Both the position numbers and the translations under genes were made by a program. Shown piece after piece: positions 1-42,565 of a stretch of DNA of 42,565 bases. The notes under the pieces are model-generated. The model was not told where the DNA came from. It did no database searches and saw only the letters and a program-made list of their open reading frames with translations. Numbering within the stretch: position 1 is the first letter of the stretch; each line of letters opens with the position of its first letter. The stretch is from a virus. The stretch spans positions 1-42,565 of the IMG/VR virus record IMGVR_UViG_3300050821_002084. One strand, 5' to 3'.

Positions 1-357
1 ACGGCGAATTTCTCCAATCTCACGGGTGGTAAGAACTTCAGTTTCCCCATAGCGGGATCTCTCTCTCCGGGAGAATACTGGATAGGGTTCCAGCTCTCCA
101 CGACTAACAACAGCAGTATAGGACTGTCTACAACGCTCGCGGGTAATACGATCTCGATGATTCTGGGAGCGAGTCTTACGGCTTCCCAGATCGATGATTT
201 CGGTAATACCTTCTCGGCCAACGTCAACGCCATCAGTCAGGGGATGTACACCAATACGATCACGGCCACTAATCAGACCATAGCGATGTCCAACATCTCA
301 GCGACTGGAACGGCTGGCATGGCCGGAAACTTCCCGGTCATCTTCAGGAACTATTGA
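1..357 (+). CDS. C-terminal part of a phage fibre/decoration protein (5' end outside window)
   Basis: The frame is open from base 1 to a TGA at 355-357. It has no start in the window, so the gene is cut by the left edge. The 118 visible residues match the C-terminal module of the proteins at 36951-38384 and 29773-30498: a PxPGEYxxGF-like turn, a run of Ser/Thr/Ala, a middle MYxN segment and the ending FRNY (FRNA and MRNY in the others). The bases around 100-140 are nearly identical to 30240-30270, so the modules are recently related. The role is inferred as part of a fibre or capsid decoration. The N-terminal half of a similar gene is left open at 41562-42565; the two may be one gene. The glycosyltransferase downstream starts on the last base of this stop codon. 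Confidence 0.75.
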   Translation, partial: TANFSNLTGGKNFSFPIAGSLSPGEYWIGFQLSTTNNSSIGLSTTLAGNTISMILGASLTASQIDDFGNTFSANVNAISQGMYTNTITATNQTIAMSNISATGTAGMAGNFPVIFRNY

Positions 358-1097
358 TGAAACCTCAACTGGTGATGAGTGACTGGCAAGGCACGCATAA
401 CGCGGACCTGGAAGGAAGTCGGGCGCGACTGATCCGGGGCGGAACATGGAAGAGACAGAGAGTTATTTGTATCTTTCCCTCAGCGGATATGATTCCTGCA
501 AAAGCTGCTCTCTCTCACTGGAATCTCGCCTTTCCGCCTAATAACGGGGTGGTGAAGATTCTGGCTCTGGGACAGGAGATCGGAGAAGCGTATTCCAACG
601 CTATCGAACAAGTTCTCGCACATCCGGATCTTAAAGACTGGGAATACATCCTGACTGTGGAAGCGGACAATTTAGCTCCTCCGGATGGAGTATTGAAACT
701 TATTGAGCGGATGGAAGATCACCCGGAATTCTCCTGTATCGGGGGACTCTACTTCACCAAAGGACCTGGAGGTTGTGCGCAGATCTGGGGAGACGTGAAA
801 GACCCAGTACTTAACTTCAGACCTCAGCCACCCGATCCGGCTGGAGGGTTGGTGGAGTGTTGTGGAACAGGCATGGGATTCAATCTCTGGCGACTCTCCA
901 TGTTCCGTGATACCAAGCTTAGAAAGCCTTGGTTCAAGACTATCAGCGGGATAGAAGGTGTAGGTCAGGGAACTCAGGATCTGTACTTCGCCGGGGATGC
1001 CAGGAAGTACGGATACCGGTTTGCTGTGGACTGTTCAGTGAAAGTAGGACACTTGGATTACGACGGGAAATTCGGTCCAATCGATACAGTTTGGTGA
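357..1097 (+). CDS. GT-A type glycosyltransferase-like protein
   Basis: This protein of 246 residues looks like a family 2-type (GT-A fold) glycosyltransferase. Seen: a beta-alpha start (VICIFPSADM, residues 37-46), an acidic VEADN motif (101-105) in the place of the metal/nucleotide-sugar binding DxD, a C-terminal GTQDLYF acidic motif (205-211) and a late histidine (GHLD, 231-234) of the kind that completes metal binding. The start is ATG 357, whose A is shared with the TGA of the preceding fibre gene; a TTG lies 3 bases upstream. The coupling to a Ser/Thr-rich fibre gene, and the sugar-nucleotide enzyme that follows, suggest it modifies virion proteins or host surface glycan. The acceptor and donor cannot be read from sequence. 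A second protein of this kind lies at 35512-36219. Confidence 0.65.
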   Translation: MKPQLVMSDWQGTHNADLEGSRARLIRGGTWKRQRVICIFPSADMIPAKAALSHWNLAFPPNNGVVKILALGQEIGEAYSNAIEQVLAHPDLKDWEYILTVEADNLAPPDGVLKLIERMEDHPEFSCIGGLYFTKGPGGCAQIWGDVKDPVLNFRPQPPDPAGGLVECCGTGMGFNLWRLSMFRDTKLRKPWFKTISGIEGVGQGTQDLYFAGDARKYGYRFAVDCSVKVGHLDYDGKFGPIDTVW

Positions 1098-1101
1098 AAC
1101 A

Positions 1102-2130
1102 ATGAATGAATGGCACGGCGGGAGCAGTCAGCGGATTCTTATTACTGGAGGTGCCGGATTTATCGGTCACCACGTAGTCGAGTATTTCCTGAAGGAGACC
1201 GACTGGCAGTTGACACTGATAGACAGGCTGGATTGTTCGGGGAACCTAAACAGGTTAGCCGAGGTAGGTGCAGCTAAGAACTCACGGGTTAGGTTTGTAT
1301 TCCATGACTTACGCGGAGCTATCAATGATCAGTTGGCATCTCAATTGGGATCGTTTGATTACATCACCCATTTGGCTGCTGCAACGCATGTGGATCGTTC
1401 GATTGAGTCCCCGTTGGGGTTTGTCCTTGACAATGTCGTCGGAACTTGCAATTTGCTTGAATTCGCCCGCCATACTGGCTGCGGACGTTTCTTGTACTTC
1501 TCCACGGATGAGGTTTTCGGCCCAGCTCCTGAAGGATTGCGGTATGTGGAGGAAGCCCGTTATAAGTCTGGCAATCCGTATGCCGCTACCAAAGCGGGTG
1601 GTGAGGAACTATCCGTCGCTTACCACAATACCTACAAGCTCCCGGTCCTAATCACTCATACGATGAATGTCATCGGTTATCGGCAGCATCCGGAGAAATT
1701 TGTCCCCGGAACCATAGCGAAGGTGCGGGATGGAGAGAAGGTCACGATCCATGCGGATAAGACCTGCACCAAGGCCGGAAGCCGTTTCTACATCGATGCA
1801 CGGGAAGTGGCGAATGCGGTTAAGTTCCTCCTTAAGAACGGTGTGATAGGGGAAAAGTACAACATCGTGGGCGAACAGGAAGTGGATAACCTAGAGCTTG
1901 CCCAGTGGATTGCCGAAGCGCAGGGGGAGAAACTGGATTATGAGATGGTGGATTTTCATGGTTCCAGGCCCGGCCATGATCTCCGATACGCCTTGGATGG
2001 AGAGAAAATGAAGAAAATATTCTGGTTTCCCAGAAGGAAAATCACTCAAAGCATAGAGGATATCGTGGACTGGTCACTGGCTAATCCTCACTGGTTGACC
2101 CCACGTAAAACGCTCAGGAGCGTGGCATGA
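1102..2130 (+). CDS. NAD-dependent epimerase/dehydratase, RmlB-like
   Basis: This is a short-chain dehydrogenase of the extended (sugar nucleotide) type, closest in motifs to dTDP-glucose 4,6-dehydratase. Seen: Rossmann glycine motif TGGAGFIG (residues 15-22), HLAAATHVDRSI (90-101), the catalytic STDEVFG (134-140; RmlB has STDEVYG) and the YxxxK pair Y160/K164. The length of 342 is usual for the family. It would make a 4-keto-6-deoxy sugar nucleotide that the flanking glycosyltransferase and methyltransferase could use or modify. The start ATG 1102 is 4 bases after the previous stop, and the end overlaps the next start (ATGA). The exact substrate is inferred only; a 4-epimerase is possible. 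Confidence 0.85.
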   Translation: MNEWHGGSSQRILITGGAGFIGHHVVEYFLKETDWQLTLIDRLDCSGNLNRLAEVGAAKNSRVRFVFHDLRGAINDQLASQLGSFDYITHLAAATHVDRSIESPLGFVLDNVVGTCNLLEFARHTGCGRFLYFSTDEVFGPAPEGLRYVEEARYKSGNPYAATKAGGEELSVAYHNTYKLPVLITHTMNVIGYRQHPEKFVPGTIAKVRDGEKVTIHADKTCTKAGSRFYIDAREVANAVKFLLKNGVIGEKYNIVGEQEVDNLELAQWIAEAQGEKLDYEMVDFHGSRPGHDLRYALDGEKMKKIFWFPRRKITQSIEDIVDWSLANPHWLTPRKTLRSVA

Positions 2131-2699
2131 GTCGCAAAGCAGTGAAGTTACAGGCGGTTCCGGATGCTCCTTTGAAACTCGATCTGGGAGCCGGCAAGAA
2201 CGGCAAGGAAGGCTTTACCAAGGTCGATAGACGTTCCTTTCCGGGAATCGATGTTGTGACTGATCTAACCGAGAAATGGCCTTGGGATGAGTCTTCAGTG
2301 GAGGAAGCTCACATGTCCCATACTCTTGAACACTTCAACGGAGTGCAGAGAGTACATGTGATGAATGAGCTGTACCGGGTATTAAAGCCAGGTTCCAAAT
2401 GCATGATCATTACTCCACACTGGTGTTCTTCCCGTGCTTATGGAGATTTCACCCACCAGTGGCCGCCAGTGGGAGAGATGTTCTATTACTACCTCTCCAA
2501 GACGTGGAGGAAAGAGAACGCTCCAGACAACGACGTGGAGTGGAATTCTCAGGGTTATAACTGTGATTTTGAGGCGACCTGGGGATATGGAATGAGACAG
2601 GATCTCATGGTGAGGAACCAGGAATATCAGAACTTCGCACTCTCCAATTACAAAGAGGCGGCGATGGATCTGCATGCTTGTGTGATAGCTAAGAAATGA
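2127..2699 (+). CDS. Class I SAM-dependent methyltransferase
   Basis: The 190-residue protein has the class I methyltransferase layout: motif I LDLGAG (residues 18-23), an acidic end of strand 2 (TKVDRR, 31-36), SHTLEHF (64-70) and ELYRVLKPGS (81-90), the typical Methyltransf_11 order. It overlaps both neighbours by ATGA, so it is translated with the RmlB-like gene and the PASTA-like gene. With a glycosyltransferase and a sugar dehydratase beside it, sugar methylation is the most likely job, but the substrate is not shown by the sequence; methylation of a protein or small molecule remains possible. Confidence 0.75.
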   Translation: MSRKAVKLQAVPDAPLKLDLGAGKNGKEGFTKVDRRSFPGIDVVTDLTEKWPWDESSVEEAHMSHTLEHFNGVQRVHVMNELYRVLKPGSKCMIITPHWCSSRAYGDFTHQWPPVGEMFYYYLSKTWRKENAPDNDVEWNSQGYNCDFEATWGYGMRQDLMVRNQEYQNFALSNYKEAAMDLHACVIAKK

Positions 2700-3007
2700 T
2701 CGGGGGCTTTCAATATGGTCCATTCCAGTTCGCTTACCAGCAATTCATCCCTTCGCCTGCGAATCCCGGACAGTTCCCGGTACCGAACTTCATAGGACTC
2801 GACTGGTATGCAGCGTCTTATCAGATCTTTCTGGAAGGACTCACGCAAGGAACTCCTCCTTTCATCGTACCTTTAGGGAATCTGCTTCCGGGGACCGTGA
2901 CTGCACAGTTACCGGCTGTGGGAACTCCAGTATCTCTAGGAACGAATATCCAGCTCACGGTGGCGATGGAAGGCTTGCTCAGTGTGACTTTCAACTTGCT
3001 GCACTAA
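2696..3007 (+). CDS. PASTA-like domain virion-region protein
   Basis: This small protein of 103 residues has an aromatic N-terminal tail (GGFQYGPFQFAYQQF, 3-17) followed by one PASTA-like domain. Seen: VPNFIGL (29-35) for the first strand and turn, a helix around 38-49, then PGTVTAQLPAVGTPV (65-79) and the last strand GTNIQLTV (82-89), the normal order and spacing of the family. PASTA domains usually bind peptidoglycan or act as spacers in cell-wall proteins. Placed directly before the tail accessory gene, it is probably a virion part, and wall contact during DNA entry is an inference. No catalytic or membrane segment is visible. The start overlaps the methyltransferase stop (ATGA). Confidence 0.6.
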   Translation: MIGGFQYGPFQFAYQQFIPSPANPGQFPVPNFIGLDWYAASYQIFLEGLTQGTPPFIVPLGNLLPGTVTAQLPAVGTPVSLGTNIQLTVAMEGLLSVTFNLLH

Positions 3008-3010
3008 TTT

Positions 3011-3973
3011 ATGCCAGGTAATACGACTTCCACGGCCTCTGACATCATTCAGGGGGCGTTACTCAATATCACCGCTTATGCGGTCGGACAACCTCTCACT
3101 AACCAGGTGGCCTCGACCTGCATGCAGGTATTGAACGACCTCTTGGATTCCCTCTCCACCGATCAGGCGTTTATCTACACCCAGACAGAAAACATCCTTC
3201 AATGGAATCCGGGTCAGTTCGAATACACGGTAGGAAATCCAGTAGGTGGAACATTCACCGGGACTCTTACACTGGGCTCTCCGGTTATTACGGGGGCCAC
3301 TGTTCCGGCAGGGGTAATCATTGAAAGCGATATGACGGACGTTCAGTCCCTACTCCCTGCCGATACTGAGGTCTTGGGTACTTCACCGATCACGGTGACC
3401 TTGGATAAGAATGCGATAGCGAATAGTTCCGGATTGGATCTCTTCACCTATACGACCCCGGGAAACTTCAAGATCCCTCGTCCGTTGAGGATCCGTTCCA
3501 GCTTTACCCGTGTAACTAATTCGGCTTCTGCGGGACTCGATTACTGGTTCGATGTCGTTTCACTGGATCGATATAACGAGATAGGACTTAAGAGTGTTCC
3601 GGGTCCATGGCCTTATCTTTGTGCTTATCAGCCTACGTTTCCCTTAGCGACGTTATGGGTCTATCCCAATCCTTCGATTGCAGGGGAAGTACATCTCTTT
3701 ACTGATCTGATCCTGTCGGAGTTTCCGAATCTCACGACCCCGATAAACCTTCCTCAAGGATATAACCGGGCACTAAAGAAACTTCTGGGATTGGAGTTGT
3801 GTCCGCTCTTTGGGAAGACGCCTAGTCCGCAACTGATTCTTCAGGCGAAGGAAGCCAAGAACCTTCTCAAAGATCAGAATGCCTCCCCTGTTGTGACTCT
3901 GAGGTATGACTCGGATCTGGTCAGGAGTCGTCATACAGACGCTGGCTGGATCATTCAGGGCGGATTTCTCTAG
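3011..3973 (+). CDS. Tail accessory factor, P22 gp4-like, with inserted beta domain
   Basis: The N-terminal helical region (STASDIIQGALLNITAY, 6-22; NDLLDSLSTDQAFIYT, 42-57) and the block RPLRIRSSFTRV match the P22 gp4/tail-accessory family, which closes the portal and begins the short tail. The known family block reads roughly YTIG...F..PRP; here it is split by about 70 residues (80-148), beginning GTFTGTLTLG and ending LDLFTY, rich in Val/Thr/Ile. Insertions of the same type occur at 3973-5718 and 38747-40204. The C-terminal helix (NRALKKLLGLELCPLF) is also family-like. The length of 320 is about twice the 166 of P22 gp4, part of which the insertion explains. The next gene starts on its stop codon. 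Confidence 0.75.
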   Translation: MPGNTTSTASDIIQGALLNITAYAVGQPLTNQVASTCMQVLNDLLDSLSTDQAFIYTQTENILQWNPGQFEYTVGNPVGGTFTGTLTLGSPVITGATVPAGVIIESDMTDVQSLLPADTEVLGTSPITVTLDKNAIANSSGLDLFTYTTPGNFKIPRPLRIRSSFTRVTNSASAGLDYWFDVVSLDRYNEIGLKSVPGPWPYLCAYQPTFPLATLWVYPNPSIAGEVHLFTDLILSEFPNLTTPINLPQGYNRALKKLLGLELCPLFGKTPSPQLILQAKEAKNLLKDQNASPVVTLRYDSDLVRSRHTDAGWIIQGGFL

Positions 3974-5718
3974 TGTTTCAAGGTGGTGACTTCGGTCTCG
4001 TAGGCGGGGCTTACGAGGCTCCTGATCTATTGCAGGACGCCCAGAGGCTGATCAACTGGTATGTAGAGATAGATAATTCCCCGGGAGCGAAGATGCCTAT
4101 AGCTCTCTTGGGAGCACCTGGACTTAAACCGATCATCAATACGATAACAGGACCGGTGAGAGGAATGTGGACGCTGCCGGGTAACAAGACGATGTTGTAT
4201 GTAGTCGCCGCAAGTGTTTATCTCGCCACGGTTACAGTATCGGCGACTTCCAGTTCCATAGCTCAGTTCTCCACGGTCAAGGTCGGCACCTTACTTACAA
4301 ACTCCGGGAGAGTGGTGATCCGGGATAACGGAGTTCTATTCAACGGACTCGGGGGTTATGCGGTTCTGGTGGATGGAACCTACGGGTATTTCTACCGGAT
4401 AGCCGGGGCCGGGACGATCACCTTCACAGCTAATCTCACGGTTACTACTCCCACGATTAGTTTCCCGGTAGGAGTACTGGTCCCGAATAACCTCATCGTG
4501 TCCAGTGGATTTATCACCGATAGTGCAGCGGCCCTTCCTGCATCGACCACAATTCAGTCGGTGAGCTTTACGGCGAATACGATTACGCTTTCAGCCGCAG
4601 CGACATCCAGTCAGACAGCCGACGTGTTCACGCTGAACATTCCGGCTTTCGGACAGATCCTGGATCCGGCCTTTCTGGGGGCTGACAGAATAGCTTTTAT
4701 CGAAGGGTGGTTGATCTTCAATCAACCGGGGACGAGGACGTTTTATACCAACGCTCCGATACCTTATACGTTGACCTTTGCAGGAGCTTTCTATGCTTTG
4801 AAGGACTCCTCCACGGATAACCTGATCACTCTGCATGAGAACAACCGGGAACTATGGTTGGTGGGAGAGAGGACGAGTGAGGTCTGGTACAACTCAGGGG
4901 GGGTGAATTTCTCCTTCTCCCGTCTTCCTGGAATCGGTCCACAGGTGGGATGTGGGGCCAAGCATTCCATCGCCCGACTAGGGCCTAATCTTATCTGGTT
5001 GGGAAGGAACGAGCAGGGTGAGAACATGGTCATGATGACCAGTCAGTACAACCTTGAGAGAGTTTCCACTCATGGAGTGGAAGCGGCTCTGTCCTCTTAC
5101 ACCGTGGTGGACGATGCCATCGGGGATGTGTATGAGGATAACGGACACGTCCAGTACATTCTCACCTTTCCGACGATGGATGTAACCTGGTGTTTCGATC
5201 TGACGGTCTTCCGAAATAGCGAAGGCCGGTTGGGATGGTGGCAGAGACTTTCCTGGGATTCCACAGCTGGGGTTTATCACCGGCACCGCGGAAATTGCTA
5301 TGCAAACTTCGCGGATATCCGCATGTGTGGGGACTTTCAGTCCGGTCAGATCCACCAACAGGACCGGAAATACTTTACCGATGCTGATAGGCCTCTGAGA
5401 GCCCAGAGACGGACCCCCCACGTCTGGAGGAAGGAAAGCCGGGAAAGAGTGTTCTTTGCCCAGCTTCAGGTCGAGTTCACTCCCGGGGTCGGATTACAGG
5501 TCGGCCAGGGGACGGATCCCCAGGTGATGATCCGCTGGTCGGACGATGGGGGACTCTCCTGGGGTACAGAACAGTGGGTATCCATCGGGAAGGTGGGAGA
5601 GACCAAGAACCGGGCGGTGATCTATAACCTCGGGGAAGCCCGGGACAGGGTCTGGGAAGTGAATATCTCTGACCCGGTAAAACGGGACATCATCGGGGCG
5701 ACCTTGTTCATGGAATGA
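3973..5718 (+). CDS. Packaged-DNA stabilisation protein, P22 gp10-like
   Basis: This 581-residue tail protein has the gp10 hallmarks: an N-terminal ALLGAPGLKPI (44-54), RGMWTLPG (63-70), LYVVAASVYL (75-84), IWLGRNEQGENMV (341-353) and VSTHGVEAALSSY (364-376). In P22, gp10 sits under gp4 and holds DNA in the filled head. Between VDGTYGYFYR and the family block DPAFLGADRI about 75 extra residues are present (146-223, Thr/Ala/Val-rich, with NTITLSAAATSS), resembling the insertion in the gp4-like gene just upstream. The start is a GTG overlapping the TAG of that gene; no upstream ATG is available. The order gp4-gp10 is the P22 order. Confidence 0.85.
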   Translation: MFQGGDFGLVGGAYEAPDLLQDAQRLINWYVEIDNSPGAKMPIALLGAPGLKPIINTITGPVRGMWTLPGNKTMLYVVAASVYLATVTVSATSSSIAQFSTVKVGTLLTNSGRVVIRDNGVLFNGLGGYAVLVDGTYGYFYRIAGAGTITFTANLTVTTPTISFPVGVLVPNNLIVSSGFITDSAAALPASTTIQSVSFTANTITLSAAATSSQTADVFTLNIPAFGQILDPAFLGADRIAFIEGWLIFNQPGTRTFYTNAPIPYTLTFAGAFYALKDSSTDNLITLHENNRELWLVGERTSEVWYNSGGVNFSFSRLPGIGPQVGCGAKHSIARLGPNLIWLGRNEQGENMVMMTSQYNLERVSTHGVEAALSSYTVVDDAIGDVYEDNGHVQYILTFPTMDVTWCFDLTVFRNSEGRLGWWQRLSWDSTAGVYHRHRGNCYANFADIRMCGDFQSGQIHQQDRKYFTDADRPLRAQRRTPHVWRKESRERVFFAQLQVEFTPGVGLQVGQGTDPQVMIRWSDDGGLSWGTEQWVSIGKVGETKNRAVIYNLGEARDRVWEVNISDPVKRDIIGATLFME

Positions 5719-6053
5719 GCACTTTAAACCGCATGCCAAGCTATACAGAGGCCCTGGAGACCGGATCTGTGACTACCCGGGGCTGGTATACCTTCTGGCT
5801 GGGATTACTCCAGGGGCAGCCCGTAGGGGCGCCCAGTGCCATCGTGCCGGGGGTCTCCCCATTCAGCTACGTGGCCCCTCTTGGAGGGTCGGTGATCCTG
5901 TCCGGAGGCACTGTATCCAAGGTCGAAGTGAGCCGCGATGGGATGACCTTTTACGTCACCGGGCAGACCTCCGGCATGTTCCCGCTCTCTCAGGGGGATA
6001 CGTTGAGGACGACTTATTCCGGTTCTCCTACGATGACCTTTATCTCCCGATGA
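5715..6053 (+). CDS. Small tail-region beta-structured protein
   Basis: This protein of 112 residues sits right after the gp10-like gene, and both of its ends overlap neighbours (ATGA type). The N-terminal half contains TRGWYTFWLGLLQG (22-35), an aromatic helix often seen in small podovirus structural proteins. The C-terminal half (SPFSYVAPLGG onward, ending GDTLRTTYSGSPTMTFI) is a small all-beta domain seen in similarly placed phage proteins of unknown role. In P22 this position is taken by the needle gp26, but the sequence here is too short and has no coiled-coil repeat, so I do not call it a needle. A virion accessory role is inferred. Confidence 0.7.
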   Translation: MSTLNRMPSYTEALETGSVTTRGWYTFWLGLLQGQPVGAPSAIVPGVSPFSYVAPLGGSVILSGGTVSKVEVSRDGMTFYVTGQTSGMFPLSQGDTLRTTYSGSPTMTFISR

Positions 6054-6523
6054 TCGTCATTGAAAAGGAAACTTTCAACGCTGAGATGGCTGCTGAAGTT
6101 CTTCCTTTAGCTCAGAGGTGCTGGAATGAAAGCACCCTGTTCAAAGGTGAAACCTGTGCATACCACGGGGATAGAGAATTTACGATTGAACCGGACGTGG
6201 AGACCTATCAGCGTCTGCAAGATCAAGGGCTGCTGGTATTAGTCACTCTCCGAGATGAAACAGAACTGAAAGGCTATGTCATTGGATTTCTATATAGCAG
6301 TTTGCATCACAGGAAGATTCCGTGTGGATTCGGAGATTCCATTTATATAGAACCCGATTACCGATCTCATACCTGGGCCGTTGCTAAAAGGTTCGAGAAG
6401 GAAATGAAGGAACTGGGTGCACAAATCATAGGCTGGCCGGTTCACTTGAATGGTCCGGTCTATGAGATTCTAAAAGCCAAAGGTTATACCGGTGATGACG
6501 TTGTGATGGAGAAGAGGATTTAA
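6050..6523 (+). CDS. GNAT-family acetyltransferase-like protein
   Basis: This 157-residue protein shows the GNAT order: N-terminal helix pair, central strands with GYVIGFLYSSL, then a strand followed by an acidic turn and helix (DSIYIEPDYRSHTWAVAKRF) equivalent to the acetyl-CoA pyrophosphate loop, and a last strand GPVYEILKAKGY typical of GNAT C-termini. The usual Q/RxxGxG/A loop is degenerate (YRSHTWA), so catalysis is not certain. Similar proteins occur in many podovirus tail modules. It could acetylate a virion protein or a sugar; the substrate is unknown. It starts inside the stop of the preceding gene and is followed 3 bases later by the ejection gene. Confidence 0.65.
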   Translation: MIVIEKETFNAEMAAEVLPLAQRCWNESTLFKGETCAYHGDREFTIEPDVETYQRLQDQGLLVLVTLRDETELKGYVIGFLYSSLHHRKIPCGFGDSIYIEPDYRSHTWAVAKRFEKEMKELGAQIIGWPVHLNGPVYEILKAKGYTGDDVVMEKRI

Positions 6524-6526
6524 TTT

Positions 6527-7300
6527 ATGTGTGTAGCAGCCGCTATTGCAGGAGGCGCCATTGTTGCGGGCGGAATCAGTGCCTATGGGGCGACTCAAGC
6601 TGCCGATACCCAGGCGAATGCCGCTCAGAATGCCCAGAACATCTCCTTGGGTGAATTCAACACCATTACGGGACAAGAAAAGCCTTACATGCAGGGTGGT
6701 CAGGGGGCTCTGTCTGCCCTGGAATATGGTCTGGGAACAGGTGGCGCACCCGGGAACACTGGTATAGGTCGAGGCAGTCTCACCGCTCCCTTCACCACGC
6801 AGAACTGGCAACAGTTGTCCCCGATGTACAACTTCACCAAACAGCAAGGGCAACAGGGAGTGTTGAATGCCGAGGCGTCCCAACAGGGATCCTTGTCGGG
6901 ATCGGCTGCTAAGGATCTGATCAACTACAACCAGGGGGCTGCTAATCAGTCATTTGGTCAGGCATTCAACCAGTATCAAACACAGCAGGGAAATATTTTT
7001 AATCGTCTCTCGACCATTGCAACACTGGGTCAGAACGCAGCGGCGAATACCGGCTATCAGGGAACGGCACTAGCAGGACAACAGGCTCAGAGTGCAACCA
7101 ACATAGGCACTGCTCAGGCCGCAGGGACGATAGGAGCCACGAATGCCATTAGTGGAGGAATATCAAATGCCATGCCGTGGCTATATGCCAATAGCCCCGC
7201 ATCTTATGGGTTAGCTTCAGGTGGTGGTAACCCTGCGCTTTGGGATACATCTGGGGTGGGTAATTTTGTTGACTACGGAGCAGGCGCAGGCCTTGGATAG
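6527..7300 (+). CDS. DNA transfer/ejection protein, P22 gp7-like
   Basis: The 257 residues are rich in Ala, Gly, Gln and Asn. Seen: an N-terminal hydrophobic Gly/Ala stretch (CVAAAIAGGAIVAGGISAYG, 2-21), a helix of Ala/Gln, then PMYNFTKQQGQQGVLNAEAS followed by SGSAAKDLINYNQGAANQSF and a second Gln/Asn-rich helix. The arrangement 'xYxFxxxQGxxAlxxxAAxxGxxxSG' is typical of podovirus DNA-transfer proteins such as P22 gp7. Such proteins leave the capsid with the DNA and help form a channel across the cell envelope. It is the first of three consecutive ejection genes in the P22 order. Confidence 0.75.
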   Translation: MCVAAAIAGGAIVAGGISAYGATQAADTQANAAQNAQNISLGEFNTITGQEKPYMQGGQGALSALEYGLGTGGAPGNTGIGRGSLTAPFTTQNWQQLSPMYNFTKQQGQQGVLNAEASQQGSLSGSAAKDLINYNQGAANQSFGQAFNQYQTQQGNIFNRLSTIATLGQNAAANTGYQGTALAGQQAQSATNIGTAQAAGTIGATNAISGGISNAMPWLYANSPASYGLASGGGNPALWDTSGVGNFVDYGAGAGLG

Positions 7301-7309
7301 GAGTGAATC

Positions 7310-8674
7310 GTGCCTGACATGATTCCAGTAGGGAATACTGGTATCCCACCGGATCCCATGAAAGGGATTAATACGCTTTCTGGGATCATCGGGATTCAGC
7401 AGCAGAGACAGACATTACAGACAGGGGCTATTCAGCAACAGACCGCGCAGGCTGAATCTCAGCAGAGCCAGCAGAAGAATCGGGAATTGCAGGCTCTGTC
7501 TCAATTCACATCTGGGGCAATGAAAGATCCCAAATATCAGAACTCGGATGGTTCATTGAATGTTCAGCAATTCCAGAACGATGCCTTAAAGGTAGCTCCT
7601 GTCTACGGTCCTGAACAGATAGGTAAAGTCACCTCCAATGCCAAGGAAGCCATAGAGACCCGCAGAACCATGCAGGGCCTGAGTACGGATCAGGCTAAGA
7701 TGATTTCTGGGGGATTGATGGATGAGGCGAATGATCCTCATTCTACGCCGACTTCATTACTTAATCGGATATCTCAACTCCGGTCCATAAATCCGACAGA
7801 TCCAAATATAAACCGGATGCTGGATAACTTTCTGCTTGGAGCAGACCGTAACAATACTCAGCAGACAGCCGCTAAAGCCGCTGCGACCTTAGGCGGTATA
7901 TCCTCCAAGCAGCCTTCGACTATGGATGTTGGAGGAGCTGTGCAACCCGGGACTACTACAGCATTTGGTCCGGGGCAGGGTACTTTTGCTCCACAGGGTG
8001 CGCCTATTAAAAAGGTACTTGGCCCTGCGGAACAAACTCCATATCTCGCCTCCGCTGCTGCAGCACGAGAAGCCGGTGCTGGCGTTACCAGCATTGATCT
8101 GGAACGGGCTAAGGAGGTTGGTAATCTTCAGCAGACATCTAGTGCGAATCTTGAACTGACCAAGCAGATTGACCGGCTTTCTGAAGACATCAATAGCGGC
8201 AAGGTTGCCAAGATGATCAGTGAGACCGGGAATTATCTAGGGCTTAGCTCTATCAATCAGGCCCGCAGTCAGTTGGTTAAGGATCTAGGACAAGTTAGAG
8301 GTGCTGTTGCTGCCCGGGCCGGATCAGATGCCAAAGCCGCTGAGATTCTGGAAGGTTATCCGAATGATACCACTCCGACACAAACTACTCATGCAGCTAT
8401 GGACTATATCCGTGGAACTCTGAGACAGAATCTGTCGCGTGGAGAGTTACTGAAACAGTACCAGCAGCAAGATCCACAGTCCGTCAGGGGGTTTGCCTCA
8501 GCGGATAATATCCTGACTCGTAATACCAATCCTCTAATGCACGAATACATGGCGCTGCAACCGGCAGAACGAGCAGCATTCTACAAGCGTAACTTTGGTA
8601 GCGCACAAGAAGCGCAGGCATTCAAAGATCAAGTTAATGCCGTTCAGAAGCATACGAGTGCATTTGGACAATGA
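7310..8674 (+). CDS. Internal virion ejection protein, P22 gp20-like position
   Basis: This protein of 454 residues is mainly helical, with Gln-rich stretches (QQQRQTLQTGAIQQQTAQ) near the N-terminus and long Ala/Glu/Lys helices in the middle. It has no membrane segment. The start is GTG 7310, preceded by a good Shine-Dalgarno (AGGAG, 7299-7303). It follows the gp7-like gene and precedes the gp16-like gene, which fits the P22 order gp7-gp20-gp16. The ejection role is inferred from position, composition and length (P22 gp20 is about 471). The end overlaps the next start by ATGA. Confidence 0.65.
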   Translation: MPDMIPVGNTGIPPDPMKGINTLSGIIGIQQQRQTLQTGAIQQQTAQAESQQSQQKNRELQALSQFTSGAMKDPKYQNSDGSLNVQQFQNDALKVAPVYGPEQIGKVTSNAKEAIETRRTMQGLSTDQAKMISGGLMDEANDPHSTPTSLLNRISQLRSINPTDPNINRMLDNFLLGADRNNTQQTAAKAAATLGGISSKQPSTMDVGGAVQPGTTTAFGPGQGTFAPQGAPIKKVLGPAEQTPYLASAAAAREAGAGVTSIDLERAKEVGNLQQTSSANLELTKQIDRLSEDINSGKVAKMISETGNYLGLSSINQARSQLVKDLGQVRGAVAARAGSDAKAAEILEGYPNDTTPTQTTHAAMDYIRGTLRQNLSRGELLKQYQQQDPQSVRGFASADNILTRNTNPLMHEYMALQPAERAAFYKRNFGSAQEAQAFKDQVNAVQKHTSAFGQ

Positions 8675-10446
8675 ACATTGATCCGGATATTCAGGCAGCA
8701 TTTAGTACTGCGCCGCCGGCTGCTGCAGTTTCTTCCTCTCCCATTGACGATGATATCAAAGCGGCATTTCCAGCTAATGAACCTGCCGCTAATGCAGATG
8801 AAAGTGCGTCAGAAACCGGAGCTGCTGAGACAGCCCTCTCTTTAGGTACTGGGGCGTTAGCTTCTATTCCGGCAGGACTTACCTATTTAGGCACGGGTGG
8901 GAGTCTTGAGAAAGCACGGGCTGTTCAACAGGCATTGACTTATGAACCCAGGACCGAACAGGGCAAAGAAGCACTTAAAGCTGTTGGAGACATTGTAGGT
9001 GCTCCGGGTAGGGCAATCCTTAAGGGTGCTGATATCCTAGAACCCTCAGGACAGTTATCTGCCGCGCTGTCAGATGTAGGGGAACGTGCTGGATTTGCAA
9101 CGGTTCCTATTCCAACCTTAGGGGCCTTAAGGGGAGCTAAGGCTACTGGGAGTTCTTTTGGGCCTTTATCACTTAGTGCAGCCCAAGCGGCTCCAAATAT
9201 TTCAAGGGCCAGTCCTGAGATACAGGCGGCTGTAAGCCGCGCTGGAGGGGCTGTTAATCCAGAAACGCTCTCTCGACATCTGGAGGCCGATTCTCTCCCT
9301 GTAAAGATGCAACTGACTGAAGGACAGGCTACTCAGAATCCAGTTCTTCTATCTCGGGAACAGAATATGCGGGGGGCTCAGCCCCAGTTAGCTCAGCATT
9401 TTAATAATCAGAATGGACAACTTGTCCAGAATGTACAAGCCATTCGTGATGCGGTGGGACCGGATGTCTTTTCCACAAATCCTGTGGAACATGGCGATAC
9501 TCTGATCGGGGCTTATAAAGCCAAAGCCGCAGCTGCGGATGCAGATATCAGTTCTAAGTATCAAGCTCTGAGAGATGCGGCTGGGGGACAGTTTCCGGTC
9601 AGTGCTCCGAAGCTCTTTCAGAATGTGACATCTAAGCTGAATGATCAGTTGCTGTTAGATCATGCGCCTAAGGCTGTGATGAATACCTTGGGACGGTTAG
9701 CAGATGAAGACAATATGACGTTCCAGAACTTTGAGTCTTTGAGAACTAATCTCGCCAGGACTATGCGTTCATCTGCTGATGGGAATGAGCGTGCCGCGGC
9801 CGGAGTGATCCGTAGTGCAATGGAAGAACTCCCTTTAGCTCCGGGGGCTGCGAAGCTTAAACCTCTAGCGGATGAGGCTAGAAGTGCAGCGAGAACCCAA
9901 TTCCAGGCCCTTGAAGCAGATCCAGCCTACAAAGCAGCAGTGAATGAAACGGTCCCCCCTGATCGATTCGTGCAGAAGTTCATAGTCGGTGGGACTCGGG
10001 ATAATGTCGCTCAAATGAAAGAGAACCTGGCACATGATCCTACGGCCACTCAGACAATGGGAGTTGCTGCGTTAGATCATTTGAGACGCAGTGCGGGGAT
10101 TAATGATATGGGAGAGGGGAATTTCAGTCAGGCAGGATTTAATCGTCATCTTCAGGCTTTGGATCCAAAACTCAGTTCTCTCGTGGATCCGGCTACGGCT
10201 GAACAGCTTAATACCTTGGGTAACGTAGCCCGATATACCCAGGCTCAGCCTCGGGGTTCCTTCGTGAACAATTCCAATACTCTGACAGGAGCTTTGGCAC
10301 AGCATGCCGGAAACCTGTTGGAAGGTGCGGCGAACATGAAGACTGGAGGGGTAGGCGGGACTCTTGTAAGAAATGCCTTGCAGCGAAGGGCGATGACTAA
10401 AGCGGCTCAACAGGCGATGGAACCGGGTGCAGGACTTACACGGTGA
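8671..10446 (+). CDS. Internal virion ejection protein, P22 gp16-like position
   Basis: The protein is 591 residues (P22 gp16 is about 609), Ala-rich and largely helical. The N-terminus contains two short related segments, DPDIQAAFSTA (4-14) and IDDDIKAAFPA (25-35), an internal repeat. Residues 48-70 form a moderately hydrophobic Gly/Ala/Leu stretch that may touch membrane. No lytic transglycosylase or peptidase motif was seen. It is third in the ejection cluster and overlaps the first fibre gene by 4 bases (GTGA). Assignment rests on size, order and composition, not on a recognised motif. Confidence 0.6.
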   Translation: MNIDPDIQAAFSTAPPAAAVSSSPIDDDIKAAFPANEPAANADESASETGAAETALSLGTGALASIPAGLTYLGTGGSLEKARAVQQALTYEPRTEQGKEALKAVGDIVGAPGRAILKGADILEPSGQLSAALSDVGERAGFATVPIPTLGALRGAKATGSSFGPLSLSAAQAAPNISRASPEIQAAVSRAGGAVNPETLSRHLEADSLPVKMQLTEGQATQNPVLLSREQNMRGAQPQLAQHFNNQNGQLVQNVQAIRDAVGPDVFSTNPVEHGDTLIGAYKAKAAAADADISSKYQALRDAAGGQFPVSAPKLFQNVTSKLNDQLLLDHAPKAVMNTLGRLADEDNMTFQNFESLRTNLARTMRSSADGNERAAAGVIRSAMEELPLAPGAAKLKPLADEARSAARTQFQALEADPAYKAAVNETVPPDRFVQKFIVGGTRDNVAQMKENLAHDPTATQTMGVAALDHLRRSAGINDMGEGNFSQAGFNRHLQALDPKLSSLVDPATAEQLNTLGNVARYTQAQPRGSFVNNSNTLTGALAQHAGNLLEGAANMKTGGVGGTLVRNALQRRAMTKAAQQAMEPGAGLTR

Positions 10447-11537
10447 CTATCCTCGCGTTCCCCACTCCCTACACTCCGTTTAGGGGGTTTGCTAATGAAG
10501 GCACACCTCTCTCAGGAGGGCTCCTATACAGCTACGCAGCGGGCACTAATACCCCGCTGGTGACCTACCAGGATCCGGGGATCGTCGCTCCTAATGCCAA
10601 TCCGACGGTCCTGAACGCAAGGGGTGAGGCACCTGTCTTTCTCCTGCCGAATGTCGCCTATAAGTTCCTGCTAACGGACTTTCTCGGAAACACGATTCCC
10701 GGCTGGCCGATTGACAATATCGTGAACTCGGTCCTGATCACCCTCTATGGGGGTGTGGATACGGGGGTCACGAATGCCTATGTCCTCACCTTCAATGCGA
10801 GTTTCCAGAGTCTCGCTAATGGGATCGTCATCTATTGGGTACCGGCTAATGCCAATACAGGCGCTTCGACTGTCTCAGTCAATGGACTCGGGGTCATCAA
10901 TCTAGTCAATCCTGACGGCTCGGCTCTCTCGGCTAATCAGATCCTCGCCGGTCAACCAATCCAGATGATGTATTACAACGGGAACTTTATTCTGTTGAAT
11001 GGAACCTTTGTCCCCGGTGCTCTCATTATTGGATCGAATCTGAGCGTTACGGGCAATTTAGCGGTTACAGGCAATGGAGTCTTCGGATCAGCCGGTGCTC
11101 ATATCTTTACAGCTTATGCGGCGACTGCTGCAGCACAGATGGATGTGTCTCCCGATAAAGGTACATTCACCGGGACACTTTCGGGAATGACTGCCGCGAC
11201 TACCGGAACCTTTAACTGGATAAAGATGGGGCCTTTTGCCTGCATCTATGCCATCAATGCCATTACTGGAACCTCCAACAATGTGAATATGGGACTGACC
11301 GGAATGCCTGCAAGCATTATCCCTGCCAACAACACGGTGGCTCAATGCTCCGGTGGATGTCAGGATAACAGTGTGAACGGGCTGGATGCTGTTTGTGCGG
11401 CTCAGTCGAATGGAACATTTATTCTGGGGTTAAAGAAAGTAAGCGGTGCAAACATAACAGTCACGACGGCTAACTGGACAAATTCAGGAACTAAGGGCAT
11501 CACGGGTGGTTTTAGTATCGTGTATCCACTCGTATGA
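10443..11537 (+). CDS. Tail fibre with virion-anchor N-terminal domain
   Basis: Residues 1-100 are the phage head/tail-binding anchor seen at the start of many fibres and spikes: PFRGFANEGTPLSGGLLYSY, a TYQDP-like turn, NPTVLNARGE and YKFLLTDFLGNTIPGWPIDN. The middle is a beta linker, and the last 130 residues (DKGTFTGTLSGMTAATTGTF onward) look like a small trimeric fibre tip with many Gly/Thr/Asn. No catalytic motif is visible. The same anchor begins the next gene, so two different receptor-binding proteins may compete for or share one docking site. GTG start overlaps the previous stop; the end overlaps the next ATG. Confidence 0.8.
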   Translation: MTILAFPTPYTPFRGFANEGTPLSGGLLYSYAAGTNTPLVTYQDPGIVAPNANPTVLNARGEAPVFLLPNVAYKFLLTDFLGNTIPGWPIDNIVNSVLITLYGGVDTGVTNAYVLTFNASFQSLANGIVIYWVPANANTGASTVSVNGLGVINLVNPDGSALSANQILAGQPIQMMYYNGNFILLNGTFVPGALIIGSNLSVTGNLAVTGNGVFGSAGAHIFTAYAATAAAQMDVSPDKGTFTGTLSGMTAATTGTFNWIKMGPFACIYAINAITGTSNNVNMGLTGMPASIIPANNTVAQCSGGCQDNSVNGLDAVCAAQSNGTFILGLKKVSGANITVTTANWTNSGTKGITGGFSIVYPLV

Positions 11538-13591
11538 CCCAACTCTCGCCCGTTCCAGTATTCAAAGCCTTTGACAACAACGGGGTACCTCTGGCTGGTG
11601 GACTTCTGTACACCTATGTTGCGGGAACTTCGACTCCCCAGGCGACCTACAAAGATTCAACGCTCGGTTCCCCGAACACTAATCCCGTCGTTCTGAATGC
11701 GAGGGGAGAGTGTGCGCTATGGCTCGATCCCACGCTGACTTATAAATTCCAGCTTACTGATTCTTTAGGTAATCAGATTCCGGGCTATCCGGTCGATAAC
11801 ATTCCAGGTGGGATTGTCTTAAGTGCGCTCACGGGTTCGCTCATTCCAGCGGTTAACAATACTTATACGCTGGGGACTTCCTCATTCTCGTGGGCTAACC
11901 TCTTTCTAGGGCCTAATGGAGCCACGGCGTTTGACCCCGCGAGTGGAAATATAGGATTTTATGCTCGTACCGCAGCCGAGATTACGGCGAGCATTACTCC
12001 TACAGACTATTCCTATGCGCCAGGTAATGTCCTGCGTTATGGTGCAGATCCAACTGGGGTAGCTAATAGTTCTGCGGCCTTCACCAGTGCCTGCAGTTGC
12101 AATGCAGAAGTATTCGACGGATTCCCGGGCGGAGGTTCATATCTGTTGAATTCAACTGTCTCTGTCACGGTCTTCCCTATCAAGATCCGCGGACAGACCC
12201 GCTGGCCCATTTCAAATAGTGGGGTGACGGGATCCAAACTCACACTAGCCAATGCTGCGGGAACTAATTCCTCTCACTTCCTGTTCAACGCAGCCTCTTA
12301 TGGCGTGGACATTCGCGGATGGGGATTTACCTGGCAGAGTGCTACGGTCGGCAACCAAGCAGCCATTGTAGCTAATAACGATCTACGTTACTCAATCATT
12401 GCAGAGAATTCTTTCATATGGGGTGGAGGAGCGGTTGCAAACAATAGTCTTCTCGGGATCCAGCTGAAGAACTCCGCCATATTCACCGGGGATGTTGTGA
12501 TCCGGGATAACTTCTATGACGCTCTCTATGCAAATATAAGTCTCCAGGGTGCTTGTACCACGGTCAAAATCTATGCCAACGAGTTCTATGGACATGCAGG
12601 GGTTAATGCCGTCAACTCATTGGGTTCGATCACGGGAGGATCCGGATACACTCCGGGAACCTATATCAATGTCGCGCTCACCGGAGGAACCGGTGCGGGG
12701 GCACTCGCTAACATAGTGGTATCCGGAGGCGGGGCCGTAACCTCAGTTACACTAGTGACAGGAGGGGGTAACTATACGGCGGCTGATTCTCTCTCGGCAT
12801 CGACAGCTACCATCGGTCCCGGGACATTGTTTGCAGTCCCTGCGGCTACGGTTGGCGATCTCTACGGCTTAGGAATCCAGTGCGTCTATCCTGTGACCGG
12901 ACCCGTAATGGAGGCGAACTATTTTGAAGGCTTTGCGACGGCCATCTATTCCAACGGTGCCGCCTATCTACAGCAGATAGGCAACGAATATGGCCCGAAT
13001 ATCAACCACTTTACCTGGGTCAAGACGAGTTTTGCTCGGATCTGGAATTCTGCCGCTGTTGAGAAATTCGTAGGCGCAGGTGTTGCCAACTATCCACAGG
13101 ACAATTCAAGCGCCTGTAATCTGGTAGATGTGGGTCCGGGGACCTGGTATGCGGATAACACCACGATCAATTCAGGTCTGGGATTCATTGAGAAGCAACG
13201 CTCTGTAGCCAATGGTCACTGGCAGACGCGCACTTTCTCAGCCGGTAACTATACCGCTTCCGGGTCCATGACCTGGACTGTCGCGAGCACCACGACAGAG
13301 GAGTGGGAGATAGACGGCCAGACTGCCACTTTCAATCTCACGATCATAGGTTCAACTGTGGGAGGAACCCCGGATAAGCAATTGAAGATAGCTCTACCCT
13401 TTACGCCTACCTCCACCGTATCGGGAAACTGCATTGTCCAGAACAACAGTGTTTTGAGTAATACTGGGACGTGGACAGTCAATGCCGGGGTGGCTTCATT
13501 GGTTGTCTTCATTGATGCGCTGGGTACCTCTAACTGGACAGCTTCAGCCGGTACCGGTATGAAAGTGTCTGCGCGTTTTCAGATCAATTAA
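11534..13591 (+). CDS. Tailspike with right-handed beta-helix
   Basis: The 685-residue protein begins with the same anchor as the gene upstream (VFKAFDNNGVPLAGGLLYTY, 9-28; NPVVLNARGE). At about 168-185 it has VLRYGADPTGVANSSAAF, the family opening of pectate-lyase-type beta-helices, followed by repeated short Asn/Gly-rich strands. About 65 residues (SITGGSGYTPGTYINV to STATIGPG) interrupt the helix; this Gly-Ser-Gly-Tyr type domain occurs in other phage tail proteins. The C-terminus (SMTWTVASTTTEEWEIDG to the end) is a beta cap of the kind that locks trimers. Such spikes bind and often cut host polysaccharide; catalytic residues cannot be assigned from sequence alone. Confidence 0.85.
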   Translation: MTQLSPVPVFKAFDNNGVPLAGGLLYTYVAGTSTPQATYKDSTLGSPNTNPVVLNARGECALWLDPTLTYKFQLTDSLGNQIPGYPVDNIPGGIVLSALTGSLIPAVNNTYTLGTSSFSWANLFLGPNGATAFDPASGNIGFYARTAAEITASITPTDYSYAPGNVLRYGADPTGVANSSAAFTSACSCNAEVFDGFPGGGSYLLNSTVSVTVFPIKIRGQTRWPISNSGVTGSKLTLANAAGTNSSHFLFNAASYGVDIRGWGFTWQSATVGNQAAIVANNDLRYSIIAENSFIWGGGAVANNSLLGIQLKNSAIFTGDVVIRDNFYDALYANISLQGACTTVKIYANEFYGHAGVNAVNSLGSITGGSGYTPGTYINVALTGGTGAGALANIVVSGGGAVTSVTLVTGGGNYTAADSLSASTATIGPGTLFAVPAATVGDLYGLGIQCVYPVTGPVMEANYFEGFATAIYSNGAAYLQQIGNEYGPNINHFTWVKTSFARIWNSAAVEKFVGAGVANYPQDNSSACNLVDVGPGTWYADNTTINSGLGFIEKQRSVANGHWQTRTFSAGNYTASGSMTWTVASTTTEEWEIDGQTATFNLTIIGSTVGGTPDKQLKIALPFTPTSTVSGNCIVQNNSVLSNTGTWTVNAGVASLVVFIDALGTSNWTASAGTGMKVSARFQIN

Positions 13592-13594
13592 CGT

Positions 13595-14059
13595 ATGCCC
13601 GAACGTGATCCCAACGGGGATGAGTGGACTGTCAAGACCTTACGTGTCCTCATAGAAGCCAATGATCTCAGGTATTCGCAGAGATTTGCCGCCCAGTCAG
13701 AAGCTCTGTCAGCGGCCTTTACAGCTCAACAGAATGCAGTGAATGCTGCGTTGACTGCAGCAGACAGAGCGGTACAGAAAGCCGAAACAGCTAGTGAAAA
13801 GCGTTTCGACGCCGTGAATGAATTCCGTCAATCGCTCAACGATCAGTCCAGGTTATTGATGCCGAGAGCGGAATGCGAACAAATGCTGAAAGCGATGAAG
13901 GAAACGGTAGATAAACTGGAGACCAGTGTGAGTCAAAGACGGGATATCACGGCGGGTGTTAAGGAAGGATCCAAGGATAGCTGGTCAACAATGGCAGCCA
14001 TTGCAGCGATATTTATCTCTGTGCTGGCCGTTATCGTATCAGCGGTGTTTCACAGATGA
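13595..14059 (+). CDS. Coiled-coil membrane protein of the lysis region
   Basis: Residues 1-110 are a long charged, Ala/Gln/Glu-rich helix (FAAQSEALSAAFTAQQNAVN and similar heptads), likely a coiled coil. Residues 132-151 (MAAIAAIFISVLAVIVSAVF) form one strong membrane segment at the C-terminus with two basic residues after it (HR). No signal peptide is present, so a tail-anchored inner-membrane protein is predicted. Proteins of this design are common next to phage endolysins but their job is not settled; holin, antiholin or a structural role are all possible. It overlaps the endolysin by ATGA. Confidence 0.7.
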   Translation: MPERDPNGDEWTVKTLRVLIEANDLRYSQRFAAQSEALSAAFTAQQNAVNAALTAADRAVQKAETASEKRFDAVNEFRQSLNDQSRLLMPRAECEQMLKAMKETVDKLETSVSQRRDITAGVKEGSKDSWSTMAAIAAIFISVLAVIVSAVFHR

Positions 14060-14463
14060 GTACTGTGGACATCGCGTTACCGCGCCTTCAAACGGAAGAG
14101 GGTTTCCGCGGTGCGGTATATCGCGATACCGAAGGTCACCAGACTATAGGATATGGTTTCAATATAGACGCAGGAATCAGCCGCACTGCTGCAGCCGCGC
14201 TACTTAGGGCTCAGGCGCAGGAACTAGATAGTGCTCTTAATGCCTATGCCTGGTATAGCGGACTTGACGCAGTGCGCCAGTCAGTCTGTCTCGACATCGC
14301 TTTCAATGCAGGACTCGGGGGGTTACTGAAATTTCCTCACATGATTGCCGCTCTCGAAAACAAGGACTGGCAGACAGCGGCTGAGGAATGCCGGGTAACG
14401 ACTCCGGGCCTCGAAAGCCGTTATGCCAATCTCGCCCAGATTCTCCTCACAGGAGTTCCCTAG
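14056..14463 (+). CDS. Endolysin, T4-type lysozyme (GH24)
   Basis: This is a short (135-residue) muramidase. The catalytic pattern of T4 lysozyme E-8-D-5-T is intact: E15 in QTEEGFRG, D24 in YRDTEG and T30 in HQTIGYG, with GYGFNIDAG following. Further family blocks are SVCLDIAFNAGLGGLLKFP (76 onward) and the C-terminal SRYANLAQILL. It cuts the glycan strand between MurNAc and GlcNAc. There is no signal peptide or N-terminal membrane anchor, so export must depend on a holin; two candidates follow directly. The start overlaps the stop of the upstream membrane-protein gene. Confidence 0.93.
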   Translation: MSTVDIALPRLQTEEGFRGAVYRDTEGHQTIGYGFNIDAGISRTAAAALLRAQAQELDSALNAYAWYSGLDAVRQSVCLDIAFNAGLGGLLKFPHMIAALENKDWQTAAEECRVTTPGLESRYANLAQILLTGVP

Positions 14464-14688
14464 ATGACAATCACTACATCCGCCCTCAACGCTGCTGTGG
14501 CGAAGGCTCAAGCCGACTATGTGGTCGCTATGGGGGTTGCCACTACGGGCGCGACTGCGTTGCAGAAAGCCACGGTCACGGTGAAATCTAATGCTAAGCC
14601 CCTGGTAATCGGGGCGGCCGTAGCACTTGTTGTTCCTCATATCATTCCGTGGATTGTGGACGTGTTGACTCATGTGGCAATCAAATAA
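14464..14688 (+). CDS. Small single-pass membrane protein, lysis cassette
   Basis: This 74-residue protein directly follows the endolysin stop. Residues 1-43 are polar and Ala/Thr-rich; residues 46-68 (PLVIGAAVALVVPHIIPWIV) form one membrane segment. With one segment, it might be a class III-like holin or an antiholin, but no family was recognised. It overlaps the following holin-like gene by 17 bases, which suggests paired production of two membrane proteins, as in other lysis cassettes. Confidence 0.65.
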   Translation: MTITTSALNAAVAKAQADYVVAMGVATTGATALQKATVTVKSNAKPLVIGAAVALVVPHIIPWIVDVLTHVAIK

Positions 14689-14878
14689 GATTATCGGCCT
14701 GTTCCGTTCACATGGGACTAAAGTTCTGGGACTTGCACAGGGAAGTGTAGCGGCTGTTGCTGCTGTTCCAGGCATCTTGCCTGATCATACGATCAAATAT
14801 TATCTGGCAGCCTCGGGACTCCTCACGTTCTGGCGCGGATTTGTAAATAGTGCCAACAATCAGGTGCCACCTCAGTGA
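14672..14878 (+). CDS. Putative holin
   Basis: This 68-residue protein has two short hydrophobic stretches (VLGLAQGSVAAVAAVPGI, 18-35, and IKYYLAASGLLTFWRGF, 41-57) joined by a Pro/Asp/His turn, with basic residues at the N-terminus. This fits a small two-segment phage holin that would release the signal-less endolysin. It lies between the endolysin and the spanin genes, the usual holin position, and its stop overlaps the spanin start (GTGA). The call is by context and hydropathy. Confidence 0.6.
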   Translation: MWQSNKIIGLFRSHGTKVLGLAQGSVAAVAAVPGILPDHTIKYYLAASGLLTFWRGFVNSANNQVPPQ

Positions 14879-15324
14879 TACCGCTGCGCCTGTACTTGTA
14901 CGCTGGCGCCTTGGTGGCCTTGATAGCGGGTTTCCTCTGGTATCGTCACAGCCTCATCGCTGAGGGCGAGAACAAAGTCTATGCAGCGCAGGCGCAGGCC
15001 GCTCACGAACAGGCATTGAAGGACGCCAAGATGACTCAGGAGACCGTCGATGGACTCAAAGGCGAGATGGCTTCTTTGCGTGAGCACGCTGCTCCCGCTC
15101 CTGTTGTGCGGCTGTGTAACACACCCCGTCCAGTGCGAACGCCCGCAGCTACCACAGGAACTTCAGACCGATCCTCCCCCTCCGGGGACGTTCCAGTTGT
15201 GTCTGAAGGAACTGGAAGCGGGGCAGACGTTGGGCCCGGGTTGCAAGAGCTTGCCGAAGCTGGAGACATCTTGAGTGCACGGGAGAGAGCCTGTTTGGCA
15301 TGGGCCAGAGGAATCACGAAGTGA
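14875..15324 (+). CDS. Rz: Inner-membrane spanin subunit (Rz-like)
   Basis: The 149-residue protein has one N-terminal membrane helix (LYLYAGALVALIAGFLWY, 6-23) followed by an Ala/Gln/Glu helix (about 28-72) and a Pro/Ser/Thr/Gly-rich periplasmic tail. This is the layout of Rz-type inner-membrane spanins, which join the outer-membrane lipoprotein to fuse the two membranes in the last lysis step. The second spanin gene is wholly contained in another frame at 15050-15274. The start is GTG overlapping the previous TGA. Confidence 0.8.
   Translation: MIPLRLYLYAGALVALIAGFLWYRHSLIAEGENKVYAAQAQAAHEQALKDAKMTQETVDGLKGEMASLREHAAPAPVVRLCNTPRPVRTPAATTGTSDRSSPSGDVPVVSEGTGSGADVGPGLQELAEAGDILSARERACLAWARGITK
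15050..15274 (+). CDS. Rz1: Outer-membrane lipoprotein spanin (Rz1-like), embedded in Rz
   Basis: The 74 residues include a short basic N-terminus, a hydrophobic run (LLCVSTLLPLL) and a lipobox LCGC with the lipidated Cys at about position 22. The mature part is Pro-rich (ERPQLPQELQTDPPPPG), typical of Rz1. It is read in a different frame entirely inside the Rz gene, as in phage lambda. It would anchor in the inner leaflet of the outer membrane and bind Rz across the periplasm. This pair supports a Gram-negative host. Confidence 0.82.
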   Translation: MDSKARWLLCVSTLLPLLLCGCVTHPVQCERPQLPQELQTDPPPPGTFQLCLKELEAGQTLGPGCKSLPKLETS

Positions 15325-15824
15325 AAGCGATCCTTGAAGCGATCCGTAATCTCGTCGGTAACAAACCTGCCGTAGCCATTTTGATAGCTACCTTTGTGAC
15401 TATCTTCTGCCTGCTCGCGTGGCGTTGTTCCAGCGCGGCGGAGCTTGATTTACGAGGTGGGGTGGCCTTCGGACACACAGAGACCGGAGCCGTCCTCGGG
15501 CTCAATCTCTATGTACCGGTCAGTCAGATCTATGTTTATGCAGGAACCGATTTATGGGGTGCCACGCACGACCTGCAGAATAATTGGGACTGGCATGGTG
15601 GTTTAAGAGCTTGCAGATGGAGCTTCTGTGCCTCTCTTGGAGCGGCTTACCTTCAACGGGTGGATGCTCTTAACGGCGCACATACCAACTTCAATCTGGA
15701 ACTGTCCTATAGACCCGGATGGTGGAGAATTGCCTCCATTGACTATTGCCATCTGAGTGATGCCGGGACTACCCCGATCAACATCGGACGTAATGCCGCA
15801 CTGGTTTCCATAAGGCTCCAATAG
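15300..15824 (+). CDS. PagL/acyloxyacyl hydrolase-like outer-membrane protein
   Basis: The N-terminus is a signal/anchor: basic helix, then VAILIATFVTIFCLLAW and SSAAEL, a plausible signal peptidase site. The rest has alternating beta strands ending in aromatic residues (barrel-like). The C-terminal IDYCHLSDAGTTPINIGRN matches the PagL motif HxSNAG...PNxG: the His and Ser of the active pair are present, Asn-x-Gly is kept, but the acidic residue expected two after the Gly is Asn. PagL removes a 3-O acyl chain from lipid A. Activity is uncertain. Two starts are possible: ATG 15300 and GTG 15321, the latter overlapping the Rz stop as GTGA, the habit of this genome. Confidence 0.6.
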   Translation: MGQRNHEVKAILEAIRNLVGNKPAVAILIATFVTIFCLLAWRCSSAAELDLRGGVAFGHTETGAVLGLNLYVPVSQIYVYAGTDLWGATHDLQNNWDWHGGLRACRWSFCASLGAAYLQRVDALNGAHTNFNLELSYRPGWWRIASIDYCHLSDAGTTPINIGRNAALVSIRLQ

Positions 15825-15833
15825 GAGGACGCC

Positions 15834-16019
15834 ATGATTAGTTTACTGCTGACTGCCTTCATCGTGCTTTGTATCGTGGGTCTAATACTCTGGGGAGTTA
15901 ATCAAATACCTGGAGTTCCACCCATCATTAAAGTCGTGATCTACGTCATCGTGGGCGTAGTCATCCTCCTCTGGCTGCTGCAATACGTGCAGGGCAGTCA
16001 CATCTCAATAGGTCACTAG
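15834..16019 (+). CDS. Small two-segment membrane protein (Thivi_2564-like)
   Basis: The 61 residues contain two membrane helices (LLLTAFIVLCIVGLILWGV, 4-22, and VVIYVIVGVVILLWLLQYV, 34-52) joined by QIPGVPPIIK. The order and spacing resemble the Thivi_2564 family of small membrane proteins found in phages and many bacteria, whose function is unknown. A strong Shine-Dalgarno (AGGAGG, 15824-15829) precedes the ATG. Given its place after the lysis genes a second holin role is possible, but this is only context. Confidence 0.65.
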   Translation: MISLLLTAFIVLCIVGLILWGVNQIPGVPPIIKVVIYVIVGVVILLWLLQYVQGSHISIGH

Positions 16020-16027
16020 GAGTTTCT

Positions 16028-16369
16028 ATGGCAACCGTACACAATCCCCTGACCTTCACCATCACCGATCCTACGTTTACAGCGGATACTGTCACGGCGT
16101 TCCGGGTGCTGTTCGGGCAGACAGCCGGAGGGCCGTATGCCCTAGTCAGTGCTGACGATGCGCTCGTAAACCTCACCGTGAACCCTGATGGCACGATCAC
16201 CGGCCAGATGGCGGGACTGAATGAAGTCTTAGCTCCTGGAACGTGGTTCGCTGTAGCGGAGGCTAAGAACGCTGCCGGTTACTCGGCCAACAGTCCTGAA
16301 GCGTCATTCATCATTGACCCTCCGCTTCCGCCCGTGCCGAGTGCCCCGACGGGTTTTTCTGTCGGCTGA
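16028..16369 (+). CDS. Fibronectin III/Ig-like single-domain protein
   Basis: The protein of 113 residues is one beta sandwich by pattern: VHNPLTFTITDPT, VTAFRVLFGQTAGGPYALVS, then VNLTVNPDGTITGQMAGLN and GTWFAVAEAKNAAGYSANS, which is the typical C'-F-G strand region of FN3 domains (WF.V.A.N.AG.S). The end is Pro-rich (PPLPPVPSAP). There is no signal peptide. Such domains decorate phage capsids or tails and bind surfaces weakly. It has a clear Shine-Dalgarno (AGGAG) and stands downstream of the lysis genes, so a late virion or host-surface role is inferred. Confidence 0.65.
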   Translation: MATVHNPLTFTITDPTFTADTVTAFRVLFGQTAGGPYALVSADDALVNLTVNPDGTITGQMAGLNEVLAPGTWFAVAEAKNAAGYSANSPEASFIIDPPLPPVPSAPTGFSVG

Positions 16370-16414
16370 TTCACAGCTGGTTTAACCTCTGTGGGTAGCC
16401 GTGAAGGAATATAG

Positions 16415-16573
16415 ATGGCTAACAAAGGCGTAGCGGCCAAGAGATCGGAACCCACCAATAAGGTCGATCCTATTCCTGTCACTCAGCCGCAGGATAAAAC
16501 TCCTTTAAGTTCGACGATACAACCGCAGAAGCTGGAGCCAACTCCGGTGTTGGAGAACAGCAAAGATGACTGA
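16415..16573 (+). CDS. Small Pro/Lys/Gln-rich hypothetical protein
   Basis: A 52-codon frame begins with ATG at 16415 after an AAGGA sequence at 16404-16408 and ends at TGA 16571-16573, overlapping the next gene by 8 bases (ATGACTGA). The product starts MANKGVAAKRSEP and continues with many Pro, Gln, Lys and Thr, so it is probably disordered. I do not recognise it. The Shine-Dalgarno and the coupling to the next gene are the reasons to keep it. Confidence 0.5.
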   Translation: MANKGVAAKRSEPTNKVDPIPVTQPQDKTPLSSTIQPQKLEPTPVLENSKDD

Positions 16574-16859
16574 CTACAATCCGGGTCCTGCCACGACCGA
16601 TACCCCGAATATCGTTGATGAAGCGATTCTAAGCGGGACTTATCTATCGACTAATCTTCCCCCGGCTAACACGGTTCTAGCCGGGAGGGTGGTATATACC
16701 AGTGACCAGGGACTCATGGTCACGAGTGGAACGGCGTGGAGTGCTTTAGTTTCCGCTGGAACACCCGGATCAGCCGGAGTCGCTAAAACTGGTGCAGCTA
16801 CTTATGCCGCTGCTCGACTGCTAACAGGTTCAGTCACGGGCGATACCCTTCTGGTATGA
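16566..16859 (+). CDS. Small putative virion protein with NPGPA N-terminus
   Basis: The 97 residues begin MTDYNPGPATTDTPN. The NPGPA start is shared with the proteins at 29773 (MPANPGPA) and 35012 (MANVNPGPAV), which lie in the capsid module, so a virion role is suggested. The rest is Ala/Thr/Gly/Val-rich and beta-like (GRVVYTSDQGLMVTSGTAWS), as in fibre or decoration proteins. It is the last rightward gene before the convergent early operon and overlaps the final leftward gene by 26 bases. No terminator was seen between them. Confidence 0.65.
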   Translation: MTDYNPGPATTDTPNIVDEAILSGTYLSTNLPPANTVLAGRVVYTSDQGLMVTSGTAWSALVSAGTPGSAGVAKTGAATYAAARLLTGSVTGDTLLV

Positions 16860-17064
16860 CCAATTCAGCGCCGCATTCGCATACGTGGGACGCAACGTGA
16901 CCCTTGGCGTACTTAGATGGCCCCATAGGCCCGCGCCAAGTATGGACGTGCGTCGCGTCCGCTATCTTCCAACGACCGCCCAGGAAGTTCTCAATGCGCC
17001 CCACGCGGTCAAGCAGGCCGTCTATCTGATCCGCAAAGTGCCGGTCTTGTCCTGTTAAAGGCAT
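16834..17064 (-). CDS. Small hypothetical protein with His/Cys motif
   Basis: This 76-residue product is the last gene of the leftward operon. The C-terminus shows HVHTW (about 41-45) and HVCECGAELVIPEG (about 61-74), an HxH...CxC arrangement that could bind zinc, although a complete four-ligand motif is not clear. The N-terminal part is an amphipathic helix (FADQIDGLLDRVGRIENFLG). It is not recognised. It overlaps the convergent gene by 26 bases, and no strong Shine-Dalgarno is present, so confidence is moderate. Confidence 0.5.
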   Translation of the reverse strand: MPLTGQDRHFADQIDGLLDRVGRIENFLGGRWKIADATHVHTWRGPMGPSKYAKGHVASHVCECGAELVIPEGYRP

Positions 17065-17078
17065 GCACGCTTACCCGT

Positions 17079-17792
17079 TCACTTCAGCTCCACCGGCTGA
17101 CTAAACTGCGCCGGGGCCTCGTCCACGCAGGCCGCTGCAACAACGGCAAGTATAGGTTCTGGCAGCGCGTGGTAGATGCCTGAGCTGAAGGCTGGGTTAG
17201 TCTCGACCACTGCCCACTCACCGGTATCGAGTCGCCCTACGTCGATGACTGCTGCTCGTGGGGTAAATTCCGATGCAACGTACAGCGCCTCTACGGCAAA
17301 GTCCCTCGCGGCTGAGAGGTCTACACCCGGCCCGCGGTACGGATCAGTGATCATAGCGGCGCCATCGAGGCACCACACTCGGTATTCGTCCACGAACTTC
17401 ACCACGTCGCTGACAAGAACGCGACCGGTCGGCGGGATGAAGCCGTAGAGCGCGCTGTACACGCCGGCCTCGAAAGTCTTATCGTCTTCCGGCTTGATGA
17501 AGGCCGGCAGCTCTATCGAGCCCAGCTCCGCAAGCGTCCCATGCCGCACGCGGCGTCGCAGGAATTCTTCCGGGAGCCTCGTCAGCCAATCCAGGGGCGG
17601 CTCTAGGAGCATCTTCCGCACCTGCCCAGCAATCGCCCGCGCCCACAGAGTCTCCCCGTAAATCGCTCCTACGTCGTCAATAGGAGGGGTCCGCCACGCT
17701 TGCAGGCGTACGACTTCCCAGCCGGCCTCTACAGCTGCGCCGCTCAGGGCGACGGAGTCCTCGCTAAATCTTGGTGATAGGAGCAGCTTCAT
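17079..17792 (-). CDS. ATP-grasp domain protein (R2K-clade-like)
   Basis: The protein is 237 residues. Seen: an N-terminal domain (MKLLLSPRFSEDSVALSGAA), a nucleotide-binding block AFIKPEDDKTFEAGVY (97-112), EYRVWCLDG (136-144) and the C-terminal metal-binding end VVETNPAF (195-202), matching small ATP-grasp proteins of the R2K type. ATP-grasp enzymes join a carboxylate to an amine through an acyl-phosphate. Related proteins in phages and bacteria are thought to make peptide-like bonds, but no substrate is known. It starts by ATGA overlap with the upstream gene and shares the GC-rich codon style of this leftward block. Confidence 0.75.
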   Translation of the reverse strand: MKLLLSPRFSEDSVALSGAAVEAGWEVVRLQAWRTPPIDDVGAIYGETLWARAIAGQVRKMLLEPPLDWLTRLPEEFLRRRVRHGTLAELGSIELPAFIKPEDDKTFEAGVYSALYGFIPPTGRVLVSDVVKFVDEYRVWCLDGAAMITDPYRGPGVDLSAARDFAVEALYVASEFTPRAAVIDVGRLDTGEWAVVETNPAFSSGIYHALPEPILAVVAAACVDEAPAQFSQPVELK

Positions 17793-18016
17793 TTAGCCGA
17801 AGTCGTCTCGTCAGCGCCTCGCAGGGCTTCTGATGCGATGCGATTCACTTCCCGCATAGTGGCCTGTTGATCGCCTCGCCATCTGGCTTTTGCGAGTATC
17901 TCCAGCGCCGCGCGCAGCCGCTCGAAGTCCTCCAACGGGACATACTTGCGGGTGACGGTCGCTCCGTTCTTATCGAAGTGTGCGAACTCACGGACTTCCT
18001 GTTTTGAGGTCATCAT
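17789..18016 (-). CDS. Small helical hypothetical protein
   Basis: A longer frame reaches back to 18127, but the start at ATG 18016 (or 18013) overlaps the MT-A70 gene stop in the usual ATGA way and gives 75 residues (MMTSKQEVREFAHFDKNG...). The N-terminus is short and beta-like (KNGATVTRKYVPLED), the rest two charged helices (FERLRAALEILAKARWRG and TMREVNRIASEALRG). The function is unknown. It lies between a DNA methyltransferase and an ATP-grasp gene. Confidence 0.6.
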   Translation of the reverse strand: MMTSKQEVREFAHFDKNGATVTRKYVPLEDFERLRAALEILAKARWRGDQQATMREVNRIASEALRGADETTSAK

Positions 18017-18840
18017 GCGCCTACCCCGAATTGCCCCTGATCCCGCCAGCCGGAGCCGAACTGCTTGCGCAGGAACGTCTCTATCTCCCAAAGCAAAGCA
18101 TTCTCGGCGGCGCCATCCCATCGCCATTTGCGCTCCCGTAGATCGCGCAAGCGCTCGATGTGGTCACCCAAGTGGACCGTTGCTAGTCGCAGCGCCGCAG
18201 AAAGCTCTACGGCGCTAGGCTCAGAGACGCGCGCAGAAGCGGACATAGAACCGGACATCGGCCCAGTGCCCATCCCCGCATCGGGTGGGTCTTTGGCTGC
18301 GGCGTCGCCTACAATCTCAATATCCGATTGAACCTCATTGCCCCATACATCCCACCCCAGCCTCCGTTTGCGGGCAAACAGTTCTAGGCGGGGAGGGCAT
18401 GAAATTTCTTCTATCAAAACGTAACTTTCCGTCGGCTTCTTACTGTGTCGCGCCGTGCGTCCGGTCCAGAATATATTCTGCCTATAGCGTGCGCGTTCAA
18501 AAACGCATCGGTCTTTGTACCCGAACAAGATTGTTTGCGTACGATGAATAAACCAGTTCCCTTGGCCGCTGGGCTTTATCCAATGTATCGGGGCCAAGTA
18601 TTTAAAGCCCCACGCCTCCAGAACCTTAAAACCCGCTTCTATATGCTGATTAGTAGTCCACAGCCATAGGTGGCAATCGGGAGCCGCCAAGTCGCCAATA
18701 GGCAATCTTTTAATCTCGTCTATCGTCATGGTTGGATATGGCAATGAATCCGGCTTGATCCTTTCTCTAAGAGGTCTCTTGCGTTTCCCGGCCAACGACA
18801 GAGGCCACGGCGGATCGGCCACGATGCAACGGTATGTCAT
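18013..18840 (-). CDS. MT-A70 family N6-adenine DNA methyltransferase
   Basis: With start ATG 18840 (ATGA overlap with the upstream gene) the product is 275 residues. It opens MTYRCIVADPPWP: the DPPW catalytic motif at 9-12 is that of N6-adenine methyltransferases of the MT-A70 group. Later blocks are HLWLWTTNQHIEAGFKVLEA, PIHWIKPSG, KPTESYVLIEEIS and RLGWDVWGNE, all in family order. It would methylate adenine in DNA, either protecting phage DNA from host restriction or changing regulation. Residues after about 180 (Ala/Gly/Ser-rich linker, then RLRDLRERKWRWDGAAENAL) are an added helical tail, of the kind seen in phage dNTP/DNA proteins, with unknown role. Confidence 0.85.
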   Translation of the reverse strand: MTYRCIVADPPWPLSLAGKRKRPLRERIKPDSLPYPTMTIDEIKRLPIGDLAAPDCHLWLWTTNQHIEAGFKVLEAWGFKYLAPIHWIKPSGQGNWFIHRTQTILFGYKDRCVFERARYRQNIFWTGRTARHSKKPTESYVLIEEISCPPRLELFARKRRLGWDVWGNEVQSDIEIVGDAAAKDPPDAGMGTGPMSGSMSASARVSEPSAVELSAALRLATVHLGDHIERLRDLRERKWRWDGAAENALLWEIETFLRKQFGSGWRDQGQFGVGA

Positions 18841-19103
18841 GTTGCATCCCATGTTGGGCCACCATCGCCCACGAGAACCACCGAAGTCAGCATGCGCTCG
18901 CTGCCGTCATTGTTCTCGACGTGATGGCCGTCACCGTCAATCAGCGGATAGGTGTGCGTCTGCACCTCGTTGACCTCAAGGATCACGCAGCCATCGGCCT
19001 CTAGGTTGTGCTGGAAGCTCGGTTTGTCCACGCAGACCTTGCGGTTGCCGTGGCCCTCGTCGATCAGCGCCCCGAGCATGCGATAGAGCCTTTTGACGGT
19101 CAT
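18837..19103 (-). CDS. Small hypothetical protein
   Basis: The likely start is ATG 19103, which overlaps the upstream stop by ATGA (an in-frame ATG lies 6 bases earlier). The 88 residues begin MTVKRLYRMLGALIDEGHGN followed by a strand-rich part (KVCVDKPSF, CVILEVNEVQ, MLTSVVLVGD). The layout, a short helix for 'level/limit' followed by a small beta domain, is frequent among phage early proteins with no known function. Not recognised beyond this. Confidence 0.55.
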   Translation of the reverse strand: MTVKRLYRMLGALIDEGHGNRKVCVDKPSFQHNLEADGCVILEVNEVQTHTYPLIDGDGHHVENNDGSERMLTSVVLVGDGGPTWDAT

Positions 19104-19324
19104 CCCCATGAGTGCTCCGTGGTGCGGATAGGCCCCATCGAATCGATGGTGGAAGCAACCATGTCGGCGTCCGTCTGGCGGCAGAAGCGCGTGGCGTGGC
19201 TAGGGTTGGTGCACCAATCGCCTGGCGCTCGCCAATACATCAGCGGCGGATCGGTCGATTCAATCAACCAGCCCGTTTCAGGCGGTGCAAGCTGTTCCGA
19301 TGACACTGACTCATTCTTGCTCAC
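19100..19324 (-). CDS. Small hypothetical phage protein
   Basis: The start GTG 19324 overlaps the upstream gene's stop by 14 bases and gives 74 residues (VSKNESVSSEQLAPPETG...). The motif GWLIESTDPPLMYW followed by THATR-like NPSHATRFCRQTDADMVA is known from small phage early proteins that sense or bind something unknown: a Trp-rich strand then an Ala/Arg/Asp helix. No function is known. The longer frame to 19369 would overlap the upstream gene more than is usual here. Confidence 0.55.
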   Translation of the reverse strand: MSKNESVSSEQLAPPETGWLIESTDPPLMYWRAPGDWCTNPSHATRFCRQTDADMVASTIDSMGPIRTTEHSWG

Positions 19325-19520
19325 GGCTGGTTTCCTCGTAGTCGTAAGGCCCAAGCCAGCCAAGCTCAAGAGCAGCGTCAGATAGCTCCTCCTGCCGCTG
19401 TTCCTCGGTCATCGTGTCCCAGTCCTCAGCCAGCGTCTTATAGCGGTAGGACTTCGCGGGCGGATAGATCGTGAGGTACACCCACGGCTTCTCGGGCTCG
19501 ACCACCTGTTCTGCAGTCAC
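19311..19520 (-). CDS. Small hypothetical protein
   Basis: The start GTG 19520 overlaps the upstream TGA exactly as GTGA, giving 69 residues (VTAEQVVEPEKPWVYLTIYP...). It is acidic toward the end (TMTEEQRQEELSDAALELGW, then GPYDYEETSREQE). The longer frame to 19670 is an overlap shadow of the upstream gene. Function unknown; translation is probably coupled to the upstream gene. Confidence 0.5.
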   Translation of the reverse strand: MTAEQVVEPEKPWVYLTIYPPAKSYRYKTLAEDWDTMTEEQRQEELSDAALELGWLGPYDYEETSREQE

Positions 19521-19771
19521 TTGCGCACCTTGATCTTGAGTAGGTCTAACATTTCGTCGAGGGTGCGCGACTCGAACAGCCAGTCTGTAGTGTGTCCGCT
19601 GGTCTCTGGTTTCCCGGCGTGATCCAGTTCCTGGGTAATCGCGTAGGCGGCCTTCTCGATGGCTTGGCATACGGCGTTTTGAGCCTTGTACGCGGCTCCC
19701 AGCCCCATGAGCTGGTAGTACTGCGCCTTCGTGATGCGCTCAACCGCTGCTTTTTGTGATTTGACGGACAT
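19517..19771 (-). CDS. Small helical hypothetical protein
   Basis: The 84 residues form mostly helix: VERITKAQYYQLMGLGAAYK and VCQAIEKAAYAITQELD, then a short acidic/Leu tail (RTLDEMLDLLKIK). There is no membrane segment or known motif. It overlaps the upstream 159-residue gene by 32 bases and the downstream gene by GTGA. Not recognised. Confidence 0.55.
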   Translation of the reverse strand: MSVKSQKAAVERITKAQYYQLMGLGAAYKAQNAVCQAIEKAAYAITQELDHAGKPETSGHTTDWLFESRTLDEMLDLLKIKVRK

Positions 19772-20219
19772 TAGATTCCTCCGGCTTCGGCAGCATTCCG
19801 CTTTTCTCGACGCGGTCGATCAGGCGCTCTCCGGTCGGCAGCAGCATGTGCGGCATGAACACGGCGTCAAAGCTCATGATCCCGCACTCGACCGCTGTCA
19901 TCTGACCCTTGATCCAGTCGCGCAGCACCGAGCAGACGGCCACTTTGCCGATCTCCAGCGCCTTACGGTCGTATTCCTGCCGCGTCCCACGGGTGCTGTA
20001 GGTGTAGGGATGGGCCTTGGCCCACGCCGCCGCGTAGCCCTTCCAGGAGGCTTCCAAGCTGATCTGGCGGTCACGCCACTTGAACTGCACGATGGTCAAG
20101 CAGCGCTCGGCATCGGTCATGGTGCCGAAGGACTGGCAACCGAACTTGCTCAGCATCCGCTGGCACTCGACCAAAGCGCGGTCACCGCTGGTGGCAGTCT
20201 CGTAGGGGATGCTAGGCAC
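19740..20219 (-). CDS. Conserved phage hypothetical protein
   Basis: The 159-residue protein has features of a widespread but uncharacterised phage early protein: GTMTDAERCLTIVQFKWRDR, followed by SLEASWKGYAAAWAKAHPY and VAVCSVLRDWIKGQMTAVEC, and a final LLPTGERLIDRVEKSGML. The mix of aromatic, Arg and Lys residues fits a nucleic-acid or nucleotide-associated helical protein, but the role is unknown. The start GTG 20219 has no Shine-Dalgarno of its own; a short frame (20265-20212) with a strong one ends across it and may deliver ribosomes. Confidence 0.65.
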   Translation of the reverse strand: MPSIPYETATSGDRALVECQRMLSKFGCQSFGTMTDAERCLTIVQFKWRDRQISLEASWKGYAAAWAKAHPYTYSTRGTRQEYDRKALEIGKVAVCSVLRDWIKGQMTAVECGIMSFDAVFMPHMLLPTGERLIDRVEKSGMLPKPEESNVRQITKSSG

Positions 20220-20265
20220 AGCTCAAGCTCAACGTAAGCTGTTCAGTGGACTTCAGCTCTACCAC
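20212..20265 (-). CDS. Candidate 17-codon coupling micro-ORF
   Basis: GTG at 20265-20263 has a strong Shine-Dalgarno (GGAGGA on the minus strand, plus-strand 20272-20277) at normal distance. The frame encodes VVELKSTEQLTLSLSCA and stops at TAG 20214-20212. It begins 4 bases inside the end of the 146-residue gene (GTGGTAG) and ends across the GTG of the 159-residue gene (GTGCCTAG), bridging them. Such junctions occur elsewhere in this operon. It may serve translation of the downstream gene, which lacks its own Shine-Dalgarno, rather than make a useful peptide. Confidence 0.35.
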   Translation of the reverse strand: MVELKSTEQLTLSLSCA

Positions 20266-20699
20266 GCCAATTCCTCCGATTGAGCCTCGGTGCTGACCGT
20301 CTGCTTCTCGATCTTCGCCATGAGATCGGCTACGAGTTCGGAGTCGGTGCGCTTGGGGGCGTGGTACTTCGCGGCGTAGAGGCGCAACGTGTGGGCGCAA
20401 AGAGCGGCATCTCTGGCCCAGTCGTTCCATGTCTCTACCGTGTGGCGCTCCCCGTTAAGCTCTGACATGCGCGGATAGAATTCGCGGTCTCCGTTTATCC
20501 CGAGGAGCTTAAGAACACGAGCGTTGCTGAAGCCGCATGGGTTGGCTTCCACGCCAGCGAAGTGACTGATCCAGCCTAGCGCGCACGCGGGAGACCCACA
20601 CCCCGGACCTTTGGGAACCTGAACCGCGCCGATAGCGAATTCCCGCGGGTTGTTTTGAATCTGATCAGCCGCCTTCATGATCGCGTTGTAGGCATCCAC
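20259..20699 (-). CDS. Conserved phage hypothetical protein
   Basis: The 146 residues have KGPGCGSPACALGWISHF (about 30-47) with two Cys, an aromatic middle (GDREFYPRMSEL) and a helical end with WNDWARDAALCAHTLRLYAA followed by KYH. The pattern 'CGSPxCxLGW ... W..A...A...LR.YA..YH' recurs in small phage proteins with unknown role. The start GTG 20699 has a clear Shine-Dalgarno (AGGAG, plus-strand 20706-20710). A perfect 12-base palindrome lies just upstream. It is the first gene of a GC-rich block after a 54-base gap. Confidence 0.6.
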   Translation of the reverse strand: MDAYNAIMKAADQIQNNPREFAIGAVQVPKGPGCGSPACALGWISHFAGVEANPCGFSNARVLKLLGINGDREFYPRMSELNGERHTVETWNDWARDAALCAHTLRLYAAKYHAPKRTDSELVADLMAKIEKQTVSTEAQSEELAW

Positions 20700-20713
20700 A
20701 GTGTTCTCCTGAG

Positions 20714-20725
20714 CTAGTTAACTAG
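20714..20725. promoter_or_regulatory. 12-base perfect palindrome in an intergenic gap
   Basis: The only gap in this part of the leftward operon (20700-20753) holds CTAGTTAACTAG, a perfect dyad just upstream of the Shine-Dalgarno of the 146-residue gene. It may be an operator for a second level of control; no clear -35/-10 pair was found around it. Confidence 0.35.
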
Positions 20726-20753
20726 TACAATCAATTGCTTAGGTGTTCGGCCA

Positions 20754-21377
20754 TCATGTTGCACATCGCTTGAAGTTCCTTAAGCCCACTACCATAGCTA
20801 TCCCCAGTGCCATCAGACTGAATACAGATGGTTCAGGGACGCTTGTAGCTCTACCCCCTACCCAGGCAGGGGCTAGTTTTCCTCCGCTCTCAAACGATGT
20901 AATGCCGTCTGTCACGTAGGTACTCCAATTTAGAATCGTTCCAAGTGGATCGGTAGAGACCAGCACATCCGACTGTCTGCTGTCCCCGAGCCCGAAATCA
21001 GGTATCCCGAAGAAGCTGTTCGGTCCTCCTGAAGCTCCAAAGGTCCCTCCGATGAACTCTCCTGTTCCCGGGGGACCAAAGAGACTTCCGTTAAACCCGA
21101 ATCCACCGCTTCCGTTCTGCTCGATCAGTTGACCGTCGAGGGTGATATTCACGTTTGAAGTGATGACCGAACAGCTCATCGAATCGATATAGGTTCCATC
21201 CGTTGTATAGGTGAAAGTATTGAGAGGGGAAAGGGTATCCACCTGGAAGGACAGACTGAGTAATGAAGCGGTGTTGTAATCCGGGGTCATCGTGTAGCCG
21301 GAGAATGAGAACTGAATCTCTTCCGCCTTCGCATGACAGGCGAGAAGTAGAACTATCAGGAGAACGACCCATTTCAT
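20754..21377 (-). CDS. Secreted PEP-CTERM sorting-signal protein
   Basis: The start ATG 21377 overlaps the upstream stop (ATGA) and gives 207 residues. N-terminus: classic signal peptide (MKWVVLLIVLLLACHAKA, cleavage after about 18). Middle: beta-rich, Gly/Ser/Thr/Asn-rich, with FTYTTDGTY and GFGFNGSLFGPPGTGEF. C-terminus: VPEPSVFSLMALGIAM, then VVGLRNFKR, the complete PEP-CTERM tripartite signal (PEP motif 181-183, membrane segment, basic cluster). In exosortase-bearing bacteria such proteins are exported and cleaved at the PEP site, mostly with exopolysaccharide production. It sits inside the leftward early operon between the Ref-like nuclease and a hypothetical gene. A moron-type gene acting on the host surface is inferred. 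Confidence 0.85.
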   Translation of the reverse strand: MKWVVLLIVLLLACHAKAEEIQFSFSGYTMTPDYNTASLLSLSFQVDTLSPLNTFTYTTDGTYIDSMSCSVITSNVNITLDGQLIEQNGSGGFGFNGSLFGPPGTGEFIGGTFGASGGPNSFFGIPDFGLGDSRQSDVLVSTDPLGTILNWSTYVTDGITSFESGGKLAPAWVGGRATSVPEPSVFSLMALGIAMVVGLRNFKRCAT

Positions 21378-21751
21378 GCTCGTAACCTTCGAGGTAATAC
21401 CTTGCTTTCCGGCCAATCTGTGGAAAGTCTCAATCTGTGCTGAACTTCAATCCATAGTTGCTTTTCAGGCGGATAAACCCGGGTGAAAGCTTTCCTTCCA
21501 TCGCTGATGGAAACCCTATCGCCTTCGGGTATCACGATTTGCTGTGAGAGGTTCCATATTCCGCGATGATGTCCTTTACACAGAGGGATCGTATACCAGT
21601 GACCAAGGCGTTTGTTCCCTTGCAGGATGTGATGACACTCCTGGGCTACAACCCAAATCTCCAGATGAGCACAGGCCGCACAGCCTAAAAGCATCATCCT
21701 GGAGATACGTCTGTCTTCTGCCTCAGTCGGTTTACCGGTGGAGTGCTTCAT
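21374..21751 (-). CDS. Ref-like recombination nuclease (HNH-type)
   Basis: The 125-residue protein has the Ref/RecA-dependent nuclease pattern: C24/C27 in LLGCAACAHL, ECHHILQGNKRLGHWYTIPL (39 on) and the LCKGHHRG block (57-64), i.e. two Cys-type zinc ligands and the HH and GHH of an HNH fold. Ref of phage P1 cuts DNA where RecA has paired strands. A related role in phage recombination or host RecA use is inferred. Overlaps: ATGA with the gene above and with the PEP-CTERM gene below. Confidence 0.75.
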   Translation of the reverse strand: MKHSTGKPTEAEDRRISRMMLLGCAACAHLEIWVVAQECHHILQGNKRLGHWYTIPLCKGHHRGIWNLSQQIVIPEGDRVSISDGRKAFTRVYPPEKQLWIEVQHRLRLSTDWPESKVLPRRLRA

Positions 21752-22068
21752 ATGTTTCCAACTCTGCGATTAGCCTGCAGAGTTCTCCATACGTCCACGA
21801 TCAAGCTCTGAGTTTCCCGTCTGGCTCTGACCTTTTCGTAAGCCACTATCGCATCCACCATGAGTGTGTCGGAATCTCCTACTTCATTTGAAGTCTCAGC
21901 CTTGGCTTTTCTCAGTTCTACGCTTCCTTCGTTCAACAGAAATTGTTTAGCGCGAATACGCTTGGCTAAGAACTCCTGCCGGCTCACGTTGGCTTTAAGC
22001 TCTGCGGCCAGTTCGTCTGTCTCCGCGAGGTAAGTGAGAGCCTTGGACAGACGTTCCTCGCTAATCAC
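21748..22068 (-). CDS. Conserved early phage protein next to Ref
   Basis: The 106 residues are almost entirely helical: ERLSKALTYLAETDELAAEL, then KAKAETSNEV and a last part ARRETQSLIVDVWRTLQANR. The pattern 'LexALtyLaeTDexaA...vWRxxxAnRR' is widespread in phage early regions, usually next to a Ref-like nuclease, and has no known function. GTG start (22068) overlaps the upstream stop by 8 bases (GTGATTAG). Confidence 0.65.
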   Translation of the reverse strand: MISEERLSKALTYLAETDELAAELKANVSRQEFLAKRIRAKQFLLNEGSVELRKAKAETSNEVGDSDTLMVDAIVAYEKVRARRETQSLIVDVWRTLQANRRVGNI

Positions 22069-22243
22069 GGGACACCAGTTCCTTGATCTGCCTCCTCATC
22101 GTGGAAGGCAAGGCCCCCCAGACTTCAAGGTACAAGTCCTGGCTCTCGTTCAGTTCGGTATGCAGTTCCTTCACCAGACCATCCTTACCGTCCGTAAAGG
22201 CTTCTACGAACCGGTCTACATACCATTTAGCAGTCGGAGTCAT
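22061..22243 (-). CDS. Small helical hypothetical protein
   Basis: The 60 residues begin MTPTAKWYVDRFVEAFTDGK and are acidic and helical throughout. The start overlaps the upstream stop (ATGA) and the end overlaps the next start (8 bases). It lies between the OB-fold-like and helical Ref-neighbour genes. No motif; function unknown. Confidence 0.5.
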   Translation of the reverse strand: MTPTAKWYVDRFVEAFTDGKDGLVKELHTELNESQDLYLEVWGALPSTMRRQIKELVSRD

Positions 22244-22637
22244 TGCCTGAGCGCCAGCTTGGCTGCATTCACCCAGATCCCTAAATCAGCAGGGTCCTTG
22301 ATAACTCCGGCACGAATCAGCTCTGCCCCCCAGTTGGAGATACAGGGTCTCTCCGCGTCCCGGATGCCTTCTGAGGCTGTCTGAGAGGGCATAGGAGCGG
22401 AGATCGGGACGAGTGGCGGGATAGAGGGGGGGTACTTACTGACGCCTTCCAAGAGCTTCCAGCCATTGATACCCCACATGTTCCCTCGATCTCCAAAGGC
22501 CGAAGCATCGAACTCGATATGGTCTCCGATCTGAACGGAAGCCATATTGGTCTTGCCGGGATAGTAGAGCTTGCCGTCGATATGGACGGTCGGTTTCCCG
22601 TTCTTGCTGATACCGCGGGCTGTAATTGTCCCTTGCA

Positions 22638-22638
<1 letters not shown>
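22240..22638 (-). CDS. OB-fold-like protein, possible ssDNA-binding protein
   Basis: The likely start is ATG 22638 (TAATG overlap with the gene above), 132 residues; a longer frame to 22728 is a shadow. Residues 1-65 look like an OB barrel: MQGTITARGISKNGKPTVHI, GKLYYPGKTN, VQIGDHIEFDAS, WGINGWKLL. Residues 66-100 are Pro/Ser-rich, disordered, and the C-terminus is a helix pair. This two-part form resembles phage single-strand-binding proteins, but the acidic tip common in SSB is missing, so the call is tentative. Confidence 0.55.
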
Positions 22639-23414
<776 letters not shown>

Positions 23415-23415
23415 T

Positions 23416-23574
23416 TTAACTGTTCTCCTTTATCCAATTGGGGTCGTTATCTATCCACTTCCACCAGGCCAGCTCACGGTTAAGCCACTGGTCGTAGTCT
23501 TTCTGCCAGTCGTCTTCGTACCGCTCATTCAGTTCTTGCTGGTGGGCGAGGGCTGATTGTTCGTCGTCATCCAT
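23416..23574 (-). CDS. Small acidic, Trp-rich hypothetical protein
   Basis: A 52-residue product: MDDDEQSALAHQQELNERYE and then a Trp-rich helix with DQWLNRELAWWKW and DNDPNWIKENS. Its start overlaps the upstream stop by 8 bases (ATGGATGA), and its last codons contain the Shine-Dalgarno of the next gene, so it fits the operon. Acidic, Trp-rich small proteins in phage early operons are often inhibitors of host proteins, but nothing here proves it. Confidence 0.6.
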   Translation of the reverse strand: MDDDEQSALAHQQELNERYEDDWQKDYDQWLNRELAWWKWIDNDPNWIKENS

Positions 23575-23782
23575 CGATGTTCCCCCAATTTATCCAGTAA
23601 GCTATTTCGGTAGGTCCCGCACTGTCGATGGGTGCGGAGAGGGGAGGACGACGTGGTTCTTCCTTAACCACGCTGAGTGTTTCCGTGCTCTTCGGTTCTT
23701 GAGGTACTGACGGATCTTCTGGATAAACCTTGCCATCGAAATCCTCCCAATCGAACAGATCCTTTGACCAAGGGCGGCTCAT
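23567..23782 (-). CDS. Small acidic, Pro-rich hypothetical protein
   Basis: The 71 residues begin MSRPWSKDLFDWEDFDGKVY, then a Pro/Glu/Lys-rich disordered part (PEDPSVPQEPKSTETL) and a short end (EIAYWINWGNIDG). ATGA overlap with the gene above and 8-base overlap with the gene below. No family recognised; an early protein that binds something through its aromatic/acidic N-terminus is conceivable. Confidence 0.55.
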   Translation of the reverse strand: MSRPWSKDLFDWEDFDGKVYPEDPSVPQEPKSTETLSVVKEEPRRPPLSAPIDSAGPTEIAYWINWGNIDG

Positions 23783-23991
23783 GTTCCCTCCACGTTGTCT
23801 TTCTGGAAACTATCGAACTGCGCTTCACAGAAATAAGGCCACTCGTCCACTGGAGAAGCCGGTCCCCCTGCTAATCGGATCGCTTCGTCACAGGCTTTCC
23901 AGTAACGGGCGAGAGTGCTCAGATTCAGTGTGATGAAAGCCCGCAGGGTATCGGCGGGGATGTATTCGGGTCTGTGAAGGATTGTGTCCAT
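23779..23991 (-). CDS. First gene of the leftward early operon, hypothetical
   Basis: The start ATG 23991 gives 70 residues (MDTILHRPEYIPADTLRAFI...). The frame stays open to 24036 but that start lies upstream of the leftward promoter (23999-24027) and could not be used from it. The protein is helical with LNLSTLARYWKACDEAIRLA and ends in an aromatic/acidic tail (DEWPYFCEAQFDSFQKDNVE). No known motif. With the -10 only 8 bases before the ATG, its mRNA may have almost no leader. Confidence 0.55.
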   Translation of the reverse strand: MDTILHRPEYIPADTLRAFITLNLSTLARYWKACDEAIRLAGGPASPVDEWPYFCEAQFDSFQKDNVEGT

Positions 23992-23998
23992 GGAGCGG

Positions 23999-24027
23999 AC
24001 TATAGCGCAAGACGAGACTGCATGCAA
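23999..24027 (-). promoter_or_regulatory. Leftward early promoter (sigma-70 type)
   Basis: On the minus strand, TTGCAT (-35, plus 24022-24027) and TATAGT (-10, plus 23999-24004) are separated by exactly 17 bases and both are close to consensus. Expected transcription start is about 23992, next to ATG 23991. A Cro-type operator copy overlaps the -35. Confidence 0.75.
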
Positions 24028-24045
24028 TAGTGACATGCGTGCAAT
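24020..24045. promoter_or_regulatory. Pair of operator-like direct repeats between divergent genes
   Basis: GC[A/G]TGCAAT occurs at 24020-24028 and 24037-24045, 17 bases apart; the first contains the palindrome TGCATGCA (24019-24026) and overlaps the leftward -35. A rightward promoter may use GTGACA (24030-24035) and TGCTAAGGT (24050-24058). This is the usual place for Cro/repressor binding. Confidence 0.5.
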
Positions 24046-24064
24046 TTCATGCTAAGGTCTCATC

Positions 24065-24253
24065 ATGTACAAAGAAGACGCCATCAGGCACTACAAGTCC
24101 AAGATGGCTCTGGCCCGGGAACTAGGCATCACTCGGCAAGCAATTCAGGGGTGGGGGAAACTGGTCCCCTTACAGAAGGCCTGGAACCTTGAAGACCTGA
24201 CGAAAGGCAAGCTCAAGGTCAAGCTACATCTTTACCGGGAGTATCAAGAATGA
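24065..24253 (+). CDS. cro: Cro-like repressor
   Basis: The 62-residue protein has the Cro helix-turn-helix: DAIRHYKSKMALARELGITR, then QAIQGWGKLVPLQKAW. The pattern 'yGsk..lA..LGIs..AVsqWge.vP..rA..le.lT.G.L' is that of phage Cro and YdaS-type regulators. It would bind the operator repeats just upstream and turn down the leftward operon. The start ATG 24065 has only a weak AAGG before it and may be near the 5' end of the mRNA. The stop overlaps an ATG at 24250. Confidence 0.85.
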   Translation: MYKEDAIRHYKSKMALARELGITRQAIQGWGKLVPLQKAWNLEDLTKGKLKVKLHLYREYQE

Positions 24254-24561
24254 GTCTAAATGAGATCCTCCGAGGGCCTGCGCTAGACCCTCGAAGGCTG
24301 CCCACAGAGGCTCACAGAGTGTATGGGACTTGTAGCTTAAGCTTAACCTACGAATTAGATTGTGTCCAGAAACGCGAAACCCCCTGTTACGGGGGCTTGC
24401 GTACCGTGGGAAGCGGGTTTATGGTGCGAGTGTTCAGGTCGCGGAGCCTATCGTACGGACAATCGATCCGTACTTCAACCCCCGCACCCGGACCGTCAGA
24501 GCCACGAAAGTATGTCGGCCGAAACGGGTCCAGTCGCTCACAAACCGTTATCCCGGGTTAA
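24250..24561 (+). CDS. Doubtful ORF after cro
   Basis: ATG 24250 overlaps the cro stop (ATGA), as real genes here do, and runs 103 codons (MSLNEILRGPALDPRRLP...). However, two other frames are also open across the same stretch (24360-24617 and 24362-24640), the composition (many Arg, Ser, Pro, Gly; scattered Cys) is like a non-coding GC-rich sequence, and no motif is visible in any frame. Either the first 20-30 codons are a short real gene, or the segment works as RNA. Confidence 0.3.
   Translation: MSLNEILRGPALDPRRLPTEAHRVYGTCSLSLTYELDCVQKRETPCYGGLRTVGSGFMVRVFRSRSLSYGQSIRTSTPAPGPSEPRKYVGRNGSSRSQTVIPG
24332..24351. promoter_or_regulatory. 20-base near-perfect palindrome, operator-like
   Basis: GTAGCTTAAGCTTAACCTAC reads the same on both strands except for one pair. 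It is AT-richer than its surroundings and lies 80 bases into the gene-poor stretch after cro. A dimeric regulator site, for example for the XRE protein at 25307, is a reasonable guess. Confidence 0.4.
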
Positions 24562-24617
24562 GGTGTCCCCCTTCCTTCCCGGTGCGAATCCTCGCAGACA
24601 CGGAGTTACCGGGATAA
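24548..24617 (+). ncRNA. Candidate structured RNA element (nested three-stem)
   Basis: Three perfect helices are nested: TTATCCCGG (24548-24556) with CCGGGATAA (24609-24617); inside it GTGTC (24563-24567) with GACAC (24597-24601); inside that TGCGA-ATCC-TCGCA (24583-24596), which abuts GACAC directly and could stack on it. A 15-base C/T-rich strand is left unpaired on the 5' side. Function is unknown; it lies about 80 bases upstream of the gene at 24695, so it may act in that gene's leader. Confidence 0.3.
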
Positions 24618-24694
24618 ACCCCCGGAGGGCACCCGAGTAAGCACTCCCCGAGGAGGAAGCGGAAAGGGGTCGGGTAATACCTAAAGGAAATGAA

Positions 24695-25006
24695 ATGACA
24701 GACGCAGAACTCTTACGAGATATCGGTATTTACCGTGCATCTTCACATGCCGACAAGTTAAACAGGAACTGGACTCAGGATGCTTACAAGGCTTTGGAAG
24801 CTTTCGGTCGAACTCATTGGGGAGCGTTTACCTGTGAACAGGTGAGGGCCTGGGCACACTGGATACCGGATCCACCTGATTCGAGAGCCTGGGGAAAACC
24901 GTTCCAGATGGCGGTTAAAAAGGGATTAATAGAATGCATCGGATATCAGCCTCATGAATGTCCATCCAGGCATAAGGGGATCAGTAGTGTGTGGAGGACT
25001 AAGTGA
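24695..25006 (+). CDS. Early phage protein, winged-helix-like
   Basis: The 103 residues contain two helices, a linker and WGKPFQMAVKKGLIECIGYQ, then the ending PSRHKGISSVWRTK. The 'xRAWGxxFxxAxxxGLIxxxGY...H...S.W' ending recurs in early phage proteins and looks like a winged helix, so DNA binding in replication or control is possible. A clear Shine-Dalgarno (AAAGGA) lies 6 bases before the ATG. GTGA overlap with the next gene. Confidence 0.65.
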   Translation: MTDAELLRDIGIYRASSHADKLNRNWTQDAYKALEAFGRTHWGAFTCEQVRAWAHWIPDPPDSRAWGKPFQMAVKKGLIECIGYQPHECPSRHKGISSVWRTK

Positions 25007-25314
25007 CCAGATATAATCGCCCCGATCTCGAACTTCCTTGGCATGTTGACCACTTAGGGGGCAGCACTAAGTGCATCTATACGTCTGGCGGCTGGTATGT
25101 GGCTGACGTATGGGAGGATAAAGATGCAGAATTTATAGTTCAAGCATGTAACGAATATAGTTCTCTCACAGCCGAGATTTTGCAGCTGCGCGCGGCGCTG
25201 GACGAGGCCTTAAACATCTTGCAAATCGCGCTGCCCGCTCCGCATCCATGGCCTACCGAGAGCGTCGAATATAAGCTGCGCATCTACCACAACATGGCGG
25301 TCGCAAATGGTTAA
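25003..25314 (+). CDS. Hypothetical early protein with aromatic N-terminal domain
   Basis: The GTG start at 25003 overlaps the upstream TGA. The 103 residues begin with a small aromatic beta part (LPWHVDHLGGSTKCIYTSGG, WYVADVWEDKDAEFIVQACN), a layout common in short phage proteins of unknown role, followed by a Leu/Ala helix (ILQLRAALDEALNILQIALP) and a C-terminal YKLRIYHNMAVANG. It overlaps the XRE gene by 8 bases. Confidence 0.55.
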   Translation: MTRYNRPDLELPWHVDHLGGSTKCIYTSGGWYVADVWEDKDAEFIVQACNEYSSLTAEILQLRAALDEALNILQIALPAPHPWPTESVEYKLRIYHNMAVANG

Positions 25315-25546
25315 GTTCGCTGCAAGAGAGTTTCAGCGAGAGACCGGAAGACTTCTCCGGCGAGAGCGGCAGTACGAAGGACTGAGCCAGGAGACGCTTG
25401 CAAAGAAGATTGGAATAGGTCGTTCAGTGCTTGCCAACATTGAGTCTGGACGCCAGCGTATCCCAGTGGACGTGCTGTGGAGGGCTGGCGTCGTGTTAAA
25501 ACTCGACGTGAGTGCATTCCTTCCTGAGTCTCAGAGGACTAAATGA
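25307..25546 (+). CDS. XRE-family transcriptional regulator
   Basis: The 79 residues hold one HTH_XRE domain: LLRRERQYEGLSQETLAKKI, then GIGRSVLANIESGRQRIPVD and LWRAGVVLKLDVSAFL. The recognition helix (RSVLANIESG) and the closing helices are complete. It is too short to have a cleavage/dimerisation domain of a CI type, so if it is the lysogeny repressor it must dimerise through the HTH. It is cotranscribed with cro and lies in the early rightward operon, more typical of a second regulator. Confidence 0.8.
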   Translation: MVKFAAREFQRETGRLLRRERQYEGLSQETLAKKIGIGRSVLANIESGRQRIPVDVLWRAGVVLKLDVSAFLPESQRTK

Positions 25547-25758
25547 CTCTCACGGAAGAGATGCTCTTGGTTCGCAAGCTCATCAGTCTGGATTTACCCT
25601 GTAAGACTGTATTTGAAGGATTAACCAGTCGGGAGGAACGGAGGGACAAGGTAAGAGAGGCGGTTAAACAGGTTCCCGATGTCACTTTCGCTATAGATCA
25701 CGGGAAAGTGATCACCATGGCGATGATGTTCGCTAGAGCTTATGACGAGGACTTGTGA
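25543..25758 (+). CDS. Small helical hypothetical protein
   Basis: The 71 residues are MTLTEEMLLVRKLISLDLPC and two more helices (TSREERRDKVREAVKQV and GKVITMAMMFARAYDED). Both ends overlap neighbours (ATGA, GTGA). It stands between the XRE regulator and a nuclease. No motif recognised. Confidence 0.5.
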   Translation: MTLTEEMLLVRKLISLDLPCKTVFEGLTSREERRDKVREAVKQVPDVTFAIDHGKVITMAMMFARAYDEDL

Positions 25759-26036
25759 GACATCGCCCAGACAATTCAAGGAATGACATCGTAAAAGGCT
25801 TGAGAAAGGCTGGCTATAGGGTGGAAATCATCGAAAGACCTGTGGATTTAGCCATTCGTACGCAGGATAAGCACGGCTTTAAATATTGGGTTCTGATGGA
25901 AGTGAAAACGCCTACGAAGTCTGGAAAATTACCTAATAGAACAGATCAGGCTTTGCAAGCTCAGTTTCTGTCTGAGACAAACACGCCAGTTGTAACAAAC
26001 TTAGAACAAGCTTTAAATGTCTTAAAAGACCTATAA
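25755..26036 (+). CDS. PD-(D/E)XK nuclease, VRR-NUC/Hjc-like
   Basis: The 93 residues have the minimal nuclease core: N-terminal helix DIVKGLRKAGYRVEII, then RPVDLAIRT (Asp of the PD), WVLMEVKTPTKSG (the ExK) and a helix with LPNRTDQALQAQFLSETN, followed by NTPVVTNLEQALNVL. The order is that of VRR-NUC/archaeal Hjc type. It probably cuts branched DNA during phage replication or packaging. GTG start overlapping the previous stop. Confidence 0.75.
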   Translation: MRHRPDNSRNDIVKGLRKAGYRVEIIERPVDLAIRTQDKHGFKYWVLMEVKTPTKSGKLPNRTDQALQAQFLSETNTPVVTNLEQALNVLKDL

Positions 26037-26069
26037 GGAAGAGGCTCTGGAAGCCTTGAGATTATCCAT

Positions 26070-26162
26070 GTGATCATTCCGGTAGATAGTCAGTGGGGTG
26101 AGTGGACTTATCTGCAGTGGAGTAATCTGCGGTTCCATCTGTACTGGCGGGATCGCAGGTGA
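26070..26162 (+). CDS. Candidate 30-residue Trp-rich protein
   Basis: GTG at 26070 opens VIIPVDSQWGEWTYLQWSNL and ends with FHLYWRDRR at TGA 26160-26162, which overlaps the GTG of the next gene (GTGA). That is the usual coupling in this genome and is the main support. The Shine-Dalgarno is poor (GGAAG about 16 bases away). It shares a Trp-rich nature with the small protein at 23416. The 120-base gap has no other gene. Confidence 0.4.
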   Translation: MIIPVDSQWGEWTYLQWSNLRFHLYWRDRR

Positions 26163-26530
26163 CTCTCGATTACGTAGATTCTGCGTTAGAAGCCTGGGCT
26201 AAGTGGGGCAAAGGCGGAATTGAGACGGATTGGCCGGCGATTACGTTACTTGGCAAGATTGCGGATCAACAACTTACTGGAGCTTCACAGAGGGGTCCCA
26301 TCCCTGAAATGGGACTCATGGTCTTTGTAGTCGAGAAAGCTGTTCTTAGGCTTAAACCTGTTGAACGTCGGGTGGTGATCAAGCATTACGTTTACTGGCA
26401 ACCGCTGGAGTGCAGTGCAAAGTACTGTCACATGTCGCCTAACCGGTTCCGAGCGGTGTTGAACCGTGCGAAGAACCTGATTGGGGAGTGGATCTCGCAA
26501 CCCTTTGCCAGGACTAGTAAACCTCAATAA
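26159..26530 (+). CDS. Putative late transcription regulator, sigma region 4-like
   Basis: The 123-residue protein has in its second half VEKAVLRLKPVERRVVIKHY, WQPLECSAKYCHMSPNRFRA and VLNRAKNLIGEWI: the region 4 helix-turn-helix layout of sigma factors as found in phage late regulators and Q-like or ArpU-type proteins. It is the last gene of the early rightward operon, just before the terminase/structural region, the right place for a late-gene activator or antiterminator. GTG start. Which of the two mechanisms applies cannot be decided from sequence. Confidence 0.65.
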   Translation: MTLDYVDSALEAWAKWGKGGIETDWPAITLLGKIADQQLTGASQRGPIPEMGLMVFVVEKAVLRLKPVERRVVIKHYVYWQPLECSAKYCHMSPNRFRAVLNRAKNLIGEWISQPFARTSKPQ

Positions 26531-26568
26531 ACGTATGCTATGTTCGGCTAGACTGGAACATTACACTC

Positions 26569-26949
26569 ATGCCTGATTACGGTACCCGTTTAGGCAACGA
26601 GTGCCTGACCTTTGTTCAGGCGAATGAATCCATCCGTCCTCTTCGGGACACCCTTATCGTAGAACCTCTTCCCATAAGCTCTACAATCATCGTAGAGGCG
26701 TGGAAACCCATTCGAGGTAGGGTACTCTCTGTCGGTCCCGGGACTTACCCCAAGCGTTACAATGGCCGTAAAGGACAGAGGACGAAGTCGTGGGACTCCA
26801 AAGCCTTCCTCCCCTGCGATGTCAAGGTCGGGGATACGGTCGAGCTCGGGGGAAAAGAGATTTCTGGATATTTGTTCCAAACGGTTAGATGGGGTCCTAA
26901 AGAAGTTGTCATATGCCGTGAAGCGGATGTGGCCTTAATCGTTGAATAG
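26569..26949 (+). CDS. GroES-like co-chaperonin
   Basis: The 126 residues match the GroES fold in order: SIRPLRDTLIVEPLP (21-35), a loop with the hydrophobic triplet IIV (40-42) at the GroEL-binding tripeptide position, IRGRVLSVGPGTYP (48-61), FLPCDVKVGDTVELGG (80-95) and CREADVALIVE (116-126). The roof segment is longer than in bacterial GroES (about 15 Lys/Arg-rich residues, 62-76). Phages such as T4 use their own co-chaperonin (gp31) to let GroEL fold the coat; a similar task for the P22-type coat at 33643 is inferred. It is 38 bases after the late regulator gene, with only a weak Shine-Dalgarno. Confidence 0.82.
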   Translation: MPDYGTRLGNECLTFVQANESIRPLRDTLIVEPLPISSTIIVEAWKPIRGRVLSVGPGTYPKRYNGRKGQRTKSWDSKAFLPCDVKVGDTVELGGKEISGYLFQTVRWGPKEVVICREADVALIVE

Positions 26950-26958
26950 TGAGGAACT

Positions 26959-27141
26959 ATGTCTAAAGCTAAACGTGAGAATAAACCCAGTGAAAAGGGC
27001 ATGAGCCACGCAAAGAGTGGTTCAGGAGGCTCTACCGTCAAGCACGACGAATACGTAGGATCTACGGGTTCAGGTATCCGGTTTAAGCTCCCCAAGGACG
27101 TGACCGATCACTCCAAAGTCCGGGGCCAGTTGAAGGAATAG
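26959..27141 (+). CDS. Small basic hypothetical protein
   Basis: The 60 residues are Lys/Ser/Gly-rich (MSKAKRENKPSEKGMSHAKS) and end GIRFKLPKDVTDHSKVRG. A related ending (MQVKIPSVRDVSKVK) closes the protein at 27373-27597, so these are probably paralogues. Unstructured basic N-terminal and a conserved C-terminal stretch suggest a DNA- or capsid-binding peptide. Good Shine-Dalgarno (GAGGA) before the ATG. Confidence 0.6.
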   Translation: MSKAKRENKPSEKGMSHAKSGSGGSTVKHDEYVGSTGSGIRFKLPKDVTDHSKVRGQLKE

Positions 27142-27145
27142 GCTT

Positions 27146-27370
27146 GTGATTTTGAGTGCTGAAGGAGAGCCTTTTGAGAAACCTGTAAGCAATTCTCTTC
27201 TTTCTATGGGGTTATTTGCTGTTGAACTTCGGAAAAAGCTCGAAAACATGAACTGGTGGGAGACTCACCGTAAAATCAGGGAACTTCGTGAGAGTTGTGG
27301 AGTTTCCACTTCTCAAAGTTTCACCGTAAATGTGCGCCGACCACCGAGATATAACTGGACTGAGGAATAG
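27146..27370 (+). CDS. Small hypothetical protein
   Basis: The 74 residues begin with GTG (MILSAEGEPFEKPVSNSLLS) with AAGGA 8 bases upstream. The middle is a helix (FAVELRKKLENMNWWETHRK) and the tail is basic and aromatic (VNVRRPPRYNW). Not recognised. It sits between two probable paralogues. Confidence 0.5.
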   Translation: MILSAEGEPFEKPVSNSLLSMGLFAVELRKKLENMNWWETHRKIRELRESCGVSTSQSFTVNVRRPPRYNWTEE

Positions 27371-27372
27371 CT

Positions 27373-27597
27373 ATGCCGTTCAGTTTCCGCGAGAACACCT
27401 CCAGCGGGAAACAGCGAGAGATGCCCCAGGTTCGCAGTATCCAGAAGGTCGGAGGGATACTCGGAAGGGGAGAGCCGGGTAACGTTCACGGCTTCAGACC
27501 TGGTGGACACATGCAGACCGGCTATAACACAGTCGGTGGTCGATCCGGTATGCAGGTGAAGATCCCCTCAGTCCGGGATGTATCGAAGGTCAAGTAG
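27373..27597 (+). CDS. Small Gly/Arg-rich hypothetical protein
   Basis: The 74 residues are basic and Gly-rich (MPFSFRENTSSGKQREMPQV; GGILGRGEPGNVHGF) and end MQVKIPSVRDVSKVK, similar to the end of the protein at 26959. Probably intrinsically disordered; a minor head or packaging role is guessed from position only. Its stop is followed directly by the next ATG. Confidence 0.55.
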   Translation: MPFSFRENTSSGKQREMPQVRSIQKVGGILGRGEPGNVHGFRPGGHMQTGYNTVGGRSGMQVKIPSVRDVSKVK

Positions 27598-27744
27598 ATG
27601 CCTTCTCCCAGTGCCGGTGAGTCCCTGAGTGGCTTTGTCGGAAGGTATATGGGATCGAAGGAATCACGCAAAACATTCCCGAAGCAGAGCCAGAGAGCGG
27701 CTGTTGCTTACAGCAAGTACCGAAAAGCTAAGAAACGTGCTTAA
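27598..27744 (+). CDS. Small conserved phage protein (48 residues)
   Basis: The frame starts immediately after the previous stop. MPSPSAGESLSGFVGRYMGS leads to KTFPKQSQRAAVAYSKYRKA, then KKRA. The pattern 'ESlsxFvxRymgsxexrKxFPxxkQRxAvAySkYRxAkk' is widely seen near phage terminase or capsid genes and has no known function. It is basic and probably a minor structural or DNA-associated protein. Confidence 0.7.
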   Translation: MPSPSAGESLSGFVGRYMGSKESRKTFPKQSQRAAVAYSKYRKAKKRA

Positions 27745-27913
27745 GTGGTGGCGAATAGGTGCTAACTTCAGGGAAATGTACGCAAAGATCAGTCATCTGG
27801 AAAAGGATATGGCCGAGCTTAAGAAACGCATGGCAGAGATGGACGGACGTTATCGGATCCCTGAGAGTCCGTATCAATCGATATTCGGCCCCCAGAAGTC
27901 ACGGAATGCCTAA
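27737..27913 (+). CDS. Small coiled-coil protein
   Basis: A longer frame begins at 27629 but is a shadow of the previous gene; GTG 27737 overlaps the stop of that gene by 8 bases. The 58 residues contain IGANFREMYAKISHLEKDMA and ELKKRMAEMDGRY, a clear heptad helix, and a short tail. It may be a small assembly or scaffolding partner. The end overlaps the next start by 8 bases (ATGCCTAA). Confidence 0.5.
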   Translation: MLKWWRIGANFREMYAKISHLEKDMAELKKRMAEMDGRYRIPESPYQSIFGPQKSRNA

Positions 27914-28082
27914 AGGTCGTCCACCCATTGCTCCTCGCATAGAAGCTCTAGAGAAGCGTGTCTATGACCTGGAGAATGCAGTACTGGAACTTGCTGCACG
28001 TAATCTGGTTCCTAAGGCTGAGCCTAAGCTAGAGGAATATAAACCACAGTTTACACAGTGGCCAAAAGCTAATGGCAGCTAG
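27906..28082 (+). CDS. Small coiled-coil protein
   Basis: Starting at ATG 27906 (8-base overlap) it has 58 residues: MPKGRPPIAPRIEALEKRVY, DLENAVLELAARNL, then a Lys/Glu/Pro tail. It has a heptad helix like the gene upstream, so the two may pair. The frame is open further upstream, but that part is out of register with coding in the previous gene. Unknown function, before the terminase genes. Confidence 0.5.
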   Translation: MPKGRPPIAPRIEALEKRVYDLENAVLELAARNLVPKAEPKLEEYKPQFTQWPKANGS

Positions 28083-28097
28083 ACGTTAGGAAACACA

Positions 28098-28391
28098 GTG
28101 CCCAGCCGCAAAGGAATTCCAAACCGTATCGGTTCTCAGGTTAAAGAGAACGTTGTAGCTGTATTCACCCGATTGGGCGGAACAGCGGGAATGGCTGAAT
28201 GGGCTAAAGAGAACCTGACAGAGTTCTATCGACTTTATGCCAGACTCATTCCATCGGAAATGACCGCAACCATCGATATCCGGGATGCCACAGAACTTAC
28301 CCGCAGTGAACTCCTCCTTATCGCCTCAGGAAGCAGCACAAGAGCTGCTAAAGAGGGATCTGGCGAGGGAGAGCTTCCAGAGTTTCATTGA
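28098..28391 (+). CDS. Putative terminase small subunit
   Basis: GTG start with AGGA 8 bases upstream. The 97 residues begin MPSRKGIPNRIGSQVKENVV, continue with AVFTRLGGTAGMAEWAKENL and TEFYRLYARLIPSEMTATID: a short basic head and helix pair seen in small terminase-like proteins of podoviruses ('GGxxxmxxWAkeNxxxFYkxxxrLiP'). It immediately precedes and overlaps the large subunit, where TerS belongs. It would recognise the packaging site. The C-terminal third overlaps terL by 107 bases in another frame. Confidence 0.65.
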   Translation: MPSRKGIPNRIGSQVKENVVAVFTRLGGTAGMAEWAKENLTEFYRLYARLIPSEMTATIDIRDATELTRSELLLIASGSSTRAAKEGSGEGELPEFH

Positions 28392-29748
28392 ATACTTACA
28401 GCTCGGGATTACTCCCGCAGTCCACCACCAGCTGCTGATCCGGCACTTGGAAGCCATCGAGCGGGGTGAAATCAAGAAGCTGATGGTCTGGATGCCTCCA
28501 GGCTCGGCTAAGAGTACCTATGCTTCCGTGCTCTTCCCGCCCTGGTATATGGGTCGGCATGAGAAAGATCCGATCCTGGGAGTGTCCAATACGACTGAAC
28601 TCGCTGAACGATTCTCTCGCAGAGCTCGGAATCTCACCTCAGGTACTCTCTACCGGAATGTCTTTGGATTCGGTTGTGCGGAGGATTCTCAGGCTGCAGG
28701 CAGTTGGGAGAACGAGCGAGGCGGGGAGTACTTCGCTGCAGGCATGGGCTCAGCGATTGCGGGAAGAAGAGCAGCTCTGGGTCTTATTGACGACCCCCTC
28801 AAGTCCAGGGAAGAAGCCGACTCAGAGCGAATCCGACAGAAACATTGGGACTGGTACCTGAATGACTTCGTCCCCAGATTGCTTCCCCAAGCGAAGCAGA
28901 TAGTCATTCAGACAAGATGGCACGAAGACGATCTCTCCGGCCGAATACTGGAGAGGGAGAGCAGCCAGTGGACAGTTCTAAAGCTTCCCATGCTCTCGGT
29001 GACCCCAGATCCTCTCAACAGGACCGATGGAGAGCGTCTGTGGGCGGACTTCTTCACCCAGGACATGGTGGACACCGCCAAGAAGGACGTAAGAGCCTGG
29101 AATGCGTTATATCAGCAGGATCCTGCACCGGATGATGGAGAGTATTTCAAACGTGAGATGTTCCAGGAATACTCAGCACCCCCGCAAGCCATGCACATCT
29201 ATGGTGCGAGCGACTATGCCGTTACCGAGGGTGGAGGGGATTACACTGAACACGGGATATTTGGGCTCGATTATAACGGGGACTTATACCTGCTCGACTG
29301 GTGGAGAGGTCAGACTCAAAGTGACGTATGGATTGAGAGACAGTGCGATCTGATCGGGAAACACTCACCCTTGATATGGTTCGGAGAAGGCGGGCCTATC
29401 AGGAAAGCCATAGAGCCATTCTTAAAGCGCAGAATGCAGGAAAGACAAGCACCTTGCCGGTTGGAGTGGATGCCATCCATCGGGGACAAGGTCGTGAGAG
29501 CGAGAGCCTTCCAAGCCAGAGCCGCTATGGGGAACGTCTATTTACCACAATCCGCTCCCTGGCTACCGGATCTCATGAGTCAGCTGATGAGATTCCCGGC
29601 CGGAAAGTATGACGATGGGGTGGATGTCTGTTCTTTGATCGGACGGGGGCTGGAGCACGCAAGACCCCCTCAACTCAAGCCTCCCCCCAAGGCTGAGAGT
29701 GTTCCCAGCCCCCCTCCACGACACGATGGGCTGTCCTGGATGGCCTAA
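28285..29748 (+). CDS. terL: Terminase large subunit
   Basis: The 487 residues hold the ATPase and nuclease of the packaging motor. Seen: Walker A-type WMPPGSAKST (69-78), Walker B LGLIDDP (165-171), coupling motif QTRWHEDDL (209-217), and nuclease acidic residues in GASDYA (308-312, Asp310), FGEGG (366-370) and KYDDGVD (441-447). It is the ATP-driven DNA translocase that also cuts concatemers. The C-terminus is Pro-rich (ARPPQLKPPPKAESVPSPPP). The start at 28285 overlaps terS by 107 bases; GTG 28306 would shorten the overlap only slightly. Confidence 0.95.
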   Translation: MPQNLPAVNSSLSPQEAAQELLKRDLARESFQSFIEYLQLGITPAVHHQLLIRHLEAIERGEIKKLMVWMPPGSAKSTYASVLFPPWYMGRHEKDPILGVSNTTELAERFSRRARNLTSGTLYRNVFGFGCAEDSQAAGSWENERGGEYFAAGMGSAIAGRRAALGLIDDPLKSREEADSERIRQKHWDWYLNDFVPRLLPQAKQIVIQTRWHEDDLSGRILERESSQWTVLKLPMLSVTPDPLNRTDGERLWADFFTQDMVDTAKKDVRAWNALYQQDPAPDDGEYFKREMFQEYSAPPQAMHIYGASDYAVTEGGGDYTEHGIFGLDYNGDLYLLDWWRGQTQSDVWIERQCDLIGKHSPLIWFGEGGPIRKAIEPFLKRRMQERQAPCRLEWMPSIGDKVVRARAFQARAAMGNVYLPQSAPWLPDLMSQLMRFPAGKYDDGVDVCSLIGRGLEHARPPQLKPPPKAESVPSPPPRHDGLSWMA

Positions 29749-29772
29749 TTCATAACTCAAGGAGACTTTTAG

Positions 29773-30498
29773 ATGCCTGCTAATCCAGGGCCAGCCATAC
29801 AAGGCCTGCCCAATGTTGAAGCGTTCATCTCCACCGGACCCGTTCAGAGAGTCATTTACCCGACTCTCTTTACCAACGGGAACGCGATAGGAAACGGGAC
29901 ACTGAGTCTGCAGTATTACCCGTGTAACTATCCTGTGACGGCTACACGCCTCGATCTGTTGCTTAACCAGCTCATAGCTACAGCGGGTACGACAGCGACG
30001 GCTGCGGCCCTCTACACAGCTATAGGTGGGATCTACTCGACCTATGCGAGCACGAATACCGCAGGCAGTACGGGAGCCTTAACCCTACTCTCTCAGGGCT
30101 CAACGACCAATTCCTTTACCTGGGCGTCTAATAGCGCGGGAAACACTAATCTCAGTGTAAGTGCTATCCGTCCTGTATCGGTTCCGGTGAATATCAACAT
30201 GCAGCCTGGAGAGTATTTCGTAGCGATGGGGATCTCGACCACTAACAGCAGTGTAGGACTGTCTACAACGGCTTTAGCGTGGTCACTGTCCGTGCAGGCG
30301 GATCTCGCTATGCAGACTGCGGTGAACTATGCGGAGCCCGGAGCGGCAACGAACGCCAGTAACGGGTTGTATGGGGCGATGGGCGTATATTCCGCGGCCA
30401 CGGGAACGCTCCCCATCACCATGTACCAGACACAGGTGAACCAGACCGGAGCGAATCAGCTCGACGGGAACTATGCCTTTGTGATGCGTAATTACTAA
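29773..30498 (+). CDS. Stand-alone fibre/decoration module protein
   Basis: The 241 residues start MPANPGPAIQGLPNVEAFIS and end with the same module as the left-end gene and 36951-38384: RPVSVPVNINMQPGEYFVAM, a Ser/Thr strand region, GLYGAMGVYSAATG and the end FVMRNY. It is thus a whole protein made of that C-terminal domain with a short N-terminus. It stands between terL and portal, an uncommon location. The role is inferred as capsid decoration or adhesion. AAGGAGA lies at 29759-29765. The stop overlaps the portal start (TAATG). Confidence 0.7.
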   Translation: MPANPGPAIQGLPNVEAFISTGPVQRVIYPTLFTNGNAIGNGTLSLQYYPCNYPVTATRLDLLLNQLIATAGTTATAAALYTAIGGIYSTYASTNTAGSTGALTLLSQGSTTNSFTWASNSAGNTNLSVSAIRPVSVPVNINMQPGEYFVAMGISTTNSSVGLSTTALAWSLSVQADLAMQTAVNYAEPGAATNASNGLYGAMGVYSAATGTLPITMYQTQVNQTGANQLDGNYAFVMRNY

Positions 30499-32636
30499 TG
30501 CCTCAGCTTCCCAGTCAGTCCCACCAGCCGGCGACCAGTAAGGCTGAGATTGTCTCCGAGTGTTTAGAACGATTCCGGATAGCTCAGGAGGCAGAGAGCG
30601 AGAATAGACAACAAGCCGTATTAGATCTGGAGTTCGAGGATGGTCAGCAGTGGCCGGACGACTTGTACAATCTCAGGAAGGTATCAAGGCGTCCCACTCT
30701 CACGATCAATCACACGCGAACTTTCGTCAGGCGTGTGGTCAATAACATGCGCCAGCAGCGTCCCCGGATCAAGGTCCACCCTGTGGGAGAGGGTGCGGAC
30801 ATGGATCTGGCCCAGAAGGTCCAGGGGGTCATAAGGCACATCGAACAACGTTCAGATGGAGCTACTGCATATGATGTGGGTGGAGAGTCCGCTGTTAAGA
30901 TTGGCTGGGGTTACTGGCGAGTACTCTCTGAGTACATCGACGCCAATAGCTTCGAGCAAGAACTCAAGCTCCTGCCCATCAGGAACCCCTTCACCGTATA
31001 TGTGGATCCAGCTTCAATACTCCCATCCGGTGAGGATATGGACTGGTGCATCATCTCCGAGAAGATGAAGCGCAGTGAGTTCGAGCGAAAGTACCCGGAT
31101 CAGCAGGAACAGCCCTTCCATGAGGGGGCTAGCGGGGATCAGGGAACGGAGTGGGAGACCAAAGAGGAAATACGCCTCGCTGAGTATTTCCGCATCGTCA
31201 AGGTCAAGGATTCACTGCTCAAACTCTCTGACGGTAGATCCATCTACGAAAGCGAATACCGGAAGGGAAAACAGGCTTTTGATACCGCTCAGCTCTCGAT
31301 AGCTAAGAACCTCCAGGGTAAGGAGATCCGTAGACCTACTTATCGAAGAAAGATCGAGTGGCACCGATTGAACGGGTTCAACGTGGTGGAGAGCATCGAG
31401 TTACCCGGTCAGTGGATCCCGGTTATCCGGTGTGAGGGAAACGTCCTCGATCTGAACGGGAAGATCCGTAGACGTGGAATGGTCCGGGACATGATGGATG
31501 CGGGGAGGATGTATAACTACTGGCGCACCTGTGAAACAGAAGTAATAGCTTTAGCTCCTAGAGCCCCCTGGATGGGTACAGCGAGACAGTTTGACGGGCA
31601 TCCGGAGTGGAATGACGCTAATCAGAAACCCTATTCCAAGCTCACCTATACCCCGGATTACATCGAACAACCGGATGGGTCCAAGACCCCTCTTCCGCCT
31701 CCCACCCGCACTGAGCCGGTAGCGATTCCCGCAGGGTTTGTGCAGGCGGCTGAATCTGCGGCCAAGGACATGATGATCCTGGCCGGAATGCCTCACGAGC
31801 CGGGTCAGGATAAGGCTGGAGAGGTGATATCGGGCAAGGCCCTCAGAGAACGTCAGTCTCTCTCCGATATCAGTCACTTCCAGTACTACGACAACCAGAC
31901 CCGGGCGATAGCCCATACCGGCAGGATTCTCCTGGACCTGATCCCCCATTACTACTCGGAAGCGAGGATGCAACGGATCATCGGGGATGATGGTGTTCCG
32001 CAGACTATCGAAATGAACCAGTTTGACCCGAACATCCAGAAGATCAAGAACGATGTCACGGTAGGTCGATATGACGTGGTCATGGATACCGGTCCCGGCT
32101 ATGAAACGAAACGGATGGAAGGTGCCGAGGCTCTGCTAGATCTAATGAAGACCCCGATGGCCGAGCCGGTCATCAAGGTTGCAGCGGACCTAGTGGCTAG
32201 GAACCTGGATATCCCAGGCGCTACCGAGCTCGCAGACCGTCTGGCTCCGCTCACTCCTCAGGGTCTGGAGAAGGCCATCAAGTCTCTACCTAAGGAAGCC
32301 CAGGGCATTGTGACCTCGATGCAACAGCAGTTGACCCAGGCCCAACAGACCATCCAGCAGTTACAGCTTGAGATCAAGTACAAGATGGGTGTCGAGCACA
32401 TGCGATCCGTGACGAAGGTTCACGATACCGAGGTCCGGGCAGAGACCGCCCAGAAGGATACTGAGGTCAAGGCGAAGACCGCCATGCATGACACGGCTGT
32501 AAAGAGCCAGACCGCTATAGATGTCGCTACGATTCAAGCCGGAGCGACCCTGATCGACACCGGCATGCAAGCCTCTCACGAGAGGCAGTTAGCCAAAGAG
32601 ACTGCAAAAGCCGCTGAAAAGGCAGAGAAGAAATAG
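30498..32636 (+). CDS. Portal protein, P22 gp1-like
   Basis: The 712 residues are close to P22 gp1 (725). Family blocks: SENRQQAVLDLEFEDGQQWP, RPTLTINHTRTFVRRVVNNM, RQQRPRIKVHP, the IRNPFTVYVDPAS and the middle HRLNGFNVVESIELPGQWIP, all in order. It forms the 12-fold ring at the capsid vertex through which DNA passes. The last 100 residues are a long helix with Thr/Ala/Lys heptad-like repeats (KDTEVKAKTAMHDTAVKSQT), matching the barrel extension known for P22. The start overlaps the previous stop. Confidence 0.93.
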   Translation: MPQLPSQSHQPATSKAEIVSECLERFRIAQEAESENRQQAVLDLEFEDGQQWPDDLYNLRKVSRRPTLTINHTRTFVRRVVNNMRQQRPRIKVHPVGEGADMDLAQKVQGVIRHIEQRSDGATAYDVGGESAVKIGWGYWRVLSEYIDANSFEQELKLLPIRNPFTVYVDPASILPSGEDMDWCIISEKMKRSEFERKYPDQQEQPFHEGASGDQGTEWETKEEIRLAEYFRIVKVKDSLLKLSDGRSIYESEYRKGKQAFDTAQLSIAKNLQGKEIRRPTYRRKIEWHRLNGFNVVESIELPGQWIPVIRCEGNVLDLNGKIRRRGMVRDMMDAGRMYNYWRTCETEVIALAPRAPWMGTARQFDGHPEWNDANQKPYSKLTYTPDYIEQPDGSKTPLPPPTRTEPVAIPAGFVQAAESAAKDMMILAGMPHEPGQDKAGEVISGKALRERQSLSDISHFQYYDNQTRAIAHTGRILLDLIPHYYSEARMQRIIGDDGVPQTIEMNQFDPNIQKIKNDVTVGRYDVVMDTGPGYETKRMEGAEALLDLMKTPMAEPVIKVAADLVARNLDIPGATELADRLAPLTPQGLEKAIKSLPKEAQGIVTSMQQQLTQAQQTIQQLQLEIKYKMGVEHMRSVTKVHDTEVRAETAQKDTEVKAKTAMHDTAVKSQTAIDVATIQAGATLIDTGMQASHERQLAKETAKAAEKAEKK

Positions 32637-32638
32637 CT

Positions 32639-33610
32639 ATGGGTAAAGTCATCACGTCCAAGGGTCTAAACGAGTTCGTGGAATCAGGGAAAGTGACTCA
32701 CGTCCCTGACCATCAGGAGAAGCCCGCAGAGCCAACTAAAGCGGAAGTGGCTAAGGTAGAGCCAGTTGAGGTTAAAGCCCCTCCTGAGGCTCCTAAAGAC
32801 GATGACGAGACTGTTCCAGTACTCTCCGAGGACTCCCGGAAGTATGTGAATAAGCAGCACCGGTTAAGGAAAGAAGCCGAGGAACAGGCCCAGGATGCTG
32901 AGAGGTTTGCCAAGGACCAGTACACCCGTGCTGTTCTGGCAGAACAGAGAGCCGAACAGCTTGCAAAGGACCTGGAGGAACACCGTAAGAATGCTCCTCC
33001 AGCTCCCAAAGAGCCCGAATTAGTCGAACCTAAAGAGGATGATCCTCAATGGATAGAGAACGGCCAGTTCAACTGGCGCAAATTTACTAAAGCTCAGGCG
33101 ACCTATGAGGCCGCGAAAGCAGTCAAAGAGGAACGTGTCAAGCAGGCTGAAGAGAGAGCCCAGGCTGACCGGGCACAACACGAAGCGAAGATTCGAGCAT
33201 CGGCGGAAGACGCGAGGAAAGAGTATTCCGATTTCGATGCAGTGATGGAGAGTGCAAAGGGTACTGAAGCGGACATGGTTCCGCAGTTCGTCTTGAATTA
33301 CATCTATGAAAGTGATCTTTCGGCTCAACTGGCCTATCACTTAGCCAAGAACCCGGAAGAGTCACAGCGAATTGCGAAGATGAAGCCCATCCTCGGACTC
33401 GCCGAGTTGGGAAAGCTCGCGGACAAGCTCACCGCTAAACCTCCGGAAAAGATCCCGGAGCCGAAGCTAGAGACTCCCGAGCGCACCGGAGCACCCCCAC
33501 CCATAACACCTATAGCAACGACGGCTTCCGGGACTGTGAACACAGATCCTGCCCGGATGAGCTTTGCCGAGTTACGGGCATATGAGAGGCAGCGCAACAA
33601 GAAGCGCTAG
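32639..33610 (+). CDS. Scaffolding protein, P22 gp8-like
   Basis: The 323 residues (P22 gp8: 303) are highly charged and helical: Lys/Pro/Glu-rich N-terminal part, a central coiled coil (NKQHRLRKEAEEQAQDAERF; ERVKQAEERAQADRAQHEAK) and a basic C-terminal end (FAELRAYERQRNKKR) like the helix-loop-helix with which P22 scaffold binds the coat. It directs assembly of the procapsid and then leaves. Portal-scaffold-coat order is that of P22. Confidence 0.85.
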   Translation: MGKVITSKGLNEFVESGKVTHVPDHQEKPAEPTKAEVAKVEPVEVKAPPEAPKDDDETVPVLSEDSRKYVNKQHRLRKEAEEQAQDAERFAKDQYTRAVLAEQRAEQLAKDLEEHRKNAPPAPKEPELVEPKEDDPQWIENGQFNWRKFTKAQATYEAAKAVKEERVKQAEERAQADRAQHEAKIRASAEDARKEYSDFDAVMESAKGTEADMVPQFVLNYIYESDLSAQLAYHLAKNPEESQRIAKMKPILGLAELGKLADKLTAKPPEKIPEPKLETPERTGAPPPITPIATTASGTVNTDPARMSFAELRAYERQRNKKR

Positions 33611-33642
33611 GTGCTCCTGAACCAACCCTTCAGGAGATTTAA

Positions 33643-35001
33643 TTGACTCAGCAACTGCTGACGATGAGCTATATCACCAATGAAGCTCTCGTCGTGCTCG
33701 AAAACGAATTGGTGATCGCTAATCGTGTTGAACGCCAATATTCAAACGAATTTGCGCAGACCGGAGCGAAAGTCGGAAACACAGTCAATATCCGCCGTCC
33801 GCCCCGTTATATTGGTACTTACGGTCCTCCGCTGAATGTGGAAGACACTTTTGAGACCTATGTCCCGGTAGTTTTGAACTACCAGTTCCATGTGGACGTT
33901 CAGTTCACGACCCAGGATCTCGCTCTCTCGATGGATATGTTCAAGAAGCGGATCCTGAAGCCCCAGATAGCGACTGTAGCTAACCGCATTGATGCGGATT
34001 CCGCTCAGTACTTCACGCTCTCCACGGCGAATTCTCTGGGAACTCCCGGAGTTCAACCGGCCAGTTACAAGATCTTCTCGGATGCGAGAGCGATCCTGGC
34101 ACTGGAAGCCTGTCCGACGGAAGGTGAGAAGAACTGCGTACTGGACCCGATCTCCATGTCTGCGGCGACGGATGCGATCAAGGGACTCTTCAATCCCCAG
34201 GCCCGGATCTCGGAATACAACGAGAAGGGTATGGTGGCTAAGGAGTTTGCAGGACTTGATTGGTGGGAAGATCAGAATATTCTGAGCTTTACTACAGGCG
34301 CTCAGGGTGGAACTCCGACCATACCCGCAACGGTGGCCGGAACGGCTCTCCTGACCGCTGGTTGGGCAGCTTCCGGTACTTTGGAGACCACGGGCTGGAC
34401 GGCTTCTACCGGCGTAATCAAGGTCGGGGATGTCATCCAGATATCGAACGTCTATCCCGTCAATCCGCAGAACCGCTTGCAGTACGGTCGGACCACTAAA
34501 CAGTTTGTGGTTCTGCCTCCGGGTGGATTCCAGACCCCACCGAATGGTGCAGCGACAACCGGTATCTACTTTGCTGCCGCGTCACTCAATAACGGGACGT
34601 TCAACAACCTCACGGGTGTCTACACCTCGACGAGTGGTGGACTGCTGACATTGACTATCGGAGATGCATTGATCTCTGCCGGTCAGTTCCAGAACGTCAC
34701 CGCCGCTCCGACGGGAACGGTGAATACCATCACGGTGAACGGTGGAACCGGAAATGCTGCAACGGTGAGCCCGCAGGGACTTGTCTTCCACAAGTATGCC
34801 TTTGCACTGGCCTTTGCGGATCTTCCGCTCCCGCAGGGAGTGGAGATGGCCGCCCGAGCCTATGACGATGAGGATGTGGGGATGAGTATCCGCTGTGTCA
34901 CCCAGTACACGATAAACAACGATTCCGAGCCTACCCGAGCGGATGTGCTCTATGGTCCGGCATCGCTGTATCGTTCGCTCGGTATGCGGATAGCCGGATA
35001 A
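33643..35001 (+). CDS. Major capsid (coat) protein, P22 gp5-like
   Basis: The start is TTG 33643, supported by AGGAG (33631-33635) at proper distance; the next ATG (33664) has none. The 452 residues (P22 coat: 430) contain TQQLLTMSYITNEALVVLEN, GNTVNIRRPPRY, FTTQDLALSMDMFKKRILKP and the C-terminal KVGDVIQISNVYPVNPQ and DDEDVGMSIRCVTQYTINND, in the order of the P22 coat family with an inserted middle domain. It builds the T=7 shell. Probably the most expressed gene; the rare TTG would set translation below its maximum. Confidence 0.9.
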   Translation: MTQQLLTMSYITNEALVVLENELVIANRVERQYSNEFAQTGAKVGNTVNIRRPPRYIGTYGPPLNVEDTFETYVPVVLNYQFHVDVQFTTQDLALSMDMFKKRILKPQIATVANRIDADSAQYFTLSTANSLGTPGVQPASYKIFSDARAILALEACPTEGEKNCVLDPISMSAATDAIKGLFNPQARISEYNEKGMVAKEFAGLDWWEDQNILSFTTGAQGGTPTIPATVAGTALLTAGWAASGTLETTGWTASTGVIKVGDVIQISNVYPVNPQNRLQYGRTTKQFVVLPPGGFQTPPNGAATTGIYFAAASLNNGTFNNLTGVYTSTSGGLLTLTIGDALISAGQFQNVTAAPTGTVNTITVNGGTGNAATVSPQGLVFHKYAFALAFADLPLPQGVEMAARAYDDEDVGMSIRCVTQYTINNDSEPTRADVLYGPASLYRSLGMRIAG

Positions 35002-35011
35002 GGAGAGACAT

Positions 35012-35494
35012 ATGGCTAATGTCAATCCTGGTCCTGCCGTAACAGCAAACCCGAACAGTGTTGCGGGTTACATTCCGGTTAACACACAGACCAATGCCAA
35101 TCCGGTCCTGACGAATGCTCAACGGTTGATAGCGGAATATCGGGGATTTAACTGCGCAGCCGCAGGGGATTACCCGATGCCGGTATTCGATTCCGCCCGA
35201 TTCGTTCCGACCAGTGTTTGGTTTGCGGTCAATGCATCGACGACTGTAGCGGCGAGTGCGGCGTTTCTGTCCGGAGCTTCAGTGGGGGTATATGCCGCCA
35301 CGGGTGGAACCGGAACTGCACTCGTCACAGCCGTAGCGGGACCCACATTGGGTGCGAGTCTGAGTTCAGTCACGACAGGTACTGTCATAGGTACTACGGC
35401 GGTGACTGCACAGACTCTGTATTTCCGGGTGGGAACTGCTGCGAGTACTGCAGCCTATTTCGATGTTTTCCTGTTTGGAGTGGACATCACATAA
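35012..35494 (+). CDS. Putative capsid decoration protein
   Basis: The 160 residues start MANVNPGPAVTANPNSVAGY and are Ala/Thr/Val-rich beta strands (TTVAASAAFLSGASVGVYAA; TALVTAVAGPTLGASLSSVT), ending YFDVFLFGVDIT. Position directly after the coat with an AAGGAGA Shine-Dalgarno suggests a high-copy head protein. NPGPA is shared with 29773 and 16566. Not recognised as a known family. Confidence 0.65.
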   Translation: MANVNPGPAVTANPNSVAGYIPVNTQTNANPVLTNAQRLIAEYRGFNCAAAGDYPMPVFDSARFVPTSVWFAVNASTTVAASAAFLSGASVGVYAATGGTGTALVTAVAGPTLGASLSSVTTGTVIGTTAVTAQTLYFRVGTAASTAAYFDVFLFGVDIT

Positions 35495-35511
35495 AAGCAA
35501 ATATCCGGGTG

Positions 35512-36219
35512 ATGGTGGCGACCCCCACGTATGACTACCAGTTATGCGTGGACTACACCTCATCCCTCATGGCGACCAGCATCCATCTCACACATTTAGG
35601 GATAGATGCCAGGGCTAAGTTTGTAGCCGGGTTGTGCTTCATAGACCTCGCAAGAAACGATCTGGTGAAGCACTTCCTGGCGACAGACTGTACGGATATT
35701 TTCTTTATCGATGCAGATGTGGGATGGGACTGGAGAGCGGTCTCCAGATTCCTGTCCTACCGACAATCCATCGTAGCCGGACTGGTTCCGAAGAAGTGGG
35801 CACCGGATGCTGGAGATAGACCTCCATTCCACGATAATGCCCTTACTGGGGAGACAGAAGACGGTTTACTCGCAGCTCTGGAGGCTCCTACGGCCTTCAT
35901 GCGGGTGAAACGGCACGTATTCGAGATCCTGGATGCAGCCTATCCGCACTACAAGGACTACAACACGATGGAGAGAGGAATCCCCTACTTCCAGACCGGG
36001 TATTACAAGGACCCGGAGAAAGGGGATATTTCCTTTATGGGAGAAGATATTTTCTTCTGCCGGCAGTGGTGTCGGTTGGGAGAGAAACTGTGGATAGACC
36101 CGAACGTGAACTTCTCCCACCGGGGAAGCAATGCCTGGAAGGGCAATCACGTCGAGTATTGTTTTGAAGTCGGTAAACTGACCAAACTAGACGAACCGCA
36201 GATGAGTTCTGCGGCTTAA
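35512..36219 (+). CDS. GT-A type glycosyltransferase-like protein
   Basis: Starting at ATG 35512 (or GTG 35509) it has 235 residues. A longer frame back to 35218 is a shadow of the previous gene. Seen: MVATPTYDYQ (1-10), FIDLARNDLVKHFLAT, then IFFIDADVGWDW with a clear DxD, AGLVPKKWAP, MRVKRHVFEILDAAYPHYKD, and GEDIFFCRQW plus a late HRG, the family 2 (GT-A) series. It stands among decoration proteins, with a weak Shine-Dalgarno. It would transfer a sugar to an unknown acceptor; the neighbouring Ser/Thr-rich virion proteins are candidates. Similar in layout to 357-1097. Confidence 0.7.
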   Translation: MVATPTYDYQLCVDYTSSLMATSIHLTHLGIDARAKFVAGLCFIDLARNDLVKHFLATDCTDIFFIDADVGWDWRAVSRFLSYRQSIVAGLVPKKWAPDAGDRPPFHDNALTGETEDGLLAALEAPTAFMRVKRHVFEILDAAYPHYKDYNTMERGIPYFQTGYYKDPEKGDISFMGEDIFFCRQWCRLGEKLWIDPNVNFSHRGSNAWKGNHVEYCFEVGKLTKLDEPQMSSAA

Positions 36220-36228
36220 GGAGATTTT

Positions 36229-36570
36229 ATGCCGGGTCCTGCTGATGTTGCCAAAGGCAATGAAATATTGAACATGATTGCCTATGTGGCCTCCGTAACG
36301 ACTCCCAACCTGGGAGCGAATGCTTCGGCCACAACTACTCTTACACTGAATGGAGTCCAGTCTTTGGACTGTATCGGCTGGAACATGCAGGCTCCTCCTG
36401 CCCATCTGGTCATCGATAATATCTATGTATCCTCGACCAACACTCTGACCATCCTATGGGGAACGGATGGCACGGGAATCTCGCCCACTACAGTAGCTGT
36501 GCTATTTACAGTGGAACGTGCGACCAATGCCGCTTTTGGCACGGCGGGTCTTCCGACCATCATCCAGTGA
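36229..36570 (+). CDS. Small virion/decoration protein
   Basis: The 113 residues begin MPGPADVAKGNEILNMIAYV. The rest is strand-like: ATTTLTLNGVQSLDCIGWNM, PAHLVIDNIYVSSTNTLTIL, ending with GLPTIIQ. The PGPA start is like the NPGPA starts in the neighbours. Good Shine-Dalgarno (AAGGAGA). It is located between a glycosyltransferase and the module cluster. Not recognised; virion location inferred. Confidence 0.6.
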   Translation: MPGPADVAKGNEILNMIAYVASVTTPNLGANASATTTLTLNGVQSLDCIGWNMQAPPAHLVIDNIYVSSTNTLTILWGTDGTGISPTTVAVLFTVERATNAAFGTAGLPTIIQ

Positions 36571-36573
36571 TCT

Positions 36574-36933
36574 GTGTACGATGTAAGACCGTTCCAGCCA
36601 CTTTATGGGCCTAGTGCCGGTCCTAATGCTGGAAACTTCGTATCCAGTCTGACCCTTTCCGCTTCCACGACGGCGGCTTCCGGTGCACTCCCTGGGAACA
36701 TAGGGACTAATGATTTCTGTCAGATCCAGATCGCCAATACCACGACCGGTTGGGCTTATGTAAATTGCGGTCGGACTACGCAGGAGATGTCTCCCGCAAC
36801 AGTCGCGGCGGGGTATCCCGTAGCTCCAGGAGGGGTGGTCGTTATCAGCGTTCCGAGTGAAGTAGCCGTAGTGGGAGTGATCTTAGGTTCTTCATCCGGG
36901 TCCGTCGTCTTTACCCGGGGAGTCGGCTCCTGA
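36574..36933 (+). CDS. Decoration protein, module B copy 1
   Basis: This GTG-started 119-residue protein has the pattern FQPLYGPSAGPNAG, FVSSLTLSASTTAASGALPG, WAYVNCGRTTQEM, VAAGYPVAPGGVVVIS and GSVVFTRG. The same module is present at 38385-38747 and in the C-terminal part of 40206-41057, so it has been triplicated. It looks like a compact beta domain with the Asn-Phe-Gly-Arg (here CGR) turn. No other phage domain was recognised. Probably a decoration or fibre component. Confidence 0.65.
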   Translation: MYDVRPFQPLYGPSAGPNAGNFVSSLTLSASTTAASGALPGNIGTNDFCQIQIANTTTGWAYVNCGRTTQEMSPATVAAGYPVAPGGVVVISVPSEVAVVGVILGSSSGSVVFTRGVGS

Positions 36934-36950
36934 TCAAGAATCTGGGAGCT

Positions 36951-38384
36951 GTGGCAGGTGGAGCAGGCTCCCTCAGTATCTCAGCCGGCGCAGCTTCGGG
37001 AAATCTGGGCTCTCTCGTATTCTCGAATTCCAACGGAGTCTCTTTCGGGCTGAACGGCTCCACGATTACCGGCTCTGTAGCAGCAGGAGCTGCGGCAACC
37101 GGGATCAGTGGTATCGTCGTCAGTAATACGACCTATACGAGTGGTACGGTCAGTTTCAGTAACGCCAACGGGTTGAGTTTCGGGTCGAGTGCCGGACAGG
37201 CGATCACGGGAAGTTATACTGTCCCTGGATCGACCAATTTCTCCAACTCCAATAATGTTTCGTTTGGACTGAACGGTTCGACTATTACGGCTACGGCTAG
37301 TGTTGCTGCCCAGACTGGTATCAGTGGGATCATTCTCAGCAACACGACTTATACCAGTGGAACAGTCTCTTTCAGTAACGCTAATGGGGTCAGTTTCGGA
37401 TCTTCTGCGGGACAAGCTGTAACCGTCAGTTATAACAGTACATCCGCTGTAGGACCGAATACCGCTCAAACCAACGTCACCTGGACGGTGAACAGTAGCG
37501 GTATCAGCGTCAATGCTGCAGGCTATGCAGGAACCGCTACGGCAAACACTGGATTAGCCTCGTTCACGTTGAATTCTGCGGGCTTGAGCTTTAACGGTTC
37601 GAGTCTTCTCGGAGCTAATACCGCTCAGACAAACGTGACTTGGACCGTCAACAGTTCCGGCATAAGCCTGAATGCCGGAGGATACGTAGGGACGGGCTTT
37701 ACTACAGGAACGACTACGGGCTCCTGGACTGCCACTCAGAATACGGCCGGGTTGAGTATGGTGATGCCGTACTTCACCCGCTTTATCTGGCCGATGGCGA
37801 ATCTGACGCCTCTCACCGCTCCCGGAGCGGCCCTGCAGACGATTCAGTATGTGCCAGTGAAGATAGCGATGACCGGCAGTCGGCTCGATGCGCTGCTCGC
37901 GATGTCGAATAGTTCATCTGCCGGGGCTGGTACGGTGACGCTCCAGTTCTCCCAGTACGCGATCATCTACACCAAAAATGCCAGCACGCTCTCCTCACTG
38001 TCATCTGGTTCGACACAGACCACTTATACCTATGCATCCAATACTGCCGGTGCCACATATCTCACCAATAGTGCCATCTACCCAATCTCGGTTCCCATCA
38101 ACTTCAACATGGTGCAGGGTGAATATTACGTCGGGTTCAATCTGATCACTTCCACCACGGCTGCGAGTGTCACGATGTCCATGATGGGTGGAAATGCTAT
38201 TGGGACTGCACTGAACTATGTCGAATTCGCTAATACCGCAACCAGTACCAATGTGTACGGAGGTATGGGTGTCTATTCAGCGGCCACTACAGGTGTCGTG
38301 ACGCGAGTTTCGGTGTCCGCTATCAATCAGACCGGTTCCGCCCTTTCTGCTGCCAACATTGCTCTAGTCTTCAGGAATGCCTAA
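36951..38384 (+). CDS. Fibre protein with NGVSFG repeats and module D end
   Basis: The 477 residues contain in the N-terminal half five or more copies of a strand-turn repeat built on FSNANGVSFG, followed by GSTITxS (for example VFSNSNGVSFGLNGSTITGS), plus two copies of AQTNVTWTVNSSGIS. These repeats occur in many metagenomic phage fibres and probably form a beta-prism or triple helix. The last 215 residues are module D: MPYFTRFIWP through GEYYVGFNLI to the end ALVFRNA. It is the complete version of the architecture divided over the two window ends. Start GTG 36951 has GGGAG very close (2 bases), so the true start is uncertain. Confidence 0.7.
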   Translation: MAGGAGSLSISAGAASGNLGSLVFSNSNGVSFGLNGSTITGSVAAGAAATGISGIVVSNTTYTSGTVSFSNANGLSFGSSAGQAITGSYTVPGSTNFSNSNNVSFGLNGSTITATASVAAQTGISGIILSNTTYTSGTVSFSNANGVSFGSSAGQAVTVSYNSTSAVGPNTAQTNVTWTVNSSGISVNAAGYAGTATANTGLASFTLNSAGLSFNGSSLLGANTAQTNVTWTVNSSGISLNAGGYVGTGFTTGTTTGSWTATQNTAGLSMVMPYFTRFIWPMANLTPLTAPGAALQTIQYVPVKIAMTGSRLDALLAMSNSSSAGAGTVTLQFSQYAIIYTKNASTLSSLSSGSTQTTYTYASNTAGATYLTNSAIYPISVPINFNMVQGEYYVGFNLITSTTAASVTMSMMGGNAIGTALNYVEFANTATSTNVYGGMGVYSAATTGVVTRVSVSAINQTGSALSAANIALVFRNA

Positions 38385-38747
38385 ATGCCAGTCAGTAAAC
38401 CGTTTCAACCCATGTATGTGCCGAACTCTGGGAATGCAGCCGGTACTCTTGTATCCAGTCTGACTATTTCCGCTACCTCAACGAGTGCGACTTCAGGAGC
38501 GTTGCCCGGGAATGTGGGGCTGAATGAACTGAACCAGATACAGATTTCCAACACGGTTGCGGTCTGGGCCTATGTGAACTTCGGACGAAACACGACTGAA
38601 ATCCCTGCAGCTACAGTGGCTGCGAGTTATCCGGTTCCCCCCTCAACGGTGATAGTCGTCACGGTGACGAGTGAAGTCGCAGCTGTGAGCGTGATTCTTG
38701 CTAGTTCAACTGGATCGGTGATCTTTACTCGCGGAACGGGTGTCTGA
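38385..38747 (+). CDS. Decoration protein, module B copy 2
   Basis: The 120-residue protein is the second stand-alone B module: KPFQPMYVPNSGNAAGTLVS, ATSGALPGNVGLNELNQIQI, WAYVNFGRNTTEIPAATVAA and SEVAAVSVILASSTGSVIFT, ending RGTGV. It is closest to the module in the fused gene at 40206 (shared block AAVSVILASSTGSVIFTRGT), so these two are the most recent copies. The ATG is one base after the previous stop; the last base is the first of the next gene. Confidence 0.65.
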   Translation: MPVSKPFQPMYVPNSGNAAGTLVSSLTISATSTSATSGALPGNVGLNELNQIQISNTVAVWAYVNFGRNTTEIPAATVAASYPVPPSTVIVVTVTSEVAAVSVILASSTGSVIFTRGTGV

Positions 38748-40204
38748 TGTCGTTATTCACGCAGGGAGGCTCAATAGCTGTAGCCCCTAGCGGGCTGATG
38801 TTTTCAGATGGGGGTGCCGGCGGAATCAGCAATGGAGCCTCCGTGACCATCACGGGTGGCCCATTCGGTACTAAATCAGGCAGTAGCCCGAGCATCTGGG
38901 ACCACGGACAGGACGGGGCGGGGGTATTGAATGCTGGCTGGTCCGGAGCTTGGCCCAACGCAGCAGGCAACTCGATTGCCAATACGATCAACCGTGCTCA
39001 ACCCTTTCAGGCGCTGGGTTCTTCCACGATCAACGGTCCTCATCCTTACACGACAACTTTTCTTGCAGGGAACCACTATCAAAGTGGAGCGTTTGCGGGT
39101 AACAACGTCATGCCCTACGTGGCGTTCTCGACTCCTGCACTGCCTTACTATTCGTATTGGAGCTGGTACACCCGGGATGATCCTCAGTGGTGGCATTCCA
39201 TAGCGCCGTTTGAGATTAATTTCACGGGAACCCTCGCGAGTGGAAACAACGTCATCACGGCGATTTCCAGCTTCACCTGGCTCGATTCGACCTACATCGG
39301 AGCCTCTATCAGCGGGACTGGAATACCGTCCTCTTCAAGCATCACGGCCATTAATTCAGGTGCTGGAACCATCACAATCAATAACAATGTCACGGCCAAC
39401 GGAGCACAGGCTTTACTTGCAATCCAGGTCGGATTCGATAACAACAACAAGCGCTATGATTTCTCCGCTGCCTCGACTCCGTATGACACCAGCGTGGGTA
39501 ACTGGTATCTGACTTACGCCGACTATCGGGGAGTTGGGAATTTCCAATTCTCCCACCCCACCTCCAACACGGATCTGACCGCCAAGAATGGCATTCTCGA
39601 CGATACGGGAGGAGCGTTAACCAACCCGGATCAAAATGGGCACAATGCTTTCTGGCGGGATGGGAATAATCCTACGAATGTGAGTGAAGGGGTGGGTGGC
39701 AATGGATGGCAAAAAAGCGAATTACTGATCAAGTGGACGACTGCAACGACCGGCTATGTCAAGTACTTTGAGAACAATACATATCTGGGTGGTGGTCTTC
39801 TTGTAGTCGATTACGCGGGCAAGACCATCTATACCGGCATTACTTCGGCATCGGAATCCATAGGGGGTTATTCGCGCCGCCAAGGAGTGGTTCCGGCTGA
39901 TACGACCCATTATCTTTCGACCGGTACTGCAGGGACTTACACTCTGTGGAGATACTATGCTGATGTTTATTATGACCGTCAGACTACCGGTCAAGCCAGA
40001 TTCGTGATGACGAATTCTGCGACCTATGTACTGGGGGATGGGAACATCGTGGAGATTCAGCCCTATACCGCGTGGGCCAACGGTTCAGTCACTCTCACGA
40101 TCAACAAGGGAAATCTATCGTCCGGGACTGCAAAGATCTGGTTTGTGGATGAGGTCAATGGAGTGAGCACTCCAGCACTCCAAAGCACCATTACGCTGAA
40201 CTGA
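38747..40204 (+). CDS. Large fibre/adhesion protein with IPT-like and lectin-like parts
   Basis: This 485-residue protein has near its start GISNGASVTITGGPFGTKSG (26-45), an IPT/TIG-like opening, then a WSWYTRDDPQWWHS (138-151) and large Trp/Tyr-rich beta strands (GNWYLTYADYRGVGNFQFSH; YTLWRYYADVYYDRQTTGQ), as in concanavalin-type sugar-binding sandwiches, and an end domain AWANGSVTLTINKGNLSSGT. Residues 158-227 (FTGTLASGNNVITAISSF to NVTANGAQALLAI) are an extra domain that interrupts the sandwich and resembles the insertions in the gp4- and gp10-like genes. No catalytic residues were identified. It probably binds a polysaccharide. Confidence 0.65.
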   Translation: MSLFTQGGSIAVAPSGLMFSDGGAGGISNGASVTITGGPFGTKSGSSPSIWDHGQDGAGVLNAGWSGAWPNAAGNSIANTINRAQPFQALGSSTINGPHPYTTTFLAGNHYQSGAFAGNNVMPYVAFSTPALPYYSYWSWYTRDDPQWWHSIAPFEINFTGTLASGNNVITAISSFTWLDSTYIGASISGTGIPSSSSITAINSGAGTITINNNVTANGAQALLAIQVGFDNNNKRYDFSAASTPYDTSVGNWYLTYADYRGVGNFQFSHPTSNTDLTAKNGILDDTGGALTNPDQNGHNAFWRDGNNPTNVSEGVGGNGWQKSELLIKWTTATTGYVKYFENNTYLGGGLLVVDYAGKTIYTGITSASESIGGYSRRQGVVPADTTHYLSTGTAGTYTLWRYYADVYYDRQTTGQARFVMTNSATYVLGDGNIVEIQPYTAWANGSVTLTINKGNLSSGTAKIWFVDEVNGVSTPALQSTITLN

Positions 40205-40205
40205 C

Positions 40206-41057
40206 ATGACACTGTTAGTAGGACAAAACGGAAACGGCTGGACGATCATCGGGGCTAATCCATGGGGCACCGGTGGGAATGCGATCTATTACAAGAACGG
40301 GTATACCGCCATTGCTGGGGCAATGGCAACAATCAATGTGACGGTGCAGGCGACGGCCAGTGCTACGCTTGCTACGGTCTATGTTTATAGCGGCACCGGT
40401 GTAGGCGCATCGTTTGTCGCGATGTCCGCCGAGTTCAGCGTTAGCACTACTGGTGCTAAGACAGCAGCGATTTCAGGCGTGTTGTCGGCGGGTCCATATA
40501 CGCTCGTACTGCAAACGCCTAGTGGATCTTTCCAGGTTGCCGTAAACAGTGGTAGTTCCGCGTCTGCGGATAACCAGAACAACTTAGCCAGCTTTCCGTA
40601 TCGTTCACCCCCCGGAACTATTCCGGCGGTTACGGTTAATTCCGGGCAGGAATTTATCATCTGGATTGATGGAGCAGTTTCTGGTGGTGGTACGCTGCCT
40701 TTGCTATTTGCCCCTTTTCAGCCGCTCTATGGGCCTAATTCCGGTCCTAATGCTGGGACTCTAGTCTCCAGTCTCACTATCTCTGCTTCTACGACAGCGG
40801 CTTCCGGAGTTCTTCCCGGAAACACTCAGTTAAATGATTTTAATCAAATTCGGATTGCAAATACCGCAAGCGATTGGGCCTATGTGAACTTCGGACGTAA
40901 CACTACGGAGATCGCAGCCGCAACGGTAGCCACTGGTTATCCGGTCGCTCCGGGTGGAGTAGTCGTCGTAACAGTGACGAGTGAAGTCGCGGCCGTGAGC
41001 GTGATCCTGGCGAGCTCGACCGGATCGGTGATCTTCACTCGGGGGACTACTCCATGA
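40206..41057 (+). CDS. Fusion of module C and module B (decoration/fibre protein)
   Basis: The 283 residues consist of module C (1-165: VGQNGNGWTIIGANPWGTGG, NAIYYKNGY, VTVQATASATLATVYVYSG, SGQEFIIWIDGA) and module B (170-283: FAPFQPLYGPNSGPNAG ..., VFTRG-like end VIFTRGTTP). Module C alone is the next gene (41054-41560); module B alone is 36574 and 38385. A fusion of two modules that occur separately beside it is direct evidence for domain shuffling. Stop and next start overlap by ATGA. Confidence 0.65.
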   Translation: MTLLVGQNGNGWTIIGANPWGTGGNAIYYKNGYTAIAGAMATINVTVQATASATLATVYVYSGTGVGASFVAMSAEFSVSTTGAKTAAISGVLSAGPYTLVLQTPSGSFQVAVNSGSSASADNQNNLASFPYRSPPGTIPAVTVNSGQEFIIWIDGAVSGGGTLPLLFAPFQPLYGPNSGPNAGTLVSSLTISASTTAASGVLPGNTQLNDFNQIRIANTASDWAYVNFGRNTTEIAAATVATGYPVAPGGVVVVTVTSEVAAVSVILASSTGSVIFTRGTTP

Positions 41058-41560
41058 GTAAATTAGTCGGTCAGGATGGTACTGGCTGGACAATCGTAGG
41101 GGCTAACCCGTGGGGTACTGGCGGGAATGCGATCTACTATAAGAACGGATACAGCGCTATCGCGGGAACGATGACTAATCTGCACTTCACGGTTCAGGCT
41201 ACTGCTGGCGCTACTCTTGCTACAGGTTACGTCTATTCAGGCGTGGGACCGGGAGCTTCATTTGTCGCAATGTCGAATGAGATCAGTGTGAGTACGACTG
41301 GGGATAAAGCTCCAGCTATCTCCGGATCTCTTCTGGTTGGACCTTATACCATTATCTTGCAAACCTCTGCCGGCTCCTTCCAATGTGCAGTGAACAGCGG
41401 CAGTAATAACTTCCAGGATAACCAGAATACGACGGTAAATTTTCCTTATCGGGGACCTCCTAGCACACTTCCGGCACTCGACAACAACTCGGGTCAGGAA
41501 TTCGTCATCTGGGTTGATGGCATGCTCGCAGGGGGCGTGTCTTTAGCGTGGACTACCTGA
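41054..41560 (+). CDS. Module C stand-alone protein
   Basis: The 168-residue protein is the separate form of module C: MSKLVGQDGTGWTIVGANPW, GTGGNAIYYKNGYSAIAGTM, VQATAGATLATGYVYSGVGP, SGQEFVIWVDGML. Near-identical blocks with the first half of the upstream gene (for example GANPWGTGGNAIYYKNGY) show a recent tandem duplication. Likely a beta-sandwich; role unknown, in the decoration/fibre cluster. Confidence 0.65.
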   Translation: MSKLVGQDGTGWTIVGANPWGTGGNAIYYKNGYSAIAGTMTNLHFTVQATAGATLATGYVYSGVGPGASFVAMSNEISVSTTGDKAPAISGSLLVGPYTIILQTSAGSFQCAVNSGSNNFQDNQNTTVNFPYRGPPSTLPALDNNSGQEFVIWVDGMLAGGVSLAWTT

Positions 41561-41561
41561 T

Positions 41562-42565
41562 ATGCCAGTTAGTATCTTTCATGCCCTGACGGCGACTACG
41601 CCGGATAACACCAACTTTGAGATCCGGCCCATAGCGCACTGGAATGCCTCTCACTTAGGAACATTCAGTGCGACAGCGGGAAGTGAGATTATCGGGGCAT
41701 TCTCCAATACCAATGGAGTGTCTTTCGGGTTAAGCGCAGGCCAGGTAACGGCTTCTGTTATTGGCGGTCAGCCGCTTATTTCCGCGGGGACGACCAGTAA
41801 CAATCTCTCGCAGATCGTATTTTCTAATGCTAATGGACTGAGCTTCGGTCTGGCTGGTTCGACCGTGACCGGGAGTTATTCCAATCCCAACTTCTCAGCC
41901 GGAACGACCAGCAGCAATCTGGCTTCCGTGGTGTTCTCGAATGCGAATGGAGTGAGCTTCGGACTCTCAGGCTCGACCATTACCGCTTCTGTTCCCGGAG
42001 GGGGAGGAAGTACCCTGACCTTCATTGGGAAGGGAAACACTATCGGACAATCTTCTTCCAGTACTTTCCCTTTCAGTGCGGTTTCGTTTGACTTCGCGGG
42101 GGCTATCAGCGGTGGGATGAGCGCGGGATCGCTGCTCATTTCTGCTCCCGGGACAGTGGCTCTGACTCAGTTCTCTGGCGGTATGTCCACTCAGGGGAAT
42201 ACTGCGGGGACTACAGGACTGGCTACCGCTCAACTGGTGATAGTGGGTTCTAATAACATCTCGCTCTCCCAATCCTTCAATCTAGGCAGTGCGACGCTTT
42301 CGATCATCGGGACAGGTGGACTCGCAATAGCTGCGAGCAATACGACCTTCAGTAGTGGGACGGTGGTCCTATCTGCGGCAGGTGGAGCACTGACTATCTC
42401 CAGTGGGGCTCAATCGGCCCTGTTCTCGGTCCCTGCGACTTCTTCCCTGGTGGGAGTCAGTGGGCTTACGGTTTCTACGGCAGGTTCCACGATCAGCGTG
42501 GGGATGATCCCGCTATCAAGAGAAGATTTCTGGCCCTTGGGGCAGAGTACTTCTCAGCAGCAGAC
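41562..42565 (+). CDS. Fibre protein with NGVSFG repeats, cut by right edge
   Basis: ATG 41562, one base after the previous stop, opens a frame with no stop to the window end (at least 334 residues). It starts MPVSIFHALTATTPDNTNFE and has three copies of the NGxSFG repeat (FSNTNGVSFGLS, FSNANGLSFGLAGSTVTGSY, FSNANGVSFGLSGSTITASV), then Gly/Ser/Thr-rich strands (IVGSNNISLSQSF), and ends at MIPLSREDFWPLGQSTSQQQ, which aligns with MPYFTRFIWPMANLTPLTAP of 36951-38384. Module D should follow; a matching second part is at bases 1-357, but the direct joining is out of frame. Confidence 0.75.
   Translation, partial: MPVSIFHALTATTPDNTNFEIRPIAHWNASHLGTFSATAGSEIIGAFSNTNGVSFGLSAGQVTASVIGGQPLISAGTTSNNLSQIVFSNANGLSFGLAGSTVTGSYSNPNFSAGTTSSNLASVVFSNANGVSFGLSGSTITASVPGGGGSTLTFIGKGNTIGQSSSSTFPFSAVSFDFAGAISGGMSAGSLLISAPGTVALTQFSGGMSTQGNTAGTTGLATAQLVIVGSNNISLSQSFNLGSATLSIIGTGGLAIAASNTTFSSGTVVLSAAGGALTISSGAQSALFSVPATSSLVGVSGLTVSTAGSTISVGMIPLSREDFWPLGQSTSQQQ

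Follow-up and report, generated by a model that had tools for sequence, protein, structure and literature searches.

The question raised by this locus is whether the tandem run of recurring modules at positions 36574 to 41560 is a set of virion-surface proteins that has been expanded by gene duplication and fusion, as had been proposed from the DNA letters alone, and which parts of that proposal survive comparison with related phages. That sequence-only reading recognized four recurrent module types (A, B, C and D), shuffled and fused along the 42,565-nt IMG/VR record IMGVR_UViG_3300050821_002084, which was analyzed here at its full length (henceforth "the window", with the genes given below by start and end all lying on its plus strand).

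Judging by its gene content, the window is the late operon of a soil-type, P22-like podovirus. The late structural operon starts at the terminase large subunit gene (TerL; 28285..29748; phrog_38, E 1e-101), whose product shares 49% identity with the TerL of cyanophage Pam1, and runs gaplessly to the gene at 41562 with a spacing of -4 to +32 nt. A P22-like gene set stands in the order of portal (30498..32636; phrog_156, E 4e-113), scaffolding protein (32639..33610; phrog_8865, E 6e-28) and P22 gp10-type head-closure protein (phrog_578), and the P22-type major coat protein is encoded at 33643..35001 (PF11651, E 5e-34). Directly 3' of the coat gene lies that of a small conserved protein (35012..35494; 75 loci by HMM), which occupies the position of the cement gene in the Pam1 gene order, homology between the two proteins not being detectable. 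It is followed by a probable GT-A-type glycosyltransferase (35491..36219; equivalents at the same place in 14 loci), the function of which is suggested by a DAD motif only, as no Pfam hit was obtained, and by a second small conserved protein of this post-coat block (36229..36570; about 90 loci by HMM). The order seen in about 100 related IMG/VR contigs is coat, 35012-type gene, in some cases the glycosyltransferase-like gene, 36229-type gene, B, a variable slot and, as its conserved far flank, the tail adaptor (3011..3973 in the window; phrog_12985, E 4e-32, a weak match to the head-tail adaptor phrog_637, and the gene position in relatives). The adaptor, Hc3, ejection proteins and tailspike-like genes at 10443 and 11534, all 3' of the slot, represent P22-like tail genes. 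No tRNA and no Rfam families were found in the window, and the sole genome-contig match to the coat protein, a 39-kb contig of a Microbispora MAG, was deemed too weak for naming a host.

Throughout those contigs, the gene content of the slot differs even between close relatives while both of its flanks are conserved; the sister phage L012, for example, shares both flanks with the window (82% DNA identity from the coat gene through 36229) and has different cargo between them. That the slot is a hypervariable locus shared with other phages was not part of the sequence-only reading. According to Pfam, the cargo of relatives includes GH123-like, chitobiase-domain, GDSL and beta-helix/CBM proteins, some of it being carbohydrate-active or carbohydrate-binding; of ten that were scanned, six were without a Pfam match. 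One cargo protein of the window (485 aa; 38747..40204) weakly resembles the GH123-like cargo protein of L012 in its first 28 aa, whereas a module seemingly common to it and the tail adaptor was dismissed as probable iterative-search drift (direct BLAST E about 0.5-0.7). None of the slot display proteins belongs to a Pfam or PHROG family, nor did any of ten slot and post-coat proteins match a Hoc-type Ig-like domain in Pfam at E <= 1. Display diversified by a diversity-generating retroelement was also rejected, as no reverse transcriptase gene (PF00078) was found in the record, which misses about 0.2 kb.

Which genes fill the slot of this particular phage depends on how the ends of the contig are read. 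The gene at 36951..38384 encodes a fibre-like protein with a shaft of A repeats (residues about 20-275) and a D tip (277-477), as indicated by BLASTP, structure prediction and the repeats themselves (N[GN][VLI]SFG; four copies here and three in 41562, with at most one in 500 shuffles). The open reading frame at 41562..42565, consisting of an N-terminal domain and A repeats, leaves the contig at its end, and a D domain at 1..357 opens at the opposite one. L012 has a single intact A+D protein of 524 aa, to whose residues 1-333 the translation of 41562-42563 is 83% identical and to whose residues 407-524 that of 1-354 is 86% identical; DNA-level comparison with L012 puts the stretch absent between the contig ends at about 217 bp, and no terminal overlap joining them was found. 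The two parts are therefore one A+D gene, inside which the contig, that of a circular or permuted genome, happens to break. Because the intact L012 gene spans both ends, each A copy has a D fused to it, and what had been placed at 1-357 as a D of its own belongs to the 41562 gene as its 3' end. A is N-terminal and D C-terminal both in these two genes and in related proteins 480-1900 aa long, so that the repeats noted at 36951 and 41562 hold up, while the free shuffling of A and D read from them gives way to one fibre architecture. The A repeats stay unfolded in monomer prediction, with a low shaft pLDDT.

The case for duplication and fusion is carried by B and C. B copy 1 (36574..36933; BLASTP, HMM and tree) is the last gene before the slot, a conserved position; copy 2 (38385..38747) is 63% identical to it, and a third copy makes up residues 170-281 of the protein encoded at 40206..41057, all three at the places where B had been read. 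They are mutually homologous (BLASTP E 3e-41 to 3e-47), the pairs standing at z 49-52 against whole-sequence shuffles and at z 21-27 against local-composition shuffles, and form one clade of the B family tree (support 0.92). B is present in 23 of 39 larger records, once in each, which makes it a single-copy core gene of the post-coat block, in a cement-protein-like gene position; a triple B was encountered in this phage only among the records searched. A seeming fusion of B to other modules in two relatives (L090 and L099) proved to be a start-codon artefact, B beginning at about residue 76 of the 201-aa ORF. The predicted structure of B is a confident beta sandwich (pLDDT about 95), whose structural matches include uncultured-phage proteins of about 100 aa (target-normalised TM-score 0.7-0.84 for most of the top-ranked matches), the top Foldseek matches also including spore-appendage Ena and viral capsid sandwiches; no clear match among PDB structures was seen (best Z 7.5, a value that common sandwiches also reach), and none among PDB sequences.

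C occupies residues 1-164 of the 40206..41057 protein, ahead of its B copy (BLASTP), and recurs alone at 41054..41560 with 70% identity (E 1e-78; z 76 in the shuffle control), so that both modules do occur alone and fused, as had been claimed. No relatives of C were found in IMG/VR, in 48 related records (a search without a positive control) or in INPHARED, its structure prediction is of low confidence, and the C+B fusion was not seen in any relative searched; neither the A+D nor the C+B proteins matched INPHARED. Since the B copies are monophyletic, relatives carry a single B and the C+B fusion is found here only, these comparisons support the view that B and C were duplicated and fused in this phage. 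The sequence-only interpretation is thereby supported in part, for B and C, but not as regards a free shuffling of A and D.

D has its own distribution. Besides the C-terminal 200 aa of 36951 and the divided 41562/1-357 gene, a stand-alone 241-aa copy lies between TerL and portal (29773..30498; 39% identity to the D of 36951, E 3e-27), with orthologues near TerL or portal in other phages; the three copies expected at 1-357, 29773 and 36951 are indeed homologous (E 3e-27 to 2e-7; shuffle z 8.5-29), although the first is no separate gene. The predicted fold of D is a beta sandwich (pLDDT about 80-89), whose best structural match is 9jwb_Z, a chain of the cyanophage A4 capsid asymmetric unit (VIA Z 12.9, 158 residues, rmsd 3.5), followed by residues 474-685 of the Douge central fibre (Z 12.2) and the Bxb1 tail tip (Z 12.0); these three span 158-167 residues, and the matches listed after them have Z <=9.0. 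In the Douge study (PMC13033339) the fibre is trimeric, with residues 485-688 named as its tip domain, and mycobacterial LAM/AM as well as alpha-glucan fragments were bound by a construct comprising tip and CTD. Sequence homology of D to the A4 and Douge-tip proteins was not found, nor was any detectable between B, 35012, 36229 or D and known cement or capsid-surface proteins, and no sequence relation emerged in the pairs tested between C and D, B and D, B and C, or any of B, C and D and the neighbouring 35012 and 36229 proteins.

Almost every D gene has a GT2-like glycosyltransferase and a methyltransferase behind it, and this at three different genome positions, a link absent from the sequence-only reading. 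In the window, the glycosyltransferase at 354..1097 (GT354) is weakly identified as GT2-like by phrog_12406 (E 0.0017), by its co-occurrence with D and by a Glycos_transf_2 match below the Pfam cut-off (E 0.013); a nucleotide-sugar epimerase/dehydratase (1102..2130; PF01370, E 3e-47; phrog_540), the SAM methyltransferase (2127..2699; PF08241, E 4e-5; phrog_6636, E 5e-13) and, at the far end of the slot, a small PASTA-like protein (2696..3007; PF03793, E 1.4e-5) follow. Among contigs fetched irrespective of D, D and GT354 are associated (Fisher p 4.6e-10), and they occur together in 7 of 29 larger coat-family records (p 5e-6), p-values that overstate the independent evidence because the phages are related, with the differing positions of the cassette and a similar set in a more distant podovirus, ctKR88, acting as a counterweight. 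In the sole record among those 29 with GT354 only, the gene immediately upstream of GT354 encodes an A-repeat fibre whose D has diverged. The best reading of this set (D-GT-MT) is a mobile "fibre tip + glycosylation" cassette, its role in glycosylation being suggested by gene families and adjacency; no published description of it or of the slot was found in literature searches.

Taken together, we consider it somewhat probable that the region is a hypervariable display slot, presumably of virion-surface proteins, that was expanded by duplication and fusion and carries a D-GT-MT cassette. In this phage, B was duplicated twice, with one copy joined to C, which was itself duplicated. If B is a decoration domain that attaches to the capsid, the C+B fusion would consequently display C on the head, both steps being conjectural. 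The A+D proteins would form trimeric fibres or spikes, with the A repeats as the presumed shaft and D as a tip contacting cell-surface or environmental glycans, and GT354, the epimerase and the methyltransferase might assemble a methylated glycan on the fibre that bears D or on its neighbours. Through duplication and fusion the phage could then gain a wider range of bound surfaces or more shielding of the particle, primary host recognition being left to the tailspikes proper (10443 and 11534). A role in capsid display or adhesion is plausible, because B lies in the post-coat block and the fold of D is that of both an A4 capsid chain and the glycan-binding Douge tip; the virus may, in other words, enlarge and sugar-coat its own surface. 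It is a doubtful, if conceivable, extension of this that soil podoviruses move a self-glycosylating cassette (D with its own glycosyltransferase and methyltransferase) between various points of the virion block, with B here acting as a capsid anchor fused to C for head display.

Several other explanations have to be weighed against this display slot. That the slot encodes tail fibres or tail-associated receptor-binding proteins only, B being a small tail or neck protein, would suit its termination at the tail adaptor, the presence of the D fold in the Douge and Bxb1 tail fibres, the fibre-like repeats with a C-terminal tip, and the likeness of some cargo to glycan-degrading tail proteins; it nevertheless seems rather unlikely, as the P22-like tail genes stand after the slot, B sits in the post-coat block, where Pam1 carries its cement gene, and the best match of D is a chain of the A4 capsid asymmetric unit. 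Phage glycosyltransferases can modify O-antigen or DNA, so GT354, the epimerase and the methyltransferase could act on the host surface, for antigen conversion or superinfection exclusion, or on the phage DNA, their adjacency to D being incidental. We regard this as unlikely: the genes belong to the late structural operon and immediately follow D at three genome positions, the presence of D and GT354 coincides across records, and virion glycosylation has been reported in mycobacteriophage Che8 (as cited in PMC11256854).

The extra B and C copies, which no other record searched contained, might also be neutral duplications heading for loss with no added display function, yet every copy is an intact, tightly packed open frame free of stop codons at 64-73% DNA identity to its counterparts, which renders such a fate quite improbable. 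Hardly credible, finally, is that the modules share nothing except Gly/Ser/Thr bias, which the sequence-only reading had named as its own refutation: G, S, T and A are abundant in the proteins, and C and the A repeats have low-confidence folds (the latter unfolded in the model), but pairwise alignment of the module ORFs places their homology far above composition-matched shuffles, SEG-filtered BLAST remains significant, and for B and D the artefact is rejected by these controls together with their confident folds.

Capsid decoration and fibre proteins are known already, whereas, beyond cultured phages, little has been charted of their expansion by fusion to an anchor domain or of their pairing with a glycosyltransferase and a methyltransferase of their own. 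B as an anchor, D as a glycan tip and sugar-coating of D by GT354 and the methyltransferase become testable claims for a widespread, uncultivated lineage; a natural capsid-anchor fusion, if true, would offer a ready-made scaffold for display, and a glycosylation cassette dedicated to a fibre, if true, a new handle on the shielding or steering of phage surfaces.

Among known systems, Pam1 (a Pseudanabaena phage; cement PDB 7eel) is the nearest sequenced relative by TerL and has its cement gene directly after the coat, like the post-coat block here, but this is a single 140-aa gene with no slot before the adaptor, and its product matched none of 35012, 36229 and B in sequence (for B by hhalign, a weak test because the comparison was with a single sequence). 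The capsid-associated ORF25 of Anabaena phage A-4L (PDB 9jwb chain Z) has the same fold as D, and its gene adjoins a tail fibre gene whose product also matches D weakly (Z 5.8); unlike D, often C-terminal on a repeat fibre, ORF25 stands alone, shows no detectable sequence similarity, and has no GT/MT cassette annotated beside it. The Douge gp20 tip (485-688) and the Bxb1 tail tip place the D fold at the tip of a trimeric fibre, although in long-tailed siphophages, while the D gene of the window lies between coat and tail adaptor, and the Douge tip is followed by a further domain where D is C-terminal. In podovirus ctKR88 (MW202524, Manatee Spring) the same slot, between the coat and a stabilisation gene, holds an A-like fibre (598 aa), a methyltransferase, a GT354 homologue (58%) and another methyltransferase; this phage differs by additional glycosyltransferase-annotated genes, by B not being detected in the proteins tested and by D not being detected by HMM. 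As for glycosylation, Che8 is reported to bear glycans on virion proteins and to encode glycosyltransferases, and the related mycobacteriophage Maravista has its glycosylation genes close to the genome's 3' end, with the major capsid protein reported as acceptor; GT354, in contrast, is tied to one fibre-tip family and a methyltransferase, a D-bearing protein being its putative acceptor.

Profile searches matched the TerL of the window to phrog_38, the portal to phrog_156 and the scaffold to phrog_8865, and since it also encodes a coat protein of the P22 type (PF11651, E 5e-34) along with proteins for head closure (gp10-type, phrog_578) and DNA ejection, this IMG/VR virus of 42,565 bases is, judging by its gene content, a P22-like podovirus. 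Its nearest TerL relatives are freshwater cyanophages such as Pam1 (49%), and the coat protein had a single match among bacterial genomes, on a 39-kb contig in a Microbispora MAG. Two neighbouring tailspike-like genes (10443-11537 and 11534-13591), whose products have their first 109 aa in common (51%) and N-termini matching those of the Pam1/Pan3 tailspikes, appear to pair a duplicated tailspike anchor with distal parts that differ.

Four modules recur in this genome: A (N[GN][VLI]SFG repeats, presumably a fibre shaft), B (36574-36933, 38385-38747 and the C-terminus of 40206-41057), C (fused to B in 40206-41057 and alone at 41054-41560) and D, a putative fibre-tip domain (alone at 29773-30498, and with A at 36951-38384). 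The similarities within B, C and D (BLASTP E 1e-78 to 1e-7) stayed significant after SEG filtering and greatly exceeded what shuffling gave, whether of whole sequences or with local composition kept, so the recurrence proposed in the sequence-only reading reflects true homology; the A repeats likewise exceed composition (four and three in the two A genes vs at most one in shuffles), and the tandem arrangement was borne out by gaps of -4 to +32 nt. What had been read as an A gene at 41562 and a D gene at 1-357 does contain these modules, but not as separate genes: the two ORFs are truncated by the contig end and start, respectively, and a single 524-aa A+D protein of the sister phage L012 covers both (residues 1-333 at 83% and 407-524 at 86% identity), ~217 bp being absent from the window relative to L012. 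As they are parts of one intact gene there, both A copies carry a D tip, and the genome, of which the contig holds nearly all, is circular or permuted, with the break falling inside one fibre gene.

B is single-copy wherever present (23/39 larger records), three copies being seen only in the window; these form one clade (support 0.92; 67-73% DNA identity) with the first B of the near-identical contig L004, a lineage-specific duplication that, with the C+B gene, upholds the suggested expansion through duplication and fusion. C was not found beyond the window in IMG/VR, 48 related records or INPHARED. A further ~80-aa inserted module (BLASTP E 1e-5) is common to the tail adaptor (3011-3973, residues 81-158) and head-closure protein (3973-5718, residues 150-232), adaptor profile matches being split or doubled in several relatives.

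Among 120-odd IMG/VR loci, fetched with coat, B and D and searched with profiles, the coat gene is followed by a 35012-type gene (~158 aa), sometimes a GT-like gene, a 36229-type gene (~111 aa) and B (~118 aa), after which a slot of zero to seven genes precedes the tail adaptor and Hc3. L012 and the window share both flanks, yet where the former has a D protein, a GH123-like protein (712 aa; L012:4762-6897, late operon) and a 314-aa protein, the latter has A+D, the second B, the 38747 gene, C+B and C; such differences between relatives sharing flanks mark the slot as a hypervariable site. Where cargo is recognisable, as with the chitobiase C-terminal, GDSL and beta-helix plus CBM4_9 domains found in other relatives, it looks to be active on carbohydrates or to bind them, and a Pfam scan gave no match for 6/10 cargo proteins. 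A small PASTA-like protein (2696-3007; PF03793, E 1.4e-5) adjoins the adaptor, its gene family preceding the adaptor in about ten relatives as well.

Low complexity devoid of a common fold, the condition posed against these modules, was refuted for B and D; the monomer models of C and the A repeats were of low confidence. B is predicted confidently as a beta sandwich (AlphaFold, pLDDT ~95) of a shape common to many uncultured-phage proteins of roughly 100 aa in BFVD, with generic matches only in the PDB. D is likewise predicted as a beta sandwich, with fair confidence (pLDDT blocks mostly ~70-89, one loop near 34); its best matches, chain Z of the cyanophage A4 capsid asymmetric unit (A-4L ORF25; Z 12.9), the Douge central fibre tip (Z 12.2) and the Bxb1 tail tip (Z 12.0), are set apart from the next (Z 9.0 or less). 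The Douge central fibre is reported to be a trimer, with mycobacterial LAM/AM and alpha-glucan fragments as ligands of its tip+CTD fragment (PMC13033339).

Downstream of D genes, either immediately or no more than a few genes away, lie a GT2-like glycosyltransferase gene (GT354; 354-1097 in the window) and then a methyltransferase, often plus a sugar epimerase, and this succession holds beside the portal, after the coat and after B, whether D stands alone (240 aa) or ends proteins of up to 1900 aa. The longest D-tipped protein seen in its family is L135:2928-8630 (1900 aa). Contigs fetched regardless of D held both genes in 10 cases, D only in two, GT354 only in two and neither in 80 (p 4.6e-10, a value that ignores relatedness); in 29 larger records, the two occurred together in seven, and the sole record with GT354 only has, just upstream, an A-repeat fibre whose end resembles a diverged D. 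The few D genes with no GT354 in the retrieved stretch (e.g., L018, L124, L125, L137) are in part explained by contigs ending soon afterwards.

Taken as a whole, a reading that we hold to be moderately probable is that B would serve as an anchor for capsid decoration, its fusion placing C on display at the head surface, and that the A+D proteins would be trimeric fibres whose tips contact glycans and to which GT354, the epimerase and the methyltransferase may add a methylated glycan. That the slot proteins are instead purely tail-associated seems unlikely; that the enzymes act on the host and not on the virion, given genes that accompany D at three positions, seems slightly less likely still. 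These two main alternatives are not mutually exclusive.

Two features of the favoured reading of head display and fibre glycosylation would be of specialist interest, namely fusion to an anchor and a mobile cassette that pairs fibre tip with glycosylation. The more distant podovirus ctKR88 (MW202524.1) has, in the equivalent slot, an A-like fibre, a methyltransferase, a GT354 homologue (58%) and a second methyltransferase; three more genes annotated as glycosyltransferase-type lie between its coat and A-like fibre (3147-7307), which suggests a larger glycan pathway. Each ingredient has known counterparts: cement proteins, fibre tips and virion glycosylation.
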